The notes beneath the pieces were generated by a model that ran no database searches, had not been told where the DNA came from, and saw only the letters and a list, made by a program, of their open reading frames with translations. The translations under genes were made by a program, and so were the position numbers. From Variovorax paradoxus (GTDB lineage: Bacteria; Pseudomonadota; Gammaproteobacteria; Burkholderiales; Burkholderiaceae_C), in NCBI GenBank assembly GCA_016806145.1, contig CP063167.1, positions 1,236,501-1,300,500 of the forward strand: a stretch of 64,000 bases of DNA. Reading direction: 5' to 3'. Shown here one piece after another: positions 1-64,000 of the stretch. Position 1 is the stretch's first letter, and each line of letters starts with the position of its first letter.

Positions 1-802
1 GTTCTGCCGGCGTCGCGGCTTGCAGGGCGTCTGCGAGCGAGCGCGCTGCTGGGTCGTTGACTTCGCGCCTTCCACTGTGGAGCGAGCGCGCCGTGTCGTC
101 GAAGCCGAAAGGCTCGACGGCGGCAATCCGCGCGTCCGGCTGGAGGGCGTTCAACACCAGGCCGCAACCCGCCAGCAATCCGCCGCCGCCGCAGGGTGCG
201 GCGAAGGTGCCAAGGTTCTCTCTGGCCGCCGGAGGCAGTGCGTCCAGCGCTTCCAGAGCGACTGTCCCCTGTGCGGCCAGCACGTCGGGGTGATCGCCTG
301 GCGGAACGAGCGTGCCGCCGGAGTCCTGCAGCAATCGCATTCCAATCGCTTCCCGGCTTTCGTGTCGCCGGTCGTAGTGCACGACGCGGGCGCCATGGGC
401 AAGCGCTCGGTCGACCTTGTTACGCGGCGCATCGATAGGCATGACGATCGTGGCAGGGACGCCCAGGCAGCGTGCCGCCCAAGCGATGGCCTGGCCATGG
501 TTACCGGTGGAATAGGCCACGACGCCCCGTTGCCGTTCTGCTTCGCTCAGTCGCAGCACGGCGTTGAAGGCGCCGCGCGCCTTGAACGATCCCGTGACCT
601 GCAGGTTCTCGGCTTTTAGCCAGACCGGCGCGCCCGCGATGTGATCGAGGACTGGTGATCGTACGAGCGGCGTGCGCACCACATAGGCGCTGATGCGCTC
701 GGACGCCGAGCGGACGTCGTCGAATGTCGGCACGCGCATGGGCCCCAGCGATTCGTGGGTGAGGACGGGGCTCGGGTTTCTCTGGGTATCGTGTCTGGTC
801 AT
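1..802 (-). CDS. Threonine dehydratase-family PLP enzyme (C-terminus cut by window edge)
   Basis: This is a fold-type II pyridoxal-phosphate enzyme that runs off the left edge; about 267 residues are visible. The motif SFKARGAFNA carries the PLP lysine, TGNHGQ follows, and GGGGLLAGC is the phosphate-binding glycine loop. These are the marks of threonine/serine ammonia-lyases and 3-hydroxyaspartate dehydratases. I chose the ATG at 802 because AGGAG lies 7 bases upstream. It starts 22 bases after the ABC ATPase stop, so it should be the last gene of the importer operon and may deaminate the imported hydroxy amino acid. A racemase of the same fold is also possible. Confidence 0.85.
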   Translation of the reverse strand, partial: MTRHDTQRNPSPVLTHESLGPMRVPTFDDVRSASERISAYVVRTPLVRSPVLDHIAGAPVWLKAENLQVTGSFKARGAFNAVLRLSEAERQRGVVAYSTGNHGQAIAWAARCLGVPATIVMPIDAPRNKVDRALAHGARVVHYDRRHESREAIGMRLLQDSGGTLVPPGDHPDVLAAQGTVALEALDALPPAARENLGTFAAPCGGGGLLAGCGLVLNALQPDARIAAVEPFGFDDTARSLHSGRREVNDPAARSLADALQAATPAE

Positions 803-824
803 GGTGTACTCCTGCACACTGCAC

Positions 825-1586
825 TCAATGGGAGACTAGGCGCGACAGGAACTCCTGCGCTCGCTCGGTTGTGGGAGATGCGAAGAACGCGTCCGTCGAG
901 GTGTTCTCCACCACCTTGCCGGCGTCCATGAAGATCACGCGGTCCGCGGCGCGGCGGGCAAAACCCATCTCGTGGGTGACCACGGCCATCGTCATACCGT
1001 CCTGGGCGAGTTCCAACATTACGGCGAGTACCTCGCCGATCATTTCTGGATCCAGGGCCGAGGTCGGCTCGTCGAAGAGCATGACGATGGGGTCCATTGC
1101 CAGCGCACGAGCAATCGCGATGCGCTGCTGCTGGCCGCCGGACAGCTGAGCGGGATACGCGTCGACCTTCCCCGGCAGGCCTACACGGCTCAGCAGTTCG
1201 CTGGCCCTGCGCTGCGCCGCATCGCGCGATCGGCCGAGCACCTTCATGGGTGCGAGGCAGAGGTTCTCTCGCACCGTCAAGTGCGGGTAGAGCTCGAAGT
1301 GCTGGAACACCATGCCCACACGCCTGCGCAGCTCGCTCAAATTGGACGTCGCCGCGCCCACCTCAACGCCGTCGACACGCACGCTGCCCCGCTGGAACGG
1401 CTCGAGCCCGTTGAAACACTTGATCAGCGTGCTTTTGCCTGAGCCGGAGGGGCCGCAGATCACCGCGACCTCGCCGCGGCGGATCGTCAGGTCGCAACCG
1501 TTGAGCACGGGGACCGACCCATAGGCCTTGTGGAGCCCGGCTACTTCGATCATGGGCGCTTCGAGGTTCTTTTTCTGGGAAGTCAT
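825..1586 (-). CDS. Polar amino acid ABC transporter, ATP-binding subunit
   Basis: Cytoplasmic ATPase of the GlnQ/HisP type that powers the importer encoded just upstream; 253 residues, normal for the family. It shows Walker A GPSGSGKST, signature LSGGQQQR, Walker B MLFDEPTSALDP and the switch histidine in VTHEMGFA. An open frame extends further upstream, but the ATG at 1586 gives an ATGA overlap with the permease stop and matches the family N-terminus a few residues later (MIEVAGLHKAYG). Translation is probably coupled to the permease. Confidence 0.95.
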   Translation of the reverse strand: MTSQKKNLEAPMIEVAGLHKAYGSVPVLNGCDLTIRRGEVAVICGPSGSGKSTLIKCFNGLEPFQRGSVRVDGVEVGAATSNLSELRRRVGMVFQHFELYPHLTVRENLCLAPMKVLGRSRDAAQRRASELLSRVGLPGKVDAYPAQLSGGQQQRIAIARALAMDPIVMLFDEPTSALDPEMIGEVLAVMLELAQDGMTMAVVTHEMGFARRAADRVIFMDAGKVVENTSTDAFFASPTTERAQEFLSRLVSH

Positions 1587-2245
1587 GCAGCGCTCCTGCG
1601 CTTGGCAGCCAGGTGGGCCGCCAGTGAAAGGGATGCGCAGAGCACGAAATAGACGAGCGCTGCGAACAGGTACATCTCGACCAGGCGGTTGTCCCGGTTC
1701 GCCACGATGCTGGTGGACGTCATGAAGTCCCGCAGGGAGATCACATAGACGAGCGAGGTGTCCTGGAACAGGACGATGGCTTGCGTGATCAGCACGGGCG
1801 TCATGTTGCGCAGTGCCTGAGGCAGCACCACGTAGCGCAGCGCCTGCGCCGGTCGCAGGCCCGAGGCTGCCGCCGCCTGCCACTGGCCCATGCGCACGCT
1901 CTGCAGGCCCGCGCGAATGATCTCGGAGTAGTAGGCCGCCTCGAACAGCGTGAAGGCGATCAAGGCCGACGTGAGCGCGCCCACGGGCCTGCCGACGATC
2001 AGCGGTACCAAGAAGTAGAACCAGAAGATCACCAGAATCAGAGGCACGGCCCTGAAGCCGTTTACGTACGCCGCCGCCGCACCGGCGAGCAGGCGGTGAC
2101 GAGAGCGCCGCGCCAGTGCCAGGAACAGGCCGAGCACCAGGCCGCCCGCCATCGCGACCAGGGTCAGCATCAGGCTCAGCCCTAGGCCTTCGAGCAGGAA
2201 AGGCCAGGCCTTTAGGATGACCGAGGCATCGAATGTCGCGTTCAT
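1583..2245 (-). CDS. Polar amino acid ABC transporter permease (second)
   Basis: Inner-membrane permease of the His/Glu/Gln/Arg/opine family, 220 residues. Hydrophobic segments start near residue 18, and the cytoplasmic EAA-type loop reads GQWQAAAASGLRP followed by LPQALRN, where the ATPase docks. It overlaps the first permease by four bases at 2242-2245 and the ATPase by four bases at 1583-1586. Two permeases plus one ATPase and one receptor is the complete set for a PAAT importer. The substrate cannot be read from the sequence. Confidence 0.95.
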   Translation of the reverse strand: MNATFDASVILKAWPFLLEGLGLSLMLTLVAMAGGLVLGLFLALARRSRHRLLAGAAAAYVNGFRAVPLILVIFWFYFLVPLIVGRPVGALTSALIAFTLFEAAYYSEIIRAGLQSVRMGQWQAAAASGLRPAQALRYVVLPQALRNMTPVLITQAIVLFQDTSLVYVISLRDFMTSTSIVANRDNRLVEMYLFAALVYFVLCASLSLAAHLAAKRRSAA

Positions 2246-2961
2246 GTGCGCGCCCCCTGGGTGCCGGGGATCGTCAGTTTCTTTTCCAGACTCCGCATAC
2301 CTGCGGTCACGCAGAGCGCGATCGTCAGGTACACCAGGGTGGCGGCGGTGAAGGCCTCGAAGCCATTGAAGGTGTAGCTCTCGATCTGGCGGCTCTGCGC
2401 GGTCATCTCAAAGACGCCGATGGTCAGCGCCAGTGCCGAGTTCTTGAAGACGGTAAGGAATTCGGAGGTCAGCGGTGGCAGGACGAGCCGCATCGCCTGC
2501 GGCAGCAGGACGAAGCGATAGCTTTGCGTCAAGGTCATCCCGCTAGCGAAGGCGGCGAACCGCTGACCGTGTGGTAGCGCGGCAATGCCAGAACGGACCT
2601 GGACCGCGACCCGCGACGCGGTGAACAACCCCAGCGCAGCGATGGCCGTCCAGAGTTCCGGCATCGGCAGATCCCGCTTCAGCCACCGTCCGGCCTCGCT
2701 CGGCAACAGCTCTGGTACCACGAAGAACCAGATGAAGAGTTGCAACAGCAGCGGCACATTCCGGAACACCGAGACGTAGGCGGTCACCAGCCATTTCGCG
2801 CGAACTGGCAGTGAGCCCAGCACGCCCAAGGCGAGACCGAGCGTCACGGCGATAGCCCAGGCGGCGAGCGAGATCAGCACCGTCGCCTGCAACCCGGACA
2901 GCAGCCATCCGGCGTAGGGGTCCTCGAAGAGGACCCTCCAATTCCATGCGTAGTTCATCAC
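2242..2961 (-). CDS. Polar amino acid ABC transporter permease (first)
   Basis: Inner-membrane permease, 239 residues, partner of the next gene. It has the usual five-helix layout, and the EAA loop contains GQRFAAFASGMTLTQSYR followed by LPQAMR. The start lies 19 bases after the receptor stop, and the stop overlaps the next permease start (ATGA). The N-terminal MMNYAWNWRVLFEDPYAGW resembles GltJ-type permeases, but I would not infer glutamate as substrate from that alone. Confidence 0.95.
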   Translation of the reverse strand: MMNYAWNWRVLFEDPYAGWLLSGLQATVLISLAAWAIAVTLGLALGVLGSLPVRAKWLVTAYVSVFRNVPLLLQLFIWFFVVPELLPSEAGRWLKRDLPMPELWTAIAALGLFTASRVAVQVRSGIAALPHGQRFAAFASGMTLTQSYRFVLLPQAMRLVLPPLTSEFLTVFKNSALALTIGVFEMTAQSRQIESYTFNGFEAFTAATLVYLTIALCVTAGMRSLEKKLTIPGTQGART

Positions 2962-2980
2962 GAGTCGCGCGCGCGCCGAT

Positions 2981-3868
2981 TCATTCGGGAAGTGCGGCCA
3001 GTTTCAGCGCTGCTGCGAGATCCTTTGACATCGGAACGTCCAGCTGTGTGAACCACTTGTCGTAGAACGCGTTGAGTTCGCCGGAGCGGACGCTGCGCGC
3101 GATGGTGGCATTGACCAGGCTGAGGAACACGGTGCTGTTCTTCTGCAGCATCAGGCCATACGGATCGAATGAGAGCGGCCGGCCGACCACCTCGTAGTCA
3201 AGCGGCACCGGTGCGCTCTTGCGCAGCCCGGACAGCAGGATGTCGTCGGTTGAAAAGGCGTCGACCCGCCCTGTCGAGAGGGCGAGGAAGCCCTCCGAGT
3301 TGTCCTTCACCGGGACGATGCGAACCTTCAGTTTCTTGGCGTCGATCAATGCCTTGATCAGGCGCTCCGGCGTGGTGTTGATGGGGAGCGCCACCGCTTT
3401 TCCATTCAGGTCTTCGACCTCCTTGATGTCCGCGCCCTTGCGGACCAACAGCCGGGTGGTGGAGATGAAGTGCGGTGCGCTGAAGTCGACTTGGACTTGG
3501 CGGCTCAGCGTGTTGACCGTCGAGCCGCATTCGAGATCGACGGTGCCGTTGGCCACGAGCGCGATGCGGTTCTGCGGATTCACTGCGATGTAGTCGACCT
3601 TGAGCGCAGGTAGCTGGAGCCGCTGCTTGACGGCGTCTACTACCTTTAAGCAGAGGTCCATCGCGTAGCCGACAGGCTTCCTGTCGTCGTTGAGGTAGGA
3701 GAATGGAATCGACGACTCGCGGTAGCCCAGCGTGATCGTGCCCTTGGCCTTGATGCGCTCCAGGATGGGGTCGGTGCTTTGTGCGAGCGCCGCACCGCTG
3801 CTTACCAACAGCGCGGCACCAACGACGCCGAACAGGACGCGAGACACGAAATGGATGGCGGTGTTCAT
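2981..3868 (-). CDS. Amino acid ABC transporter, periplasmic substrate-binding protein
   Basis: Periplasmic receptor of the SBP_bac_3 family, 295 residues. The longer open frame upstream is not used: the ATG at 3868 has GAGGAA eight bases upstream and begins a signal peptide ending AALAQS. Mature-domain motifs include GTITLGYRESSIPFSY, NPQNRIALVANGTVDL and FSAPHF, typical of glutamate/aspartate-type receptors. It begins 11 bases after the HAD gene stop and feeds the two permeases and ATPase downstream. Confidence 0.95.
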   Translation of the reverse strand: MNTAIHFVSRVLFGVVGAALLVSSGAALAQSTDPILERIKAKGTITLGYRESSIPFSYLNDDRKPVGYAMDLCLKVVDAVKQRLQLPALKVDYIAVNPQNRIALVANGTVDLECGSTVNTLSRQVQVDFSAPHFISTTRLLVRKGADIKEVEDLNGKAVALPINTTPERLIKALIDAKKLKVRIVPVKDNSEGFLALSTGRVDAFSTDDILLSGLRKSAPVPLDYEVVGRPLSFDPYGLMLQKNSTVFLSLVNATIARSVRSGELNAFYDKWFTQLDVPMSKDLAAALKLAALPE

Positions 3869-3879
3869 TCGAACGTTCC

Positions 3880-4620
3880 TCAGGAGGCCGATACGGCTGC
3901 GGGTTGAACGGCGCCAGTCAGGGCGGCCACGAGTTCGGCAAGGCTCGATACGGTGAGGTCGGGCTTGGCCTCGGCCGCGCCCTCGCCGGACAAACCGAGC
4001 AGCCGGCCTGGACGGTTGACCCAAGCGCAGCGCATGCCCAGCCGGTTGGCCGGCGTGATGTCTGCCCGCAGGCTCTGACCAACGTGCAGGATCCGCTCGC
4101 GCGGGATGCCCATGCGCATCAGGTCGCCGATGCCGGTGTCGAAATGCGGCCAGTCCGGCTTGTAGGCGCCCACGCGCTGTGCCGTGACCACCAGGTCGAA
4201 GCGGAAGTCCAAGTTGTCGCACGAGGTGTTGAGCGACGCCTGGTCAATGTTGCTGAACGCGCCGACCTTTGTAGACGCTTGCAGGCGCTTGAGTCCGGCA
4301 TGGCTGTCTGCGAACGCGGGCCAAGTGTGGGGCGCCGCAGAGAACTGACGCCGCAGGTCGGGATCCACGGCCACGCCGAACTGCGCGCAGATGCGATCGA
4401 AGCACCTGTTCAGCACCTCGGGGTAGAGGTGGGCCGGGCGTTCTTTTTGGATCGCCGCCCGGGCGCCGTCGAAGGCCATGACGAGGGTATTGGCGTCGGC
4501 GTTGACGCCGTTGTCGTTCGCCCAGCGCGTCAGGAACTTGGCGATCGAGGGTTCCCAGTCGATCAGCGTGCCGTACACGTCGAAAGTCACGGCGTCGAAA
4601 TCGGAAAGGCGGAGCGTCAT
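3880..4620 (-). CDS. Haloacid dehalogenase-like hydrolase (type II, L-2-haloacid dehalogenase class)
   Basis: Cytosolic HAD-superfamily hydrolase, 246 residues. Motif I is FDVYGTLIDW with the nucleophilic Asp, and motif III/IV is HVGQSLRADITPANRLGM, as in type II haloacid dehalogenases. An in-frame TTG lies two codons upstream, but the ATG at 4620 has AAGG at normal distance and is preferred. It is the first gene of the importer operon and lies directly downstream of the palindromic operator. Many members of this class act on phosphate esters, so dehalogenation is not proven. Confidence 0.88.
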   Translation of the reverse strand: MTLRLSDFDAVTFDVYGTLIDWEPSIAKFLTRWANDNGVNADANTLVMAFDGARAAIQKERPAHLYPEVLNRCFDRICAQFGVAVDPDLRRQFSAAPHTWPAFADSHAGLKRLQASTKVGAFSNIDQASLNTSCDNLDFRFDLVVTAQRVGAYKPDWPHFDTGIGDLMRMGIPRERILHVGQSLRADITPANRLGMRCAWVNRPGRLLGLSGEGAAEAKPDLTVSSLAELVAALTGAVQPAAVSAS

Positions 4621-4656
4621 GTGCAACCTTGATGGAAAGTGAATGATCGAGCAAAT

Positions 4657-4677
4657 ATAATCGATTATCGATAATCG
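4657..4677. promoter_or_regulatory. Palindromic operator between GntR gene and importer operon
   Basis: Two overlapping perfect palindromes: ATAATCGATTAT at 4657-4668 and CGATTATCGATAATCG at 4662-4677. They sit in the 102-base divergent intergenic region, the usual place for autoregulation by a GntR/FadR-type repressor. The assignment to the adjacent GntR protein is inference. Confidence 0.7.
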
Positions 4678-4722
4678 TCAAACTGATCTCGGGTTCGTAC
4701 AATCCCTGACAGGAGAACAGTT

Positions 4723-5415
4723 ATGGATTACGTTGAAGCCTCACTCGCAGACCAGGTTCTGGGTGATCGCTCCACCTCGGGGGCGGTGGTCGACGCATTG
4801 CGCGTCGAGATCATTCAAGGTCGGCTCAAGCCGGGCGAGCGTTTGCGACAGGATGCCGTGGCGTCACGCTTTGGCGTCAGCCAGACGGTCGTCAGGGAGG
4901 CCTTCAAGGATCTGATCCGCGAGTGCTTCCTGGCCGCCGAGCCACGCAGGGGAGTCAGCGTGGCGACAATGTCCGCTGCTGAGGCGGAAGAGATGACGCG
5001 CTTAAGAAGCCTGGTGGAGCCGCAGGCCCTTGCGTGGGCTATCCCGCGACTGACTGACGCCCACTTCGAGGTGGCCAAGCGTGTGCTCCAAGAACTGGAC
5101 GGTGAAGCGAGCGTGGATCGGATCATCTCGCTGAACGCCCGCTTTCATCGCGGGCTGTACGCCGCTGCCGATCGCCCTCGGACATTGACCATGGTCGAGA
5201 CCCTGCGCCTGGGCTTTGAGCGCTATCTTCGCTACACGTGGGAGTTCACCTCACATCGCGATCGCTCTCAACAGGAGCATTGGGAACTCCTGGCAATGTG
5301 CCAGCAGGGTGACGTCGCGAATGCGTGCAAGCTCCTGACGCAGCACATTTCCGCGACGGGAGAACTGCTCGTTGAATGCTTTGCAAAGCGGCCTGTCCAG
5401 CATTCGTCGTCGTAG
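4723..5415 (+). CDS. GntR-family (FadR/FCD) transcriptional regulator
   Basis: DNA-binding regulator of 230 residues. The winged helix spans about residues 15-85 (LRVEIIQGRLKPGERL, FGVSQTVVREAFKDL) and an all-helical FCD ligand domain follows, with metal-ligand candidates in NARFHRGLYAA. The ATG at 4723 has AGGAGAA eight bases upstream. Divergent placement against the HAD-ABC-dehydratase operon suggests it represses that operon and responds to the imported acid. FCD regulators usually bind carboxylates. Confidence 0.93.
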   Translation: MDYVEASLADQVLGDRSTSGAVVDALRVEIIQGRLKPGERLRQDAVASRFGVSQTVVREAFKDLIRECFLAAEPRRGVSVATMSAAEAEEMTRLRSLVEPQALAWAIPRLTDAHFEVAKRVLQELDGEASVDRIISLNARFHRGLYAAADRPRTLTMVETLRLGFERYLRYTWEFTSHRDRSQQEHWELLAMCQQGDVANACKLLTQHISATGELLVECFAKRPVQHSSS

Positions 5416-5661
5416 CTGGTATGCGCAAAGAGCTGTGCGAAGCAGGCGGGGGAGATCGCGCCCGCGTCGCGGGGATCGTTGAGTTCCGTTGGACGGCCGA
5501 CCTCAAGCTGCGCGTTTTGACTGGCGCGTTCTCGAAAGTTCAGTGTCGTCCGCACGCACTTTGACCGGGGACAACGCATAGGACGGTAAGGCAGTTGTCC
5601 ACCGCCTGGGAAACCCGCCAAATTTGTAAACCTCCTTGCTCAACGGCCAGAGGCTCCAGGA

Positions 5662-5681
5662 TACTGTATTTTTATACAGTA
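5662..5681. promoter_or_regulatory. LexA (SOS) box upstream of imuA
   Basis: TACTGTATTTTTATACAGTA matches the canonical LexA operator at 18 of 20 positions and is a near-perfect CTGT-N8-ACAG palindrome. It lies 11 bases before the imuA start codon, so bound LexA would block transcription of the cassette. Confidence 0.9.
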
Positions 5682-5692
5682 TTGGAGTCCAC

Positions 5693-6535
5693 ATGGTTGC
5701 CTCCCTGTCGTGGGTGAGTGGCGACGACGCGCCCCCCACCCCGTTTGCTTCCAATGCGTCGCGCGACCCGAAAGGCCGCCCGCTGGTACTTCCGCACGCG
5801 GTGGAATCCGCGATCTGGCGGGGGGATGCCCTGGGCAGCCCCGTGACCCGCATCCTCAGCAGTGGCTTCGAGGCCCTGGATGCGCAACTGCCTGGTGGTG
5901 GCTGGCCTTGCGGTTCGTTGACCGAGGTTCTCCAGGCGCAGGCCACGGTTTTGGAATGGCGGCTCTTCGCGCCCGCCATGCGTGCACTGATTTTGGAAGG
6001 CAAGCAGATCGTGGTGGTCGGACCTCCCAAGGCTCCGCATATTCCAGGGCTTGTTCATCTGGGGCTCGACGAACGTCATCTGGTATGGATTCACGCGGAC
6101 AAGCCGATGGAGCGGCTGTGGGCGATCGAACAGCTGCTGAAGGCCAACGCAGCGGGCATGGTGCTGGGGTGGGTGCCGCAGGCTCGCCAGGAACAGATCC
6201 GTCGCCTGCAGGTGTCCGCGCAGAGCTGCGACGCGCCGATCATCCTTTTTCGACCAGCTGCGGCCGCGCATGAAGCTTCGGCTGCGCCGCTGCGCCTGCA
6301 GGCGCGATTCGGCATCGATTGGGAACTGGGAATACAGCTGCTCAAGCGCAAAGGGCCGTCGCACGATACGGAACTGCGTCTGCCGTCGATCCCCGGAGGT
6401 CTGGCAGAAATCCTCACGCCTCGCCTGCAACACCCGAGTCGTTTGATCGCGGCGCGCCATTTCAGAGAGTTCTCCCATGCGGTGGGCAGCACTGCTCCCG
6501 CACAAGCTGCCGGACGGTCCGAAGCCGCGCACTGA
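5693..6535 (+). CDS. imuA: ImuA, translesion synthesis-associated RecA-like protein
   Basis: ImuA (also called SulA2) is the RecA-like accessory protein of the ImuA-ImuB-DnaE2 mutasome, induced by DNA damage. The frame from the ATG at 5693 is 280 residues with no stop. It contains the family opening LSSGFEALDAQLPGGGWP and later ARFGIDWELGIQLLKRKGP. An upstream in-frame extension crosses the LexA box and is rejected. The end overlaps the imuB start by 59 bases, as in intact cassettes. Because imuB and dnaE2 are broken, its product probably has no partners here. Confidence 0.85.
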   Translation: MVASLSWVSGDDAPPTPFASNASRDPKGRPLVLPHAVESAIWRGDALGSPVTRILSSGFEALDAQLPGGGWPCGSLTEVLQAQATVLEWRLFAPAMRALILEGKQIVVVGPPKAPHIPGLVHLGLDERHLVWIHADKPMERLWAIEQLLKANAAGMVLGWVPQARQEQIRRLQVSAQSCDAPIILFRPAAAAHEASAAPLRLQARFGIDWELGIQLLKRKGPSHDTELRLPSIPGGLAEILTPRLQHPSRLIAARHFREFSHAVGSTAPAQAAGRSEAAH

Positions 6536-7850
6536 GGCGCTCGAGAGTCTGACCACCGAGTACTTGCAGTTCACCCCGCGCGTTGCCGTCCTTGAAGCGC
6601 TTCTATCGTGTTGCGGCGTTGTTATGGAACGCGAGCAAAGCCTGCGCATTTTTGGCGGCATTCGCCGGTTGGTGAAGTGGTGCGCGAAGAGTGCGCCGAT
6701 CTTGGCGTGCGACACCTCGCTCGGGTGCCACAAGCTTGGCCCGCTCGCACCCCGCGCGAGCGGGCCTGTCCAACGGCTTTACGAAGCTATTGGCGCAACT
6801 GCTGGATGCATTGCTGTTCGAGACACTGACGCAGGTCGCCGCGCACCAAGCCACACTGGCAAGCCTGGGTTGCCAGACCTTGGGGCAGGTGAAGGCGCTA
6901 CCGCGCGTGGGACTGAGCCGGCGCTTCGACGCACCATTGCGTGGAAGCCGGGCGCAGGCGTATGGCTTGCGCCCTGACGGTCACGAGTGGGCGCAGCTGT
7001 CCAACACTTACCATGCGAAGCTCGAGCTGATGGCGCGTGTAGAACATGCGCCAGCGATCGTCTTCGGCGCGCGTCGACTGATGCTGCAGATGGCGGGGTG
7101 GCTTCTGGCACGGCGCTCGGGCGTCAGCGCTCTAACCTCGCGCTGGTGCCATGACGCTATGCGTTCGAAGTCGGCAGGTGATTGCGTCGAAATGACGGTG
7201 CGAACGGCCCACGCCACGAGTGACACAGAACACCTGACGCGGCTTTTGGCTACGCACTCGGTCAAGTTCGAACTGCTAGCGCCGGTGGGCGATCTAGGAG
7301 CAGTTGGCCAACGAGGTGCAGTCATTGGAGGAAAAGAGCCTGTCTATGCTGCCCGAGCCAAAGGTTGGGTGAGACCATGGCGCTCGTGCTCGAGCGCAAC
7401 GCCGCACGCCTGGGGCCGGACGCGTGTTGCGCCCGGTCCTGGTCGAAAACCACCGAACGGAATGAATGTGTCGTTGGCGACCGGCGACCGGCGCCCGACT
7501 CCGCACCGCGCACCGGATGCCGGCCGCTCAGCGTGCCGCAGCCGACCTTCGTACTGGCCAAGCCGCTGCGTATGGCCGTTCAGGACAACCGGCCGATCTG
7601 ACAGGGGTGTGCTTCGACTGCTTGCGGGCCCCCCACCGCGTGGAGGGCGGCTGCTGCGACCGCACAACAAGTATCGAGGCGGTCAAAAACGAGCGGCCTC
7701 TCCCACCGTCCCACCGTTGGAGACCACCTCCCACGTCGCGCAGGATGACTGGGTGGTCGTGAGCGAGCAGGCCGGTGTGCTGTAGATTTTTTCCAGATGC
7801 GCCTGGCCAGGGCCGAGACCGTCCGGTTTCTCCACGACACCTTCGCTTGA
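6477..7850 (+). pseudogene. imuB: imuB (Y-family polymerase-like) pseudogene, several frameshifts
   Basis: ImuB-like coding is spread over all three frames. The start MRWAALLP and LQFTPRVAVLEALL lie in the frame of 6477; LGCQTLGQVKALPRVGLSRRF and the following palm/finger region lie in the next frame; GETMALVLERNAARLGPD (from 7371) lies in the third. The end shows DDWVVVSEQAGVL followed by an in-frame TAG where families usually have Trp. The last fragment, ending VRFLHDTFA and TGA at 7848-7850, is again in the first frame. Overall length (458 codons) is close to intact ImuB, so decay is by indels and point mutation rather than large deletion. Confidence 0.85.
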
Positions 7851-8046
7851 GGGCTCGAAATTCAACTGCCCTTTATGCCGACCTGAAGTGCTTGAGCAAC
7901 TTCAGCTTTCTTCGTGGGGCGAGTCGGCCGGAGAAAGTGGTCGAACGCGCGAAGAAGCTTGGCTACTCGGCCTCGGCGATCACGGACTCAGCCTGGCGGG
8001 CGTGGTTCGTGCCCATGTCGCTGCCAACTCCTGGCCTCCAAACTGA
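7846..8046 (+). pseudogene. dnaE2: dnaE2 (error-prone polymerase III alpha) N-terminal remnant
   Basis: The reading YADLKCLSNFSFLRGAS and VERAKKLGYSASAITD is the PHP-domain start of DnaE2. Immediately after ITD the frame shifts by one: LSLAGVVRAHVAANSWPPN continues in the neighbouring frame and stops at 8044-8046. Nothing of the remaining thousand or so codons is recognisable downstream. The fragment follows the imuB end directly, as expected for the third cassette gene. Confidence 0.85.
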
Positions 8047-8812
8047 TGGCGGTGCTTGGAATCTAGCAGCGCGAAGAAGGTGAAGAATCTCATCGCCTCT
8101 AGGCTGGAGGCTCGCGAAAGCAAGCGAAAAGCCGGGATTTCCGGTAGGCGGACTGCAACCAGAACCCCTTTTTCGTGCGTGTCTTTTGTGCGTGCGGAGG
8201 CCGCCTCGATCGGATGAGACGCTGGCGAGGGCCATCTGCGAAGTCAACGCCGATCGGGAGATCACTGTGAGGCGATCAATCAGAGCTGCGGGCGATTCAG
8301 AAAAATGCCATCGATTGGAGCAGCAGTCCGAGCCGCCCCGAGCTGAGAAACTGGTGCGACTTGAGAGTGACGCTTGCGCAGCAGGCAACGTTGCTGTGGC
8401 ATCGCATTGAATTCACGCGCAGGTAAACGACCCGGAACGTCAGCTGTGGCCAGCCTCTCGAATCGCAGAGCTTCCCCCTCTTGCCGCGCAATGAGCTCTT
8501 TCAAACACACGAATTGAGAAATAAGTTAGCTGGGTCGCAGAAGCCTGAAGATCGTCAGACAGATGATCTCGTGCGTCCACGCCAACAAGTGTCCGGCCAT
8601 CACCGCGCGAGAGAGAAGCTCATTCAGGCCGAATTCAGGTGAGATCGATTACCCATCCATGAACGCTGGACATACCTTCTCGCGGACACAACCCGGAGGT
8701 GTGAAGATATGGATTCTTTCGGTGTATTTCGAAAAATCGCAATCCTCACTGGCTGAAGGTGTCGATATCTATGATAAAAACCGAGCCTTAAAATTATCAG
8801 GACCACCAAGCA
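8047..8812. other. Intergenic region between dnaE2 remnant and H-NS gene
   Basis: About 770 bases with only short overlapping frames that resemble no family I know. The last 130 bases before 8813 are visibly richer in A and T than the surroundings and probably hold the promoter of the H-NS gene. Some of the stretch may be dnaE2 residue decayed beyond recognition. Confidence 0.5.
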
Positions 8813-9166
8813 ATGGCAAAAAAGACTTTCCTCGAAGTGCAAAAGCAAATCGAACAGCTTCAGCAAGAGGCCGAACAGTTGCGCAAACAGGAATCCAATG
8901 AGGTGCTTGCTCGGATCAAAGAAGCGATTGCCGTGTACGGTTTCACCGCTGCAGAACTTGGTGTCGCGGGAGGCGCCAAGCGCGGTCGTGTGCCGAAGGC
9001 CGTATCGGTCAAAGCGGGCCGCAAGTTCTCTGGCAAGGCCGGTGCCTCTGCACCGAAGTACCGTGATCAGAACGGCAATGTGTGGAGCGGCCGCGGTCCG
9101 CGCCCGGCCTGGTTCAAGGCCGCATTGGAGGCTGGCAAGTCGGCAGAAGAGTTTCTTGCCAAGTAA
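8813..9166 (+). CDS. H-NS family nucleoid-associated protein
   Basis: Small DNA-binding protein of 117 residues. Residues 1-45 are a charged coiled coil (KQIEQLQQEAEQLRKQES) for oligomerisation. A basic linker follows, and the C-terminal H-NS domain has KYRDQNGNVWSGRGPRPAWF, the betaproteobacterial version of the DNA-contact loop. Proteins of this type bind AT-rich or foreign DNA and silence it. The ATG at 8813 has only a weak ribosome-binding site. It stands alone, beside decayed genes. Confidence 0.93.
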   Translation: MAKKTFLEVQKQIEQLQQEAEQLRKQESNEVLARIKEAIAVYGFTAAELGVAGGAKRGRVPKAVSVKAGRKFSGKAGASAPKYRDQNGNVWSGRGPRPAWFKAALEAGKSAEEFLAK

Positions 9167-9529
9167 GGCCTGCGATTGTCGCCCGCGGGGGCAACAGTAC
9201 GGTGAGAGCGATCGAGCGGCCCGCCGCTCGGTCGAAACCTTGTAAGCCCCGCAGTTTCGGGCAGCGATCTCTGCAGTCACAGGCCGCTTGTCCTCGGGAG
9301 AAAGCTGCAGTCGCGCACCTGCGGCCACTTCGTCGTCCGAGTTGTGTGAGCCAAGGAAAATCCTCCCTCGCGTTGACCGCCAGGGCGAGCGCGCAGCGAA
9401 AAAGGCGCCCGGCCCGGCCTTGAGGCTCTCCCTTTTCCTTGCTCCTGCTCCCTTCAGTTCGCTCGATTGTCCTGTGCGTCCACGGCAAGCCTGCTGTGTG
9501 CACTGAGAATCGCCAAGGCTTCACACGCC
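9167..9529. other. Intergenic region, no gene seen
   Basis: About 360 bases between convergent genes (H-NS on plus, methyltransferase-like on minus). Short frames on both strands have no recognisable motifs. No clear terminator hairpin with a T-run was found. Confidence 0.5.
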
Positions 9530-10207
9530 TCATGCCACGCCGGGGACAGGCGCTCGTCGCCAGATCGCGATGAAATCCGGGCTTCCGTTGAGTGCACGCG
9601 AATACAGCCATGGGGGTGTCAGCCTCTCGTGCGGTAGCGACAAGATCGGCTTGTGCTGGTGCACCTTCTCGTTTCCGATGAAGATGTATTCCTCGCAATT
9701 TCTGAGGATGGAGGCTTCGTCAACGCCCGTTGTGCTACCGCCGCGTTGGGGCTCGGACGCTTCGAAGCGGTGCGTGACCCAGCAGGCGATGACCACCTGC
9801 GGACGGTATTTGGCGACGGCACGCTCGGCATCAAGTTTTTCGACATGATTCCCGTAACGAATCGTCGGCTGACCGATCGATTCATAGTACGCGCGGATCG
9901 CTGGTTCTTCCTGTTGACGGTTGTCGGTGGCGGGGATGGCGAGCGCCTGGGCCAACACCCCGTGACCCGCACCGATCTCGATCGCGCTGCGGCCGGCAAG
10001 ACGCGCGCGCAGAAACTCCAACAGTTCCACCGTCGGCAAGCCGTAGATGCCATGCCGTACCCCGAACAACAGCCGTTCCTCAGCCGTGGTCTGCGCGAGT
10101 TCCCGAGCATCGCGAACCAGAAGTCGACCCTCGGCATCCAGCAGAAGATGCGCGAGGTCGCGGGTCCTTTCCGGATCGAGTACGAAGGCTTCGCTGGCGT
10201 TGCTCAT
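9530..10207 (-). CDS. Putative SAM-dependent methyltransferase-like protein
   Basis: Soluble protein of 225 residues beginning MSNASEAFVLDPER; the longer frame upstream is discarded. Residues near 70-90 read SAIEIGAGHGVLAQAL, a good class I methyltransferase motif I (acidic residue, then GxGxG-like GAGHG). VVIACWVTHRFE further on may be motif IV. The region EEYIFIGNEKVHQHKPIL resembles conserved hypothetical proteins rather than a named enzyme. It lies downstream of the two-component genes with a 230-base gap, so it may be independent. Confidence 0.65.
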   Translation of the reverse strand: MSNASEAFVLDPERTRDLAHLLLDAEGRLLVRDARELAQTTAEERLLFGVRHGIYGLPTVELLEFLRARLAGRSAIEIGAGHGVLAQALAIPATDNRQQEEPAIRAYYESIGQPTIRYGNHVEKLDAERAVAKYRPQVVIACWVTHRFEASEPQRGGSTTGVDEASILRNCEEYIFIGNEKVHQHKPILSLPHERLTPPWLYSRALNGSPDFIAIWRRAPVPGVA

Positions 10208-10327
10208 GCCGCAATTGTCAGCGAAGCAAGGTGTGATGGCATTCGTTCGCGTCAAGCGCTCCCGTATTGCCGGAGAGTCGCTGTTCGCGGGGTCACGGTG
10301 AAGCGAGGCCGCGGCCGGCTGGAGTGG

Positions 10328-10432
10328 GCGAAACGGCCGGTCTTTCGGTCGTTTCGCGCTGGTGGTCGCAGCAATGCTGACGATTCGGAAAATTGATGCT
10401 GCCGCGATCGCACCACGGCCGTCGGGCCGTGG
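10328..10432. terminator. Two hairpins after the response regulator gene
   Basis: Perfect 8-base stems at 10413-10432 (CCACGGCC, loop GTCG, GGCCGTGG) and at 10328-10357 (GCGAAACG paired with CGTTTCGC). The first lies six bases beyond the response-regulator stop in the direction of transcription. Neither has a T-run, so intrinsic termination is uncertain. Confidence 0.4.
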
Positions 10433-10437
10433 CGCAC

Positions 10438-11793
10438 TTAGGCTCTGCGCGCCTCGACCGCTTCCAGCGGACCCAGTCGGCGCATCTTGTCGTACAGGGT
10501 TTTGCGCGGCACGCCCAGCCGCTCTGCCGCGGCAGCAGCCGAACCATTGCACGCCTCGAGCGCCTCGTGGATCAGATATCGTTCGAACTGGGCCATCTGC
10601 CCGTCCAGTGAACGCTCGCCTGGCGTCATTCCGCGCGTCGCCTCGTTGCCTTCCCACAGTCCGAGCACAAAGCGATCGGCGATGTTGCGCAACTCCCGCA
10701 CGTTGCCAGGCCAGGCATGCGCCATGAGCGCATCCAGATGGTGGGGCGCCACGACCGGCAGCTCTCGCTCGTGGCGCAGCGCAGCCTGCATGGCGAAGTG
10801 CGTGAACAGCATCGGAATGTCCTCGCGTCTCTCGCGCAGCGGCGGGAGGTTCAACACCACCACGCCCAGCCGGTAGTAGAGGTCGTCTCGGAATTTGCCT
10901 TCGCGCGCGGCAGCAAGCAGGTCGGCTTTGGTCGCGGCGACGACCCGGCTGTCCATCGGTCGCAGTTCGTTCGACCCCAGGCGCTCGAACTGACGCTCCT
11001 GCAGTGAGCGCAGCATCTTGACCTGCAGGCTCATTGGCATCGTCTCGATCTCGTCGAGAAACAGCGTCCCGCCGCGCGCGTGTTCGATCTTGCCGATGCG
11101 CCGCTTCGCGGCGCCGGTGAAGGCGCCTGCCTCGTGGCCGAACATCTCGCTTTCGAACAGCGCTTCGGGCATGCCGCCACAGTTGATGGCCGCAAAGTTG
11201 CCTTCCTTGCGCCGACTGCAATCGTGCAGGCAACGCGCCACGAGCTCTTTGCCGGTTCCGGTCTCTCCGAGAATCAGGACGTCGGCATCGGAGTTGGCCA
11301 CGTCGAGCACCAGACGGCGCAACCTGTGCATGGCCGAGGAGCGACCGATGAGCTTCGCCTCGATCGATTCAAAACCCGCGATCCTGCGCCGCAGATGCTC
11401 GACTTCCAGGCTCAACGCGCGCTTGTCCAGCGCGCGCTGGACGACTTCGGTCAGCTGGTCGGGAGAGAAAGGTTTTTCGAGGAAATCGTAGGCCCCCAGG
11501 CGCATGGCCTGCACCGCCATCGTGATGTCGCCATGGCCAGTCACGAGGATCACAGGCAGGCTCGGATCGAGCTTCAGGGCGTGCGAAAGCAACTCCAGGC
11601 CATCGATGCCCGGCAGCTTGACGTCCGTGACCAGCACGCCCGCGAAGCCCGGCGTCAGCTTCTGGAGTACCTGCTCCGCCGAACCGAAGCCGGTGACGCG
11701 AATGCCGGCGAGCTGTAGCGCCTGCGTGCTGCCCAAGCGCACGGGCGGATCGTCTTCGACATAGAGAACCTCGAGGTTGCGCGTTTCAATCAT
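10438..11793 (-). CDS. Sigma-54-dependent response regulator (DctD/NtrC type)
   Basis: Activator of RNA polymerase-sigma54, 451 residues. The receiver domain (1-120) has acidic residues at 14-15 and the phosphoacceptor Asp57 in VTDVKLPGIDG. The AAA+ domain has Walker A GETGTGKE (176-183), the sigma-54 contact loop GAFTGA (223-228) and Walker B FLDEIE. A Fis-type helix-turn-helix ends the protein (AAAAERLGVPRKTLYDKMRR). The start at 11793 overlaps the sensor kinase end by eight bases. Its likely target is the sigma-54 promoter at 17560-17575. Confidence 0.95.
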   Translation of the reverse strand: MIETRNLEVLYVEDDPPVRLGSTQALQLAGIRVTGFGSAEQVLQKLTPGFAGVLVTDVKLPGIDGLELLSHALKLDPSLPVILVTGHGDITMAVQAMRLGAYDFLEKPFSPDQLTEVVQRALDKRALSLEVEHLRRRIAGFESIEAKLIGRSSAMHRLRRLVLDVANSDADVLILGETGTGKELVARCLHDCSRRKEGNFAAINCGGMPEALFESEMFGHEAGAFTGAAKRRIGKIEHARGGTLFLDEIETMPMSLQVKMLRSLQERQFERLGSNELRPMDSRVVAATKADLLAAAREGKFRDDLYYRLGVVVLNLPPLRERREDIPMLFTHFAMQAALRHERELPVVAPHHLDALMAHAWPGNVRELRNIADRFVLGLWEGNEATRGMTPGERSLDGQMAQFERYLIHEALEACNGSAAAAAERLGVPRKTLYDKMRRLGPLEAVEARRA

Positions 11794-13795
11794 GATCTGT
11801 CCGTTCCTCTGCTTTTCGCAACGTGACGGAAAAGACCGCCCCGCCGAGATCGCTGCGAGCGGCACGCAGCAGGCCACCGAAGTCGCGCACGATGCCGGCG
11901 GAGATGGCCAAGCCGAGGCCCAATCCGAGGCCTTGCTCCTTGGTGGTGAAAAATGGCTCGAACAGCCGTGGCATGACCTCCGGCGCAATACCGGTGCCGT
12001 TGTCGTGAACTTCGAGCACGACGCCGTCGGGTGTACTGCGCGCCACCACGCGCACGCAGCGCGGATCGACGCCCGCGGAGGCCGTGGCGTCGAAGGCGTT
12101 CACCAGCAAGTTGACCAGCACCTGTTCGAGCCGATTGCCTTCGCACAGGGCACGCAGGCCGGGTTCGATCTCCTGTGACAACGCAATGCGCTCTTGGCGG
12201 ATGCGCTGGTTGAGCAGAAACAGCGCGTCGGCGACGGTGTCGGCCAGCGCCACCGATTGCAGCTGGACGGTCGACCGTCGCGCAAACTTCTTCAGCTGCG
12301 AGGTGATCTGGCCCATGCGGTCTGTCAGGTCGCAGATGGTGCGAAGGTTGAGATCGACCTGCTCAGTGTGTCCGCGCTCCAGAAAAACGACCGCATTGGC
12401 GGACAACGTGCGCAGCGCGGCAAGCGGCTGGTTGAGTTCGTGCGTGATGCCCGCGGACATCTGGCCCAGCACGGCCATCTTGCCGGTCTGCACCAGGTCG
12501 TCCAGCGTGCTCTTGAGAATGTCCTCGGCGCGCTGGCGTTCGGTGATTTCCGTCTGCAGGTGTTCGTTGGCATGGCTCAGTGCTTCGGTACGGACCTGCA
12601 CCATCTGTTCGAGCTCGTCGTAGGCACCTTGCAGGGCCTCTCGTGCCGCGAGCCGTTGGTGCACGATGCGTCGGCGCTGCTGGATGTACAACACCAGGAG
12701 CGTAAGGAACACCAGTGCGAATGCCGTGCCCACGGCCGATGTGCGCGCGATGGCGTGCACCGGCTTCATGTCGGACAGGATGATCAGCTTCCAGTCCGTG
12801 CCTTCGACGGGGCGGCTGTCCAGCAAGTAATCGGGTCCGAAAGGCTCTTGCGTCGCGGAGCGGCGCGGCCCATCGGCGTTCAACTGCACCACCATGGCGT
12901 TACCACCCGACAGCGGTCGATGCTCGCGCATGTCGATGGGGCGCAGCGCGCCTGCTTCCGTGTACTGCCTGGTCTGGGCGAGCTGCTGAAGGGTTTCGCT
13001 CGACAACGGACGCAAGGCGCGGAATTTCCAGGCCGCTTCGGATGCGAGGAACACCACCCCATTCCCATCGATGGCCAGCACCTTGTCGGTGGAGCGTGAC
13101 CATGCGGCATCGAGCTTGTCGAGGTTGACCTTGACGGTGGCCACGCCGAGCTGGCGGTTGCCGTCGACGATGCCGTGCGAGAAGTAGTAACCGGGCTCAC
13201 GGCTGACCGTTCCGATCCCATAGAAGCGTCCGGGCATGCCGCGCACCGCGTCCTTGAAGTACGGGCGGTAGGAGAAGTTCATGTCCACGAAGCTGCTGCC
13301 TGGCTGGTTCCAGTTGCTGGCGGCGAGCGTCAGGCCCGTGGTGTCCATCACGTAGACCGCGGAGGCCTGCGCATGCGCATTGACCGTCTCAAGGTACACA
13401 TTCGCTTCGAGCTGGAGGGTCCGGTGGGTCGGCGCACGCAGCAGATCGAGCACGTCCGGGCTGAGTGCAACGACCTGCGGCAGATACTCGTAGCGGCTGA
13501 GCTCGCTGCGCAGACTGGTGGAATAGATGTCGAGCCGGTGCAGCGTCCCTTGTTGGAGTGCACGGATGCCCGTGCGCTCTCCGATCAGATACGCCAGCGC
13601 ACCACCCGCGGCGATCAGGCACAGCCACGCCCCTACCGCGGCCCAGCGGCGCCAGCGGGTTGTGGTTGAGATGACTGTCGCGCCCTTGAAGCGCGCAAGC
13701 ACGGCCTGGTCTCGCAGATCGTCGGGGGAGCCGGCGAAGCCATGGCGGTACGGTGCGGACAGCTTCAGCACGGCACGACCTGCCGAAAGCAGCAT
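11786..13795 (-). CDS. DctB-like membrane sensor histidine kinase
   Basis: Inner-membrane kinase of 669 residues. A first transmembrane helix near residues 50-72 is followed by a periplasmic double-Cache-like sensor (YLETVNAHAQASAVYVMD, FSYRPYFKDAVRGMPGRFYG). A second helix near 355-380 and a coiled coil follow. The HisKA box is HELNQPLAAL with His452, and the ATPase domain has NLLVNAFDA, DNGTGI and GLGLGLGLAIS. This layout matches C4-dicarboxylate sensors of the DctB type. I chose the ATG at 13795 over a GTG two codons earlier. Confidence 0.93.
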   Translation of the reverse strand: MLLSAGRAVLKLSAPYRHGFAGSPDDLRDQAVLARFKGATVISTTTRWRRWAAVGAWLCLIAAGGALAYLIGERTGIRALQQGTLHRLDIYSTSLRSELSRYEYLPQVVALSPDVLDLLRAPTHRTLQLEANVYLETVNAHAQASAVYVMDTTGLTLAASNWNQPGSSFVDMNFSYRPYFKDAVRGMPGRFYGIGTVSREPGYYFSHGIVDGNRQLGVATVKVNLDKLDAAWSRSTDKVLAIDGNGVVFLASEAAWKFRALRPLSSETLQQLAQTRQYTEAGALRPIDMREHRPLSGGNAMVVQLNADGPRRSATQEPFGPDYLLDSRPVEGTDWKLIILSDMKPVHAIARTSAVGTAFALVFLTLLVLYIQQRRRIVHQRLAAREALQGAYDELEQMVQVRTEALSHANEHLQTEITERQRAEDILKSTLDDLVQTGKMAVLGQMSAGITHELNQPLAALRTLSANAVVFLERGHTEQVDLNLRTICDLTDRMGQITSQLKKFARRSTVQLQSVALADTVADALFLLNQRIRQERIALSQEIEPGLRALCEGNRLEQVLVNLLVNAFDATASAGVDPRCVRVVARSTPDGVVLEVHDNGTGIAPEVMPRLFEPFFTTKEQGLGLGLGLAISAGIVRDFGGLLRAARSDLGGAVFSVTLRKAEERTDHD

Positions 13796-13923
13796 TGACA
13801 CGAGAGTGGGGGGCGGAGGGCTGCGGGAATACGTAAACAGCAGACGATCGTACGCAGGCGCTCGTGATTCGCCGAGGCGGAATTACCCTGCATCGGCGTT
13901 CTCTCGTACATCACCGGGGTCCA

Positions 13924-14916
13924 TCAATCCGCGTAGACGCCCGCAGCCTTGATGACCGGGCCGAAACGTGCGACTTCAGCCTGTACAAACTTTTTGTGTT
14001 CTGCCGGCTCCACGCGTTTGTCGGTCACGACCACCGCGCCCAGACCTTCCTCCTTCTTGATGAACTCCGCGTCCTTGAGCGCGACCTTCAATGCGTCGTT
14101 GAGCTTCTTGAGCACCGGCGCCGGCGTGCCCTTGGGCGCATACAGCCCATGCCAGATCGTGACCTGGAAGCTCTTCAGGCCCGACTCGTCGAGCGTGGGC
14201 AGATCCTTCAATGCCGGCGTGCTCAGGCGCTTGAGCGTCGTGACCGCATAGGCCTTGACCTTCTTGGCTTCGATCTGGCCTGTGGTGTTGGTGGTCTGGT
14301 CGCACAGCAGGTCGATCTGGCCGCCGAGCAGGTCTGCGATGGCCGGTGCCGTTCCCTTGTAGGGCACGGTGGTCATCTCTGCCTTGAGCTCGCTCTGCAA
14401 CAACAGGCCGCACAGGTGCGAGGCCGAGCCGATGCCGGCGTTGCCAAGATTGGTCTTGCCGGCGTTCTTGCCGATCCACTCTCGCAGTTCCTTGAAGCTG
14501 TTGGCCTCGAGCTGTGGCTTGCCGATCACGGTCATCGGCACGTCGTTGATCATGCCCAGGTATTCGAAGTCGGTCTCGTAGTTGTAGGGCAGCTTGCGAT
14601 AGAGCACGGGGGTCGTGGCCATGCCGACGTGGGTGAGCAGCAGCGTGTAGCCGTCGGCCTTGGCGCGGGCGACCTTCGCATTGCCGATGGTGCTGCCCGC
14701 GCCGGCGGCGTTGTCGATCACGATCGTTGCGCCGTCGAGCGGCTTGCGCAGCGCTTCGGCGAGGTCGCGCGCCACGCGGTCGGTGGGGCCGCCCGCGGCG
14801 AAGGGCACGACGATGGTGATGGGTTTGCCGCCCGGAAAATCTTGCGCGTGCACGCCCAGGGACACAGTGGCCGCGGCAAGAGCGGCAAGGCTTCGTTTGA
14901 CGATCGATCGGTTCAA
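13924..14916 (-). CDS. Bug/TctC-family periplasmic solute receptor
   Basis: Tripartite tricarboxylate receptor family, 330 residues. A signal peptide ends near SLGVHAQ, then PITIVVPFAAGGPTDRVAR and the family hallmark VPYKGTAPAIADLLGGQID appear. No ATG fits the signal peptide. A TTG at 14916, with CGGAG about ten bases upstream, gives MNRSIVKRSL and is the likely start. No TctA/TctB membrane genes are nearby. Its position between the DUF6351-like gene and the sensor kinase suggests it may be a ligand-presenting receptor as well as, or instead of, a transport component. Confidence 0.9.
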   Translation of the reverse strand: MNRSIVKRSLAALAAATVSLGVHAQDFPGGKPITIVVPFAAGGPTDRVARDLAEALRKPLDGATIVIDNAAGAGSTIGNAKVARAKADGYTLLLTHVGMATTPVLYRKLPYNYETDFEYLGMINDVPMTVIGKPQLEANSFKELREWIGKNAGKTNLGNAGIGSASHLCGLLLQSELKAEMTTVPYKGTAPAIADLLGGQIDLLCDQTTNTTGQIEAKKVKAYAVTTLKRLSTPALKDLPTLDESGLKSFQVTIWHGLYAPKGTPAPVLKKLNDALKVALKDAEFIKKEEGLGAVVVTDKRVEPAEHKKFVQAEVARFGPVIKAAGVYAD

Positions 14917-15002
14917 GGAAATGGCTCCGGTGGAAAGAAAAGAGGTCGCACGGACCGCCGCCGCGAGGTCGACGGCGGTCTGTGCAGGTCCAGTCAGCGA
15001 CG

Positions 15003-17294
15003 TCAGAGCATCGACGGCGTGATCTGCTTGGTGACGTCGAACAGCAGGTTCAACGGCGAGGGGCCGAAGGACAGCCAGGTACCGCTCAGGGGCTGCTGGC
15101 CCACGCCCGGCCTGGTCCAGTCGCACACGCCATCGGGGAAAGCGGCAGTCAGACGGGCCCATTGCGTGGGCGTGAAGAACACGCGGTAGTCCGAGGGGTT
15201 CAGCGGCTTGAGCTGGCACTTGGCGATGTCGTCGGTCAGCGGGCCGCCAGCGGCCATGCGCGGCGTCGTGCCGGCCGGGTAGAAGGTGTTGCACGCGCTC
15301 GCGCCGAAGGCGGTCTGCTCTTCCGTGTACTTCAGGCCGTTGTTCCAGCACGCGTCCTTCAAGTCGGCCGGCCGTGCGGCGGCGATCTTCTGGGCGAGCG
15401 GACGGTCCGAGCGGTCTGCCTTGGTGGCGCGCAGCCAGACGTCCATTGCATCGAAGGCCTCGGCGCTGCCCGCGCCCTTGGTCCACATCACGTGGTTGTC
15501 GATGTTGCCGTTGGCGCGGCGCAGCCGCTCCCGCATCGAGAACGAATGGATCTTGGTGTGGATGTCTCCGCCCACCGTGCCGTCGTTGTAGTCGCGCAGG
15601 TCGATGATGGCGGTGGAGGCCAGTCCCCCCGCGCCATTGACGATGCGTCCGGACTGGTAGGCCCGGGTCAGCGCATCGAGATCGCCCACGGTGCGCGTCG
15701 TAGTGCGATTCATGTCGCGGTCCACGCCACCAGCGCGCTCGTTGAGGTCGATGAACTTGTCGATGCCGAGCTTGCCCTCGTTGAGCGCATTCAGGCCGTA
15801 CTGGATGCCCACGTTGTCGATCGGGCGCAGCGCGAAGCCTTCGGCGGTCTTGCCGTAGACGTTCACGGTGTGGTCGAACACCGTGGCGCGCGCACCCGTC
15901 GGGTTCGTCGCGGCGTTGTAGCGCTTCTCCACCGGCACGCCAGCGGGGAAGGACACGGTGGGATCGAGCCGGCCGGCGCTGCCGCTCATGTTGGGGATGT
16001 TGCCAATCTGCAGGTAGCCCGAGATGGCCTGCTTCTCGGCCACGGTGTAGTTCAGCGCCGCGGTGGCCGGGTCGTTGAAGTAGTTGTTCAGTACACGCGA
16101 GTCATGCAACTTGAAGATCGTGGACGAGGTCACGTCGGCGAACACCTGGCTCACCACCACGCCGTCGAAGAGGCCGGGGTAGTTGTCGCTGGTCTGGTGG
16201 CTCTGGTAGGAGCCGCCCGAGCCGCCGGTGCCGATGGTGTAGGTGGGCGCGCCGAAGTTTTCGATGAAGCGCTCCTTGACCATGCCAATGGTCTCGGACG
16301 ACAGCAGGTCGTTGCAGTTCGTGCCGAAGACGTTCAGCGTGGAAGTGGTCACCGCGAGCCCGCGGCTTTGGTAGGTCGGATTGATCAGCGTGCCGAAGTC
16401 ATTGCCCTGCTGGAACCAGCCGCCCTGGCAGCCGCCGCCGAGCGGATAGATCAGGCCGCCTTTCCAGCCCGCGGTACGGTAGGTCGGGGACGGGGGCGGC
16501 TCGTTGAGCACGTCGTGCAGGATCGCCGACTGGTACAGGCCGCGGTTGATGGTGCCGCTCTCCAGCCGGATCACGTACGGCACCTGCTTGCCGTCGATCG
16601 TGAGGTAGGCGATGTTGGCCGGATAGGCGCTCAGGCTGCCGGGTTCGAAGCGCGTGTTGGTGCCCGCGGTGGTCCGGTAGTAGTAGTCCACACGTGTCTC
16701 GACCGAGCACTTGCCGTCGTCGAGCGACTTGAGCTTCTGGCCGCCCATGCGCGTGAAGGTCTCGTAGCCACACACGAAGGGCTCCTCGTGCGGCCCCGAG
16801 ATCACGGGACCGGTGATCGGATAGGCCGTCAATGCGAGCGTTGCCCTGTAGCCGCCGTAGCTCGCGACCAGTTCGTTGGCGCCGGTCTTCAGTCCCGTGA
16901 CCTTTCCCACCAGTCTTCCATTCGCGGGGTTGGGCGCGAAGGCAGCCGTGACATCGCGCCCGTCGACCGTCACCGACAGACTGCCGGGCGACTGCTCGCT
17001 TAGCAACTCGAGCTCGACGAGTGCGTCGTCCCCGGTCACCAGCTGAGGCGGCGACGACAGCACACCGACTTTCAGCGTCGCCCCGGCCGGCGGCGTGCCC
17101 GGGTCGGGGTTGCCGGGGTTTGTGGGATTGCCACCACCACCACCGCCGCCGCCGGCGATGGGCGGTATGAATCCACCGCCCCCGTCGCTTCCGCCGCCGC
17201 AGGCGGCAAGGATCAGGGTGGCCAGCAGGGTGCTGATGCGCAGTGGTGCTTTCGCCTTGGCAAAGCGGCTCTCGATCTCGGGTCTTGCGGTCAT
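15003..17294 (-). CDS. Large secreted lipoprotein, DUF6351-like (probable alpha/beta hydrolase)
   Basis: 763 residues. The signal sequence ends in a lipobox, LAACGGGSDGG, followed by a glycine/proline-rich linker, so it should be an exported lipoprotein. The body has GTGGSGGSYQSHQ, which reads as a nucleophile elbow, and an Ig-like N-terminal segment near residues 70-150. The overall order matches what I remember of DUF6351 proteins, some of which lie near polyester or aromatic-ester genes; I cannot confirm this by search. GGAGA precedes the ATG at 17294. It heads the transcript with the Bug receptor, downstream of a sigma-54 promoter. Confidence 0.75.
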   Translation of the reverse strand: MTARPEIESRFAKAKAPLRISTLLATLILAACGGGSDGGGGFIPPIAGGGGGGGGNPTNPGNPDPGTPPAGATLKVGVLSSPPQLVTGDDALVELELLSEQSPGSLSVTVDGRDVTAAFAPNPANGRLVGKVTGLKTGANELVASYGGYRATLALTAYPITGPVISGPHEEPFVCGYETFTRMGGQKLKSLDDGKCSVETRVDYYYRTTAGTNTRFEPGSLSAYPANIAYLTIDGKQVPYVIRLESGTINRGLYQSAILHDVLNEPPPSPTYRTAGWKGGLIYPLGGGCQGGWFQQGNDFGTLINPTYQSRGLAVTTSTLNVFGTNCNDLLSSETIGMVKERFIENFGAPTYTIGTGGSGGSYQSHQTSDNYPGLFDGVVVSQVFADVTSSTIFKLHDSRVLNNYFNDPATAALNYTVAEKQAISGYLQIGNIPNMSGSAGRLDPTVSFPAGVPVEKRYNAATNPTGARATVFDHTVNVYGKTAEGFALRPIDNVGIQYGLNALNEGKLGIDKFIDLNERAGGVDRDMNRTTTRTVGDLDALTRAYQSGRIVNGAGGLASTAIIDLRDYNDGTVGGDIHTKIHSFSMRERLRRANGNIDNHVMWTKGAGSAEAFDAMDVWLRATKADRSDRPLAQKIAAARPADLKDACWNNGLKYTEEQTAFGASACNTFYPAGTTPRMAAGGPLTDDIAKCQLKPLNPSDYRVFFTPTQWARLTAAFPDGVCDWTRPGVGQQPLSGTWLSFGPSPLNLLFDVTKQITPSML

Positions 17295-17559
17295 TTTTTC
17301 GGTCTCCGTTGTGGTTCTGGTTGCAGGGAAGAAAAGCGGGAAGCGGGTGGCCGGGCTCGCGCGCGACGGGATGGCCATGCGGCGGCGCGACCCGGCGAAG
17401 CCGGGCCGTTGGCCTTGCGGCGCTTGTCAGTGCAGGGGCAGAGGCGGGTGTGGACGCGGGCGCTCAGGCCGCGAACCGGCAGGCCGCGTGGAAGTGCTGT
17501 GCAAGGGGATGTGTCGCATGGTTGTCTCCGTCCTCTGTCTCAGGGATGCGCTCTGGAAT

Positions 17560-17575
17560 AGCAACGCGTGTGCCA
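17560..17575 (-). promoter_or_regulatory. Sigma-54 (-24/-12) promoter for the DUF6351-like gene
   Basis: Read on the minus strand the site is TGGCACACGCGTTGCT, which fits the TGGCACG-N4-TTGCW consensus at every position but one. It would start transcription near 17550, about 255 bases before the lipoprotein start codon. A sigma-54 activator gene lies on the same strand downstream. Confidence 0.75.
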
Positions 17576-17649
17576 TGTCGACCTTTCGATGCAAGTCGTT
17601 GAAATGAAAGGGGTTTTCTGGTCCACCCCCAGGTTTTCCCGCGGTTTTT

Positions 17650-17667
17650 CGGCTGAAAGTTCAGCCG
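17650..17667. promoter_or_regulatory. Candidate upstream activator site for the sigma-54 activator
   Basis: A perfect inverted repeat, CGGCTGAA and TTCAGCCG separated by two bases. It lies roughly 108 bases upstream of the predicted start site, where NtrC-type activators bind. Confidence 0.6.
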
Positions 17668-17825
17668 CGCCGGACATGAGGTGGCCGGGAAACCGCACGC
17701 CCCCTCCAGGCAAATCGCCGACAGAGCGTTGCGTCCGATGCAGACAACGCGCCCGTGTAGAGGGCCCGCAATCTTTGACAGCCCAATCCTGGGCCACGAG
17801 ATCATTCGAATGGAGGGATTCGACG

Positions 17826-18677
17826 ATGAACCTTGCTCGCCTTGCTGCCGGTATCGTCGGGGCCGGCGCGCTCATTGTCTGGAGCACGGCGGCTCATGCC
17901 CAGCAGCCCCCCGCGTCCAGCCAACCCTCTCCAGGGAGGACCCAGGTCGCCTCAACGGGGCGCACGCTCGCTAGCTCTCAACTCGCAACGGACATCCTCA
18001 ACCGCATCGCAGGCCATGTTCGTACGGTCAAGGGTTGCCAAACGCTGTCCGAGGTGCGCATGGAGGTGATGCCGCGCGGCTATGTGCCGGTGCAGCCCGC
18101 CGTGTCTGCCAACTCGCGTGGGGGCCACTTCGAACGCTGGAGCGTGAACGCCTGCGGGGAGCGTCAGCTGTTCCAGATCGGCATGTGGCCCGCGCAGCGC
18201 GGAGGCAGCGACTTTGCGGTGACGCCGTTGGCCGTTGCGGCGGCTCCCTCGGGGTCGGGCGCAGCCGCTGCGCGCCCTGCTTCGTCCACCGCGTCTTCTT
18301 CCGCATGGCACGGTCGCTACGTCTGGGAAGAATCGCTCGGCCGCATCGGCGGCTCGACGCCCTCCGAGGGGGTGGCCGCATTCATCAACCACACCTTGGT
18401 GCTCGGGCCTTCCGCGGGGGCCACCAGTTGCGCGCTTAACGGCGATGGCTACCAGACCCATCGACGCGTCATTTGCACGGCAACCCCCGAGGGACAGTCG
18501 CTCGTGATCAAGTTCTACAAGTTTGGTCCCGAAAACGCGCTGGGGCGTCATCAAGTCGGCGAGCGCTTGTTCACGTTAACGCGGGGACCTGAAGGGCTCA
18601 TGACCCGATTGGAGGGCCTGGGGCGGGCCGTCGACAACATGCCGCGCAGCGGCATGCTTTTCAGGTTGACGCGCTGA
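17826..18677 (+). CDS. Secreted protein of unknown function
   Basis: 283 residues from the ATG at 17826, which has GGAGGGA ten bases upstream. The signal peptide is clear (IVGAGALIVWSTAAHAQ). The mature protein has two parts. The first carries VRTVKGCQTLSEV and FERWSVNACGERQLFQIG; the second starts WHGRYVWEESLG and holds an isolated Cys pair (TSCALNGDGYQTHRRVICTA). The second part recalls the W-x-G-x-Y-x-x-E-E opening of small secreted domains such as DUF5991, but this is from memory. It is divergent from the DUF6351-like gene across the sigma-54 promoter region. I do not recognise a function. Confidence 0.8.
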   Translation: MNLARLAAGIVGAGALIVWSTAAHAQQPPASSQPSPGRTQVASTGRTLASSQLATDILNRIAGHVRTVKGCQTLSEVRMEVMPRGYVPVQPAVSANSRGGHFERWSVNACGERQLFQIGMWPAQRGGSDFAVTPLAVAAAPSGSGAAAARPASSTASSSAWHGRYVWEESLGRIGGSTPSEGVAAFINHTLVLGPSAGATSCALNGDGYQTHRRVICTATPEGQSLVIKFYKFGPENALGRHQVGERLFTLTRGPEGLMTRLEGLGRAVDNMPRSGMLFRLTR

Positions 18678-18783
18678 GAGGCATGCCTGGGCAATTCCCG
18701 CTCGCAGGTCGACGCTCGGGTGCGCTCTCAGCGCTTTCGCGCGCTCGCGCTACAGCGACCTCGACTCGCGGCTACTTGGCTCT

Positions 18784-20220
18784 TCAGGCCAGCGTGTACG
18801 CCGTCTTCACCGTGGTGAAGAACTCCTGCGCATAGCGCCCCTGCTCGCGCGGGCCGTAGCTCGAACCCTTGCGACCGCCGAAGGGCACGTGGTAGTCCAC
18901 GCCCGCGGTCGGCAGGTTCACCATCACCATGCCGGCCTGGCTGTGGCGCTTGAAGTGCGTGGCGTACTTGAGCGACGTGGTCGCGATGCCGGCCGACAGG
19001 CCGAACTCGGTGTCGTTGGCCGTGGCCAGCGCCTCCTCGTAGTTCTTCACGCGGATCACGCTCGCCACCGGGCCGAAGATCTCTTCCTTGTTGATGCGCA
19101 TCGACGCGGCCGATTCGCTGAAGAGCGCCGGCGACATGTAGTAGCCGTCGGTCTCGAGCTTCAGGCGCTCGCCGCCTGCCGCCAGCACCGCGCCCTCGGC
19201 CTTGCCGATGTCGACGTACTCCAGGTCCTGCTCGAGCTGCGACTTCGAGGACACCGGGCCCACGTCGGTGCCCTGCGCGAGCGCGTCGCCGACCTTGATC
19301 TTGGCCATGCGTTCCTTCATCGCCGCGATGAATTTCGGATAGATGCCTTCGGTGACGATCAGCCGGCTCGAGGCCGTGCAGCGCTGGCCGGTCGAGTAGA
19401 AGGCGCTCTGCGTGCTCAGCTCCACCGCTTGCGCGAGGTCGGCGTCGTCGAGCACCACCTGCGGGTTCTTGCCGCCCATCTCGAGCTGCACCTTCTTGCC
19501 GTTCTTCACGCACTGCACCGCGATGTTGCGGCCCACGCCCACCGAGCCGGTGAAGCTGATCGCATGGATGCCCGGGTGGTTGACCAGCGCATCGCCGATC
19601 ACGCTGCCACGGCCCATCACGAGGTTGAACACACCGGCCGGAATGCCCGAGCGGCTGATGATCTCGGCCAGCGCCCAGGCGCAGCCCGGCACCAGGTCGG
19701 CGGGCTTCAGCACCACGCAGTTGCCGAACGCGAGCGCGGGCGCGATCTTCCAGGCGGGAATGGCGATCGGGAAGTTCCACGGCGTGATCAGGCCGACCAC
19801 GCCCACGGGCTCGCGCGTGATCTCCACGCCGATGTTGGGCCGCACCGAGGGCAGCAGCTCGCCCGACAGGCGCAGGCACTCGCCCGCGAAGAACTTGAAG
19901 ATCTGGCCTGCGCGCGTGGCCTCGCCGATGCCTTCGGCGCGGGTCTTGCCTTCCTCGCGCGCGAGCAGCGTGCCGAGTTCCTCCTTGCGCGCGAGGATCT
20001 CGTTGCCGATCTTGTCGAGCGCGTCGGAGCGTGCCTGCACGCTGCCCGTGGCCCAGGCCGGGAAGGCGGCGGTGGCGGCCGCCACGGCCGCCTCGACATG
20101 GCTCGCGTCGCCTTGCGTGTAGTGGCCCAGCACGTCGCCGAGGTTGCTGGGGTTGACGTTGGGGCTGTAGCTCGCGCCGGCGCGCCATTCGCCGCCGATC
20201 AGGTTGTCGTGGTTCTGCAT
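18784..20220 (-). CDS. Aldehyde dehydrogenase, probable 2-ketoglutarate semialdehyde dehydrogenase
   Basis: NAD(P)-dependent aldehyde dehydrogenase of 478 residues. Motifs: TPWNFPIAIPAWK, catalytic Glu in LEMGGKNP, catalytic Cys in TGQRCTASSR, and EEIFGPVASV. The subfamily resembles alpha-ketoglutaric semialdehyde dehydrogenases, which finish the Weimberg-type and hexarate pathways by making 2-oxoglutarate. It starts 14 bases after the FAH-type dehydratase and is the last gene of a nine-gene operon, which supports that role. The open frame upstream of 20220 is a shadow. Confidence 0.88.
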   Translation of the reverse strand: MQNHDNLIGGEWRAGASYSPNVNPSNLGDVLGHYTQGDASHVEAAVAAATAAFPAWATGSVQARSDALDKIGNEILARKEELGTLLAREEGKTRAEGIGEATRAGQIFKFFAGECLRLSGELLPSVRPNIGVEITREPVGVVGLITPWNFPIAIPAWKIAPALAFGNCVVLKPADLVPGCAWALAEIISRSGIPAGVFNLVMGRGSVIGDALVNHPGIHAISFTGSVGVGRNIAVQCVKNGKKVQLEMGGKNPQVVLDDADLAQAVELSTQSAFYSTGQRCTASSRLIVTEGIYPKFIAAMKERMAKIKVGDALAQGTDVGPVSSKSQLEQDLEYVDIGKAEGAVLAAGGERLKLETDGYYMSPALFSESAASMRINKEEIFGPVASVIRVKNYEEALATANDTEFGLSAGIATTSLKYATHFKRHSQAGMVMVNLPTAGVDYHVPFGGRKGSSYGPREQGRYAQEFFTTVKTAYTLA

Positions 20221-20234
20221 GCTTCTTCGTTTCT

Positions 20235-21446
20235 TCAAAGATCGTGGGCGAGGAGTCCGCGGCGCGCGAGGTTGGCGATGAAGGCGCGCAGGCCGAACCG
20301 CCATGGCGCCGCGTCCTCGCTGTGAGCGACGCGATTGCGCAATTCGCCCAGTCGCGCGCTGCGAATGCTCACCACGTCGCCGACATGGTGGGTAAAGCCG
20401 CTGCCCGGCTGCGCACGATCCTGAATGGGGGCGAACAAGGTGCCGAGAAAAAGCATGAAGCCATCGGGATACTGATGAGCCGCCATGGTCTGCGCCACCA
20501 GGTCCAGCGGATCTCGGCTGATCTGCGACATTGAGCTGATGCCAGCCAGCTCGAAACCCTCGGGCCCTCGCACGGTCAGATGCACCGTTTCGCCACGAAC
20601 GGCATCCAGCCCAAAGGATGCGTCGAAGAGCCGGATGAACGGACCGATCGCGCACGAGGCGTTGTTGTCCTTGGCCTTTCCAAGCAGGAGGGCGCTGCGA
20701 CCTTCGATGTCGCGCAGGTTGACGTCGTTTCCGAGCGTGGCACCAACGATCGCACCCTGGCTGCTGACTGCCAGCACGACTTCAGGCTCCGGGTTGTTCC
20801 AGGCCGAGTCGCTGCGGATGCCGATCTCCTGGCCCGTGCCGACGGCGGACAGTACCGGCGCCTTGGTGAACACTTCGGCGTCCGGGCCGATGCCGACCTC
20901 GAGGTATTGCGACCACACGCCACGTTCCTGCAGCAGGCGCTTGAGCGCCATGGCCTGCTCGGAGCCGGGCTTGATGAGCGACAGGTCGTCGCCGACTGTC
21001 TCGCGCACCTGCGCGCGGGCCTCTTCCGCGCGCGATGGATCGCCCCCGGCCTGCTCCTCGATCACGCGCTCGATCAGGCTGGCCGCGAACGTTACGCCCG
21101 CGGCCTTGATGACCTGCAGGTCGCATGGCGCCAGAAGGTAGGGGCGGCGCATGTCGCATCCAGGGTGGACGCTGTTCGACAGCAGTTCCTCGAGGCTTCC
21201 GATGCGCGATCCGGCGGTCTCGCGCACCCGCCGTGCCGGGTCGTCGGCATCGAGCAAGGTGGACATCGTCGGGAAGGCGCTCGACAGGTCATAGACCCCG
21301 TCAGCGCGGATCGCGACCACCGCGGGACCGGGCACCTCGCCGGTCAGCCAGGCGCGCCCGACGAGGGTGCCTGCGTAGCCGTCGTCCGGCAGCACTGCGG
21401 AGGCTGCAAGTGTCAGGGGCGGGGAGGAAACAGGATCAAGCGTCAT
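20235..21446 (-). CDS. Fumarylacetoacetate hydrolase-family protein, AraD1/XylX-like dehydratase
   Basis: 403 residues beginning MTLDPVSSPP. The C-terminal FAH fold shows metal ligands in NNPEPEVVLAV and the conserved GATLGNDVNLRDIEGRS and LLLGKAKDNN. This is the form of FAH protein that dehydrates 2-keto-3-deoxy-pentonates to 2-ketoglutarate semialdehyde. Being directly upstream of a ketoglutarate semialdehyde dehydrogenase supports this reading. Stereochemistry of the substrate cannot be told. It starts 68 bases after the UxaA-type gene. Confidence 0.83.
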   Translation of the reverse strand: MTLDPVSSPPLTLAASAVLPDDGYAGTLVGRAWLTGEVPGPAVVAIRADGVYDLSSAFPTMSTLLDADDPARRVRETAGSRIGSLEELLSNSVHPGCDMRRPYLLAPCDLQVIKAAGVTFAASLIERVIEEQAGGDPSRAEEARAQVRETVGDDLSLIKPGSEQAMALKRLLQERGVWSQYLEVGIGPDAEVFTKAPVLSAVGTGQEIGIRSDSAWNNPEPEVVLAVSSQGAIVGATLGNDVNLRDIEGRSALLLGKAKDNNASCAIGPFIRLFDASFGLDAVRGETVHLTVRGPEGFELAGISSMSQISRDPLDLVAQTMAAHQYPDGFMLFLGTLFAPIQDRAQPGSGFTHHVGDVVSIRSARLGELRNRVAHSEDAAPWRFGLRAFIANLARRGLLAHDL

Positions 21447-21514
21447 GCCGTTCCATTCGATCGGTATTCGGAAAATTCGAGAAAGATGGCTGAAGTGAGG
21501 AATGCAGCCGGCGC

Positions 21515-23083
21515 CTAGGTGACCACGCTGATCTGCCACGGCACGAATTCGTTCTGGCCATAGCCGTGCTGCTCGCTGCGCGAGCGCTCCCCGGAGGCAA
21601 CCGATAGCATCATGCGAAACAGCTCCTCGCCGAGCTCGGCGATCGAGCGCTCGCCGGACAGCACGGTCCCGCAGTTCAAGTCCATGTCGTCGGCCTGCCG
21701 CTCCCACAGGGCGGTGTTGGTCGCGAGCTTTATCGACGGCGATGGCGCGCAACCGTAGGCCGAGCCGCGGCCGGTGGTGAAGCAGATCAGGTTCGCTCCG
21801 CCGGCGACCTGCCCGGTGGCGGACACGGGGTCGTAGCCTGGGGTGTCCATGAAGACCAGCCCTTTGGCGGCGACCGGCTGCGCATATTCGTAGACCTCGT
21901 TGAGCGAGGTCGTTCCGCCCTTGGCGATGCCACCCATCGATTTCTCGAGGACCGTGGTGAGCCCGCCGGCCTTGTTGCCCGCGGACGGGTTGTTGTTCAT
22001 CTCCGCGCCGTTGCGCGCGCAGAATTCTTCCCACCACTGGATGCGCGCCACCAGCTTGCGGCCGATGTCCGGCGCGCGTGCGCGTCGCGTGAGCAGGTGC
22101 TCGGCTCCGTAGATCTCCGGCGTCTCCGACAGGATCGCGGTGCCGCCGTGCCGTACCAGCAGGTCCACGGCGGCACCCAGCACCGGGTTGGCCGAGATGC
22201 CGGAATAACCGTCGGAGCCGCCGCACTGCAAGCCCACCACCAGATGGCTCGCGGGAACGCTCTGCCGCTGCACGGCGTTGGCCGCCGGCAGGAGGCTGCG
22301 CACCAGACCCACGCCGCGCTCGACGGCGTTCGTGGTCCCGCCCACGTCCTGGATGGTGTAGCTGTGCACGCGATCGTCGTGCGTCAATCCCTGGCTGGCC
22401 AGCAGCCCGGAGATCTGATTGGTCTCGCAGCCCAGTCCGACGACGACCACCGCGGCGAAGTTAGGGTGGCAGGCATAGCCTCCCAGCGTGCGTTGCAGGA
22501 TCCGCAGGCCTTCACCCTTCGCATCGATGGCGCACCCCGCGTCATGAGTCAGCGCCACGACGCCGTCGATGTCGGGGTAGGCGCCCAGGGCATCCGGATG
22601 AATGTCGCGGCGAAATCGGTCGGCGATGGCCCGCGCAACGGTGGCGGAGCAATTGACCGTCGTCAGGATGCCGATGTAGTTGCGGGTGCCGACGCGCCCG
22701 TCCTTGCGCACGATCCCCTGGAACGTGGCTGGCTGCGAGGCGGCCGGGGTGGCCCGGGTCTCGGCCGCGTGCGCGTAGTCGCGGCTGAACTCGCCCATCG
22801 TCACGTTGTGCGTATGCACATGCTGGCCCGCGCGGATCGCCACGCTGGCGAAGCCGATGATCTGGCCATAGCGGCGCACGACCTCGCCCACGGCGATCTC
22901 GCGGGTTGCCATCTTGTGGCCGGGCGGAACCAGTCCGGAGACGACCACGTTCTCGCCGCGCACGAGCGTGCCCGACAGCAGCTGGTCGAGCGCGACCACC
23001 ACGTTGTCTTCGGGATGCAGTCGTATCACACGCGGCGCGGCCGAGAACGAGGCAGTCGGCGCGAGGCCATGGCGATCAGTCAT
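21515..23083 (-). CDS. UxaA/GarD-family sugar-acid dehydratase
   Basis: 522 residues, full length for altronate/galactarate dehydratases. The N-terminal SAF-like domain (about 15-105) has VRLHPEDNVVVALDQL, and the catalytic part has GRVGTRNYIGILTTVNCSAT, LTHDAGCAI and GLQCGGSDGYSG with the iron-binding cysteines expected of the family. It converts an aldonic or aldaric acid to a 2-keto-3-deoxy acid. With the next two genes it forms a three-step route to 2-oxoglutarate. Whether the substrate is a C5 or C6 acid is open. Confidence 0.88.
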   Translation of the reverse strand: MTDRHGLAPTASFSAAPRVIRLHPEDNVVVALDQLLSGTLVRGENVVVSGLVPPGHKMATREIAVGEVVRRYGQIIGFASVAIRAGQHVHTHNVTMGEFSRDYAHAAETRATPAASQPATFQGIVRKDGRVGTRNYIGILTTVNCSATVARAIADRFRRDIHPDALGAYPDIDGVVALTHDAGCAIDAKGEGLRILQRTLGGYACHPNFAAVVVVGLGCETNQISGLLASQGLTHDDRVHSYTIQDVGGTTNAVERGVGLVRSLLPAANAVQRQSVPASHLVVGLQCGGSDGYSGISANPVLGAAVDLLVRHGGTAILSETPEIYGAEHLLTRRARAPDIGRKLVARIQWWEEFCARNGAEMNNNPSAGNKAGGLTTVLEKSMGGIAKGGTTSLNEVYEYAQPVAAKGLVFMDTPGYDPVSATGQVAGGANLICFTTGRGSAYGCAPSPSIKLATNTALWERQADDMDLNCGTVLSGERSIAELGEELFRMMLSVASGERSRSEQHGYGQNEFVPWQISVVT

Positions 23084-23093
23084 TCGCTGGTCC

Positions 23094-23426
23094 TCACTGC
23101 AGCGGCGAGTAGCGCGTGGGAACGAGCAACTGGTTCTCGATGCGCGCGACGATGGGCCCTTCGGACTCGAAGCGCTCCCGCGCGGCCAGCCATTCCGCAT
23201 CGTTGGAGAACGCGCTCCAGATGCGTTCGCGCGCGGCCAGGCTGTCCCAGCGGATCATGAACGTCAGCGCCTGGTTGCTCGGGCCGACCTCGGTGGTCCA
23301 GAAACCCACCGCCTCGATGCCGTGGCGGCGCCACAGCGGCAGCGTGGCTTCCTCGAAGCGTCGGTGCAGTGCCGCGAGGCGACCCTGGGCGCAGTGGTAG
23401 ATGCGCAGTTCGTGAACGGCGCTCAT
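23094..23426 (-). CDS. NIPSNAP-family protein
   Basis: Small ferredoxin-like (dimeric alpha-beta barrel) protein of 110 residues beginning MSAVHELRIYHCAQGR, with the NIPSNAP core GFWTTEVGPSNQALTFMIRWDS. The biochemical role of bacterial NIPSNAP proteins is not settled. The gene overlaps the receptor gene stop by four bases and lies ten bases before the UxaA-type gene, so it is part of the sugar-acid operon. A second NIPSNAP gene lies at 39772 in another catabolic operon. Confidence 0.88.
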   Translation of the reverse strand: MSAVHELRIYHCAQGRLAALHRRFEEATLPLWRRHGIEAVGFWTTEVGPSNQALTFMIRWDSLAARERIWSAFSNDAEWLAARERFESEGPIVARIENQLLVPTRYSPLQ

Positions 23427-24214
23427 TGCGCGGGCAGCGGCGGCAGTTCGCTGTGGTGATACTTCTTGAAGATCTCGTTGAGCTTGCCATTGGCGCGGTT
23501 AACCTTGACCCAGTCGTTGATCCACGCCAGGAGCTTGGGTTCTTCCTTGCGCATGCCGATGCCCAGGTTGAACTCCTTCACGACGAACTTGGTTTCGAGT
23601 TCCCTGCCGGGCGCCTTGGTCTGGATCGCCTGCAGCAGGGTGGTCGCGGTGGAAACGATCGGCGCCTGCCCGCTCACGCCGGCGGTCACCAGCGTCGCGT
23701 CATCGTCGTAGCGCACGATCTGCGCGCCCACGGCCTTCTGCACGAGCTCCATCTCCTGCACGTTGCCGCGGGTGATGGCGATCTTCTTGCCGACGAGGTC
23801 GCCATAGCCCTTGATGTTCATCGACTTGGGCGCGGCGACCACGATCTGCACGACCGAGTACGGCACGGAGAAGTCGATTACCTTCTGGCGATCGGGACTG
23901 ATCGACAGCGTGGCGATCGCGAGGTCCGCCTTGTTGGTCTGCAGGAACGGGATGCGTGTGGGACCGGTGGCCGGAACGATCTCCAGTTCTACGCCGAGGT
24001 CCTTCGCCAGGAGCTGCGCGGTCTCCACATCGGAGCCGTAGGGTTGCATCTTGTCGTTGGTCATGCCGTAGGGCGGCAGCGCCAGCTCGATGGCGACGCG
24101 CAGCTTCCTGGCCTGCTTGATGTTGTCGAGCAGATCGGCCTGTGCTGCGCCCGCGGCGGCCAGTAGCGAGAAAGCCAGCGCGATGCGCCCGAGGGTTGGC
24201 TTGATCATGGTCAT
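23423..24214 (-). CDS. ABC transporter periplasmic substrate-binding protein (SBP_bac_3)
   Basis: 263-residue periplasmic receptor with a signal peptide ending AAGAAQA. Motifs include RKLRVAIELALPPYGM and FLQTNKADLAIATLSISPDR. The ATG at 24214 has AGGAGAC immediately upstream, better than the internal ATG at 24208. It is the receptor for the permeases and ATPase encoded just upstream. In this operon the cargo may be a sugar acid or its amide rather than an amino acid. Confidence 0.93.
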   Translation of the reverse strand: MTMIKPTLGRIALAFSLLAAAGAAQADLLDNIKQARKLRVAIELALPPYGMTNDKMQPYGSDVETAQLLAKDLGVELEIVPATGPTRIPFLQTNKADLAIATLSISPDRQKVIDFSVPYSVVQIVVAAPKSMNIKGYGDLVGKKIAITRGNVQEMELVQKAVGAQIVRYDDDATLVTAGVSGQAPIVSTATTLLQAIQTKAPGRELETKFVVKEFNLGIGMRKEEPKLLAWINDWVKVNRANGKLNEIFKKYHHSELPPLPAQ

Positions 24215-24261
24215 GTCTCCTGATGTGGATGTGGATGGGGAAGAAAGAGGGACGGTGCAGG

Positions 24262-24999
<738 letters not shown>

Positions 25000-25002
25000 G
25001 TC

Positions 25003-25671
25003 TCAGGTTCCAGGAGAGGCGCGTCGACCGACGCGCAGGCGCGTTTCGAGCGCGTGTGCCCACAGCGAGAGCGGGTAGCACAGTGCGAAGTACAGGAGCG
25101 CCATGATCGAGAACACCAGGAAGGGTTCGAACAGGGCGTTGTTGATGACCTGGCCGGCCCGCGCGAGCTCGATGAAACCCACCACCGAAGCCAGCGAGGT
25201 GTTCTTCACGATCTGCACGAGGAAGCCGACCGTTGGCGGCGTGGCGATGCGCAGGGCCTGGGGCACGATGATCAGGAATAGGCGCTGCGAGGCACTGAAG
25301 GACAGGCACTCGGCGGCTTCCCACTGCGTCCGGGGCACGGACTGCAGCGCACCGCGCCAGATCTCCCCGAGGTAGGCGCTGGTGTAGATCGTCATCGCCA
25401 GGCCGGCGGCCGCGAGCGGTGGAACGTCGAAGCCCATGATGCCGAGGCCGAAGTACGCCAGGAACATCAGGATCAGCAGCGGCGTTCCCTGGATCAGTTG
25501 CACGTAGATGCCCACGAGTCCGCGGCACAGCCGGCTGGGCGCGATGCGGCCCAGGGCCACGAGGAACCCGAGCAGACCGCCGCCCACGAAGCCGGTGGCC
25601 GACAGGCCGAGCGTCCAGGCTGCGCCGTGGAGCAGGAAGAGCAGGTGGTTGGTGTTGAATTCGTTGTTCAT
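25003..25671 (-). CDS. ABC transporter permease (PAAT type), second
   Basis: 222-residue inner-membrane permease with several hydrophobic helices. The EAA loop reads TQWEAAECLSFSASQR followed by VPQALRIATPP. It begins nine bases after the first permease and is followed three bases later by the ATPase. Confidence 0.95.
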   Translation of the reverse strand: MNNEFNTNHLLFLLHGAAWTLGLSATGFVGGGLLGFLVALGRIAPSRLCRGLVGIYVQLIQGTPLLILMFLAYFGLGIMGFDVPPLAAAGLAMTIYTSAYLGEIWRGALQSVPRTQWEAAECLSFSASQRLFLIIVPQALRIATPPTVGFLVQIVKNTSLASVVGFIELARAGQVINNALFEPFLVFSIMALLYFALCYPLSLWAHALETRLRVGRRASPGT

Positions 25672-25680
25672 CGGGTCGAC

Positions 25681-26364
25681 TCAAATCGCGGTGCCGAGCC
25701 TGCGTCGACGAGGGAAGATGAGGAGGCCCAGGAGCCAGAACCCGGCACGCATCGCGAGCGACAGCAGGAGGTAGCAGCAGGCGACCACGAGGTAGGTCTC
25801 GAAGGCGCGAAAGGTCATCGACTGCACGCGGTTCGCGACGGCGGTGAGTTCCTCGGCCGAGATCTGCGACATGATCGAGGTGGCCAGCATGAGCAGGATG
25901 AACTGGCTGGTCAGGGCCGGGTAGACGCGCTCCATGGCCGGCTGGAGCACCACGTACCAGTAGGTCTGGATGCGCGAAAGGCCGAGGCATTCGGCGGCCT
26001 CGATCTGGCCCGGATGCACCGACTCGAAACCGGCGCGCATGATCTCAGTGGTGTAAGAGCCGACGTTGATCACGAGGACCAGCAGCGATGCGACCGCGGC
26101 ATGCATCGTCAGCCCGAGGCTCGCGAAGCCGAAGTAGAAGAGGAAGACCTGCACCAGCAGCGGCGTGTTGCGGATCACTTCCACATAGATGCCGCAGGTG
26201 CGCCGCAGCCACGCGAGCTGGCTGCGGCGGCCGATCGCGCACAGCGAGCCGAGCACGAAGCCTAGCAGCGTGGCCGCGAACGAGAGCTGGATCGTGAGCC
26301 AGGCGCCGTGCAGGAAGTCCGGCCAGAATGCCGCGACGCTGCTGAAGTCGAACTTGTAGTTCAT
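25681..26364 (-). CDS. ABC transporter permease (PAAT type), first
   Basis: 227-residue inner-membrane permease. The EAA loop reads IEAAECLGLSRIQTYWYV followed by LQPAMERVYP. It starts six bases after the cyclase-family gene stop and nine bases before the partner permease, consistent with a single transcript from the cyclase gene onward. Confidence 0.95.
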   Translation of the reverse strand: MNYKFDFSSVAAFWPDFLHGAWLTIQLSFAATLLGFVLGSLCAIGRRSQLAWLRRTCGIYVEVIRNTPLLVQVFLFYFGFASLGLTMHAAVASLLVLVINVGSYTTEIMRAGFESVHPGQIEAAECLGLSRIQTYWYVVLQPAMERVYPALTSQFILLMLATSIMSQISAEELTAVANRVQSMTFRAFETYLVVACCYLLLSLAMRAGFWLLGLLIFPRRRRLGTAI

Positions 26365-26370
26365 GGGCCG

Positions 26371-27441
26371 TCAGACCGTGGCGACCGGTGTGGCCGGGGA
26401 GCCGACCGCGCCGGGAAGCCGCAAGGGAGGCGCCGTCAGCAGAAAGCGATTGCGCCCGCGCGCGCGCAGCCAATCGGCCAACGGCGTGAGGTGCCACAGC
26501 TCGCCCAGGTGCACGCCCAGCTTGAACAGGCAATGCTCGTGCAGCGGCAGTGCCGCGCAGCATCCGTCGAAGGCGCGCGCGGGTTGGGCTTCGACCGCGT
26601 AGTTGTCCGCGATCAGGGCGGACAGGCCCGAGTCTGTGATCCATTGCAGCAGCCGCTCGTCGCGCCCATCCAGCACCGCGCAACTGCGGTCCAGCACCGC
26701 GGCATCCGGCTGCCGGTTCATGTCGAGCAGGCGCTGCGCGTAACCGGTGTGCAGGCACACCATGTCGCCGCTCTCCACCTCGACGCGGTCGGCATCCAGG
26801 ATGCGCATGAGGGTGTCGTATCCGACGTTCACGCGGTCGTCGCCCAGGTGCGCGCGCAGGTCGATCATCACCGCGCGGCCCTGCACGCAGCGCTCGGCCA
26901 TGTTCTCGATGCCCAGCGCCTTGGCATGCGAAGTGGAGTGCGTCACGCCCGCGATCGGCGGCCCCGCATCCGCGGGGTCTTCCGGGCCGATCATGTCGAT
27001 GTGCGCACGGTAGCCGTTGTAAAAGACAGGCACCGGCACCCCGTCTCCGTTCGCGTCGAACATCTGGCCGACATGCGCCAGCGAATCCCACTGCGTGGAG
27101 TACTGCAGGTAAAGCACGGCCAGGTCGTCACAGAGCACGTCGGTCAGGTTGAGCAGCTCCGTGAACATCTTGTAGTTCATGTTCGGCCGGCCATTGCGCA
27201 GCGTGGGACGCAGGATCGGGGGCCGGCGCTTTTCGTTGAGCACGTTGCCGCCGGGGAAATCGAGCGGCAGGCTCAGGCAGAAGGTGCGCCCATCGCGCAC
27301 CTCCGCCAGGCCCTCGAGGACCTTGCTCGGCGTCAGCAGATTCATCCGGCCCGCCTGGTCGTCGGGGCCGAAGTCGCCCCAGTTGGAGCCGGGTGGGCGT
27401 TGTCGCCAGCGCGGCGAGGCTGGCGTCGTGTGTTCGATCAT
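26371..27441 (-). CDS. Cyclase-family (kynurenine formamidase-like) hydrolase
   Basis: 356 residues. The fold is recognised from SNWGDFGPDDQAGRMNLL, YSTQWDSLAHVGQMFD (metal-binding His region), GVTHSTSHAKALGIENMAERCVQGRAVMIDL and CLHTGYA. Relatives hydrolyse amide or lactone bonds, for example formylkynurenine or isatin. As the first gene of the importer and sugar-acid operon it may open a lactone or amide form of the substrate. The upstream part of the longer frame is a shadow; the ATG at 27441 faces the XRE gene. Confidence 0.85.
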   Translation of the reverse strand: MIEHTTPASPRWRQRPPGSNWGDFGPDDQAGRMNLLTPSKVLEGLAEVRDGRTFCLSLPLDFPGGNVLNEKRRPPILRPTLRNGRPNMNYKMFTELLNLTDVLCDDLAVLYLQYSTQWDSLAHVGQMFDANGDGVPVPVFYNGYRAHIDMIGPEDPADAGPPIAGVTHSTSHAKALGIENMAERCVQGRAVMIDLRAHLGDDRVNVGYDTLMRILDADRVEVESGDMVCLHTGYAQRLLDMNRQPDAAVLDRSCAVLDGRDERLLQWITDSGLSALIADNYAVEAQPARAFDGCCAALPLHEHCLFKLGVHLGELWHLTPLADWLRARGRNRFLLTAPPLRLPGAVGSPATPVATV

Positions 27442-27467
27442 GAGAGGGGATGCCGCTGCAAGAGTGA

Positions 27468-27483
27468 CTAAATTTTGAGACAA
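27468..27483 (+). promoter_or_regulatory. Operator-like repeat, copy 1 (near cyclase operon)
   Basis: CTAAATTTTGAGACAA lies 27 bases from the cyclase start codon. It matches a second site near the XRE gene in 14 of 16 positions and the same orientation, so both are candidate binding sites for the XRE regulator. Confidence 0.6.
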
Positions 27484-27620
27484 TATCCAATTATTGGTTC
27501 TAAACCTTTTGGACTCACATAGGGCTATCCCTAGGGAGTCGCGTGTCAGCCGTGGCTCCCGCCCCTGGATGCAGAGGCGCCGCGCACTGGGGAGCGACAC
27601 GGTCGATAATGAGCGGATGT

Positions 27621-27636
27621 CTAATTTTTGAAACAA
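27621..27636 (+). promoter_or_regulatory. Operator-like repeat, copy 2 (near XRE gene)
   Basis: CTAATTTTTGAAACAA ends 12 bases before the XRE start codon. Together with copy 1 it brackets the divergent intergenic region; a bound dimer could control both directions. Confidence 0.6.
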
Positions 27637-27648
27637 CGAGGCAGCCGT

Positions 27649-28524
27649 ATGGCCTTTGACTTGGCCGACATCGGCGCGCGGGTGCGTGCCTACCGACTTG
27701 GTGCTGGTTACAACGCAGACGAGCTCGCTGCGCGACTGGGGGTGTCGCGTGCCGCGCTCTATCGCATCGAGCAAGGGGAGATCGTCAAGATCGACGTGAT
27801 CCAGAACATCGCCTCCATCCTCGGTACCAGTCTGGCCTCGCTGCTCGGGGCGGGGGCCGAGTACCACGCGAACGCCGCGAGCTACCAGGCACGCATGCAG
27901 CAGCTCGAGAAGAATGCGAGTCACATCGTCGCGCTCTTCAGTCCGCTGTCATACCTGTTGACCACCGAGGAGTACGACGAGTACCTTGCACTCATGATCG
28001 AGGAGGCGGAAGCGCCCGTCAGCCGCGTGCGCGCTGGTGCCCGAAGCGACCGCGGGACCGCGCTGCTGGAGACCCTCGGGCAGCGTCGGATCCAGGCCCG
28101 CGAGCACTCGCCGTCGATCACCTGTCTCTATTCGCTCGAGGAGCTGCGGCGACTGCTGACCCTAGGTTTGGTCGGGCGCCTTGGACTGCCGGCTGCCACG
28201 GTCGCGAAGCGCAGGCAGGCAGCTCAGCGCCAGGTGGAACACCTGGCCAGGCTGATGCGCACGGAACCGCTGGGCATCCAGATCGGCCTGGTTGAAAACG
28301 TGGTGCCGAACGTGGCATTCCAGCTGTTCTACCAATCCGATGCGGTGGTTCTCGGCACGAGTCCCTTTCGGATCGGCGAATTGCCGAACCTGGACGTGGG
28401 CGTGGCGATGATCACTTCCGCGAAGGAGGCTGTCGACCTGCACGTGCAGCTGTTCGATCGGCTATGGAGCCGTTGCAAGCGTGGGACCGATGGCGCCAGG
28501 CTGTTGGAAGAACTGCTCGATTGA
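27649..28524 (+). CDS. XRE-family transcriptional regulator with C-terminal ligand domain
   Basis: 291 residues. Residues 8-65 form a Cro/CI helix-turn-helix (VRAYRLGAGYNADELAARLGV, SRAALYRIEQGEI). The rest is a large mostly helical domain ending with GIQIGLVENVVPNVAFQLFY and SPFRIGELPNLDVGVAMIT, which looks like a ligand or effector domain. The ATG at 27649 follows a GAGG. It is divergent from the sugar-acid operon and is its likely regulator. Confidence 0.88.
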   Translation: MAFDLADIGARVRAYRLGAGYNADELAARLGVSRAALYRIEQGEIVKIDVIQNIASILGTSLASLLGAGAEYHANAASYQARMQQLEKNASHIVALFSPLSYLLTTEEYDEYLALMIEEAEAPVSRVRAGARSDRGTALLETLGQRRIQAREHSPSITCLYSLEELRRLLTLGLVGRLGLPAATVAKRRQAAQRQVEHLARLMRTEPLGIQIGLVENVVPNVAFQLFYQSDAVVLGTSPFRIGELPNLDVGVAMITSAKEAVDLHVQLFDRLWSRCKRGTDGARLLEELLD

Positions 28525-28552
28525 GCGTGGCGAACGTCCTTCCAGCGAGCCT

Positions 28553-28572
28553 GTGGCAATCCCATTTGCCAC
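28553..28572. terminator. Hairpin after XRE gene
   Basis: GTGGCAA and TTGCCAC form a perfect 7-base stem with a 6-base loop, 28 bases after the XRE stop. It has no T-run, so termination strength is uncertain. Confidence 0.4.
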
Positions 28573-28749
28573 ATCGCGTGACGTCATCTAGCGCTCTTTG
28601 AAGAAAGCTGCCGGCCTGCTCTCCAGGAACCGGCCGAAGCCCACCAGCCATCTGCGCGGTCGACGTCGGCCGGCTTGCCGAGAGCTCTCTCGAGGGGGCG
28701 CTCGACCCCAAGGCCTTCGGCATCGTCCCCCGATTCGAGGAGCAAATCG

Positions 28750-29010
28750 CGCGCCTTGAACACGATCATGGTCGGCAACAACAACGGTTGCCTCGCGCAA
28801 GGACTCACGAGCTTGCGCAAGGCGCAGATCGATGGCGAGCGGATGCAGGACTGCTACCAAATTCATCCAGCGGGACTTTGCGGAGATCGCCCGCAACTTC
28901 GGATGCCTGGGTCTGCCAGTCGACCGCCACCGCGATCCGCCGGACGCGCTGGACGAGGCGTCGTGCAGCGGGCTTGCGGCGGTGATCGACGTGCGGCATC
29001 GATCCCGCGG
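28750..29010 (+). pseudogene. Remnant of a thiamine-pyrophosphate enzyme C-terminus
   Basis: Two adjacent frames together read like the TPP-binding domain of an acetolactate synthase-type enzyme. The first has TIMVGNNNGCLAQG; after a shift near 28850 the second has DFAEIARNFGCLGLPVD and ALDEASCSGLAAVIDV. The rest of the gene is missing. No start or ribosome-binding site is present. Confidence 0.6.
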
Positions 29011-29190
29011 CTTTGGCGCCGTTGCCCTGGATGCCTTCTCTGTAAGCCTTGCTGTAAGGCCTGCAAGTACTTCGGGCAGCTTGGGCCAGGGAACTACGAC
29101 ACGATATCCTTGGCAGCGGCTTCAAGGGGCACAAGGATCGTGGTTCATCTCCGCTCAGATATGCTCAGCCGCACATCAGCGGGACCCGCC

Positions 29191-29301
29191 ATGCGAGAAG
29201 CCGAGTATTTCGTACTGAGGGCATTTGTCGCAGTGCAGGAGCAAGGGAGCTTCCACCGGGCGGCAGAACAGCTGCGCTTGAGGACGAGCATCCGCACGTA
29301 G
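29191..29301 (+). pseudogene. LysR-type regulator N-terminal fragment
   Basis: 36 codons: MREAEYFVLRAFVAVQEQ followed by GSFHRAAEQLRL, the first helices of a LysR helix-turn-helix. The frame then stops and nothing downstream continues the family. Confidence 0.6.
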
Positions 29302-29899
29302 TTTTTCTTGTATGCGCCGCGCAGGGCGACTTTCGTCGATGTAATGGTGTACCTTTTGCGATGAAAAGGAGTGGCCAGACGTCACCACGTCTTTTGTCGA
29401 GGGTTCGGTCCTGCGGGAGTTACGGGCGTCAGACATGCTTGCAGTACTCACCGTCTGCGGCACCTCAAAATGCCTCGGCATCGCTCTCGAACCTTTGAGC
29501 CAAGCCTTCACGCGGAATGTCCTCGGCTGGGGTCGACCTCGGGCAACTTCGTTTCCGCTGATGCGATTGGTGCGATGGTCTGGTTGCTGTGCGGAGTTCA
29601 GCGCCGACGGGGCACCTCAGACGCGCGCTCGGATGCAGGCTCGAGATTTATCCGCTACATACCTTGCACGACGAGGAAGTGAACATGCGATGGATGTTGA
29701 TTCAAGGAAGCTGACTGGCTGATACAAGAGCCGCGGCAAAAGAAGTTGCTGGCGCAATGATGCGCCGTCGAGATTCAATGGGATTGTTTCTAGAGTGCCA
29801 CTCGACCAACTCGATCGAAATCAACGCCCGCCCGGAATTACCGCCAGCGTGAAGATTCGGTTGTGCTCACCATTTTGAGCACGTCCAGGACTGGATCGG
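29302..29899. other. Non-coding or decayed region
   Basis: About 600 bases without a convincing gene on either strand. Short frames exist but show no motif, no ribosome-binding site and no family resemblance. Confidence 0.5.
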
Positions 29900-30508
29900 T
29901 TAGTTCGCGACTTTTTCGGGGAGCAGTTGATCGTCAGCTCGGTGCAACCCAATTCCGTCAAAGAACAGATCTACCAAGTGCGCGATACGCGCTTTTCCGC
30001 TGTGGGACTGCTCGACAGCAAGAGAGATCGCCGTGACCATGCACAACAGATCGTCCAGGGACAGATCCTCGCGAATCGCTCCCGCTTCTTGCGCACGCTG
30101 GAGCAGCCGCAGACCCTCATCGCTCCCCGCTTTGCAGCCGGGAGTGCCGCTTTTAAGTACCGCGCCCAGCGATGCAGCTAGTCCGTGATAGTGGCTGGCA
30201 TGCATCACGAGCGCTCGAACGAAAGCGCGTATGGAGGCTGTGGGTTCGGGCGCAGGGTCTGCGGCTCGACTCGCCGCTGCGAGCGACAACAGGCGCTCAT
30301 CGCTCAGTGCGGCAAGCAGGGCCTCGCGCGTCGGGAAGCGGCGATAAAGCGTCCCGATCCCCACCTTCGCACGCTTGGCAACATCGTCGAGCGAGGCATC
30401 AGCACCACGCTCGAGAAACACCTCTTCGGCAGCTGCAAGGATACGCTCCCGATTGCGCGCTGCATCGGCGCGTAGTGGCGCCTCATCGGTGGCAGGACTT
30501 TCTTTCAT
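29900..30508 (-). CDS. TetR-family repressor
   Basis: 202 residues. The N-terminal helix-turn-helix is textbook (RERILAAAEEVFLERGADA, VGIGTLYRRFPTREALL); the ligand domain is helical. It is divergent from an SDR gene across a 101-base region filled by three operator-like repeats, so it should repress both itself and the SDR gene. Confidence 0.93.
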   Translation of the reverse strand: MKESPATDEAPLRADAARNRERILAAAEEVFLERGADASLDDVAKRAKVGIGTLYRRFPTREALLAALSDERLLSLAAASRAADPAPEPTASIRAFVRALVMHASHYHGLAASLGAVLKSGTPGCKAGSDEGLRLLQRAQEAGAIREDLSLDDLLCMVTAISLAVEQSHSGKARIAHLVDLFFDGIGLHRADDQLLPEKVAN

Positions 30509-30524
30509 ATCCGGTCTTGGTTAC

Positions 30525-30593
30525 AAGTGGATGATAGCTCCGCTTCAAAAGTGGATGGTTCCTCCATATAATAAGTGGAGGAATACTCCACTT
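30525..30593. promoter_or_regulatory. Three tandem TetR operator-like elements with a 24-base period
   Basis: Three 21-base elements start at 30525, 30549 and 30573. Each opens with AAGTGGA, has a 5-base spacer after the eighth base, and continues CTCC. The third is a perfect inverted repeat (AAGTGGAG and CTCCACTT). The even spacing fills the whole TetR-SDR intergenic region. Confidence 0.75.
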
Positions 30594-30609
30594 TAGAGAT
30601 GAGGTACGC

Positions 30610-31359
30610 ATGGGCAAGCGATTTATAGACAAAGTTGTAGCGATTACCGGTGGCAGCGAAGGCATCGGACTGGCAACTGCCAAGCTCTTCGCCGCAGAGG
30701 GCGCGCGGGTCTACGTCACCGGACGCAGACAGGAGCGACTCAACGACGCCGTCCGGGAAATTGGCAACGGTGCTATCGGCGTACAGGGAGATGCCGCGAA
30801 CCTCACCGACCTCGATCGCCTCTACGAGCGCATTCAGCGCGAGAGCGGCAAGCTGGATGTTGTGTTTGCCAACGCTGGCATCGCCGAGGGCGAGCCGCGC
30901 CCGCTGGGCACGATTGACGAAGCCGGCTTTGACCGCCTATTCGACTTGAATGTACGTGGCGTGCTTTTTACCGTGCAGAAGGCATTGCCACTGATGACTG
31001 CTGGCGCCGCAGTCATCCTGAACGGCTCGGTCGCCGGCAGTAAAGGCTTTCCCGACCAAACGCTCTACAACGCGAGCAAGGCGGCAGTGCGTTCGTTCGC
31101 GCGAACCTGGACGGCCGACCTGAAGGAGCGCGGAATCCGCGTCAACGTGGTATCGCCGGGCGGCACTGAGACCAGCCTGATGCGTAGCTACCTTGATTCG
31201 CGACCGGGCGTCGAAGACATGCTGAAGCAGGTCGTGCCTCTCGGTCGCCTGGGTCAGCCAGACGAGATCGCGCGCGCCGTGCTGTTCCTTGCATCACATG
31301 AGAGCAGCTACATTGCCGGCATTGAACTCTTCGTGGATGGCGGCTCGATCGCTGTTTGA
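30610..31359 (+). CDS. Short-chain dehydrogenase/reductase
   Basis: 249-residue classical SDR. Cofactor motif ITGGSEGIG, ANAG motif as FANAGIAEG, catalytic Tyr and Lys in YNASKAAV, and PGG after strand 6. C-terminal LFVDGGS is typical. The substrate is unknown. TetR-SDR pairs of this kind often respond to reactive small molecules or quinone-like compounds; that is a general tendency, not shown here. Confidence 0.92.
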   Translation: MGKRFIDKVVAITGGSEGIGLATAKLFAAEGARVYVTGRRQERLNDAVREIGNGAIGVQGDAANLTDLDRLYERIQRESGKLDVVFANAGIAEGEPRPLGTIDEAGFDRLFDLNVRGVLFTVQKALPLMTAGAAVILNGSVAGSKGFPDQTLYNASKAAVRSFARTWTADLKERGIRVNVVSPGGTETSLMRSYLDSRPGVEDMLKQVVPLGRLGQPDEIARAVLFLASHESSYIAGIELFVDGGSIAV

Positions 31360-31581
31360 GACTCTTTCCGACGACGACTTCCTGCAAGCTGCGCAGCGCT
31401 AGGTCACGGGAACAAGTCCTTGCCGTCGGTGTCGAACGCCAGGATCGGCGTACCCATGCTTCGCGCTAATTGCGAGCGCCACGTCTGTTCGGTGTGCGCT
31501 AGACGCAGGGCGCGGCCTCCGGTCGATTGATCGAGGTGCCCTGAGAGTCACGCGAACGCTCTAGGTGGGCCTTGTGGACAC

Positions 31582-31659
31582 CTATCTGTAGTTTCCCAAG
31601 ACATAGGGGATGGCGCGCTGTTGTTCGCCGCTGTTTCGATGCAGATCGAACTGCGCCAT
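31582..31659 (-). pseudogene. ccdB: CcdB-type toxin, truncated after 25 codons
   Basis: The frame starts three bases beyond the antitoxin stop and reads MAQFDLHRNSGEQQ then AIPYVL, the N-terminus of a CcdB gyrase poison, before a TAG at 31582. A normal CcdB is about 100 residues. Nothing downstream restores the family, so the toxin is dead. Confidence 0.75.
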
Positions 31660-31662
31660 GCC

Positions 31663-31938
31663 TCAGAGGGGCGAGTGTTCGTCTGCGAAAGAGCCCCACT
31701 GGGCCTGTACGGCGTTCCAGCCGTCAGCGCATGCATCGGCCCAATGGCGCTGTTGCTGGATCCGTTCCTCGCCGCGTGCACGGGGAGCTTCCTGCAATTC
31801 ATTTATCTCTTGAGGAGAAATGATGTAAGCCGCGGGACGGCCGCGTTGGGTGATGGCGACGGGCTCGCGTTGAGCAGAGCCCAGCAGTTGCCCGAAGCGA
31901 TTTTGTGCTTCGGCCGAGGTGACATTGAGCATGAACAT
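31663..31938 (-). CDS. Antitoxin with Phd-like N-terminus and CcdA-like C-terminus
   Basis: 91 residues. The first half (VTSAEAQNRFGQLL, VAITQRGRPAAYIIS) is the Phd/YefM DNA-binding fold. The tail QWGSFADEH matches the CcdB-neutralising tail of CcdA (GSFADEN in E. coli). This mosaic sits directly upstream of a CcdB remnant, so the tail assignment makes sense. The ATG at 31938 is one of two close starts (the other at 31932). An inverted repeat lies just upstream. Confidence 0.82.
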   Translation of the reverse strand: MFMLNVTSAEAQNRFGQLLGSAQREPVAITQRGRPAAYIISPQEINELQEAPRARGEERIQQQRHWADACADGWNAVQAQWGSFADEHSPL

Positions 31939-31948
31939 TCCCAAATTG

Positions 31949-31965
31949 GCTAAATACAGTTTAGC
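31949..31965. promoter_or_regulatory. Inverted repeat upstream of the antitoxin gene
   Basis: GCTAAA and TTTAGC with a 5-base spacer, ten bases before the antitoxin start. A good candidate for the autoregulatory operator of the toxin-antitoxin pair. Confidence 0.6.
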
Positions 31966-32003
31966 TGGCGTATGTCATGAATTGCCGAGGTGCAAGCGTC
32001 TGC

Positions 32004-32168
32004 TTAGTAGCCAGAGCCGTGGATCGCCGTGGTCTCCCCCTCGAGCACCAGCGTCGGCGGACTGGCGAGCACGCCCTCGCCGCGGTAGGCCGCTCGCGGC
32101 CTCCCAGCCGAGCGGGTGAGGCTCCAGAAGGCCAGGCCCTCGATGTAGATCGTCGGCGTGGTGCTCAT
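32004..32168 (-). pseudogene. Remnant of a second ketoacyl-synthase-type gene
   Basis: The first codons, IYIEGLAFWS, resemble the opening of ketoacyl-synthase-like proteins found beside aryl-polyene genes. Two frames further the stretch HPLGWEAASGLPRGEG continues that family, so there is a small frameshift; the frame ends at TAA 32004. The remainder is absent. It follows the intact synthase on the same strand. Confidence 0.55.
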
Positions 32169-32229
32169 GGAAGTACCTTCGTGCTTCGCACCGCGGTCCG
32201 AGCTTGCTTGGGGCGGCCTGGGGCGGCGC

Positions 32230-33435
32230 TCATGCCTGCGCCGCCTTACCGAACACCAGCGCGCAGTTGTTGCCGCCGAAGCCGAAGGAGTTGGAGAGCG
32301 CGTAGCGCACCTCGCCGTGCGCCGGCGCGAGCCGGATCTGCGGGCCGAAGCCCGGGTCCAGCGCGGCCGAGTTGACCGTGCCCGGCATCAGGCCGCGCTC
32401 GATCGCCAGCAGGCTGATCACCGCCTCGACGATGCCCGCGGCACCCAGCGTGTGGCCCGTGAAGCCCTTGGTCGAGCTCGCATGCGTGCGCGCCGGGAAG
32501 CGGCGCGCCACCAGCGCGCCCTCGACCTCGTCGTTCTTCTGGCTCGCGGTGCCATGCATGTTGATGTAGTCGATCGCCTCGGGCGCGAGGCCGGCGCGCG
32601 CCAGCGCCTCGTCGAGCGCGCGCTCGGCGCCCAGGCCCTCGGGATGCGGCGTCGACATGTGGTGCGCGTCGCTGGCCTCGCCGTAGCCCAGCAGCTGCAA
32701 TCCTGTGGCGGAAGCCGCGTCGGCGCGCTCGAGCAGCGCGAAGCCCGCGGCCTCGCCCAGGCTGATGCCGTCGCGGTCCGGATCGAAGGGCCGGCACGGC
32801 CCGCCGGACACCAGCTCGAGCGAGTTGAAGCCGAACAGCACGCTGCCGCACAGCGTGTCGACGCCGCCGACCACGGCCGCGTCGACCAGGCCCAGGCGGA
32901 TCAGCCGCTCGGCCGAGGCGAACACCTTGGCGCTCGACGAGCAGGCGGTGGAGATGGTCTCGCTCGGCCCCTCGAGGCCCAGCACTTCCTGCACGAACAT
33001 CGCGAGCGAATGCGGCGTGTGCACCTTGGGGCGTCGCTGTGCGGGCGGAAAGGCGCCGCTGGCGTCGAGTTGGGTATAAGCAAGCTCGGCCTCACCGATG
33101 CTCGAGGTCGAGGTGCCGAGGATCAGCGCGATGCGCGCCGCGCCATGGCGCCCGCGCGCCTCGGCCACGGCCTCGAGGAAGCCGTCGGCTTGCAGGCCGA
33201 GCCAGGCCAGCCGGTTGTTGCGGCAGTCCCAGTGCGCGAGGGCATCGGGCAGGCGGAGCTCTTCGAGGCCGTCGACGCGGCCGATCCAGGTCGGCAGCGG
33301 CGCGGGGCCGAAGTCGTTGGCGCGCAGGCCGCTGCGCGAATGTTCGAGCGCTTCGGCAAGCGGCTCCTTGCCGACGCCGACGGCCGAGGTGGCCGTGTAG
33401 GCGCTGATCTGGAGGGGGGGAATGCGGGCGGGCAT
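32230..33435 (-). CDS. Beta-ketoacyl-ACP synthase (FabF/FabB type, aryl-polyene-like)
   Basis: 401-residue condensing enzyme. Active Cys in STACSSSAKV, first His in NMHGTASQKND, Lys/His region SSTKGFTGHTLGAAG and C-terminal NSFGFGGNN are all present, so it may be active. It extends acyl-ACP chains. The sequence type and the neighbouring remnant recall aryl-polyene pigment clusters, but no ACP, dehydratase or reductase genes are in the window. The ATG at 33435 is preferred over a TTG seven codons upstream. Confidence 0.88.
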   Translation of the reverse strand: MPARIPPLQISAYTATSAVGVGKEPLAEALEHSRSGLRANDFGPAPLPTWIGRVDGLEELRLPDALAHWDCRNNRLAWLGLQADGFLEAVAEARGRHGAARIALILGTSTSSIGEAELAYTQLDASGAFPPAQRRPKVHTPHSLAMFVQEVLGLEGPSETISTACSSSAKVFASAERLIRLGLVDAAVVGGVDTLCGSVLFGFNSLELVSGGPCRPFDPDRDGISLGEAAGFALLERADAASATGLQLLGYGEASDAHHMSTPHPEGLGAERALDEALARAGLAPEAIDYINMHGTASQKNDEVEGALVARRFPARTHASSTKGFTGHTLGAAGIVEAVISLLAIERGLMPGTVNSAALDPGFGPQIRLAPAHGEVRYALSNSFGFGGNNCALVFGKAAQA

Positions 33436-34081
33436 GGCGCTGGCTGGGCGGGGCAAGAGATCGTGGGTCGCACTTCTTCCGAGACTTGTCGACGATATGC
33501 AAAGCTTAACAATTGAGGGTGAGGACTCCTGTCAGTGGTGGGCTATGGGTGTCGTCTCCCGAAGAGCCGTCATCGTGGCGCACCGCGAAGTAGCCGCCGT
33601 CAGCGCCGCGGGCATCGGCGCGCGAGCAGGTTGCGACATGCGATCGGAGCGAGGTCAAAGACGGCGACGAACATGCCGGAGCTTGCGAGGAGCTTCGCGA
33701 CGGTCGCATCCGCGGGTTGAACCGCGCGTACGGCGAGACTTGTTCCTGAGACTTAGGTACCGGCGAGGAGGGGGGAGGAGGGGGGAGGAGGGGGCAGCCT
33801 GTTCCCCGGGTGCGCCGACTCAGAAAGGATCGGAGCGCTCTTCGAAGCTCGCGCACGCGGCGGACAATTGTGATGGTCCCAAAAGCTCAGCATCGCTCGC
33901 GCATTCCTGGCCAGCGCCCCGGCCGATGGCTTCGCCAGTCAGAACCTTTGATTGACGGGGGGACGGTCTGGGCACGCTGCAGCTGTTGCAGAGTAAACTG
34001 CAGTCGGCCCCCGTCTTAGGTTGCGCCGCCAGCGCGCAATGCCGCCCCTCGGTACCACCGACGCACGGCTCTTGTGAAGCC
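33436..34081. other. Intergenic region with G-rich repeat, no gene seen
   Basis: About 650 bases between divergent genes (ketoacyl synthase on minus, LysR on plus). A long plus-strand frame exists but shows no family features. The notable element is the G-rich repeat near 33765-33795. The LysR promoter should be near the right end. Confidence 0.5.
33765..33795 (+). repeat. G-rich tandem decamer repeat (possible G-quadruplex)
   Basis: About three copies of GGGGGAGGAG in a row. The plus strand has several runs of three or more G close together, enough for a G-quadruplex. No function can be assigned. Confidence 0.7.
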
Positions 34082-35047
34082 ATGAACGTTAGGCAACTGC
34101 GCTACTTTCTCCAAATCGCCGAACTCGGCAGCGTGACGCGCGCTGCGGAGGTCTTGCACATCGCCCAGCCGGCGCTGTCGCGTCAGATGCGCTCGCTCGA
34201 AGAAGACCTCGATGCGACGCTGCTACACCGTTCCGAACGTGGTATCACGCTGACGGAGGCTGGGGAATGTCTTCGCGGAAGTGCCGTCGAACTGCTGCGC
34301 CATTTCGATCGGGTCCGCTCCGAGGTCCGAGATCGGTCCGGTGACGCCAGCGGTGAGCTCACGATCGCGCTGCCTCCGTCCATGTCGGAGTTGCTCGCGT
34401 TTCCGGTCGTACAGCGATTCAGGACCAGTTTTCCTAACGTCTTGCTGAGGGTATTCGAAGGATCAAGCGGAGTGCTCGACGCCTGGTCAATGGTCGCACA
34501 GGGCAGGGCCGACCTGGCAGTGGTCGCCTCCGGGGAACCCCTCGCCAGTCTTGAGGCCTTCCCTTTCATCGAAGAGCCAATGTGTCTGATCGGCCCAGCC
34601 GAATCAGGTCTTTCCATGGACAAGCCGTTGGCCCTGGAAGATCTTGTCGATCGGCCGATGGTTGCGATGAGCCGCCCGAATGTGGGACGCATGATCGTGG
34701 AAAGCGCGATGGCCGAACGGAATTTGCGCCTCAACATTGCGATGGAGGTCAACACTCGGCAACTGGTGTTGAGGGCGGTGGAATCGGGCTTGGGGTTCAC
34801 GACCCTGCCGGTGTGCTCCGGGAGCGACCTGCTTGAGCGTGGTGCCATCTCCATGGCACCCATCAAGGACGTGATGATCTCCTGGCTTCTGATAAAAGGC
34901 CGCGAACAAGGTTTGTCCGTTGCGGGCCAGCGCATGCAACTCATGCTGCGGCAAGTCGCCCATGAGCAGATATCAGGCGGTCGCTGGCCACTTGCCAGAC
35001 TGAAGGGGTTCATCCCGTCAGGGACGGACGTTGCTCGCCTGCCTTGA
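34082..35047 (+). CDS. LysR-type regulator of the catabolic cluster
   Basis: 321 residues. The N-terminal helix-turn-helix is MNVRQLRYFLQIAELGSVT, AAEVLHIAQPALSRQMRSLE. The effector domain resembles NAC/CbbR-like regulators (GELTIALPPSMSELLAFPV). The start at 34082 overlaps no other gene. It is transcribed in the same direction as the Bug receptor gene 108 bases downstream. The palindrome repeated in front of three units of this cluster is the likely binding site. Confidence 0.92.
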   Translation: MNVRQLRYFLQIAELGSVTRAAEVLHIAQPALSRQMRSLEEDLDATLLHRSERGITLTEAGECLRGSAVELLRHFDRVRSEVRDRSGDASGELTIALPPSMSELLAFPVVQRFRTSFPNVLLRVFEGSSGVLDAWSMVAQGRADLAVVASGEPLASLEAFPFIEEPMCLIGPAESGLSMDKPLALEDLVDRPMVAMSRPNVGRMIVESAMAERNLRLNIAMEVNTRQLVLRAVESGLGFTTLPVCSGSDLLERGAISMAPIKDVMISWLLIKGREQGLSVAGQRMQLMLRQVAHEQISGGRWPLARLKGFIPSGTDVARLP

Positions 35048-35172
35048 CGTGACACCGGGATCGGCATGGTCGCCATGCCGAGAAAGCATTTCCGCCGCCA
35101 TTGCCTCGTTGCTAACCTCTTCTCCAGTCTAATTACTACTAGAGGAGACAGTCGTATGAACAGGCGAAACAT
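35048..35172 (+). repeat. Leader duplication, copy A (in front of Bug gene)
   Basis: About 125 bases closely resembling 44026-44150, with no length difference between the first base and the ATG (107 bases in both). It holds the palindrome, AAAGCATTTCCGCCG, GCTAACCT and the start ATGAACAGGCGAAACAT. This is the presumed parent copy, because here the frame continues into a full gene. Confidence 0.85.
35062..35080. promoter_or_regulatory. Palindrome GGCATG-N5-CATGCC, copy 1
   Basis: CGGCATGG and CCATGCCG separated by TCG. It lies 94 to 76 bases before the Bug start codon and recurs at 36212-36228 and 44040-44058. Candidate operator for the LysR regulator encoded directly upstream. Confidence 0.7.
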
Positions 35173-36124
35173 GATCGCCGGGTCGCTGGCGTCGATGCTG
35201 GGAACCCAACTGCGCGCGCAGGGCGGCAACGGCTATCCGCACCGTCCGGTAACGCTCATTTTCCCCTTTCCCCCTGGATCGCCGGGGGATGCGGAAGCGC
35301 GAGAGATCGGCATCTCGATGCAGAAGGCGACTGGTCAGCCGCTCGTCATGGACTATCGCCCCGGCGCAAGCGGCATTATCGGCACGCAGCTCGCCCAGCG
35401 AGCTGCACCGGACGGCTACACGCTGCTGTACGGCTCGACGACATCGATCGTGACGGGACCCGCCGTCACCATGAAGTCCCCCTATAGCGGGACAACCGAC
35501 TTTGAGCCGCTCACGGGAATCGGTCGGATCGACGGGCTCCTGGTTGTGCCGGCCAATTCCAAGTACCACACGGCGCAGGAGCTTGCCGAAGCGCTCAAGG
35601 CAAATCCAGGCAAGTTGAACTACGGCACGATCGGGCCCGGCTCGATGTCGCACCTGATCGGCGAGCTCTACCTGCGGACCGTTGGCGCGAAGGCGACGCC
35701 TGTCGCGTACAAGGGAACACCGCAGGCCTTGCAGGCGCTGGTTGCCGGAGAAATCGACTTTCTCGCGGACAGTGTGGCGTCAGCCGGCGGCCTCATCGAC
35801 GCTGGAAGGGTTCGTCCGCTGGCGGTGGCAACCAGCAAGCGCCTGTCACAGTTGCCTGATGTCCCGACACTCACTGAGACCGGACTCAAATTGGTACTCG
35901 GGGTGTGGCTCGGGTTGTTTGCGCCGAAAGGGACGCCTCGCTCGGTGCTGGATCAATGGGCGCTATGCGCGAGCGACTATCTGCGCGACGCGGACGTGCG
36001 TTCGAAGTTGCTTGCGAGGGGGATAGAGCCGACTCCGAGCACGCCCCAGGAATTTGCGCGTCAGGTTGCGGCAGACGAGGCGCAGTGGCGGCCGCTCATC
36101 AGGTCGTTGAACATCCAGACTTGA
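35156..36124 (+). CDS. Bug/TctC-family periplasmic solute receptor
   Basis: 322 residues, with AGAGGAGA before the ATG at 35156. A short Tat-like or Sec signal (MNRRNMIAGSLASMLG) is followed by PVTLIFPFPPGSPGDAEAR, the family signature VAYKGTPQALQALVAGEID and LADSVASAGGLIDAGRVRPL. It binds a carboxylate in the periplasm; no TctA/TctB genes accompany it. A strong terminator follows, so it is a transcription unit of its own, although the flanking genes share its operator. Confidence 0.92.
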   Translation: MNRRNMIAGSLASMLGTQLRAQGGNGYPHRPVTLIFPFPPGSPGDAEAREIGISMQKATGQPLVMDYRPGASGIIGTQLAQRAAPDGYTLLYGSTTSIVTGPAVTMKSPYSGTTDFEPLTGIGRIDGLLVVPANSKYHTAQELAEALKANPGKLNYGTIGPGSMSHLIGELYLRTVGAKATPVAYKGTPQALQALVAGEIDFLADSVASAGGLIDAGRVRPLAVATSKRLSQLPDVPTLTETGLKLVLGVWLGLFAPKGTPRSVLDQWALCASDYLRDADVRSKLLARGIEPTPSTPQEFARQVAADEAQWRPLIRSLNIQT

Positions 36125-36144
36125 GAGTTTCGAGTCCGAATACA

Positions 36145-36176
36145 GCGGGCGACCTTTTGGTCGCCCGCTTTTTTTT
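36145..36176 (+). terminator. Rho-independent terminator after Bug gene
   Basis: GCGGGCGACC and GGTCGCCCGC form a perfect 10-base stem with a TTTT loop followed by eight T. It lies 20 bases after the receptor stop. Confidence 0.93.
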
Positions 36177-36211
36177 GCCTTTCCGCCCATCGCATACACG
36201 CCACTGTCCAG

Positions 36212-36228
36212 GGCATGCCAGCCATGCC
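36212..36228. promoter_or_regulatory. Palindrome GGCATG-N5-CATGCC, copy 2
   Basis: GGCATG, spacer CCAGC, CATGCC, located 72 bases before the hydrolase start and after the terminator. It implies a new regulated promoter for the hydrolase operon. Confidence 0.65.
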
Positions 36229-36300
36229 ACGACAGTATTTCCCGAGCGGGCATGCAATTCCTATTCTTGCCGGCATGGAAAGACAAAAAAGGACGACGCA

Positions 36301-38058
36301 ATGAACCCAATGAAAGAGACTGAAGCTGCCGCGATCATCGACGCCATCGTTGTGGACTGGGACGTCCCCATCACGATGGATGATGGAACGGTTCTGCGTG
36401 CCGATGTTTTTCGTCCGGTGGAGGAAGGGCGCTATCCCGTACTGCTGAGCTATGGACCCTACGGCAAAGGACTGGCCTTCCAGGAGGGCTATCCGGCTGC
36501 TTGGGAGGGCATGGTCCGCAGCCACCCCGATGTGGCAGAGGGATCCAGTGGCCGGTACCAGAACTGGGAGACGGTCGACCCCGAGAAATGGGTGTGCGAT
36601 GGTTATGTGTGCATCCGCATCGACAGCCGCGGCGCCGGTCGCTCGCCCGGATTGTTGGATCCCTGGTCAGAGCGAGAGATCAGCGACATTTGCGAGTCGA
36701 TTGCTTGGGCTGCAGCACAGCCATGGAGCAGCGGCAAGGTCGGCATGAACGGGATCTCCTACTACGGCGTGAACCAGTGGTTCACTGCATCGCGCCGTCC
36801 TCCGTCGCTGTCGGCGATCTGTGTCTGGGAAGGTGCAGCCGACATCTATCGGGACGCAGTGCGCCACGGTGGCATCCCTTGCACGGCGTTGTGGAAGTCC
36901 TGGTACGGACCGCAGGTCGTGAACGTCCAGCACGGCGCCGGTGACCGCGGGCCGCGCAGTCGCGTGACAAGTGAGCTGGTTGCGGGTCCGGAGACACTGG
37001 ATGACGAGACTCTTCGCTCTAACCGAGTGGACCTTGGGCACGAACTGACGAGCCGACCCCTCCCGGACTCGTATTTCGAGGCGCGGTCGGGACGATGGGA
37101 CTGCGTTGACGTACCGCTCCTCTCGGCGGGCAATTGGGGAGGGCTCGGCCTGCATCTGCGAGGCAATATCGAAGGGTTCACGCAAGCGAGCTCGAAGCAG
37201 AAGTGGCTCGAGGTGCATGGCGGCGATCACTGGTCTTCGTTCTACATCGCCAGTTCGGTCGCTCTGCAAAAGAGGTTCTTTGATCACTTCCTAAAAGGAG
37301 CTGACAACGGCTGGGACGCCGAACCTCCGGTGAATCTGAACATCCGGCACGTGGACCGTTTCGTCGCTCGGAAGGAGCAGGCATGGCCCATTCCGGACAC
37401 GCGATGGACCCCGTATTACCTGGAGCCGGGGCAGGCGGCCCTTGGCAGCTCCGTCCCGGTGGACAACGCTTCCGTCACCTACGAGGCCCTTGGGCCGGGC
37501 TTGGTATTCATGCTGCCGCCCTCGACCAGTGAACTCGAGGTAACGGGCCCCTTGGCAGCTCGCCTCTACATTTCTTCCGAGACCACCGACGCGGATCTCT
37601 TTCTCACCGTTCGCCTGTTCACGCCCGACATGAAGGAGGTCACCTTCCAGGGCGCCAACGACCCTAACACGCCGATCGCGCAGGGGTGGCTGCGTGCGTC
37701 GCACCGGAAGCTGGACGCGGATCGTTCCAAACCCTGGCGCCCCTGGCATGCGCACGACGAGATCCTTCCACTCGTGCCTGGCGAAGTTTATCCAGTCGAC
37801 GTGGAGATCTGGCCGACCAGCATCGTCGTCCCCCCGGGCTACCGATTGGCGCTGAGCATCCGTGGCAAGGACTTCGAGTACGCGGGCCCACCCGTGATGG
37901 CGTTGCACCCCGCACACGAAATGCGAGGCTGTGGAGCGTTCGTTCATGACGACGAGCGGGACCGTCCGCGGTCAGTTTTCGGGGGGAAGGTAACGATCCA
38001 CACTGGCCCGTCGCACCCGTCATCTGTCCTTCTGCCCGTGATCCCGACGCGGGCGTGA
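36301..38058 (+). CDS. CocE/NonD-family serine hydrolase
   Basis: 585 residues, normal for the X-Pro dipeptidyl-peptidase S15 / CocE / NonD family. The N-terminal alpha/beta-hydrolase has DGTVLRADVFRPVEEGRYPVLL, IRIDSRGAGRSPG and the nucleophile elbow GISYYG; a C-terminal jelly roll has LYISSETTDADLFLTVRL. Such enzymes cleave esters, amides or, as NonD, macrocyclic ester bonds. There is no signal peptide, so it acts in the cytoplasm. AAGGACG precedes the ATG. It heads a seven-gene run and should make the first cut on the imported compound. Confidence 0.92.
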   Translation: MNPMKETEAAAIIDAIVVDWDVPITMDDGTVLRADVFRPVEEGRYPVLLSYGPYGKGLAFQEGYPAAWEGMVRSHPDVAEGSSGRYQNWETVDPEKWVCDGYVCIRIDSRGAGRSPGLLDPWSEREISDICESIAWAAAQPWSSGKVGMNGISYYGVNQWFTASRRPPSLSAICVWEGAADIYRDAVRHGGIPCTALWKSWYGPQVVNVQHGAGDRGPRSRVTSELVAGPETLDDETLRSNRVDLGHELTSRPLPDSYFEARSGRWDCVDVPLLSAGNWGGLGLHLRGNIEGFTQASSKQKWLEVHGGDHWSSFYIASSVALQKRFFDHFLKGADNGWDAEPPVNLNIRHVDRFVARKEQAWPIPDTRWTPYYLEPGQAALGSSVPVDNASVTYEALGPGLVFMLPPSTSELEVTGPLAARLYISSETTDADLFLTVRLFTPDMKEVTFQGANDPNTPIAQGWLRASHRKLDADRSKPWRPWHAHDEILPLVPGEVYPVDVEIWPTSIVVPPGYRLALSIRGKDFEYAGPPVMALHPAHEMRGCGAFVHDDERDRPRSVFGGKVTIHTGPSHPSSVLLPVIPTRA

Positions 38059-38083
38059 TTCATCTGTCCTGGAGACTACTTTT

Positions 38084-39013
38084 GTGAAGCAACAGCGAGT
38101 AATCATCAGCTGCGCGGTGACAGGCGGCGTGCATACGCCCACAATGACGCCGCACCTGCCGATCACCCCCCAACAAATCGCGGATGCAGCCGTGGGCGCT
38201 GCCGAGGCTGGCGCCGCCATCATCCACTTGCACGCGCGAGACCCCGTTACGGGGCGGCCGGACCAGTCGCCGGAAGCATTCGGCAAGTTCTTGCCGCAGA
38301 TCAAGGAGCGATGCGACGCGGTGATCAACATCACCACGGGCGGTGCGCCGGGCATGGCTGTAAGCGAGCGCATTCGGCCTGTGATCGAGTTCAAGCCGGA
38401 AGTCGCCTCGCTGAACATGGGGTCGATGAACTTCGGCATGTATCCCATGCTGGAGCGCTTCAGCAACTTCAGGTTCGATTGGGAGGCTCCGTTCCTGGAG
38501 AGCACCCGCGACCTCGTGTTCAGGAACACCTTCAAAGATATCGAGCACATCCTGGGGGTGGGGTCCGAGGCGGGCACGCGTTTCGAGTTTGAGTGCTACG
38601 ACACCGCGCACCTGTACAACCTTCGACATTTTCTGGACCGCGGAATGTTGAAGGCCCCTCTCTTCATTCAATCTGTCCTCGGCATTCTGGGAGGGGCGGG
38701 GACGCACCCGGAGGATGTGATGCACATGAAGCGGACAGCCGACCGGCTGTTCGGCGATCAGTACCACTGGTCAGTGATCGGAGCAGGCGCCGCGCAGATG
38801 CGAGTGGCGGCGCAGGCGGCAACGATGGGCGCAAATGTGCGCGTCGGCCTGGAGGACTCGATCTGGCTTGGCCCCGGCAAGCTGGCTGAGTCGAATGTGG
38901 ATCAGGTCCGGGCCGTGAGAAAGCTGATCGAAGGATTGGGGCTGGAGATCGCGTCTGCCGAGGAGGCCCGCGAGCGCCTGCACCTCAAGGGCGCTGCAGG
39001 TGTCAACTTCTGA
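38084..39013 (+). CDS. Beta-keto acid cleavage enzyme (BKACE/Kce family, DUF849)
   Basis: 309 residues from the GTG at 38084, which has GGAG nine bases upstream. Family motifs: AVTGGVHTPTMTPHLPITP, the zinc histidines in IIHLHARDP, INITTGGAPGM and LNMGSMNFG. BKACE proteins combine a beta-keto acid with acetyl-CoA to give acetoacetate and a new CoA thioester. Acid specificity varies within the family and cannot be read here. An SDR and an acyl-CoA synthetase in the same operon fit oxidation to a beta-keto acid and activation of the product. Confidence 0.93.
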   Translation: MKQQRVIISCAVTGGVHTPTMTPHLPITPQQIADAAVGAAEAGAAIIHLHARDPVTGRPDQSPEAFGKFLPQIKERCDAVINITTGGAPGMAVSERIRPVIEFKPEVASLNMGSMNFGMYPMLERFSNFRFDWEAPFLESTRDLVFRNTFKDIEHILGVGSEAGTRFEFECYDTAHLYNLRHFLDRGMLKAPLFIQSVLGILGGAGTHPEDVMHMKRTADRLFGDQYHWSVIGAGAAQMRVAAQAATMGANVRVGLEDSIWLGPGKLAESNVDQVRAVRKLIEGLGLEIASAEEARERLHLKGAAGVNF

Positions 39014-39023
39014 AGGAACGAAT

Positions 39024-39770
39024 GTGTCGAAAGTGCTTGTTGTGACCGGTTCCAGCCGGGGTATCGGTGCCGCGATTGCGCTCCTCGGGGCGAAAGAGGG
39101 GTACGGGGTCGCGGTGAACTACCGCAGTGATCGTGATGGCGCGGAAGCGCTCGTCCGAAATATTGCGCGCCAAGGAGGCAGGGCCGCTGCCGTCTGCGCG
39201 GATGTGTCGACCAGTGCCGGAGCCGCGAAGCTTTTCGCCGAAGTCGATCAGACATTGGGCAGCGTCTCCGTGCTGGTGAACAACGCCGGCATCTCCGGCA
39301 GCCGGTGCGCTATCGATGCAATCGACGAGGACAGGCTGCAGCGGATCTTCGAGACGAACGTGTTTTCCGCCTTCTTCTGCTCCCGCGAAGCGGTCAGGCG
39401 CATGAGCCGCACCAGCGGAGGCGAAGGCGGATCGATCGTGAACATCTCATCGGCTGCGGCACGGCACGGCGGTATGCCCGAACTTGCTCACTATGCGTCC
39501 ACCAAAGCCGCGTTGGACGGCATGACCATCGCGCTGGCCAAGGAGCTCGGGCCGCAGGGCGTTCGGGTCAACAGCCTTCGACCGGGTGTGATCGTCACCG
39601 AAATGCACGATGAGTTCGGAGGCGCAAAACTCATCGAAAGCATTGCGCCTACGATTCCGATGCAACGCCCGGGCACGGTGGACGAAGTCGCTGAGGCTGT
39701 GCTTTGGCTGGCGTCGGAACGCTCATCGTACGTCCATGGTGCTGTCATCGATATCACGGGCGGAAGATAA
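39024..39770 (+). CDS. Short-chain dehydrogenase/reductase
   Basis: 248-residue SDR. TGSSRGIG, VNNAGISG, YASTKAAL with catalytic Tyr/Lys, and the C-terminal GAVIDITGGR are intact. The start is read as GTG at 39024 with AAGGA eight bases upstream, ten bases after the BKACE stop; an in-frame GTG at 39000 would overlap it. It may oxidise a beta-hydroxy acid to the beta-keto acid that BKACE cleaves. Confidence 0.9.
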   Translation: MSKVLVVTGSSRGIGAAIALLGAKEGYGVAVNYRSDRDGAEALVRNIARQGGRAAAVCADVSTSAGAAKLFAEVDQTLGSVSVLVNNAGISGSRCAIDAIDEDRLQRIFETNVFSAFFCSREAVRRMSRTSGGEGGSIVNISSAAARHGGMPELAHYASTKAALDGMTIALAKELGPQGVRVNSLRPGVIVTEMHDEFGGAKLIESIAPTIPMQRPGTVDEVAEAVLWLASERSSYVHGAVIDITGGR

Positions 39771-39771
39771 G

Positions 39772-40125
39772 ATGCTCTTCGAGATGCGGACCTACCAGGT
39801 GCTGCCGTCCCGCCTGAAGGACTACCTCAGCATCTACGCAGAGAAGGGCAAGTCGCTTCAGTGTGAAGTCCTTGGGCACTTGGCCGGGTGCTACATGACC
39901 GAGGTCGGTGACCTGAACCAGGTGATCTTCATTTGGGGGTTCAGTTCGTTCGAGGACCGTGTGCGCCGGCGTGGCGCGCTCGCCGCGCTTCCTGCGTGGC
40001 AAGCGTACGTCGCACAGGTCGCTCCTCTCTTCGTCCGTCAGGAGAGCAGGCTGCTGATGCCGGCAGCTTTCGGCGAGGCTGCGCCGATGAAGGACGAGAT
40101 GTGGCATTCGCGGGACGTCGGTTAA
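39772..40125 (+). CDS. NIPSNAP-family protein
   Basis: 117 residues beginning MLFEMRTYQVLPSRLKDYL, the NIPSNAP opening, then GHLAGCYMTEVGDLNQVIFIW. It begins one base after the SDR stop. Its role is unknown, but it belongs to the operon by spacing. Compare the NIPSNAP gene at 23094, also inside a catabolic operon. Confidence 0.9.
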   Translation: MLFEMRTYQVLPSRLKDYLSIYAEKGKSLQCEVLGHLAGCYMTEVGDLNQVIFIWGFSSFEDRVRRRGALAALPAWQAYVAQVAPLFVRQESRLLMPAAFGEAAPMKDEMWHSRDVG

Positions 40126-40128
40126 GCG

Positions 40129-40842
40129 ATGCCGCGCCCGCTTGTCGCCGCACTGGTGTGCGGCAGTCCCCACCGTAACCACGATTTTGATTTCGCGCGG
40201 CTGCGGCTCGGCCAGGCTCTCTACGACGCTCACGGCATTCGCACCGATTGCTACAACGACTATGAGGAGTCGGCTGACCTCCTCGGCGCCGACCTGCTCG
40301 TCAGCTACACGTCGCAGGTACCGGTGAGTGAAAAAGCGAGTGCAGCGATCCGGCGCTTCCTCGATCGAGGCGGGCGCTGGTTCGCGTTGCATGCGACCAA
40401 TTCGGTCGCGGGCAATCAGGCGATGCCGAGCATCCTCGGCACACGCTTCATTTCACATCCGAAGTACATGACCTTCCCGGTCAAAGTGACGCGGCAGGAA
40501 GAGCCGCTGCTAAAAGGCATCCGCGATTTCGACGTGTCCGACGAGCTGTATTGCATCGAGGATGTCACCAGGGACCTCGACGTGTTGCTCCACGCGCACT
40601 GGGGCGGTGAAGCGTTCGGCGGCATTCATTTCGAGGAGGCCGATCGCCCGATCCTCTACCGCCGGACAGTCGGCGATGGCGGCGTGCTCTATCTCGCGCT
40701 CGGCCACGCCAACCGGCCCTATGACAAGCTGTTTCCGCACCTGCCCGATCAGCTCGACCATCGGGGCCCCTGGGACCTACCGATGTTCCAAGAGCTGGTG
40801 AAGCGTGGCGTCGAATGGGCGGCACAGCGGCGCCCGTTCTGA
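40129..40842 (+). CDS. ThuA-like (trehalose utilisation) family protein
   Basis: 237 residues of class I glutamine amidotransferase-like fold. VCGSPHRNHDFDFARLRL, LLVSYTSQVP, GRWFALHATNS and VLYLALGHANRPYD are recognisable. In ThuA proteins the residue after LH in this loop is often the place of an expected nucleophile; here it is Ala (LHATN). Family members act in sugar metabolism, often with unknown chemistry. It begins three bases after the NIPSNAP stop, so it is co-translated with the operon. Confidence 0.85.
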   Translation: MPRPLVAALVCGSPHRNHDFDFARLRLGQALYDAHGIRTDCYNDYEESADLLGADLLVSYTSQVPVSEKASAAIRRFLDRGGRWFALHATNSVAGNQAMPSILGTRFISHPKYMTFPVKVTRQEEPLLKGIRDFDVSDELYCIEDVTRDLDVLLHAHWGGEAFGGIHFEEADRPILYRRTVGDGGVLYLALGHANRPYDKLFPHLPDQLDHRGPWDLPMFQELVKRGVEWAAQRRPF

Positions 40843-40911
40843 CCACACCCCGCCGCTCGTGCCCGGTCTTTCGAGTGGCGAGCCTTGCAACCATTCGACT
40901 CGGCGTTCAAA

Positions 40912-42057
40912 GTGAAAAACAAATTCTCAGACGAATCTCTTCAACTGCGCTCTGTTGTCACTCATGGAGGGCAGGTTGTGCTTTCTCTTGTCAGAGAAGC
41001 GCTGCCAGCTCTGAAGCCTGAAGATGTGCTCATTCGCGTCGAGGCCGCTCCAATCAACCCGTCCGACATTGGCTCGATGCTTGGCGCCGCGGACCTCAGT
41101 CTGGCGTGGACTGCTGACGGTGCTGCTGGGCCGGAACTTGTGGCGCCTGTACCTGCAGCATCCCTGCCGGCGATGCGATCGAGCAGGGCTGCTTTCATGT
41201 CGGTCGGTCTCGAAGGGGCAGGTACGGTCGTGGCGGCAGGAAGTTCACATGCTGCACAGTCCTTGATGGGGAAAACGGTTGCAGCGATGGCCGGGGGCAT
41301 GTACGCGCGCTATCGTTGTGTAGCGGCGGCAGAATGTCTCGTGCTCCCCGAGGGCACCAGTGCGGTAGAGGCTGCCTCCTGCTTCGTCAATCCCCTCGCC
41401 GCGTTAGGGATGGTGGAGACGGCTCGCAGGGAGGGCCACACGGCGATTGTCCAAACGGCTGCTGCCTCGAATCTCGGACAGATCCTTCTTCGAATCTGCC
41501 TTGCTGATGGTGTCCCGCTCGTCAACGTGGTGCGGTCGCAGCAGCAAGAGGAACTCTTGCGCGCGCAGGGCGCCCGCTACGTGTGCAACTCGAGTTCCGG
41601 CGATTTCAGAGATCGACTTGTTGACGCCATTGCGGCCACGGGGGCAACGATTGTCTTGGACCCCATTGGAGGGGGTAGCGGCGGGCAGATTTTGAGCTGC
41701 ATGGAGGTGGCCATCAGCCGCCGTCCCGGTCAGGCAGCCTCCCGCTACGGCTCGGAAGTTCTTAAACAGTTGTATGTGTACGGCGCTCTCGATCCTCGCC
41801 CCATCGAGATACCGCGCGACATCGGTGCTGCATGGGCCGCTGGCGGATGGCTTCTTCTGCGGTACCTCAAGGTGACGCAGCCGCAAATCCTCGACAGGCT
41901 CAAAGCTCGGGTTGCCGCAGAAGTCAAGACCACGTTTGCGAGCCACTACGCCCGAGGCATTTCGCTGAAGGAGGTCATCTCACCGGAGGTCCTCAAGGTC
42001 TGCGCACATCCCGCGACAGGAATGAAATTCCTGATCGAGCCCTGGAAAAACTGTTGA
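40912..42057 (+). CDS. Zinc-binding-dehydrogenase-like (MDR) oxidoreductase
   Basis: 381 residues if started at the GTG 40912; a TTG at 40885 would add nine. The MDR fold shows LIRVEAAPINPSDIGSM, VGLEGAGTVVAAG and the NAD(P)-binding stretch TAAASNLGQILLRI. Structural-zinc cysteines are absent, so it is probably a zinc-independent reductase (2-haloacrylate reductase or quinone-oxidoreductase like). It lies 69 bases after the ThuA-like gene in the same direction. Confidence 0.87.
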   Translation: MKNKFSDESLQLRSVVTHGGQVVLSLVREALPALKPEDVLIRVEAAPINPSDIGSMLGAADLSLAWTADGAAGPELVAPVPAASLPAMRSSRAAFMSVGLEGAGTVVAAGSSHAAQSLMGKTVAAMAGGMYARYRCVAAAECLVLPEGTSAVEAASCFVNPLAALGMVETARREGHTAIVQTAAASNLGQILLRICLADGVPLVNVVRSQQQEELLRAQGARYVCNSSSGDFRDRLVDAIAATGATIVLDPIGGGSGGQILSCMEVAISRRPGQAASRYGSEVLKQLYVYGALDPRPIEIPRDIGAAWAAGGWLLLRYLKVTQPQILDRLKARVAAEVKTTFASHYARGISLKEVISPEVLKVCAHPATGMKFLIEPWKNC

Positions 42058-42221
42058 CCGAGTCGTCGGAAATGCCGAGCTCGAATCCGCTGGCCGCAAG
42101 AGCGCACGGCGTCTGTTATCTGGAAATGGGAACTCTCCGCATCCGGGCGCCACGCGTTCGTCGAAGTCCTTCGGAGATCACGACCGGGCTCAACTTCCTT
42201 GCGACTGAATAGGTGACATCC

Positions 42222-43850
<1,629 letters not shown>

Positions 43851-44025
43851 ACCGGCGCCGAGCTCGAAGATGGTCGCGAAGCTCGTTGACTGTCGAGCGC
43901 CTGGGGCCGCGGTTCTGGCGTCGCCCCTGGACTGCGGCCTGTCTTTAGCGCACCGCTCCGGTTGCGGTTGACCGTGCGAAGTTCGAGTCGTTCACCCGCG
44001 CTGCCGTCCACCTCAGTTCCGGGAT

Positions 44026-44150
44026 CGTGACACCCGGATCGGCATGGCCTCCATGCCGAGAAAGCATTTCCGCCGCTATTCCCTCGTCGCTAACCTTTGC
44101 TTCAGTCACATCATCAATGGCGAAGACGGTCGCATGAACAGGCGAAACAT
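44026..44150 (+). repeat. Leader duplication, copy B (in front of mhpD)
   Basis: Ungapped near-copy of 35048-35172, including the palindrome at 44040-44058 (CGGCATGG, CCT, CCATGCCG), the promoter-proximal region and the first codons of a Bug gene. The spacer between palindrome arms has changed but both arms are intact, which suggests that the palindrome is under selection. Confidence 0.85.
44040..44058. promoter_or_regulatory. Palindrome GGCATG-N5-CATGCC, copy 3
   Basis: Arms CGGCATGG and CCATGCCG with spacer CCT, about 280 bases before mhpD. Third occurrence in the cluster; it suggests that mhpDFE is controlled with the LysR-Bug-hydrolase genes. Confidence 0.65.
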
Positions 44151-44338
44151 CGTCGCGGTGAGCGACATTGCCTGCGCGGCCAGTTGATCGCCGAGCTGCT
44201 TTCTTCGTCTCGACATCTTGAGAAGAGGCCAGATGAAATTGCCGTCCTTCGCTCTTGTTCGGGGCCTCCTCTCGACGACTTGACGCAACCCGGCGCGATG
44301 CGCTGCCCCACCCAACCCCCCACCAACAGAGATCATCC

Positions 44339-45139
44339 ATGCAACATCTATCCGACCCCGCCGAAGCCTTAGCGGCGGCGCTGCGCGACGCCGAGCATCA
44401 GCGCTCCCCCTGCACGCCGTTGCGGCACCAAGCCGAGTCCCTCGGCTGGTCGGTGACTCAGGAGAACGCCTATACCGTGCAGCGCATCAACGAGGCGCGC
44501 CGCATATCGAGCGGCGATCGCGTCACGGGCCGCAAGATCGGGCTTACTGCCGCCAGCGTGCAGCGACAGCTTGGCGTAGACCAGCCGGACTACGGCGCGC
44601 TCTGGAGCTCCACGGCCTTTGGCGACGGCGCGGAGATTCCGCTGACCGGCTTTATTCGGCCCAAGGTGGAAGCCGAAGTCGCGATCGTGCTCGACAAGGA
44701 TGTGACGGCCGCCGACGCAACCTTGGCCGACCTCTTCGCGGCCACGGCCTATGCGGTGCCTGCGCTCGAAATCGTGGACAGTCGCATCGCGGCCTGGGAC
44801 ATACACCTGTTCGACACCATCGCCGATAACGCATCGGCCGCCGGCTACGTACTGGGCGCGGACCCGAAACGACTGGATCGGCTGAGTCTGCGCGATGCCG
44901 GCATGACACTGACCGAAGACGGCCGCAGCGTGAGCCAGGGCAGCGGCGGCGAGTGCATGGGCCATCCCTTGAATGCTGCTGTCTGGCTGACGCGGCAACT
45001 GGCCCGGCTCGGCACCCCGCTGCGCGCCGGCGATGTCGTACTGACCGGGGCGCTCGGACCGATGGTGACGATCACTGCGCCCTCGTTCTTCGAGGCGCAT
45101 ATTGAAGGTCTCGGCCGCGTCGCGGCGCGGTTCGCGTGA
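44339..45139 (+). CDS. mhpD: 2-keto-4-pentenoate hydratase (MhpD/4-oxalocrotonate decarboxylase family)
   Basis: 266 residues. [27 protein letters not shown], the metal-ligand [12 protein letters not shown] and [15 protein letters not shown] mark the hydratase/decarboxylase family of meta-cleavage pathways. It adds water to 2-hydroxypenta-2,4-dienoate to give 4-hydroxy-2-oxovalerate. A decarboxylase role cannot be excluded. It is the first gene of a three-gene unit with mhpF (17-base gap) and mhpE. Confidence 0.9.
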
Positions 45140-45156
45140 ACATGCAAGGAACCTCC

Positions 45157-46110
45157 ATGAACAAGATCAAAGCTGCCATCATCGGCAGTGGAAACATCGG
45201 CACCGATCTGATGATCAAGGCCCTGCGCGGCGCACGGAACCTCGAGGTGGTCGTGCTAGCCGGCATCGATGCAAACTCCGACGGCCTCGCGCGTGGGCGC
45301 CGCCTCGGCGTGGCAACTACCGACCAGGGGGTCGAGGGCCTCGCGCGACATCCCGCCTTCGGCGACATCGACATCGTGTTCGACGCAACCTCGGCTGCCG
45401 CGCACGTCCGCAACGACGCCTTCCTGCGCGAGCTCAAGCCGGCCCTCCGCATGGTGGACCTCACGCCGGCCGCCATCGGTCCCTACTGTGTCCCTGTGGT
45501 GAACCTTGAAGAACACCTGGACGCGCTAAACCTCAACATGGTCACATGTGGCGGTCAGGCGACCATTCCCATCGTGCATGCCGTCTCGCAAGTGGCGACC
45601 GTGCACTATGCCGAGATCGTCGCGTCGGTGTCGAGCCGCTCTGCGGGCCCGGGCACGCGGGCCAACATCGACGAGTTCACCGAGACCACGGCCCGCGCTA
45701 TCGAAGTTGTGGGAGGGGCGAGGCGGGGCAAGGCCATCATTATTCTTAACCCTGCAGAGCCGCCACTGCTGATGCGCGACACCGTCTACACGCTGAGCGT
45801 GGGCAGTGACGAGGCCGCAATCGAAGACTCGGTGCAGGCCATGGTGGCGGCCGTGGAGGGGTACGTGCCGGGCTACCGCCTCAAGCAAGCCGTGCAGTTC
45901 GAACACATTCCGCCCGGGCAGGCGCTGCAGATTCCCGGCGTGGGAGGGCTTGCCGGACTGAAGACTTCCGTGTTCCTACAGGTGGAAGGCGCGGCGCACT
46001 ACCTGCCGGCGTATGCGGGCAACCTCGACATCATGACCAGTGCCGCGCTCGCGAGCGGCGACCGCATCGCGGCGCGCCTGCTGGCCACCCGTGCCATGGC
46101 GAACGCGTGA
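45157..46110 (+). CDS. mhpF: Acetaldehyde dehydrogenase, acylating
   Basis: 317 residues from the ATG at 45157, where AAGGA is well placed; GTG and ATG codons just upstream are rejected. Rossmann motif [14 protein letters not shown], catalytic Cys in [15 protein letters not shown], and [20 protein letters not shown] are intact. It turns acetaldehyde and CoA into acetyl-CoA and channels its substrate from the aldolase encoded next. Confidence 0.95.
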
Positions 46111-46120
46111 GGAGAATTCC

Positions 46121-47173
46121 ATGAATGACAAAAAGATCTACATTTCTGATGTGACCCTGCGCGATGGCAGTCACGCCATCCGGCACCGGTACACCGTGGA
46201 GCAGGTGGCGCAGATCGCGGCCGCGCTCGATGCAGCGGGCGTTGACTCCATCGAGGTCGCCCACGGCGACGGGCTCGCCGGCTCCAGCTTCAATTACGGC
46301 TTTGGCGCACACACCGACGTCGAGTGGATCGCCGCGGCGCGCAACGCCGTTCGTCGGGCGCGCATCGCCACCCTGCTCGTGCCAGGCATCGGCACCGTGC
46401 ACGACCTGAAGGCCGCCCACGCGGCCGGTGCCAGCGTGGTGCGCGTGGCGACGCATTGCACGGAAGCCGACGTCGCAAAGCAGCACATCGAGACCGCGCG
46501 CGAGCTTGGCATGGACACCGTCGGCTTCCTCATGATGAGTCACATGACCAGCGCGGCAGAGCTCGCGCAGCAGGCGCTGAAGATGGAAAGCTACGGTGCC
46601 ACCTGCGTTTACGTCGTCGACTCGGGCGGAGCCTTGGGCATGCAGGACGTGCGTGACCGCTTCCGCGCCCTCAAAGACGTATTGCGCACGGAGACGGCGA
46701 CCGGTATGCATGCCCACCACAACCTCAGCCTCGGCGTAGCCAACAGCATCGTAGCCGTGGAGGAAGGCTGCGATCGCGTAGACGCGAGCCTGGCTGGAAT
46801 GGGCGCCGGCGCCGGTAACGCGCCGCTCGAGGTCTTCGTGGCCGCGGCCGAGCGGCTGAATTGGGATCATGGCTGCGACGTCAAGGCGCTGATGGATGCG
46901 GCCGACGATATCGTGCGGCCATTGCAAGATCGGCCCGTTCGGGTAGACCGGGAGACTCTGTCGCTTGGCTATGCCGGTGTCTACTCCAGCTTCCTGCGGC
47001 ATGCGGAAGCCGCCGCGTCACGTTACGGCCTGCCGGCCGTCGAGATTCTGCTCGAACTTGGACGGCGCCGTATGGTTGGCGGTCAAGAAGACATGATTGT
47101 GGACGTCGCGCTCGACCTCGCGCGGTCGCGTGACGCCGACTCCGCTACCGATGTCGCTGCGGCAGTCGCCTGA
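46121..47173 (+). CDS. mhpE: 4-hydroxy-2-oxovalerate aldolase
   Basis: 350 residues. [16 protein letters not shown] with the catalytic Arg/Asp/His, the metal histidines in [15 protein letters not shown] and [12 protein letters not shown] are characteristic of DmpG/MhpE. It cleaves 4-hydroxy-2-oxovalerate to pyruvate and acetaldehyde. GGAG precedes the ATG by six bases. It ends the meta-cleavage lower pathway; no ring-cleaving dioxygenase is in the window. Confidence 0.95.
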
Positions 47174-47291
47174 TTGCCGGAGATTCCCGCACGACTTTCT
47201 GTCCATTCCCTGGGCCTGCGTCACGCTCTCTTCCACGAGTGGCTGTCTCGAGCAAGCCGAGCAGGTCATTTGCATGTGGCCGCGCGGCACG

Positions 47292-49847
47292 CTACCAACT
47301 GTACCCAGCGGTCACATAGACGCTGCGACGCTCGCCGTAGTAGCAGCCGGTCGACGACAGGCAGGTCGCCACATAGGTCTTGTCCGCAAGGTTGGACACG
47401 TTCAGCGCCAGGCGTAGGCCCTTGAGCGACGGGCGCCAGCGCCCGAGGTCCCAGCGCAGGGCCGCATCCATGAGGGTCACACCGGGCACGCGGAACTGGT
47501 TCGCGGCATCGCCGTAGGTGGTGCTGATGCGGCGCACGCCCGCGCCCAGCGACAGCCCGGGCGCGATCTCCATCGGAAAGGCGTAGTCCAGCCACAGGGC
47601 CGCCTGGTGCTCGGGCACATAGGGGAAGCGCTTGCCCAGGGTGCTGGCACCCGACGCGTTGGCGTTGGCACGCGTGACCCGGCTGTCGGTGTAGGCATAG
47701 GAGGCGATGACATCCAGGCCGCGCGTGAGCGGTGCCTTGGCTTCCAGCTCGAGGCCGCGCACACGCACCTCGCCGGTCTGCTCGCTGAACGATCGGCTCA
47801 GTGGATCCGGGGTCAGCACATTGCGCTGCGTCAGCTCATAGACGGCTGCCGTCACCATGGCCTTGGATCCGGCCGGTTGGTACTTCAGACCGGCCTCGAT
47901 CTGCCGGCCCGTGGTGGGCTCGAAGGGATTGCCCTGCCGGTCGGTGCCGGCGGCCGGCTGGAACGAGGTGCTGTAGCTCAGGTAGGGCGCGAAGCCACTG
48001 TCGAAGTTGTACATGAGCGCGGCGCGCCCGGTGAACTTGTCGTCGTGCTGGTCGACGGGTGCCATGCGCGCCGTCGCGGTCGTCAGCGTGCGGGTGTCGG
48101 TGTCGGCCTTGTCGTAGCGGCCGGCCAGCACGAGGCTCCAGCGGTCCAGGTGGATCTGGTCCTGCAGGTAGAAGCCGGTCTGGCGACGCTTCTGGTCGAT
48201 ATGGGTCGCGACGCCGGGCACGGCGCCGGAATCGGTGCCGAAGACCGGGAGGTAGGCGTTGAAGGGCCGCGTGATGATGCGCAGGTTGGTCTCGTCGAAC
48301 GCGGACTTCTCATTGGAGAAGTCCACGCCGGCGAGCAGCGTGTGCCGCAACGTGCCGGTGGCGAAGTCCGCCTGCAGCTGCGTGTCGGCGGTCAGCAGGC
48401 TGGCCTCTTCTGGAAAGGCCCATGCGTAGCGCAGCAGCGAGGACGGGTTGCAGGCCGCCAGGCAGACGGCCTGAATGCGTTGGGTGTACGCGTCGACCTT
48501 GCCGTAGCGCAGGTTCTGGCGCACCGTGAAGGTGTCGTTGAAGCGGTGCTCGAATTCGTAGCCCACGAAGCGCTGCCGGTTGCTGAAGCGGTCGTAGCCT
48601 GGTTCGCCGACGAAGGTGCGCGTGGGTAGGGCAGCGTAGCGGCTGGTGTCGAGGGTGCCCGCGGCGGGCAGTGCCGGCGCGCCGCCGCCACCAGGGGAGT
48701 CGAGCGACTGCCATTGGCCGAGCACCGTGAGACGTGTGGCGCTGGAAGGGCGGAAGGTCAGCGACGGGGCGAAGTAGGTCTTGCGCTCGGAAACGTGGTC
48801 GTAGGAGGTGTTGGCCTCTCGGTGCAGCGCGACCAGCCGGTAGCTCCAGACGCCATCGGCATCGATGGCACCGCCGAGATCGAGCGCTGCCTGGCGCCGG
48901 TTGTGGCTGCCGAACTGCAGCTCCACCTCGCGCACCGGCTCGAGCGTGGGGCGCTTGCTGACCATGTTCACCAGCCCGCCAGGCGTCGCCTGCCCGTAGA
49001 GCACCGACGACGGCCCCTTGACGACCTCGACGCGTTCCAGCCCCCAGGGCTCGATGCGCGGCTGCGAGTAGCCGCGCGCGCCGAAAGGCAGGCGCAGGTT
49101 GTCCAGGTAGCGCGCGGGCGGCGTGAAGCCTCGCAAGGTGAGCCAGTCCAGGCGCAGGTCGGTGTTGCCGTATTGAGCGACGATGCCCGGCGTATAGCGA
49201 AGGCTCTCGACCAGCGTGGTCGCGCCCTGCGCGTCCATCTGGTCGCGCGTCACGACGGACACCGACTGCGGCGTCTCCATCAGGGGCGTGTCGGTCTTGG
49301 TGCCCGAGACGCTGCGCCGTGCGATGAAGCCGGACACCGGGCCGGTGCCGGTCTCGCGGCTCGCCTGGGGCTCCACGACGATCGCCGGCAGCGACCCGGC
49401 CGAGGGCTGACCCGCTGCCGACGGGCTGGCGGGGCGCGATGCATCGCGCTGCAGGGAGTAGATGTTGTCGCCCGTGCGAGTCGCCCTTAGGCCGCTGCCC
49501 TGGAGGGCCGTTGCGAGCGCTTCCTGCAGGGTGAAGCGTCCGCGCAGGCCGGGGCTGTCGAGCCCGGCGGTGAGGGATGCATCGACCGACAGCAGGATGC
49601 CCGACTGGCTGGCGAGCTGCGTGAGAACGCCGGCCAGCGGACCGGGCGCGAGGGCGTAGTCGCGCGCGGTCTGCTCCGTGGGCGACTGGGCGAGCGCCGG
49701 GTTGGCATGGAGGACGACGACGGCGGCAGGCAGGATGGCGAGCGCCGTGCCCAGCGCGCGCGCCGCGAGGGTGGTACGACGCAGGCGTGAGCGGGGCGGT
49801 CGCGCGGGGCGCACGCCATGGAGGGAGGAAGTCGAGAGGTCGCGCAT
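47292..49847 (-). CDS. TonB-dependent siderophore receptor with STN signalling domain
   Basis: 851-residue outer-membrane transporter. After a long signal region ending NPALAQ comes an STN domain (about 60-130: GPLAGVLTQLASQSGILLSVD), then the plug (TPQSVSVVTRDQMD, LRGFTPPARYLDNLRLPFG, VEVVKGPSSVLYGQATPGGLVNMVSKRP) and the beta barrel, ending VTAGYSW. Such receptors import ferric siderophores and signal through FecR. The start at 49847 matches the signal peptide; upstream frame is a shadow. It follows fecR by 86 bases. Confidence 0.95.
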   Translation of the reverse strand: MRDLSTSSLHGVRPARPPRSRLRRTTLAARALGTALAILPAAVVVLHANPALAQSPTEQTARDYALAPGPLAGVLTQLASQSGILLSVDASLTAGLDSPGLRGRFTLQEALATALQGSGLRATRTGDNIYSLQRDASRPASPSAAGQPSAGSLPAIVVEPQASRETGTGPVSGFIARRSVSGTKTDTPLMETPQSVSVVTRDQMDAQGATTLVESLRYTPGIVAQYGNTDLRLDWLTLRGFTPPARYLDNLRLPFGARGYSQPRIEPWGLERVEVVKGPSSVLYGQATPGGLVNMVSKRPTLEPVREVELQFGSHNRRQAALDLGGAIDADGVWSYRLVALHREANTSYDHVSERKTYFAPSLTFRPSSATRLTVLGQWQSLDSPGGGGAPALPAAGTLDTSRYAALPTRTFVGEPGYDRFSNRQRFVGYEFEHRFNDTFTVRQNLRYGKVDAYTQRIQAVCLAACNPSSLLRYAWAFPEEASLLTADTQLQADFATGTLRHTLLAGVDFSNEKSAFDETNLRIITRPFNAYLPVFGTDSGAVPGVATHIDQKRRQTGFYLQDQIHLDRWSLVLAGRYDKADTDTRTLTTATARMAPVDQHDDKFTGRAALMYNFDSGFAPYLSYSTSFQPAAGTDRQGNPFEPTTGRQIEAGLKYQPAGSKAMVTAAVYELTQRNVLTPDPLSRSFSEQTGEVRVRGLELEAKAPLTRGLDVIASYAYTDSRVTRANANASGASTLGKRFPYVPEHQAALWLDYAFPMEIAPGLSLGAGVRRISTTYGDAANQFRVPGVTLMDAALRWDLGRWRPSLKGLRLALNVSNLADKTYVATCLSSTGCYYGERRSVYVTAGYSW

Positions 49848-49933
49848 GGAGGCTTTGAGCAAATGGAAGGGTTGGTACCTTCCTTGCCACGCGACGGTCG
49901 CAAAAGGGGAACCCGCGCCGCGAATTTTTTTTT

Positions 49934-50950
49934 TCAGTGGCGGTTGTCGGGGCCCTGCGCGGGCTCGATGGTCACCCACCATGGCAGCACGCGGTTCACC
50001 CGTACCGGGAGGGTGGCTTGAAGCGCCGCGAGGATCCGGTCGGTGTCGGCCAGCGGATAGCTGCCCACGATCCGCAGGTCGCGAACCGCCGGGGCGCAGG
50101 CGAGGTGGCCGCGCCGGTGGCGCGCCAGCGCATCGATGAAGTCGCCCAGGCGCATGTCGTTGGCGACAAGCTGGCCGCGCGTCCAGCTGTCGCTGCCCGC
50201 GTCCGCGGCCGCCGGTGCTTCGACGCGGTCGACGAACAGCCGGGTCTGCTCGTTGGCGCGCAGCGTCCGCGACGGCCCGCCCCGGGCGGGCTGGACGCGC
50301 ACCCCGCCTTTGAACACCGTGACGAGTGCCGCGTCGGCAGCGTTGCCGTCGCCCTGCACGGTGAAGCGCGTGCCCAGCGCCGTGAGCCGTCCCTGGGCGA
50401 CCTCGACGACGAGCGGTCGATCCTCCCAGGCGGGGTCGTGTCCCGTGGACACCAGCACTTCGCCGGCATGCAGGAGGATGCGCCGATGGGTCGTCGTGAA
50501 GTCGACATCGACCGCCGAAGCGGTGTTGAGCCAGAGCCGGCTGCCGTCCTCCAGCGCGATCTCACGGCGTTCGCCGGTCTGCGTGCGGTACGTTGCCACC
50601 CATGCGCGCCAGGGCATTTCGCGTTCGAGCAGCCAGCTGGCCACGCCGGCAACGGGCAGCAAGGCCAGCACGCGCAGCGCGCTGCGACGGCGGCGCGTGG
50701 CCGTGGCCCTCGTGTCTTCGAGGATCTGGCGCGCAGGGAGATGGCGCACGGACGAGAAGTCCCGGGACACGGCCTCGACCTGCTGCCAGGCGGCACGCGC
50801 GCCGCCATCCTTGCGCAGCCATGCTTCCCAGCGCAGCCGGTCGCTCGCGGTGGCCGATTCGGACTGCAGCAGGGCGAACCAGGTCGCCGCCTGCTGAAGA
50901 TGTTCGAACGTCGCCCGGGGCTGTTCCGGGTGCGCCGAGACTGCGGTCAT
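49934..50950 (-). CDS. FecR-family anti-sigma / signal transducer
   Basis: 338 residues. DUF4880 N-terminus (TFEHLQQAATWFALLQSESA, DRLRWEAWLR), one membrane segment near residues 92-110, then the FecR domain (TGERREIALEDGSRLWLNTASAV, HAGEVLVS, FTVQG). It carries the signal from the receptor STN domain to the sigma factor. The start overlaps the sigma gene stop by four bases. Confidence 0.95.
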   Translation of the reverse strand: MTAVSAHPEQPRATFEHLQQAATWFALLQSESATASDRLRWEAWLRKDGGARAAWQQVEAVSRDFSSVRHLPARQILEDTRATATRRRRSALRVLALLPVAGVASWLLEREMPWRAWVATYRTQTGERREIALEDGSRLWLNTASAVDVDFTTTHRRILLHAGEVLVSTGHDPAWEDRPLVVEVAQGRLTALGTRFTVQGDGNAADAALVTVFKGGVRVQPARGGPSRTLRANEQTRLFVDRVEAPAAADAGSDSWTRGQLVANDMRLGDFIDALARHRRGHLACAPAVRDLRIVGSYPLADTDRILAALQATLPVRVNRVLPWWVTIEPAQGPDNRH

Positions 50951-51456
50951 GGCTCCTGCGCGAGAAGAAGGCACTGCAACATCGCCTGGGCCATGTATTT
51001 CTTGACCATCCGATCCGACACGCCGAGTTCGAGTGCGATCTCCGCGTAGGTCCGACCGTCGATCTGCGACAGCAGGAAGGCCTTGCGTGCCTTGTCGCTC
51101 AGCGTGTTCAGCATGGCGTCGATCCGGCACAGCATTTCCACCGCGATCATTCGCTCCTCGGGGGAGGGGGCGAGGAGCTCGGGCTGTGCGGCGACCGCTT
51201 CCGCCCAGGCGCGCTCCACGTCGGCGCGGCGCCAGTGGTTGACGATCACGCCGTGGGCGAGCGTGCGCAGGAATGCGCGTGGCTCGCGCACCTGCGCCAG
51301 CTCGCGCGAGGTGATGAGCCGTACGAAGGTGTCGTGCGCCAGGTCCGCGGCCTGGGAACTGCCGCTCAGCCTGCGCAGGAACCAGCCGAGCAGCCACCCA
51401 TGGTGCTCGCGGTAGATGCTGTCGATCAGCGCGGGGGCTGGCAGGGGGGCGGACAT
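50947..51456 (-). CDS. FecI-type ECF sigma factor
   Basis: 169 residues from the ATG at 51456 (a TTG seven codons upstream is rejected). Sigma region 2 reads YREHHGWLLGWFLRRL and LAHDTFVRLI; region 4 reads KARKAFLLSQIDGRTYAEIALELGVSDRMVKKYMAQAM. It directs polymerase to the receptor gene on an iron signal. A Fur-like site lies 20 bases upstream. Confidence 0.95.
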   Translation of the reverse strand: MSAPLPAPALIDSIYREHHGWLLGWFLRRLSGSSQAADLAHDTFVRLITSRELAQVREPRAFLRTLAHGVIVNHWRRADVERAWAEAVAAQPELLAPSPEERMIAVEMLCRIDAMLNTLSDKARKAFLLSQIDGRTYAEIALELGVSDRMVKKYMAQAMLQCLLLAQEP

Positions 51457-51476
51457 GGGAGCACGAAGGCGTGACA

Positions 51477-51495
51477 AATAGGAATGGTTCTTATT
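51477..51495. promoter_or_regulatory. Fur-box-like site upstream of fecI
   Basis: AATAGGAA-TGG-TTCTTATT, an inverted repeat with seven of eight arm positions paired. Position just before an ECF sigma gene for iron uptake fits Fur control. Confidence 0.65.
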
Positions 51496-51902
51496 CTAAA
51501 GAATTACATCCTCCGGCATGCCGATGCCGTCGTCGAAGGTTGAAAATCAACTAACGGCGTGGCGCGTTAGCGCATCGGGCTCAATCACCGCTGCGCCAGT
51601 ACCTCTTGCCGCCAAAGGGGGGGCAGGATCGGCTGTCGCCGACACGCGCCGTTCAGATTGCAATCTCACCCGGTGACGTCAGGCCGCAAGCGTACTTAAA
51701 GCGCAATCGACTACCCGTGTCGTATTCGAGTACTGCATTTATCGCGATTGCATCGTTTAGGCTGCCATGCCCACCAAGAGGTGCCGGCGTTCGGCGAGAT
51801 TTCGACCGCCCCCAATCACCGGACGCGCGGGGGGCCATGGGAACTCCGCGGGAACGCTGGTGCAACCGCCCGGATGAGCTGAAAGTTGATAAAGTATTAC
51901 CC
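51496..51902. other. Intergenic region between fecI and toxin-antitoxin genes
   Basis: About 400 bases, divergent. An open frame continues upstream of the antitoxin but has no coding features. AAGTTGATAAAGTATTAC just before 51903 is probably the antitoxin promoter. Confidence 0.45.
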
Positions 51903-52205
51903 ATGACTACCGCGAGTTCTTCTTCGTCCATCGCGCCCACGCCGGTCAAACTGGACCCCCAGCTCAAGGGCCGGCTCAAGCGTCTGGCCGAGGCGCGCCA
52001 CCGTGCGCCGCACTGGCTCATGCGCGAGGCGATCGCGCAGTATGTGGAGCGGGAGGAAAAGCGTCAGGAGCTTCACGAACAGGCGGTGGCCGCCTGGGAT
52101 GAGTTTCAGCAGACGGGTCTGCACGTTACGGCCGAAGAAGTGAGTGCTTGGTTGGCCAGTTGGGGCACGGACAACGAGCAGCCTGAGCCTGAATGCCACA
52201 AGTGA
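51903..52205 (+). CDS. CopG/ParD-type ribbon-helix-helix antitoxin
   Basis: 100 residues. VKLDPQLKGRLKRLAEARH followed by PHWLMREAIAQYVEREE is the RHH DNA-binding unit; the acidic C-terminus should wrap the toxin. The stop overlaps the toxin start by 13 bases. Confidence 0.88.
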   Translation: MTTASSSSSIAPTPVKLDPQLKGRLKRLAEARHRAPHWLMREAIAQYVEREEKRQELHEQAVAAWDEFQQTGLHVTAEEVSAWLASWGTDNEQPEPECHK

Positions 52206-52489
52206 GGTTCACGCCTGCGGCGCTGCGCGACTTGCAGCGTTTGCGTGAGTTCTTGCGTCCAAAAAACCCGCAAGCAGCGCGGCGCGCTGCTCTAAGTATT
52301 TTGCAGGGCGTGAAGGTGCTGGGTTTGCAGCCGTTGATCGGACGGCCGCTGGAGGATTTGCCCCCTGAGTATCGCGAGTGGGTGATCGACTTCGGTAGCG
52401 GCGGTTACGTATCGCTTTACCGGTACGACGAAGACATCGATGTGGTCACGGTGCTGGCTCTGCGTCATCAGCGCGAGGCCGGCTACTGA
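52193..52489 (+). CDS. ParE/RelE-family toxin
   Basis: 98 residues. MPQVRFTPAALRDLQRLREF, GRPLEDLPPEYREWVIDFG and YVSLYRYDEDIDVVTVLALRHQREAGY follow the RelE/ParE fold, with the conserved final RHQREAGY. Frame is intact, so the pair is likely functional. Confidence 0.9.
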   Translation: MPQVRFTPAALRDLQRLREFLRPKNPQAARRAALSILQGVKVLGLQPLIGRPLEDLPPEYREWVIDFGSGGYVSLYRYDEDIDVVTVLALRHQREAGY

Positions 52490-52675
52490 CCAGCGAATTC
52501 TGGTTTCGAGCGACTTGCTGACTCAGTGAATCTTGGGTGTTGCCCGCGCCATCGGCAAGATCTTCCTCTTGTCCACGACTGTTTGCTCCCGATGGTTACG
52601 GGGGCATGGCGGGAGTGGAGAGCGGCATTGGAATGAGGTGCCGTGCCTTGGCCGCAGTGACATCAGCACCTCACG

Positions 52676-52840
52676 AGCTCGCTCAGAACTCAGCAATCGT
52701 GTGAGATCTCGCTGTGCCGGACCAGTCCTCAATCTGGCGCGAGCGATCGAACCATCTCGCGCTGGATGCGCGCGACCTCGCAGTTCTTCGCGGTGACCGA
52801 TACGCAGCGCGTGCTGTCGCCATCGGCGGTCGGCGGTCGT
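52676..52840 (-). pseudogene. MarR-family gene remnant, homologous to the MarR gene at 56945
   Basis: The minus strand reads DSTRCVSVTAKNCEV and ARIQREMVRSL, matching the C-terminal part of the MarR protein encoded at 56945-57406 (STRRVSLTAKGWEVARIQRE). Homology continues at DNA level past the stop codon into a CTCAGAA motif shared by both loci. The N-terminal half is missing. The rest of 52490-52899 holds no gene I can see. Confidence 0.75.
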
Positions 52841-52899
52841 TATAGCCCCGCGATCCGTACCGAGCCGGCAGGTAGTGCCATCGCCTTCTTGTGATGCCC

Positions 52900-54354
52900 T
52901 CAAGCCGCACTAGCCCACACCGCGGGTCGGCGCGCCGCCCAGGGCATCGTCTGTTCCAGTTGCCCGGCCAGCCGCAGCAGCAGGTCTTCGCGCGCAAAAC
53001 CCCCCATGAACTGGATACCGATCGGCAGACCGGTCTCAGGATCGACGCACAGCGGCATCGACATGGCCGGCGTGCCGGCGACATTGGCTGGCGGCGTGAA
53101 GGGCGTGTGGCGGAAGACCCGTGCGGTCCAGTCGAGGCCGCTCATGCGCTCGGCACCTTCGCTGTAGGTGCCGAGCGCGCCCGGCATCTCGGGCAGCGTG
53201 GGGGTCATGAGCACGTCGATGTCGTTGAACCAAGCACCCACCGCGCGCGATACGGTGTTGCGCACTTCGAAAGCCGCCGCGAAATCGACCGCGCGAGCCT
53301 CCTGGCCGTAGCGATAGTTGGCAAGCGTCGAAGGCTCCAGGGTGCTCGCAGCGATCGGACGCCCCGTGGCGGCGGCGAGCCCGTCGATCCAGCGTACGAG
53401 CGTTGCGCACCAGATCTGCGCGTTGGCATGCACGAAGGCTTCCCACGAGACCCCCAGCACGGGCGCCACCTCCTCAACGTGATGACCGAGCGATTGCAGA
53501 TGGACGGCCACGTCGCGCGCGGCCTGTGCGATGGGAGCGGCCGTCTGCGCGCCGTTCCAGGGATGCAGCATGAGCCCGATGCGGAGCCTGCCGGGATCAC
53601 GTCCGACCTGAGACAGGAAGCCTTCGGCGGGCGCCGGCGTGTAGTACGGATCGCCGCGCGAGTAGCCCTGCACCGCGTCCATCAGCGCGGCGCTGTCACG
53701 CACGGAGCGACTCAGACCCAACTGCACGCCCAGACCGCCGAAGACTTCATCCAGCGCCGGCCCGTTCGAGGTGCGCCCGCGCGTCGGCTTGAGACCGAAG
53801 AGCCCGTTGTAGGCGGCGGGAACCCGGATCGAGCCGGCCGCATCGGTCGCGTGCGCGATGGGCACGATACCCGCGGCCACCGCCGCGCCCGAGCCGCCAC
53901 TCGAGCCGCCCGCGCTCAACCTGAGGTTCCACGGATTGCGGGTCGCGCCTTGCCGCACCGACTCGGTTTCGGTACTGAAGGCCATCTCGGGTGTGGTCGT
54001 GCGCCCGACCGTGACGAGGCCGGCACGTCGATAGTGGCGCATCAGCAGCGAATCGTCCGCGGCGACCAACCCTTCGGCGAGACGGCTGCCAAGTTCGCAG
54101 CGCCGGCCGGCCATCTGGATCGCAAGGTCCTTGATGAGAAACGGCACGCCTGCGAGCGGACCGTTCGTGGACGTCGCGGTGGCGAGGTCCGCCTCTTCGG
54201 GCACCCACTGCTCGACGACGGCATTGACGGCGGGGTTGACCGCATCGGCCGCCTCGAGGGCCAGGGCGGCGAGTTCGGCCGGCCGCACGTCGCCCTTGGC
54301 CACCAGGCGGGCCAGGTCGACGGCGTCGAGATTCGCGTATTCGCTCAAGTTCAT
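52900..54354 (-). CDS. Amidase (amidase-signature family)
   Basis: 484 residues from the ATG at 54354, preceded by GGAAGAA. The Ser-cisSer-Lys triad is visible: Lys in PFLIKDL, and GGSSGGSGAAVAAG with DAAGSIRVPA. It hydrolyses amides to acid and ammonia; the class includes aryl-amidases and 6-aminohexanoate hydrolases. No signal peptide. It is divergent from a LysR gene, the likely regulator. Confidence 0.92.
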   Translation of the reverse strand: MNLSEYANLDAVDLARLVAKGDVRPAELAALALEAADAVNPAVNAVVEQWVPEEADLATATSTNGPLAGVPFLIKDLAIQMAGRRCELGSRLAEGLVAADDSLLMRHYRRAGLVTVGRTTTPEMAFSTETESVRQGATRNPWNLRLSAGGSSGGSGAAVAAGIVPIAHATDAAGSIRVPAAYNGLFGLKPTRGRTSNGPALDEVFGGLGVQLGLSRSVRDSAALMDAVQGYSRGDPYYTPAPAEGFLSQVGRDPGRLRIGLMLHPWNGAQTAAPIAQAARDVAVHLQSLGHHVEEVAPVLGVSWEAFVHANAQIWCATLVRWIDGLAAATGRPIAASTLEPSTLANYRYGQEARAVDFAAAFEVRNTVSRAVGAWFNDIDVLMTPTLPEMPGALGTYSEGAERMSGLDWTARVFRHTPFTPPANVAGTPAMSMPLCVDPETGLPIGIQFMGGFAREDLLLRLAGQLEQTMPWAARRPAVWASAA

Positions 54355-54391
54355 GGTGTTCTTCCGTGGCAGTGAAGCACTGAAGATAAGC

Positions 54392-54417
54392 ATGGGCGGC
54401 CAACTTGATTAGCCCAT
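54392..54417. promoter_or_regulatory. Inverted repeat in the amidase-LysR intergenic region
   Basis: ATGGGC and GCCCAT separated by 14 bases, with another GCCCAT at 54435-54440. Spacing suits a LysR-type site, but the evidence is only the repeat and its place. Confidence 0.5.
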
Positions 54418-54483
54418 CCGAGTGGCAAGAATTGGCCCATGGATGGAACAATGCGGACCGATGCCATCGAAGAGGTCACCGCT

Positions 54484-55392
54484 ATGAGAAGAGATGTGAA
54501 CGACACCCTCGTGTTCGTGCGGGTGGTGCAGGAGGGCAGCTTCACCGCGGCGGCACATGCGCTGCAGATACCGAAGACGACGGTCAGCCGACGGGTCCTC
54601 GAGCTCGAGAAGCATGTCGGTGCTCAGTTGCTGAGGCGCACCACGCGCAAGCTCAGCGTCACCGAGGCCGGTGCGATCTACTATGAAAACTGTAGAGGCA
54701 TCGCCGCGACGCTGGAGCACGCAGAGGGAGAGGTCCACAAGCTGCGCGACGGCCCGCGCGGCTGGCTCCGCTTGACGATGCCCTATTCATTCGGCGTCGA
54801 CTGGATCGCTCCGCTGCTGCCGGGCTTTCGTGCGCGCTACCCCGACGTGAAGATCGAGATCGTCGCATCGCATGCAACGCTCGACCTGGTCGAGTCCGAG
54901 ATCGACATCGCGCTGCGCCTGGGCGAACTGCCCGACTCCAGTCTCGTCGCGCGCCGGCTCGCGAGCTTTCCCTCGGGTGCTTTCGCGAGCCCGGCCTATG
55001 TCAAGCGCGCCGGCCTTCCCACATCGCCGGAGCAACTGTGCGAGCACCGCACACTCACGTTGCATCAGGCGCGTCGTGACGTGGGGTATGTGTGGCCCAT
55101 GCGCAAGGGCACGGGCAAGCCGCGCGGATTTCTCGTCCATCCCGTCATCGTCGCGAGCGATCCATTTTTCCTGCATCCCGCGCTGCTGCAGGGTGAAGGT
55201 ATTTCCCTGGCGATGGAGATGAGCATGGCGGCCGACGTGAAGGCGCGCCGGCTCGTGCGCGTGCTTCCCGCGTGGTGGGGACCGCCGCAGGAGCTGAATG
55301 CCCTGTCGTCACGTGCGCATTTGCCGTCGCCAAAGGTGCAGGCGTTCATTGCCTACATGAGGGAGCAACTGCGCTTCCCTTTGGCCGATTAA
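54484..55392 (+). CDS. LysR-type regulator (amidase neighbour)
   Basis: 302 residues from the ATG at 54484, chosen for AGAGG upstream and for the family opening MRRDVNDTLVFVRVVQEGSF; ATGs at 54439 and 54451 are alternatives. Helix-turn-helix: LQIPKTTVSRRVLELEKHVG. The effector domain resembles the AaeR/PcaQ-like group (GWLRLTMPYSFG, SEIDIALRLGEL). Confidence 0.92.
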   Translation: MRRDVNDTLVFVRVVQEGSFTAAAHALQIPKTTVSRRVLELEKHVGAQLLRRTTRKLSVTEAGAIYYENCRGIAATLEHAEGEVHKLRDGPRGWLRLTMPYSFGVDWIAPLLPGFRARYPDVKIEIVASHATLDLVESEIDIALRLGELPDSSLVARRLASFPSGAFASPAYVKRAGLPTSPEQLCEHRTLTLHQARRDVGYVWPMRKGTGKPRGFLVHPVIVASDPFFLHPALLQGEGISLAMEMSMAADVKARRLVRVLPAWWGPPQELNALSSRAHLPSPKVQAFIAYMREQLRFPLAD

Positions 55393-55861
55393 CTCGGGGC
55401 AGGCTTCGTTTGACCCACCATCGAGGCCGGGTCTCTGGAAGGACCTCCGCGGTGACCACCCTCGGCAGTTCCCCGGAGAGGACCATCGACAAGCAGGGTC
55501 TGGATTGGGCCAGCGCGGCTGAGGGGGAAATGTACGCCGTGACGCCACGGTCTTGGTTTCAGCGCACGATCATTCCAAAGCCGAGCCCAGCAGAGCAATG
55601 TAGAACGTCGAAGGCAGCGACGCTGGCACTGCACCTCTGGTGCCGGAGTGCTCCCTCCCGCATTCGTATTGTCTCGGTTGTACTTTGGCTCGCCGTCGAT
55701 CACCTAGGTAGACGACTCGTCGTCGTTGATGGGCGGATGGCTGCCCGACAAGGCCGGTCAAGGCCCGGCGGTTCGGGAACAGTGCTCGTTGGTGGATGTC
55801 GGCCATCCGCTCAACCAGTGCACGCCTATTGATCTAGGTCGCAAGCAAGTCCGTTTTACTG
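55393..55861. other. Region without a recognised gene
   Basis: Frames on both strands up to about 185 codons overlap each other and show no domains. No promoter or repeat stands out. Confidence 0.45.
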
Positions 55862-56014
55862 GAGATCGCAGCGTGCCCGCACCGTATGACCAGTTCGTAT
55901 CGCAAGACCAAAAAGCCGACGTTTGGCCGCCACGAGCACCATGTCTTCGCCGACCGCTGCAAGCAACCCGTTGACGATTTCAGGCGAGGTGATGGCCTCC
56001 CTCTTGCCTTTAAT
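55862..56014 (-). pseudogene. AbiEii-like nucleotidyltransferase, N-terminal remnant
   Basis: Directly after the XRE stop the minus strand reads SPEIVNGLLAAVGEDMVLV, then shifts frame to GGQTSAFW. Together they match the start of AbiEii-type partners, which read near LLAALGEDVVLVGGQALAFW. The frame ends within 50 codons. AGGGAGG lies just before the expected start, but no ATG is present. This was probably the partner of the XRE gene. Confidence 0.55.
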
Positions 56015-56017
56015 CGG

Positions 56018-56425
56018 TCACCACGGCTGCGGCTCACCGAACGCATTCTCAGGAAATTCCAGCTCGGCTCGCGCGACAAGTTCGGCCGGAAACGCAAACA
56101 GAGTCTGCGGGTGACGCTGGCCCCGCTCGACCTCGCGCGCGAAACGCTGATGACGGCGCTCGATGCTGGCAGAGTTTGTCTGTGCTGCAAGAAGGGCAAC
56201 GTCCGCCGCCATACCCAGTTGCGCAAGGATGCGCATGTAGGTTCCCATTGTGACGGTGGGTTCGCCACGCTCGGCCGCACCGAGCGTCGTGCGAGAAATG
56301 CCAAGCTCGCGAGAAAGGCTCAGCGCTGTCAGTCCGCGGGCACGGCGCACAGACGCCAACCGCTCGCCGAACTGGCGCAGCAGTTCACTGGAAGACGAGG
56401 AATCAAGTTTGACCGCAGCAGACAT
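56018..56425 (-). CDS. XRE-family regulator (HipB or antitoxin-like)
   Basis: 135 residues. Helix-turn-helix FGERLASVRRARGLTALSLSREL, GISRTTLGAAERGEPTVTMGTY. Short XRE proteins with MAADVALLAAQ after the DNA-binding domain commonly serve as antitoxins or as regulators of a downstream nucleotidyltransferase. The downstream partner is broken here. Confidence 0.85.
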   Translation of the reverse strand: MSAAVKLDSSSSSELLRQFGERLASVRRARGLTALSLSRELGISRTTLGAAERGEPTVTMGTYMRILAQLGMAADVALLAAQTNSASIERRHQRFAREVERGQRHPQTLFAFPAELVARAELEFPENAFGEPQPW

Positions 56426-56944
56426 GCTGTTCAGCTTTTCAATCGATCTACTTTTAACGCTAGAGATTCTGCACCTTTGCCAGGGCCCTCCCGCTCATCG
56501 GGTCTCGTGCCTTCTCGTCGTCGATGGGGAACTGCACGACCTCGCCTAGAAGCACGCTCGCAGCTCGAGCTGTCGAGTGAGTGGCTCGACAACGCAAACG
56601 TGCCATCGCTATCTCGAGGATCATCTGCACTCGACCTTGCCTGGCCCTCACACCTTGCATATCCAGGACTTCAGGTAGAGCTCGAGCTCCGCCTTTCAGA
56701 ATTCGCCGCGGCGGCGCTTGCTTGCGAGATCGTGTGTTTTGTGTTGGGCAGAGCAGCGCACTCATTCGAAATCGGTCAAGCAACTTTCGGTCCCCGTGGG
56801 CATCGCGGCGTTGTGCCTGAACCGGCCAGGTTGCGCCGACCCACAGTGCAAGGGGATCGGTGCCGTACGGCCGATGGGGCGATTCGATGGCTTGGTTCGA
56901 CTGACGCCTCTGTCCAAGCCCGATCTCGCTTCACCGCTGCGAGA
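56426..56944. other. Intergenic region, no gene recognised
   Basis: About 520 bases. A minus-strand frame of 107 codons (56460-56783) contains VVQFPIDDEKARDPMSG, which could be a relic, but it has no family match I know and starts without a good ribosome-binding site. Confidence 0.45.
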
Positions 56945-57406
56945 TCAGCAGCCTGCGAGTTCGCTCAGAACCTCATAGAACGCCCGAAACTTCACTGCGC
57001 CGAAGCGAGCTTCCCATTCACGCTCGATCGACCTGACCGTCTCGCGCTGGATGCGTGCGACTTCCCAGCCCTTCGCTGTGAGTGATACACGGCGCGTGCT
57101 CGTGCCATCTCCGTGCGATCGCTCAAGGTAACCCAACGATTCGAGTTGGGCCAGCAGATAGTTCATCGCCTGTTTCGTCGTGCCCGCGCGTTTCGCGAGA
57201 TCGAGCGGGCGTTCGTTCTCGGGCGGTGGAAACCGGAACACTTTGAAGTGCGCGACGAGGACGTCCGGATGGCCAGCAGCCGCCAGTTCGGCTTCAAGGC
57301 GGCGCTCCACCTGGGTGAGGACAAAGCGAAGCCTTGCACCGATCAATGGATCGTCAGGGTTCGTATCGGCGAGCAGGATCTTCGCATCGGCGGCTTGACG
57401 TGGCAT
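56945..57406 (-). CDS. MarR-family regulator
   Basis: 153 residues. Winged helix: RPLDLAKRAGTTKQAMNYLLAQLESLGYLER, wing GTSTRRVSLTAKGWEV. Divergent from a cupin gene across a palindrome, which is the probable operator. A decayed relative of this gene lies at 52676. Confidence 0.92.
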   Translation of the reverse strand: MPRQAADAKILLADTNPDDPLIGARLRFVLTQVERRLEAELAAAGHPDVLVAHFKVFRFPPPENERPLDLAKRAGTTKQAMNYLLAQLESLGYLERSHGDGTSTRRVSLTAKGWEVARIQRETVRSIEREWEARFGAVKFRAFYEVLSELAGC

Positions 57407-57415
57407 CGATTTTTG

Positions 57416-57430
57416 GTAAAGTCACTTTAC
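57416..57430. promoter_or_regulatory. MarR operator candidate
   Basis: GTAAAGT-C-ACTTTAC is a perfect inverted repeat with 7-base arms, in the 45-base gap between the MarR and cupin start codons. Binding would block both promoters. Confidence 0.8.
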
Positions 57431-57451
57431 TTCATTGTAAGAAAGACCTGC

Positions 57452-57880
57452 ATGCTGCGCCAAGACAAGATCGTCATCGGCTCCCTTTCAATGCAATTCC
57501 TCGTGGATGGCAACGACACCGGCGGGCACATGGCGATGGCGGAGATGATCGTGCAACCCAACGCGAAAGTACCGCCCCCCCATCGGCATGCGGATGTCGA
57601 CGAAACGATCCATGTGCTGGAAGGTTCGCTCACCTACCGTGTGGATGACGAGGTTCGTACGCTGAACCAGGGCGACCACTGCTTTTCGCCGCGCGGAAGC
57701 GTCCACCATTTCAGCAATGCAGGCGATGTGCCGGCGCGAGCACTTGTCGTGTTCTCACCCGCGAAGATCGGGCCCGCTTACTTCTCGGAGGTTGCGCAGG
57801 TGCTCGGTGCGGGCGGGCCGCCCGACCTCGTCGCGCTGAAAGCGGTCATGGGACGGCACGGGCTCGCGTTGGCGCCCTGA
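57452..57880 (+). CDS. Cupin-domain protein
   Basis: 142 residues from the ATG at 57452; the longer upstream frame crosses the MarR gene and is rejected. Metal-site motif PPPHRHADVDETIHVLEGSLTY and GSVHHFSN give the 3-His/1-Glu cupin set. Such small cupins include quercetinase-like oxygenases and sensors. Regulation by the divergent MarR protein is likely. Confidence 0.88.
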   Translation: MLRQDKIVIGSLSMQFLVDGNDTGGHMAMAEMIVQPNAKVPPPHRHADVDETIHVLEGSLTYRVDDEVRTLNQGDHCFSPRGSVHHFSNAGDVPARALVVFSPAKIGPAYFSEVAQVLGAGGPPDLVALKAVMGRHGLALAP

Positions 57881-58552
57881 GATCTGCTGCGAAGCGATCA
57901 GCCTTCACGCGGCTGCCCTCCGCCTGCTGCTCGAGCTGAACACACGCGCGTACCATGGGTTATCAACGATTAAAGGGCGCGTCTGTCCAGGCGATTCGAC
58001 TGGCTCAGCACGCCGCTTCTTGCCGCCGACGCAGGCTTGAAACACGGTCAGTAGCAGCGTGCGGGGGTTCACAGCCCCGCGGGAGACGAGCGGGGCAGTC
58101 CCGGCCCGAAGCCAACGAGCGCCAGGCCCGCCCAAGATGTCATCGTGGCACGGGGCACATCCACGGCGAGCCCAATCGCTGTGCCTCTCGCACCGTCACC
58201 AGCACGGGAGGCCGGCGACAGTCTCGTCGCCAACGACCGTGAGAAGGCGGCGCCGCGGCCGCCGACTGTTGGGCTGCTAGATCACCGGGGTGCTGTCGCA
58301 GGACACGCAATGTTGCTTCAGGTCAATTAGGAGCGAGCTCAGCTTCTGAGTGTCAACGCCGAGAAAGCTGATGCATCCGACCGCTGTCGGGGCATGTGAT
58401 TGAGCTCGAATGGGTGTGAATTGAACCATGGAGGCCAGCGACGGTGCCAATGCCGGTTCGCCGGGGCGGAAAGTTCTGAGTCCACGGCATTCACGCAAGG
58501 GAAGAATCTATCCCCATGTCGCGTTCATGTGTCCCTGGTGAGCATAGGACGG
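57881..58552. other. Intergenic region between convergent genes, no gene recognised
   Basis: About 670 bases with short, mutually overlapping frames and no recognisable family. I see no clear hairpin with a T-run and no direct repeat. Confidence 0.45.
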
Positions 58553-59326
58553 CTATTGGGCCGTCCAGCCTCCATCCATGGCCCACGCAGCGCCGCGGAC
58601 TTGATCCGCGCTCGGCGAACACATGAACACGGCTAGTTCGGCCAATTGCTCGACGGTGACGAAGTCCAGGGAAGGTTGCTTCTCGCCGACCATCCTGACC
58701 CTCGTCTCGTCGACCGAGGCGCCGTCGAGCCTGGCTCGATCGTCGATCTGCTTTTGCGCCAAGGGCGTGAGCGTTGCCCCAGGGCAGATCGCGTTGCAAG
58801 TGATGCCGGTGGTTGCGGTCTCGAGCGCAACGGCCTTGGTCAATCCGACGATGCCATGTTTCGCCGCCACATAGGCTGACTTCTGCGCCGAGGCCACCAG
58901 GCCGTGGGTCGATGCCACGTTGATGATTCTTCCCCAGTTGGCTGCGCGCATGGCTGGAAGTGCCAGTCGCGTGGTATGGAAAGCGCTTGAAAGATTCACC
59001 GCGATGATTTCATCCCATCGTTGGACCGGGAACGCCTCGACGTTCGCCACATGCTGGATCCCCGCGTTGTTGACCAGTATGTCGACGTGACCGAAGCTGG
59101 AAGCGCAAAACTTCATCATATCTTCGATCTGCGCGGGGTCTCGCATGTCGGCCTCGTGGCGCATCGTTCTGGCACCGCTTGCCGAAAGTTCGCGTTGGGC
59201 GGCGTCGATGTCGCCGAGCCCGTTGAGAACGATGTTCGCGCCTTGACGCGCCAGCGCCTTCGCGATGGCCAGGCCAATGCCGCTGGTCGAACCCGTGACC
59301 AGCGCTGTCTTTCCTTCGAGATTCAA
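58553..59326 (-). CDS. 3-hydroxybutyrate dehydrogenase-like SDR
   Basis: 257 residues. TGSTSGIGLAIA, NNAGIQHV, INVASTHGLVAS, YVAAKHGIVGLTK and CNAICPG follow the PHB-type 3-hydroxybutyrate dehydrogenase pattern. There is no ATG: the start is TTG at 59326, backed by AGGAGGT six bases upstream. The gene is divergent from a TetR gene across three shared operator-like repeats. Confidence 0.88.
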   Translation of the reverse strand: MNLEGKTALVTGSTSGIGLAIAKALARQGANIVLNGLGDIDAAQRELSASGARTMRHEADMRDPAQIEDMMKFCASSFGHVDILVNNAGIQHVANVEAFPVQRWDEIIAVNLSSAFHTTRLALPAMRAANWGRIINVASTHGLVASAQKSAYVAAKHGIVGLTKAVALETATTGITCNAICPGATLTPLAQKQIDDRARLDGASVDETRVRMVGEKQPSLDFVTVEQLAELAVFMCSPSADQVRGAAWAMDGGWTAQ

Positions 59327-59413
59327 TTGGACCTCCTATTACACGTGCAGCTGAGTTGAAGAGGTGTTTTCGCGGGCATCTTTCCCTCTCCAAACACCGG
59401 TAAAAACGACATA

Positions 59414-59429
59414 GGTAACAACGTTATCC
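59414..59429. promoter_or_regulatory. TetR operator-like repeat, copy 1
   Basis: Minus-strand GGATAACGTTGTTACC. It shares GGATAAC-N3-GTTACC with copy 3 and lies on the SDR side of the intergenic region. Confidence 0.7.
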
Positions 59430-59491
59430 TAAGCGAGGTATCGAATCCAAGAAGGTCGAAACGGGCAAGGGTTTGACCCTAGATGGTCGGA

Positions 59492-59507
59492 AGGTAACTT
59501 CGTTACC
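59492..59507. promoter_or_regulatory. TetR operator-like repeat, copy 2
   Basis: AGGTAACTTCGTTACC, containing the perfect palindrome GGTAAC-TTC-GTTACC. It begins 21 bases before copy 3, about two helical turns. Confidence 0.72.
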
Positions 59508-59512
59508 ATCAA

Positions 59513-59528
59513 GGATAACAAAGTTACC
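59513..59528. promoter_or_regulatory. TetR operator-like repeat, copy 3
   Basis: GGATAACAAAGTTACC, ending 14 bases before the TetR start codon, in the place expected for autoregulation. Confidence 0.72.
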
Positions 59529-59542
59529 TGCAAGTTCAAGGC

Positions 59543-60247
59543 ATGACCAAACTCATCGACGCGAAGGCGAAGGCGCAAGGGCCGACATCTCTCGCGAGCG
59601 AACGCATCATTCCCGATCATCTGCGCGATCGACTGTCGCCCGTCGTGATGGAGACGTACGCCGCCGGCGATTTCCACCGTGCCGATATGCGAACGATCGC
59701 GCGCGAAGCCGGGATGAGCTTCAGGACGATCTACAGCTACTTCGGAGACAAGGAGGCGCTACTGTTCTGGTTCATCCAGCATTGGCTCGAAGGTCTGTAT
59801 CCGGCGTCATTCAAGCCGCTCGAAGGAGAGGGCGACGTCAGGACAAAGCTGCTCGGCGTGCTGCAGATGCATCTGGAGTTCTACGAGAGGAACCCCAGTG
59901 TGGGCCGCATCATCTTCATGACCGTTCCGCTCGAGCGTTGGATGCGTGACCCGAGCTATGCGCAGTCCGGGATGATGAAGCGCCTGCTTCACACGATCAA
60001 CGAGGCGCAAGGCCAAGGCGAACTCCGAAGCGACATCGACAGCCGAGTGGTGCTCGATGCCTTCAACGCCATCTTCAACCGGGCCTTCCTGATGTGGGAG
60101 TACCGCCGTCGAAGCTATTCCCTTTCGGCGCAAGCGGCGCCGCTGATGTCGATCCTCTGGGGCGGAATCATGGCGCCGGGCAAGAGACAGGACTCGGCAT
60201 CCCCGCTTCCGGCGAAAGCACCTGCGCGAAAAAAGACGGTGAAGTGA
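59543..60247 (+). CDS. TetR-family regulator
   Basis: 234 residues. Helix-turn-helix: VVMETYAAGDFHRADMRTIAREAGMSFR (read in parts) and TIYSYFGDKEALLFWF. The C-terminus has a basic proline/alanine tail (PAKAPARKKTVK). It leads a run with the Bug receptor, thiolase and acyl-CoA ligase, and faces the SDR gene; all may be one regulon. Confidence 0.9.
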   Translation: MTKLIDAKAKAQGPTSLASERIIPDHLRDRLSPVVMETYAAGDFHRADMRTIAREAGMSFRTIYSYFGDKEALLFWFIQHWLEGLYPASFKPLEGEGDVRTKLLGVLQMHLEFYERNPSVGRIIFMTVPLERWMRDPSYAQSGMMKRLLHTINEAQGQGELRSDIDSRVVLDAFNAIFNRAFLMWEYRRRSYSLSAQAAPLMSILWGGIMAPGKRQDSASPLPAKAPARKKTVK

Positions 60248-60302
60248 AGACCGGCGCCCAGCCTCATCGCGCAATCAACCCCAAGAAAAACAGGAGACAT
60301 GC

Positions 60303-61304
60303 ATGAAGGTATCGAGTTTCTATTTCTCCCGGCGACACCTCTCGACAGCGCTGATTGCGCTCGCGGGAGTCATCGTTCTAGGCGCGCCAGAAGCGCGCGC
60401 GCAGCCCGCATCCGACAAGCCGCTGCGCATCATCGTCTCCGCCCCCGCGGGCGGAGGCTCGGACATCGTCGCTCGCATTTTGGGTGACGGGCTGCAAAAG
60501 GAATTGCGCCAGACGGTCGTGGTCGACCCCAAGCCGGGTGCCGGCGGCGCGATCGCAGTCAACGACCTGATGCACTCACCGCAGGATGGATCGGCGGTGC
60601 TGGTCGGCATCAGCGGCATGGTCTCCGAGGTACCGCATATCCTGAAGCTCAAAATCGATATGGCGAAGGAGATCAAGCCGCTCGCGGAATTCGCGCGCTT
60701 CGGCCTGGTGCTGGTCGGCCACCCCTCCGTGCCTGCCCGAACCGTGCCCGAGCTTGTCAGCTATGTGAAGGCGAATCCGGGCAAGGTCAGCTACGCCTCG
60801 TACAGCGCCGGCACGGTCGCGCACGTGGCGGGCCTGAAGCTGAACCAGGCCGCCGGCCTGGACATGACGCACGTCGGCTACAAGGGATCGGCACCTGGTC
60901 TCACCGACGTCATGGGCGGGCATGTGCCGCTGATGTTCGACGGCATGTCGACGGCACTGCCGATGATCAAGGCGAACAAGTTGAAAGCGTTCGCGGTGAC
61001 TCTTCCGGAGCGTTCGCCGGCATTGCCCAACGTGCCGACGTTTCGCGAGCTCGGCTATCCAGGCATCGAGACGGTGGTCTGGATCGGCCTGTGGGTCACG
61101 CCGGGCATGCCGGCCGACGCGCAGGCGCGACTGCGCCAGGCAACGCTCAAGGTGATGGAACAAAAGGCCGTGCGCGACCGACTCATCGAATACGGTTTCG
61201 GCGTCGGTCAGCCGCGCACCCCGGAGGAACTGGTGACCTCCTTGCAAGCCGATTTCGAGAAGAACGGCGAGATGCTGCGAGCCATCAACTTCAAGCCCGA
61301 GTAG
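60303..61304 (+). CDS. Bug/TctC-family periplasmic solute receptor
   Basis: 333 residues with a signal region ending PEARAQ. Hallmarks: LRIIVSAPAGGGSDIVARIL, VGYKGSAPGLTDVMGGHVPLMFD and ALPNVPTFRELGYPG. It starts 55 bases after the TetR stop. No membrane transport genes accompany it. A 6-base GC stem (61319-61334) follows the stop. Confidence 0.92.
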   Translation: MKVSSFYFSRRHLSTALIALAGVIVLGAPEARAQPASDKPLRIIVSAPAGGGSDIVARILGDGLQKELRQTVVVDPKPGAGGAIAVNDLMHSPQDGSAVLVGISGMVSEVPHILKLKIDMAKEIKPLAEFARFGLVLVGHPSVPARTVPELVSYVKANPGKVSYASYSAGTVAHVAGLKLNQAAGLDMTHVGYKGSAPGLTDVMGGHVPLMFDGMSTALPMIKANKLKAFAVTLPERSPALPNVPTFRELGYPGIETVVWIGLWVTPGMPADAQARLRQATLKVMEQKAVRDRLIEYGFGVGQPRTPEELVTSLQADFEKNGEMLRAINFKPE

Positions 61305-61447
61305 TCGCTGTGGTGCCACCCGCGAAAGCGCGGGCGGGCACTGTGGATGCGCGGCGCTCGCGGCTCGAGAGCCCGAGCGCCGCATCAATAACCGAGCTCG
61401 GCGCAGGTCTGCGCCTTCGAACGCTCCCTGGATCGAACCCCTATTCC

Positions 61448-62683
61448 ATGCAACCTGTATTCATCGCCGGCACGGGCATGACCCGCTTCGGCAAATTTCT
61501 CGATCGCGGACTGAAGTCGCTCGCGGCGGAGGCAATCACCGCGGCGCTGTCCGACGCCGGAATCGAGCCATCGCAACTCCAGGCCGCTTATATGGGGAAC
61601 GCGGCGGCAGGCGTGATGACGGGCCAGGTGCTGGTTCCGGGACAGGTGGTGCTTCGCGGCCTGGGGATCGGTCGCATTCCCGTGGTGAACGTCGAGAACG
61701 CATGCGCCACGTCGGCGACGGCGTTTCAACAGGCTTTCCAGATGATCGGACTGGGCGCTTACGACATCGTGCTCGTCGCTGGTTTCGAGAAGCTCTACAG
61801 CGAGGACAAGGCCCGCACGTTCTCCGTCTTCCAGGGCGCCGTCGACCTCGAGGCCATCGACGAGGTCTATGAAAAGCTCTCCCGAAGCCTTCACGAGACG
61901 AAGTCCGATGCCAACCTTGCGGAAGCGGGCAAGTCGCGCTCGCTCTTCATGGACCTGTACGCGAGCATGGCGCGCGACTACATGGCTCAAAGTGGGGCGA
62001 CGCAGCGCGACTTTGCCGCGGTCGCCGCCAAGAACTCGTTCCATGGGAGTCTCAACCCGAAGGCGCAGTTTCAGGAAGTCCTCACCATCGAGCAGGTACT
62101 CGCTGCGCCTCTCATCGTGGATCCCATGACGCGGCCGATGTGTGCGCCGATCGGAGACGGCGCCGCGGCGCTCGTCCTGATGTCCGAAAGCGCGGTGAAG
62201 AGGCTTGGCATCCAGGAAAGAGTTCGTGTTCTCTCCTCCGTGCTGGCCTCTGGCTGGGACTACACCGACGATGACCCTGCACGGCTGGCGCCGGCTGTCG
62301 CGGCCCAGGCCTATGAATTGGCCGGTGTGGGGCCGGTCGATCTCGACCTCGTCGAGCTGCATGATGCCGGCGCCCCGGCCGAACTGATCTATTACGAGCA
62401 CCTGGGGCTCGCGGCTTCGGGCGAAGCTGCTGCGTTGCTCGACAGCGGCGCGACGCGGCTGGGCGGCCGTGTCCCCGTGAACCCGTCGGGCGGGCTGCTG
62501 CGCAAAGGCCATCCGATCGGCGCTTCGGGGTGCGCGCAGTTGGTCGAGCTCACCGACCAGTTGCGCGGGCGTTGCGGTGCGCGTCAGGTGATCGGTGCCC
62601 GTACCGCGCTGGCGGAGAACGGCGGAGGCTGGATTGGCGACGATGCGGCGGCGATCGTCATCAGCGTGCTTCAGAAGGCGTGA
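61448..62683 (+). CDS. Thiolase-family protein (SCP2-like)
   Basis: 411 residues. Active Cys in VENACATSATAFQQAF, conserved VNPSGGLLRKGHPIGASG with catalytic His, and a C-terminal NGGGWIGDDAAA. SCP2-type thiolases cleave 3-ketoacyl-CoA with branched or steroid-like chains. The first 119 codons of the open frame upstream are a shadow; ATG 61448 begins the family (MQPVFIAGTGMTRFG). Followed four bases later by the CoA ligase. Confidence 0.9.
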   Translation: MQPVFIAGTGMTRFGKFLDRGLKSLAAEAITAALSDAGIEPSQLQAAYMGNAAAGVMTGQVLVPGQVVLRGLGIGRIPVVNVENACATSATAFQQAFQMIGLGAYDIVLVAGFEKLYSEDKARTFSVFQGAVDLEAIDEVYEKLSRSLHETKSDANLAEAGKSRSLFMDLYASMARDYMAQSGATQRDFAAVAAKNSFHGSLNPKAQFQEVLTIEQVLAAPLIVDPMTRPMCAPIGDGAAALVLMSESAVKRLGIQERVRVLSSVLASGWDYTDDDPARLAPAVAAQAYELAGVGPVDLDLVELHDAGAPAELIYYEHLGLAASGEAAALLDSGATRLGGRVPVNPSGGLLRKGHPIGASGCAQLVELTDQLRGRCGARQVIGARTALAENGGGWIGDDAAAIVISVLQKA

Positions 62684-62687
62684 TGCA

Positions 62688-64000
62688 ATGAGCAGCAAGT
62701 CCCACGTCAACCTGGCTTCGATCATTTCGGAGTTTGCCCGGTCGCAGCCGGAGCGCGAAGCGCTCGTGTTCGAATGCGGTGCGGCGCTGCCCGATGTCAC
62801 GCGCACTTATGGCCAGCTATGGCGAAACGGCCAGGCCCTGGCGCGCGGCCTGCGTCGCCGCGGCGTGGGACCGGGCAGCGTGCTGGCGCTCCTGATGGCC
62901 AACCACGCCGAATTCGTCGACCTGCTGGTCGCTGCATCGTTGCTGCGCGCGGTCCTGGTTCCGATCGATCCACGCACCAAGGGGGAGAAACTCGCCTTCA
63001 TGGTCGCCAATTCGAAGGCGACCGGACTGGTCGCGGCCGACTACGCGCTGCGTCACGTCGAAGATGCACTGGATGGCGCGGCCGAGGTGGCATGGGTCGC
63101 CGCGCTCCCCACCGACGAGGGCCCGGGCCGCGCCCTGTGGGCGCCGCGCGTCGAGTGCTACGCCGATCTTTGCCTGGACGCGGGTGAGGACCTGCCCCTT
63201 CCGGAGTCCAACGGCGCCGACAGGATGTTGATCCTTCACACCTCCGGCACCACGGGCGACCCCAAGGGCATCGTCATGACGCAGAGGCGCTTCTGCGAGA
63301 CCGCCGCTGCCGCGCTGAGGGGATTCGGCTACCAGGCGAGCGACCGACTCTATTCCGGACTGTCGTTGACCCATGCCAACGCGCTGCAGGTGACCCTGGC
63401 GCCGGCGCTCCTGGGCGGCCTGCCCGTGGTGTTCTCGCGTCGCTTCACGCGCTCCAGGTTGTGGGACCTCACGCGCAGATACGGATGCACGACCTTCACG
63501 GTGCTGGGTGGCATGCCGACCTCGATCTACGCCGAGCCGGCGAAGGCCGACGATGCGGACAACCCCGTGCGGCTCGTCGTCTCGGCGGGGATGCCTGCCA
63601 CCCTGTGGGAGCGGTTCGAGCGGCGCTTCGACGTACGGATCCTCGAGTTCTACGGATCGGCCGAAGGAGGCCTCGCGATCAAGCCATTGGGTGAAGGCCC
63701 CGTCGGCAGCATCGGCCGCATCGCGTCGCACTTCATCCATCGCATCGTCGACGACGCGGGCATGGATGTGTCGCAAGGCCATCCCGGCGAGCTCTGGCTG
63801 CGCCCTGCGGATGGCTCGCCCTTTCAGATCGAGTATGTCGGCGACCCCGAGGCTTCCGCTCGCAAGGGCGAAGGCGGGTGGCTGCACATGGGTGACGTGG
63901 TTCGTGAAGACGCCGACGGATGGCTGTTCTTCGAGTACCGCAAGGGCGGGGGCGTTCGCCGCAATGGCGACTTCATCAGCACCGCCTATGTCGAGAAGGC
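62688..64000 (+). CDS. AMP-forming acyl-CoA ligase (CaiC-like), C-terminus cut by window edge
   Basis: About 437 residues seen. The P-loop reads ILHTSGTTGDPKG, A5 is LEFYGSAEGG and the hinge begins GGWLHMGDVVREDADGW. The family includes crotonobetaine/carnitine-CoA ligases and other short polar acyl-CoA ligases. ATG 62688 follows the thiolase stop by four bases. With the thiolase and SDR it suggests beta-oxidation-like breakdown of an imported acid. Confidence 0.9.
   Translation, partial: MSSKSHVNLASIISEFARSQPEREALVFECGAALPDVTRTYGQLWRNGQALARGLRRRGVGPGSVLALLMANHAEFVDLLVAASLLRAVLVPIDPRTKGEKLAFMVANSKATGLVAADYALRHVEDALDGAAEVAWVAALPTDEGPGRALWAPRVECYADLCLDAGEDLPLPESNGADRMLILHTSGTTGDPKGIVMTQRRFCETAAAALRGFGYQASDRLYSGLSLTHANALQVTLAPALLGGLPVVFSRRFTRSRLWDLTRRYGCTTFTVLGGMPTSIYAEPAKADDADNPVRLVVSAGMPATLWERFERRFDVRILEFYGSAEGGLAIKPLGEGPVGSIGRIASHFIHRIVDDAGMDVSQGHPGELWLRPADGSPFQIEYVGDPEASARKGEGGWLHMGDVVREDADGWLFFEYRKGGGVRRNGDFISTAYVEK

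Follow-up and report, generated by a model that had tools for sequence, protein, structure and literature searches.

The 64,000-nucleotide stretch of Variovorax paradoxus contig CP063167.1 analysed here (the window) carries a twelve-gene catabolic cluster that reads as one regulon of three transcription units, mhpDFE included, joined by a common operator. As a reading of the sequence, this conclusion is well supported. The explanation that we prefer for the whole, and hold with moderate confidence, is a rare three-unit LysR catabolic regulon to which a duplication of the Bug promoter would have added mhpDFE.

Gene content of the cluster

The cluster consists of twelve intact open reading frames, all on the forward strand, and the gene set, the LysR-to-MhpDFE order and the coordinates given in a preliminary description were confirmed. 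Families were assigned with Pfam for ten of the 12 proteins, and additionally with NCBIfam models. A LysR-type regulator gene (34082..35047, PF00126 and PF03466) is followed by genes for a Bug/TctC-type periplasmic solute-binding protein (35156..36124, PF03401) and a CocE/NonD-family serine hydrolase (36301..38058), which scores 257 bits against TIGR00976 (cut-off 66.3) and contains G-I-S-Y-Y-G. The next gene encodes a beta-keto acid cleavage enzyme, BKACE (38084..39013; PF05853, 353.6 bits, cut-off 24.8), whose sequence carries HLHARDP, HLH being the metal motif of the BKACE family. It adjoins a gene for a classical SDR dehydrogenase with TGSSRGIG and YASTK (39000..39770, PF13561/PF00106). 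Then come genes for a NIPSNAP-family small protein (39772..40125, PF07978), a ThuA-like protein (40129..40842, PF06283) that has no PDB relative at E<=0.01, and an MDR-family NAD(P)H reductase of quinone/enoyl reductase-like type (40885..42057, PF08240; closest PDB entry 3iup). Since 155 nt separate the MDR gene from that of the acyl-CoA synthetase, ACS (42213..43850; PRK08162 subfamily, NF006020, 940.5 bits, cut-off 677), the latter could have its own promoter.

The last three genes are of mhp type. The first encodes a divergent mhpD-type 2-oxopent-4-enoate hydratase (44339..45139, PF01557), whose best model, PRK11342, gives 324.7 bits, below the cut-off of 350. The products of mhpF (acylating acetaldehyde dehydrogenase, 45160..46110) and mhpE (4-hydroxy-2-oxovalerate aldolase, 46121..47173) match the equivalog models TIGR03215 (451.9 bits, cut-off 282) and TIGR03217 (574.3 bits, cut-off 286), respectively. 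As described earlier, no ring-cleaving dioxygenase is present among the 12 cluster genes; both the ring hydroxylase and the extradiol dioxygenase of mhp/dmp meta-cleavage pathways are absent from them.

A common operator precedes three predicted transcription units

The 30-bp LysR-type operator has the form GCAT-N6-CATGCC-N3-R-N-R-G-N-ATTTCC, followed after 19-20 nt by TANNNT, and its three copies in the cluster are all on the forward strand. Operator 1 (35064..35093, with the -10-like element TAACCT at 35113-35118) precedes the first predicted transcription unit, Bug. Operator 2 (36213..36242, TATTCT at 36262-36267) precedes the second, which would run CocE-BKACE-SDR-NIPSNAP-ThuA-MDR-ACS, and operator 3 (44042..44071, TAACCT at 44091-44096) precedes the third, mhpDFE. 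These are the only exact sites in the 9.4-Mb genome of the organism. The 4.8 Mb searched of Burkholderiales bacterium 8X, which bears a relative cluster, also contain three, before CocE, DUF1330-IOR and Bug, IOR being an oxidoreductase of the indolepyruvate type. All six exact operators sit inside the two clusters, each 5' of the first gene of a transcription unit. No site with one or two mismatches was found in the own genome or in the 4.8 Mb of 8X; with three mismatches, 5 and 8 sites, respectively, occur outside the clusters, against 2 and 0 for a backwards-pattern control.

Because the pattern was derived from these same six sites, a leave-out matrix test was run against a background of 607,460 positions in 16 loci, rather than whole genomes. 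With only the Bug-type sites as training set, the next-highest scores fell to both CocE sites and that of IOR (27.7, 26.7 and 19.7; background at most 14.2); with the two CocE sites as training set, they fell to those of Bug, mhpD and IOR (27.9 to 20.6; background 14.5). The own-genome Bug and mhpD operators are not independent, being copies of each other. At all six operators the sole TANNNT within the following 60 bp begins after 19-20 nt. The operator would lie around the -35 region of each promoter. A GCATG/CATGC dyad, imperfect at some operators, lies before three first genes in each of the two genomes.

Among the other 398 family genomes, five have one 1-mismatch operator site each, and none of the 12 cluster proteins has a match in the 3-kb loci around those sites. 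Two kinds of candidate were set aside: an exact operator site in viral contigs, which lies inside a 1138-aa frame, and five 2-mismatch palindrome sites, which do not fit the full operator motif.

An intrinsic terminator with an 11-pair stem and a T-run (36144..36169, forward strand) would close the first unit, 3' of Bug and before the second. Terminator-like sites in the region number 5, against 8.5 expected from shuffles, and the other four have stems of only 5-6 pairs.

The LysR protein is the presumed operator binder, from the proximity of its gene and the dyad form of the site. The gene adjoins the target genes in the own cluster and is also found in that of 8X. The two proteins are 74% identical over 312 aa, with the N-terminus more conserved than the remainder (55/62 identical in the first 62 aa, against 164/238 in the next stretch). 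With an inducer, the adjoining LysR would switch on all three promoters. The common operator makes it unlikely that the core block and mhpDFE are expressed under different conditions.

A relative cluster in Burkholderiales bacterium 8X

Only two carriers of the cluster were found, the own genome and 8X. The 8X cluster retains eight of the 12 genes in a different order: LysR, Bug (84% identical), CocE (86%), BKACE (83%), SDR (77%), NIPSNAP (74%), MDR (76%) and ACS (78%). The 8X operators precede its own first genes. The return of eight of the twelve genes together with this operator indicates that the cluster is more than a chance neighbourhood. Across 80 genome-contig loci with CocE, a CocE at 86% occurs in one, that of 8X. 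This is also the only one of the 80 in which BKACE was found near CocE, several loci ending early at contig ends, while Bug is a frequent neighbour of CocE across them. At E<=1e-85, Bug was found in one of 399 genomes of the order, the own genome.

ThuA and mhpDFE are absent from the 8X cluster. No mhpE occurs in the 4.8 Mb of 8X, an absence that may be incomplete, as this is possibly one scaffold of a larger genome. The 8X cluster includes an IOR unit (DUF1330-IOR) under the same operator, and IOR would there occupy its own slot in the regulon. Because the operator is common to three units and the 8X block lacks mhpDFE, one regulon is well supported, with mhpDFE probably accessory to the core block.

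The preliminary description had suggested that the parts may form one pathway. Unity of regulation is supported, with operators at three units bringing mhpDFE into one regulon beside LysR, but an obligatory pathway of all ten families is not supported, since the 8X block has neither mhpDFE nor ThuA nearby. The co-occurrence of the core block and mhpDFE, in one of the two carriers, leans against a single pathway. A tentative extension is that a fixed core (Bug, CocE, SDR, BKACE, NIPSNAP, MDR and ACS) is combined with an exchangeable 2-oxo-acid module, IOR or mhpDFE by lineage, under the same LysR operator, mhpDFE having come in through duplication of the Bug promoter; the whole would be an undescribed BKACE-centred pathway.

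A duplicated Bug promoter before mhpD

The LysR-Bug intergenic promoter with the first Bug codons (35048..35178) has a duplicate between ACS and mhpD (44026..44156, same strand), identical at 109 of 131 positions (83%). Operator 3 sits in this duplicate, so that mhpDFE looks promoter-captured; its recruitment, whose direction and timing we infer, would have followed from the duplication. The three operator copies, the strong terminator after Bug and this 131-bp duplication are additions to the preliminary description.

The duplication could also be read as a relic. The core block alone would then be the pathway, operator 3 would remain from another Bug gene that has since been lost, and the mhpDFE genes would be an unrelated meta-cleavage remnant. 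We consider this unlikely, though several observations point to it. Within the duplicate lie the start of Bug and a Bug frame truncated to 17 codons (44134..44187, forward strand, MNRRNIVAVSDIACAAS and a stop), and operator 3 lies 267 nt before the mhpD start codon; with this distance and the truncated frame in the leader, expression of mhpDFE could be hampered. The 8X core has no mhpDFE nearby and no mhpE in the 4.8 Mb searched. Family mhp operons (L184, L185, L186 and L190) have the order mhpD-Bug-mhpF-mhpE, so Bug genes do accompany mhp genes, though there the Bug gene follows mhpD. Compared with their copies in seven family loci, MhpF and MhpE show identities of 66-76% and 80-83%, respectively.

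The pattern of change between the copies argues against a relic: the 19 operator core positions are all unchanged, against 22 changes at the 112 others (Fisher p=0.042, weak), and the -10-like element is kept in the mhpD copy, against 80% identity over the remainder of the duplicate. In addition, all three mhp frames are intact, and a sigma-70 consensus scan shows no promoter between ACS and mhpD, although the same scan misses all three operator promoters. Recruitment of mhpDFE into the regulon remains our preferred reading.

The closest known system for this unit is the mhp lower pathway of 3-(3-hydroxyphenyl)propionate degradation, which has these three enzymes in identical order, mhpD-mhpF-mhpE. 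Unlike the mhp operon, the cluster lacks mhpA, mhpB and mhpC and bears the operator of the CocE block, and its mhpD and mhpF are not separated by a Bug gene. Its MhpD is only 50-55% identical to those of the seven family loci. Of these, L184, L185, L186, L188 and L190 are 72-92% identical among themselves, with L189 and L193 as outliers (57-62%).

Proposed chemistry and related systems

Every chemical step proposed here is read from protein families. The Bug protein would capture a carboxylate, CocE would cut an acyl ester or amide, and ACS would turn the freed acid into a CoA thioester. A beta-keto acid would arise through oxidation of the beta-hydroxy acid half by the SDR, and BKACE would cleave it with acetyl-CoA to acetoacetate and an acyl-CoA. 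MDR would reduce an unsaturated intermediate, and mhpDFE would take a 2-oxo acid by-product to pyruvate and acetyl-CoA; NIPSNAP and ThuA have no step in the scheme. Our guess for the substrate class is an acylated beta-hydroxy acid. In keeping with the preliminary description, we found no described pathway with this gene set in the open-access literature, in a search far from exhaustive.

In a rival proposal, a polyketide derived from phloroglucinol or a pyrone is degraded through triacetate (3,5-dioxohexanoate), with BKACE as triacetate acetoacetate-lyase. Such a lyase of the BKACE family exists: PMC10470551 describes a triacetate route in C. scatologenes with a dehydrogenase and a BKACE that cleaves the beta-keto acid with acetyl-CoA. 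A dehydrogenase adjoins BKACE here too, as in BKACE catabolic clusters. The BKACE of the cluster passes NF053538 (3,5-dioxohexanoate:acetyl-CoA acetone transferase) with 522 bits, the cut-off being 430. However, this model does not discriminate, since it is also passed by 7/7 other BKACEs tested (four of six own-genome paralogs, L022, L120 and L121), six of them in loci without a CocE match; the label does not fix the substrate, and an assignment based on it was rejected. The two plasmid relatives, L120 and L121, are located in other clusters. Compared with the triacetate cluster of that paper, the present one has no cyclase-family ring opener and has CocE, ACS, NIPSNAP, ThuA, MDR and mhpDFE in addition. 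No PF04199 protein, the family of the dihydrophloroglucinol cyclohydrolase in that route, was found among the ten cluster proteins scanned, and the families matched by MhpF and MhpE are different ones.

In favour of this route, a second CocE-Bug-ACS locus of the own genome (L109) does encode a PF04199 cyclase-family protein, together with one that resembles fumarylacetoacetase. Similar loci with CocE, Bug, cyclase and FahA are found in 8X (L119) and on a Variovorax boronicumulans plasmid (L122). Their CocE and Bug proteins are 48-51% and 28-30% identical to those of the cluster, and ACS is 75-76% identical in L109 and L119, L122 having no ACS match within 10 kb. Cyclase and fumarylacetoacetase stand here where the cluster has SDR and BKACE; each of the three loci has a TetR gene nearby, and none contains an exact operator copy. 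On balance we regard the triacetate route as improbable.

It is more doubtful still that CocE replaces MhpC as the meta-cleavage-product hydrolase feeding MhpDFE, with the ring-cleaving enzyme elsewhere, and we give this very little weight. CocE and MhpC are both Ser-His-Asp alpha/beta hydrolases, a shared type that speaks for such a replacement, and another replicon of the own genome carries an apparent phenol/catechol meta pathway (L140). That pathway, however, comes with D, F and E genes of its own, and the own genome holds no fourth exact operator. Furthermore, the 8X CocE is under the same operator without any mhpE in the 4.8 Mb searched.

Significance of the regulon

To our knowledge, many BKACE and CocE clusters have no assigned substrate. 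With three exact operator sites per genome, the regulon would give a near-closed list of enzymes for one pathway, and, being bounded by its operator, it would offer a convenient reporter with which to look for the inducer. The duplicated promoter ahead of mhpDFE would illustrate clearly how a bacterium can attach a ready-made lower-pathway module to a regulon that it already has.

Gene content and distribution of the cluster

The twelve genes that the preliminary description had placed at 34082-47173 (LysR, Bug, CocE, BKACE, SDR, NIPSNAP, ThuA-like, MDR, ACS, mhpD, mhpF and mhpE) were all found as intact + strand frames in that order, and its family assignments agreed with Pfam (ten proteins) and NCBIfam, the latter giving no match for Bug, NIPSNAP and ThuA. 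MhpF and MhpE passed the NCBIfam equivalog cut-offs. MhpD scored 324.7 bits against PRK11342, under the 350-bit cut-off, and its nearest solved structure was 8ih6, a 2-oxopent-4-enoate hydratase (279 bits).

The system is rare. With the genome of the window included, CocE (E≤1e-60) was present in 7 of 200 sampled family genomes and MhpD (E≤1e-70) in 18 of 299 sampled genomes, the best matches in another genome being 58% and 56%, respectively. Bug (E≤1e-85) was confined to the window's own genome among 399 sampled genomes of the order, and no CocE or Bug with at least 60% identity was found in a plasmid search.

Among genome contigs, 139 relatives of CocE were found; the best of the 80 retained belonged to Burkholderiales bacterium 8X (locus L022, 86%; next, 61%), which was also the only one of these 80 loci, some shortened by contig ends, with BKACE near CocE. 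The other L022 products are 83% (BKACE), 77% (SDR), 74% (NIPSNAP), 73% (LysR), 84% (Bug) and 76% (MDR) identical to those of the window, and the 8X ACS (78%) extends beyond the end of L022. Between LysR and Bug, 8X carries DUF1330 and an indolepyruvate-type oxidoreductase (IOR) that is only 49-54% identical to the IOR family members encoded in the window's genome. There are seven of these, along with seven BKACE genes, in that single genome of 9.4 Mb (C1, C2 and C3). ThuA, mhpD, mhpF and mhpE had no match in L022 or the adjoining L107. No mhpE match (E≤1e-10) was detected in 4.8 Mb of 8X, possibly not all its scaffolds, and the same query retrieved two from the window's genome.

A shared operator

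The pattern GCAT-N6-CATGCC-N3-R-N-R-G-N-ATTTCC aligns six sites upstream of genes in the two clusters: before Bug (35064), CocE (36213) and mhpD (44042) in the window, and before CocE, DUF1330-IOR and Bug in 8X. The whole window genome and 4.8 Mb of 8X were scanned allowing up to three mismatches. Exact matches numbered three in each, all of them the aligned sites; none had one or two mismatches, while five and eight, respectively, had three (backwards control, 2 and 0). Because the pattern was built from these same six sites, matrices were trained on site subsets and run against 607,460 positions of 16 loci rather than whole genomes, one site appearing twice since L107 overlaps L022. With the matrix from the three Bug-type sites, the next ranks went to both CocE sites and to the IOR site (27.7, 26.7 and 19.7; top background, 14.2), and that from the two CocE sites ranked the remaining operators next (27.9 to 20.6; background, 14.5). 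At 6/6 sites, the window Bug and mhpD operators being mutual copies and hence a single independent case, a single TANNNT within the next 60 bp begins 19 or 20 nt past the operator. With at most one mismatch, the operator occurred in 6 of 399 sampled family genomes, that of the window included, and more than once only in the latter.

The LysR N-terminus is identical at 55 of 62 positions between the window and 8X, and the following stretch at 164 of 238, as expected if LysR binds the conserved operator. A strong terminator lies 3' of Bug, which gives three predicted units, namely Bug by itself, the run from CocE through ACS, and mhpDFE. The common operator backs the earlier proposal of one regulon more strongly than could have been known when it was made.

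Upstream of the cluster (29900-31359) lies a divergent pair of TetR (SbtR-like C-terminal domain) and SDR genes, at which no operator copy was found. Beside mhpE and convergent with it, the - strand of 47292-51477 holds a TonB-dependent receptor gene with an STN domain, followed by putative FecR-type and ECF sigma genes, as read from translations.

Probable origin of the mhpDFE unit

The gap between ACS and mhpD contains a 131-bp copy (44026-44156, 83% identity) of 35048-35178, which comprises the LysR-Bug intergenic region and the first Bug codons; the copy terminates in a 17-codon truncated Bug frame. Within it, the palindrome TCGGCATGG-N3-CCATGCCGA is exact at two genome sites, the two duplicate copies, and recurs at five more with two mismatches. 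None of the 19 operator core positions has changed in the duplicate, versus 22 of the 112 others (Fisher p=0.042).

The order mhpD-Bug-mhpF-mhpE was seen in four of the 11 family loci fetched for mhpD (L184, L185, L186 and L190). Against seven such family loci, window MhpF is 66-76%, MhpE 80-83% and MhpD 50-55% identical. The divergence of MhpD is not unique, as L189 and L193 also encode divergent forms (57-62% to others). It would fit relaxed constraint as well as a substrate that differs or is substituted. In L189 (6940-11329), the gene adjoining mhpDFE encodes a 511-aa protein whose N-terminus is signal-like. No mhpABC was read among the called frames of this locus, which is thus a second setting of mhpDFE where no ring-cleavage gene is obvious. 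Locus L140, on another replicon of the window's genome, appears from its sequence starts to encode a complete phenol meta pathway that includes separate D, F and E genes, and the second aldolase of this genome passes TIGR03217.

The idea that the parts form one pathway is supported for the core (Bug, CocE, BKACE, SDR, NIPSNAP, MDR and ACS) but is weakened for mhpDFE, which is probably accessory and captured through the promoter duplication.

Predicted substrate and related CocE loci

BKACE matched the NCBIfam 3,5-dioxohexanoate model (522 bits). All seven other BKACEs tested also passed (518-562 bits), so this label indicates no more than a beta-keto acid. The combination of CocE, ACS, SDR and BKACE would fit an acylated beta-hydroxy acid, the most tentative of our readings: cleavage by the hydrolase CocE would yield an acid, to be taken up by ACS, and a hydroxy acid that SDR and BKACE would process.

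A second locus common to the window's genome (L109, 4349-11654; Pfam run on this copy) and 8X (L119) encodes CocE, Bug, a cyclase, a fumarylacetoacetase-like protein and ACS (75-76%) beside a divergent TetR gene. Its counterpart on a Variovorax boronicumulans plasmid (L122) differs in gene order, and no ACS was found there. This locus is possibly a route for cyclic-diketone breakdown. The third CocE locus of the window's genome carries FAH, NIPSNAP, Bug and CocE, with IOR further along. Thus, CocE and Bug together with an acid-activating or C-C-cleaving partner are a recurring theme in both genomes.
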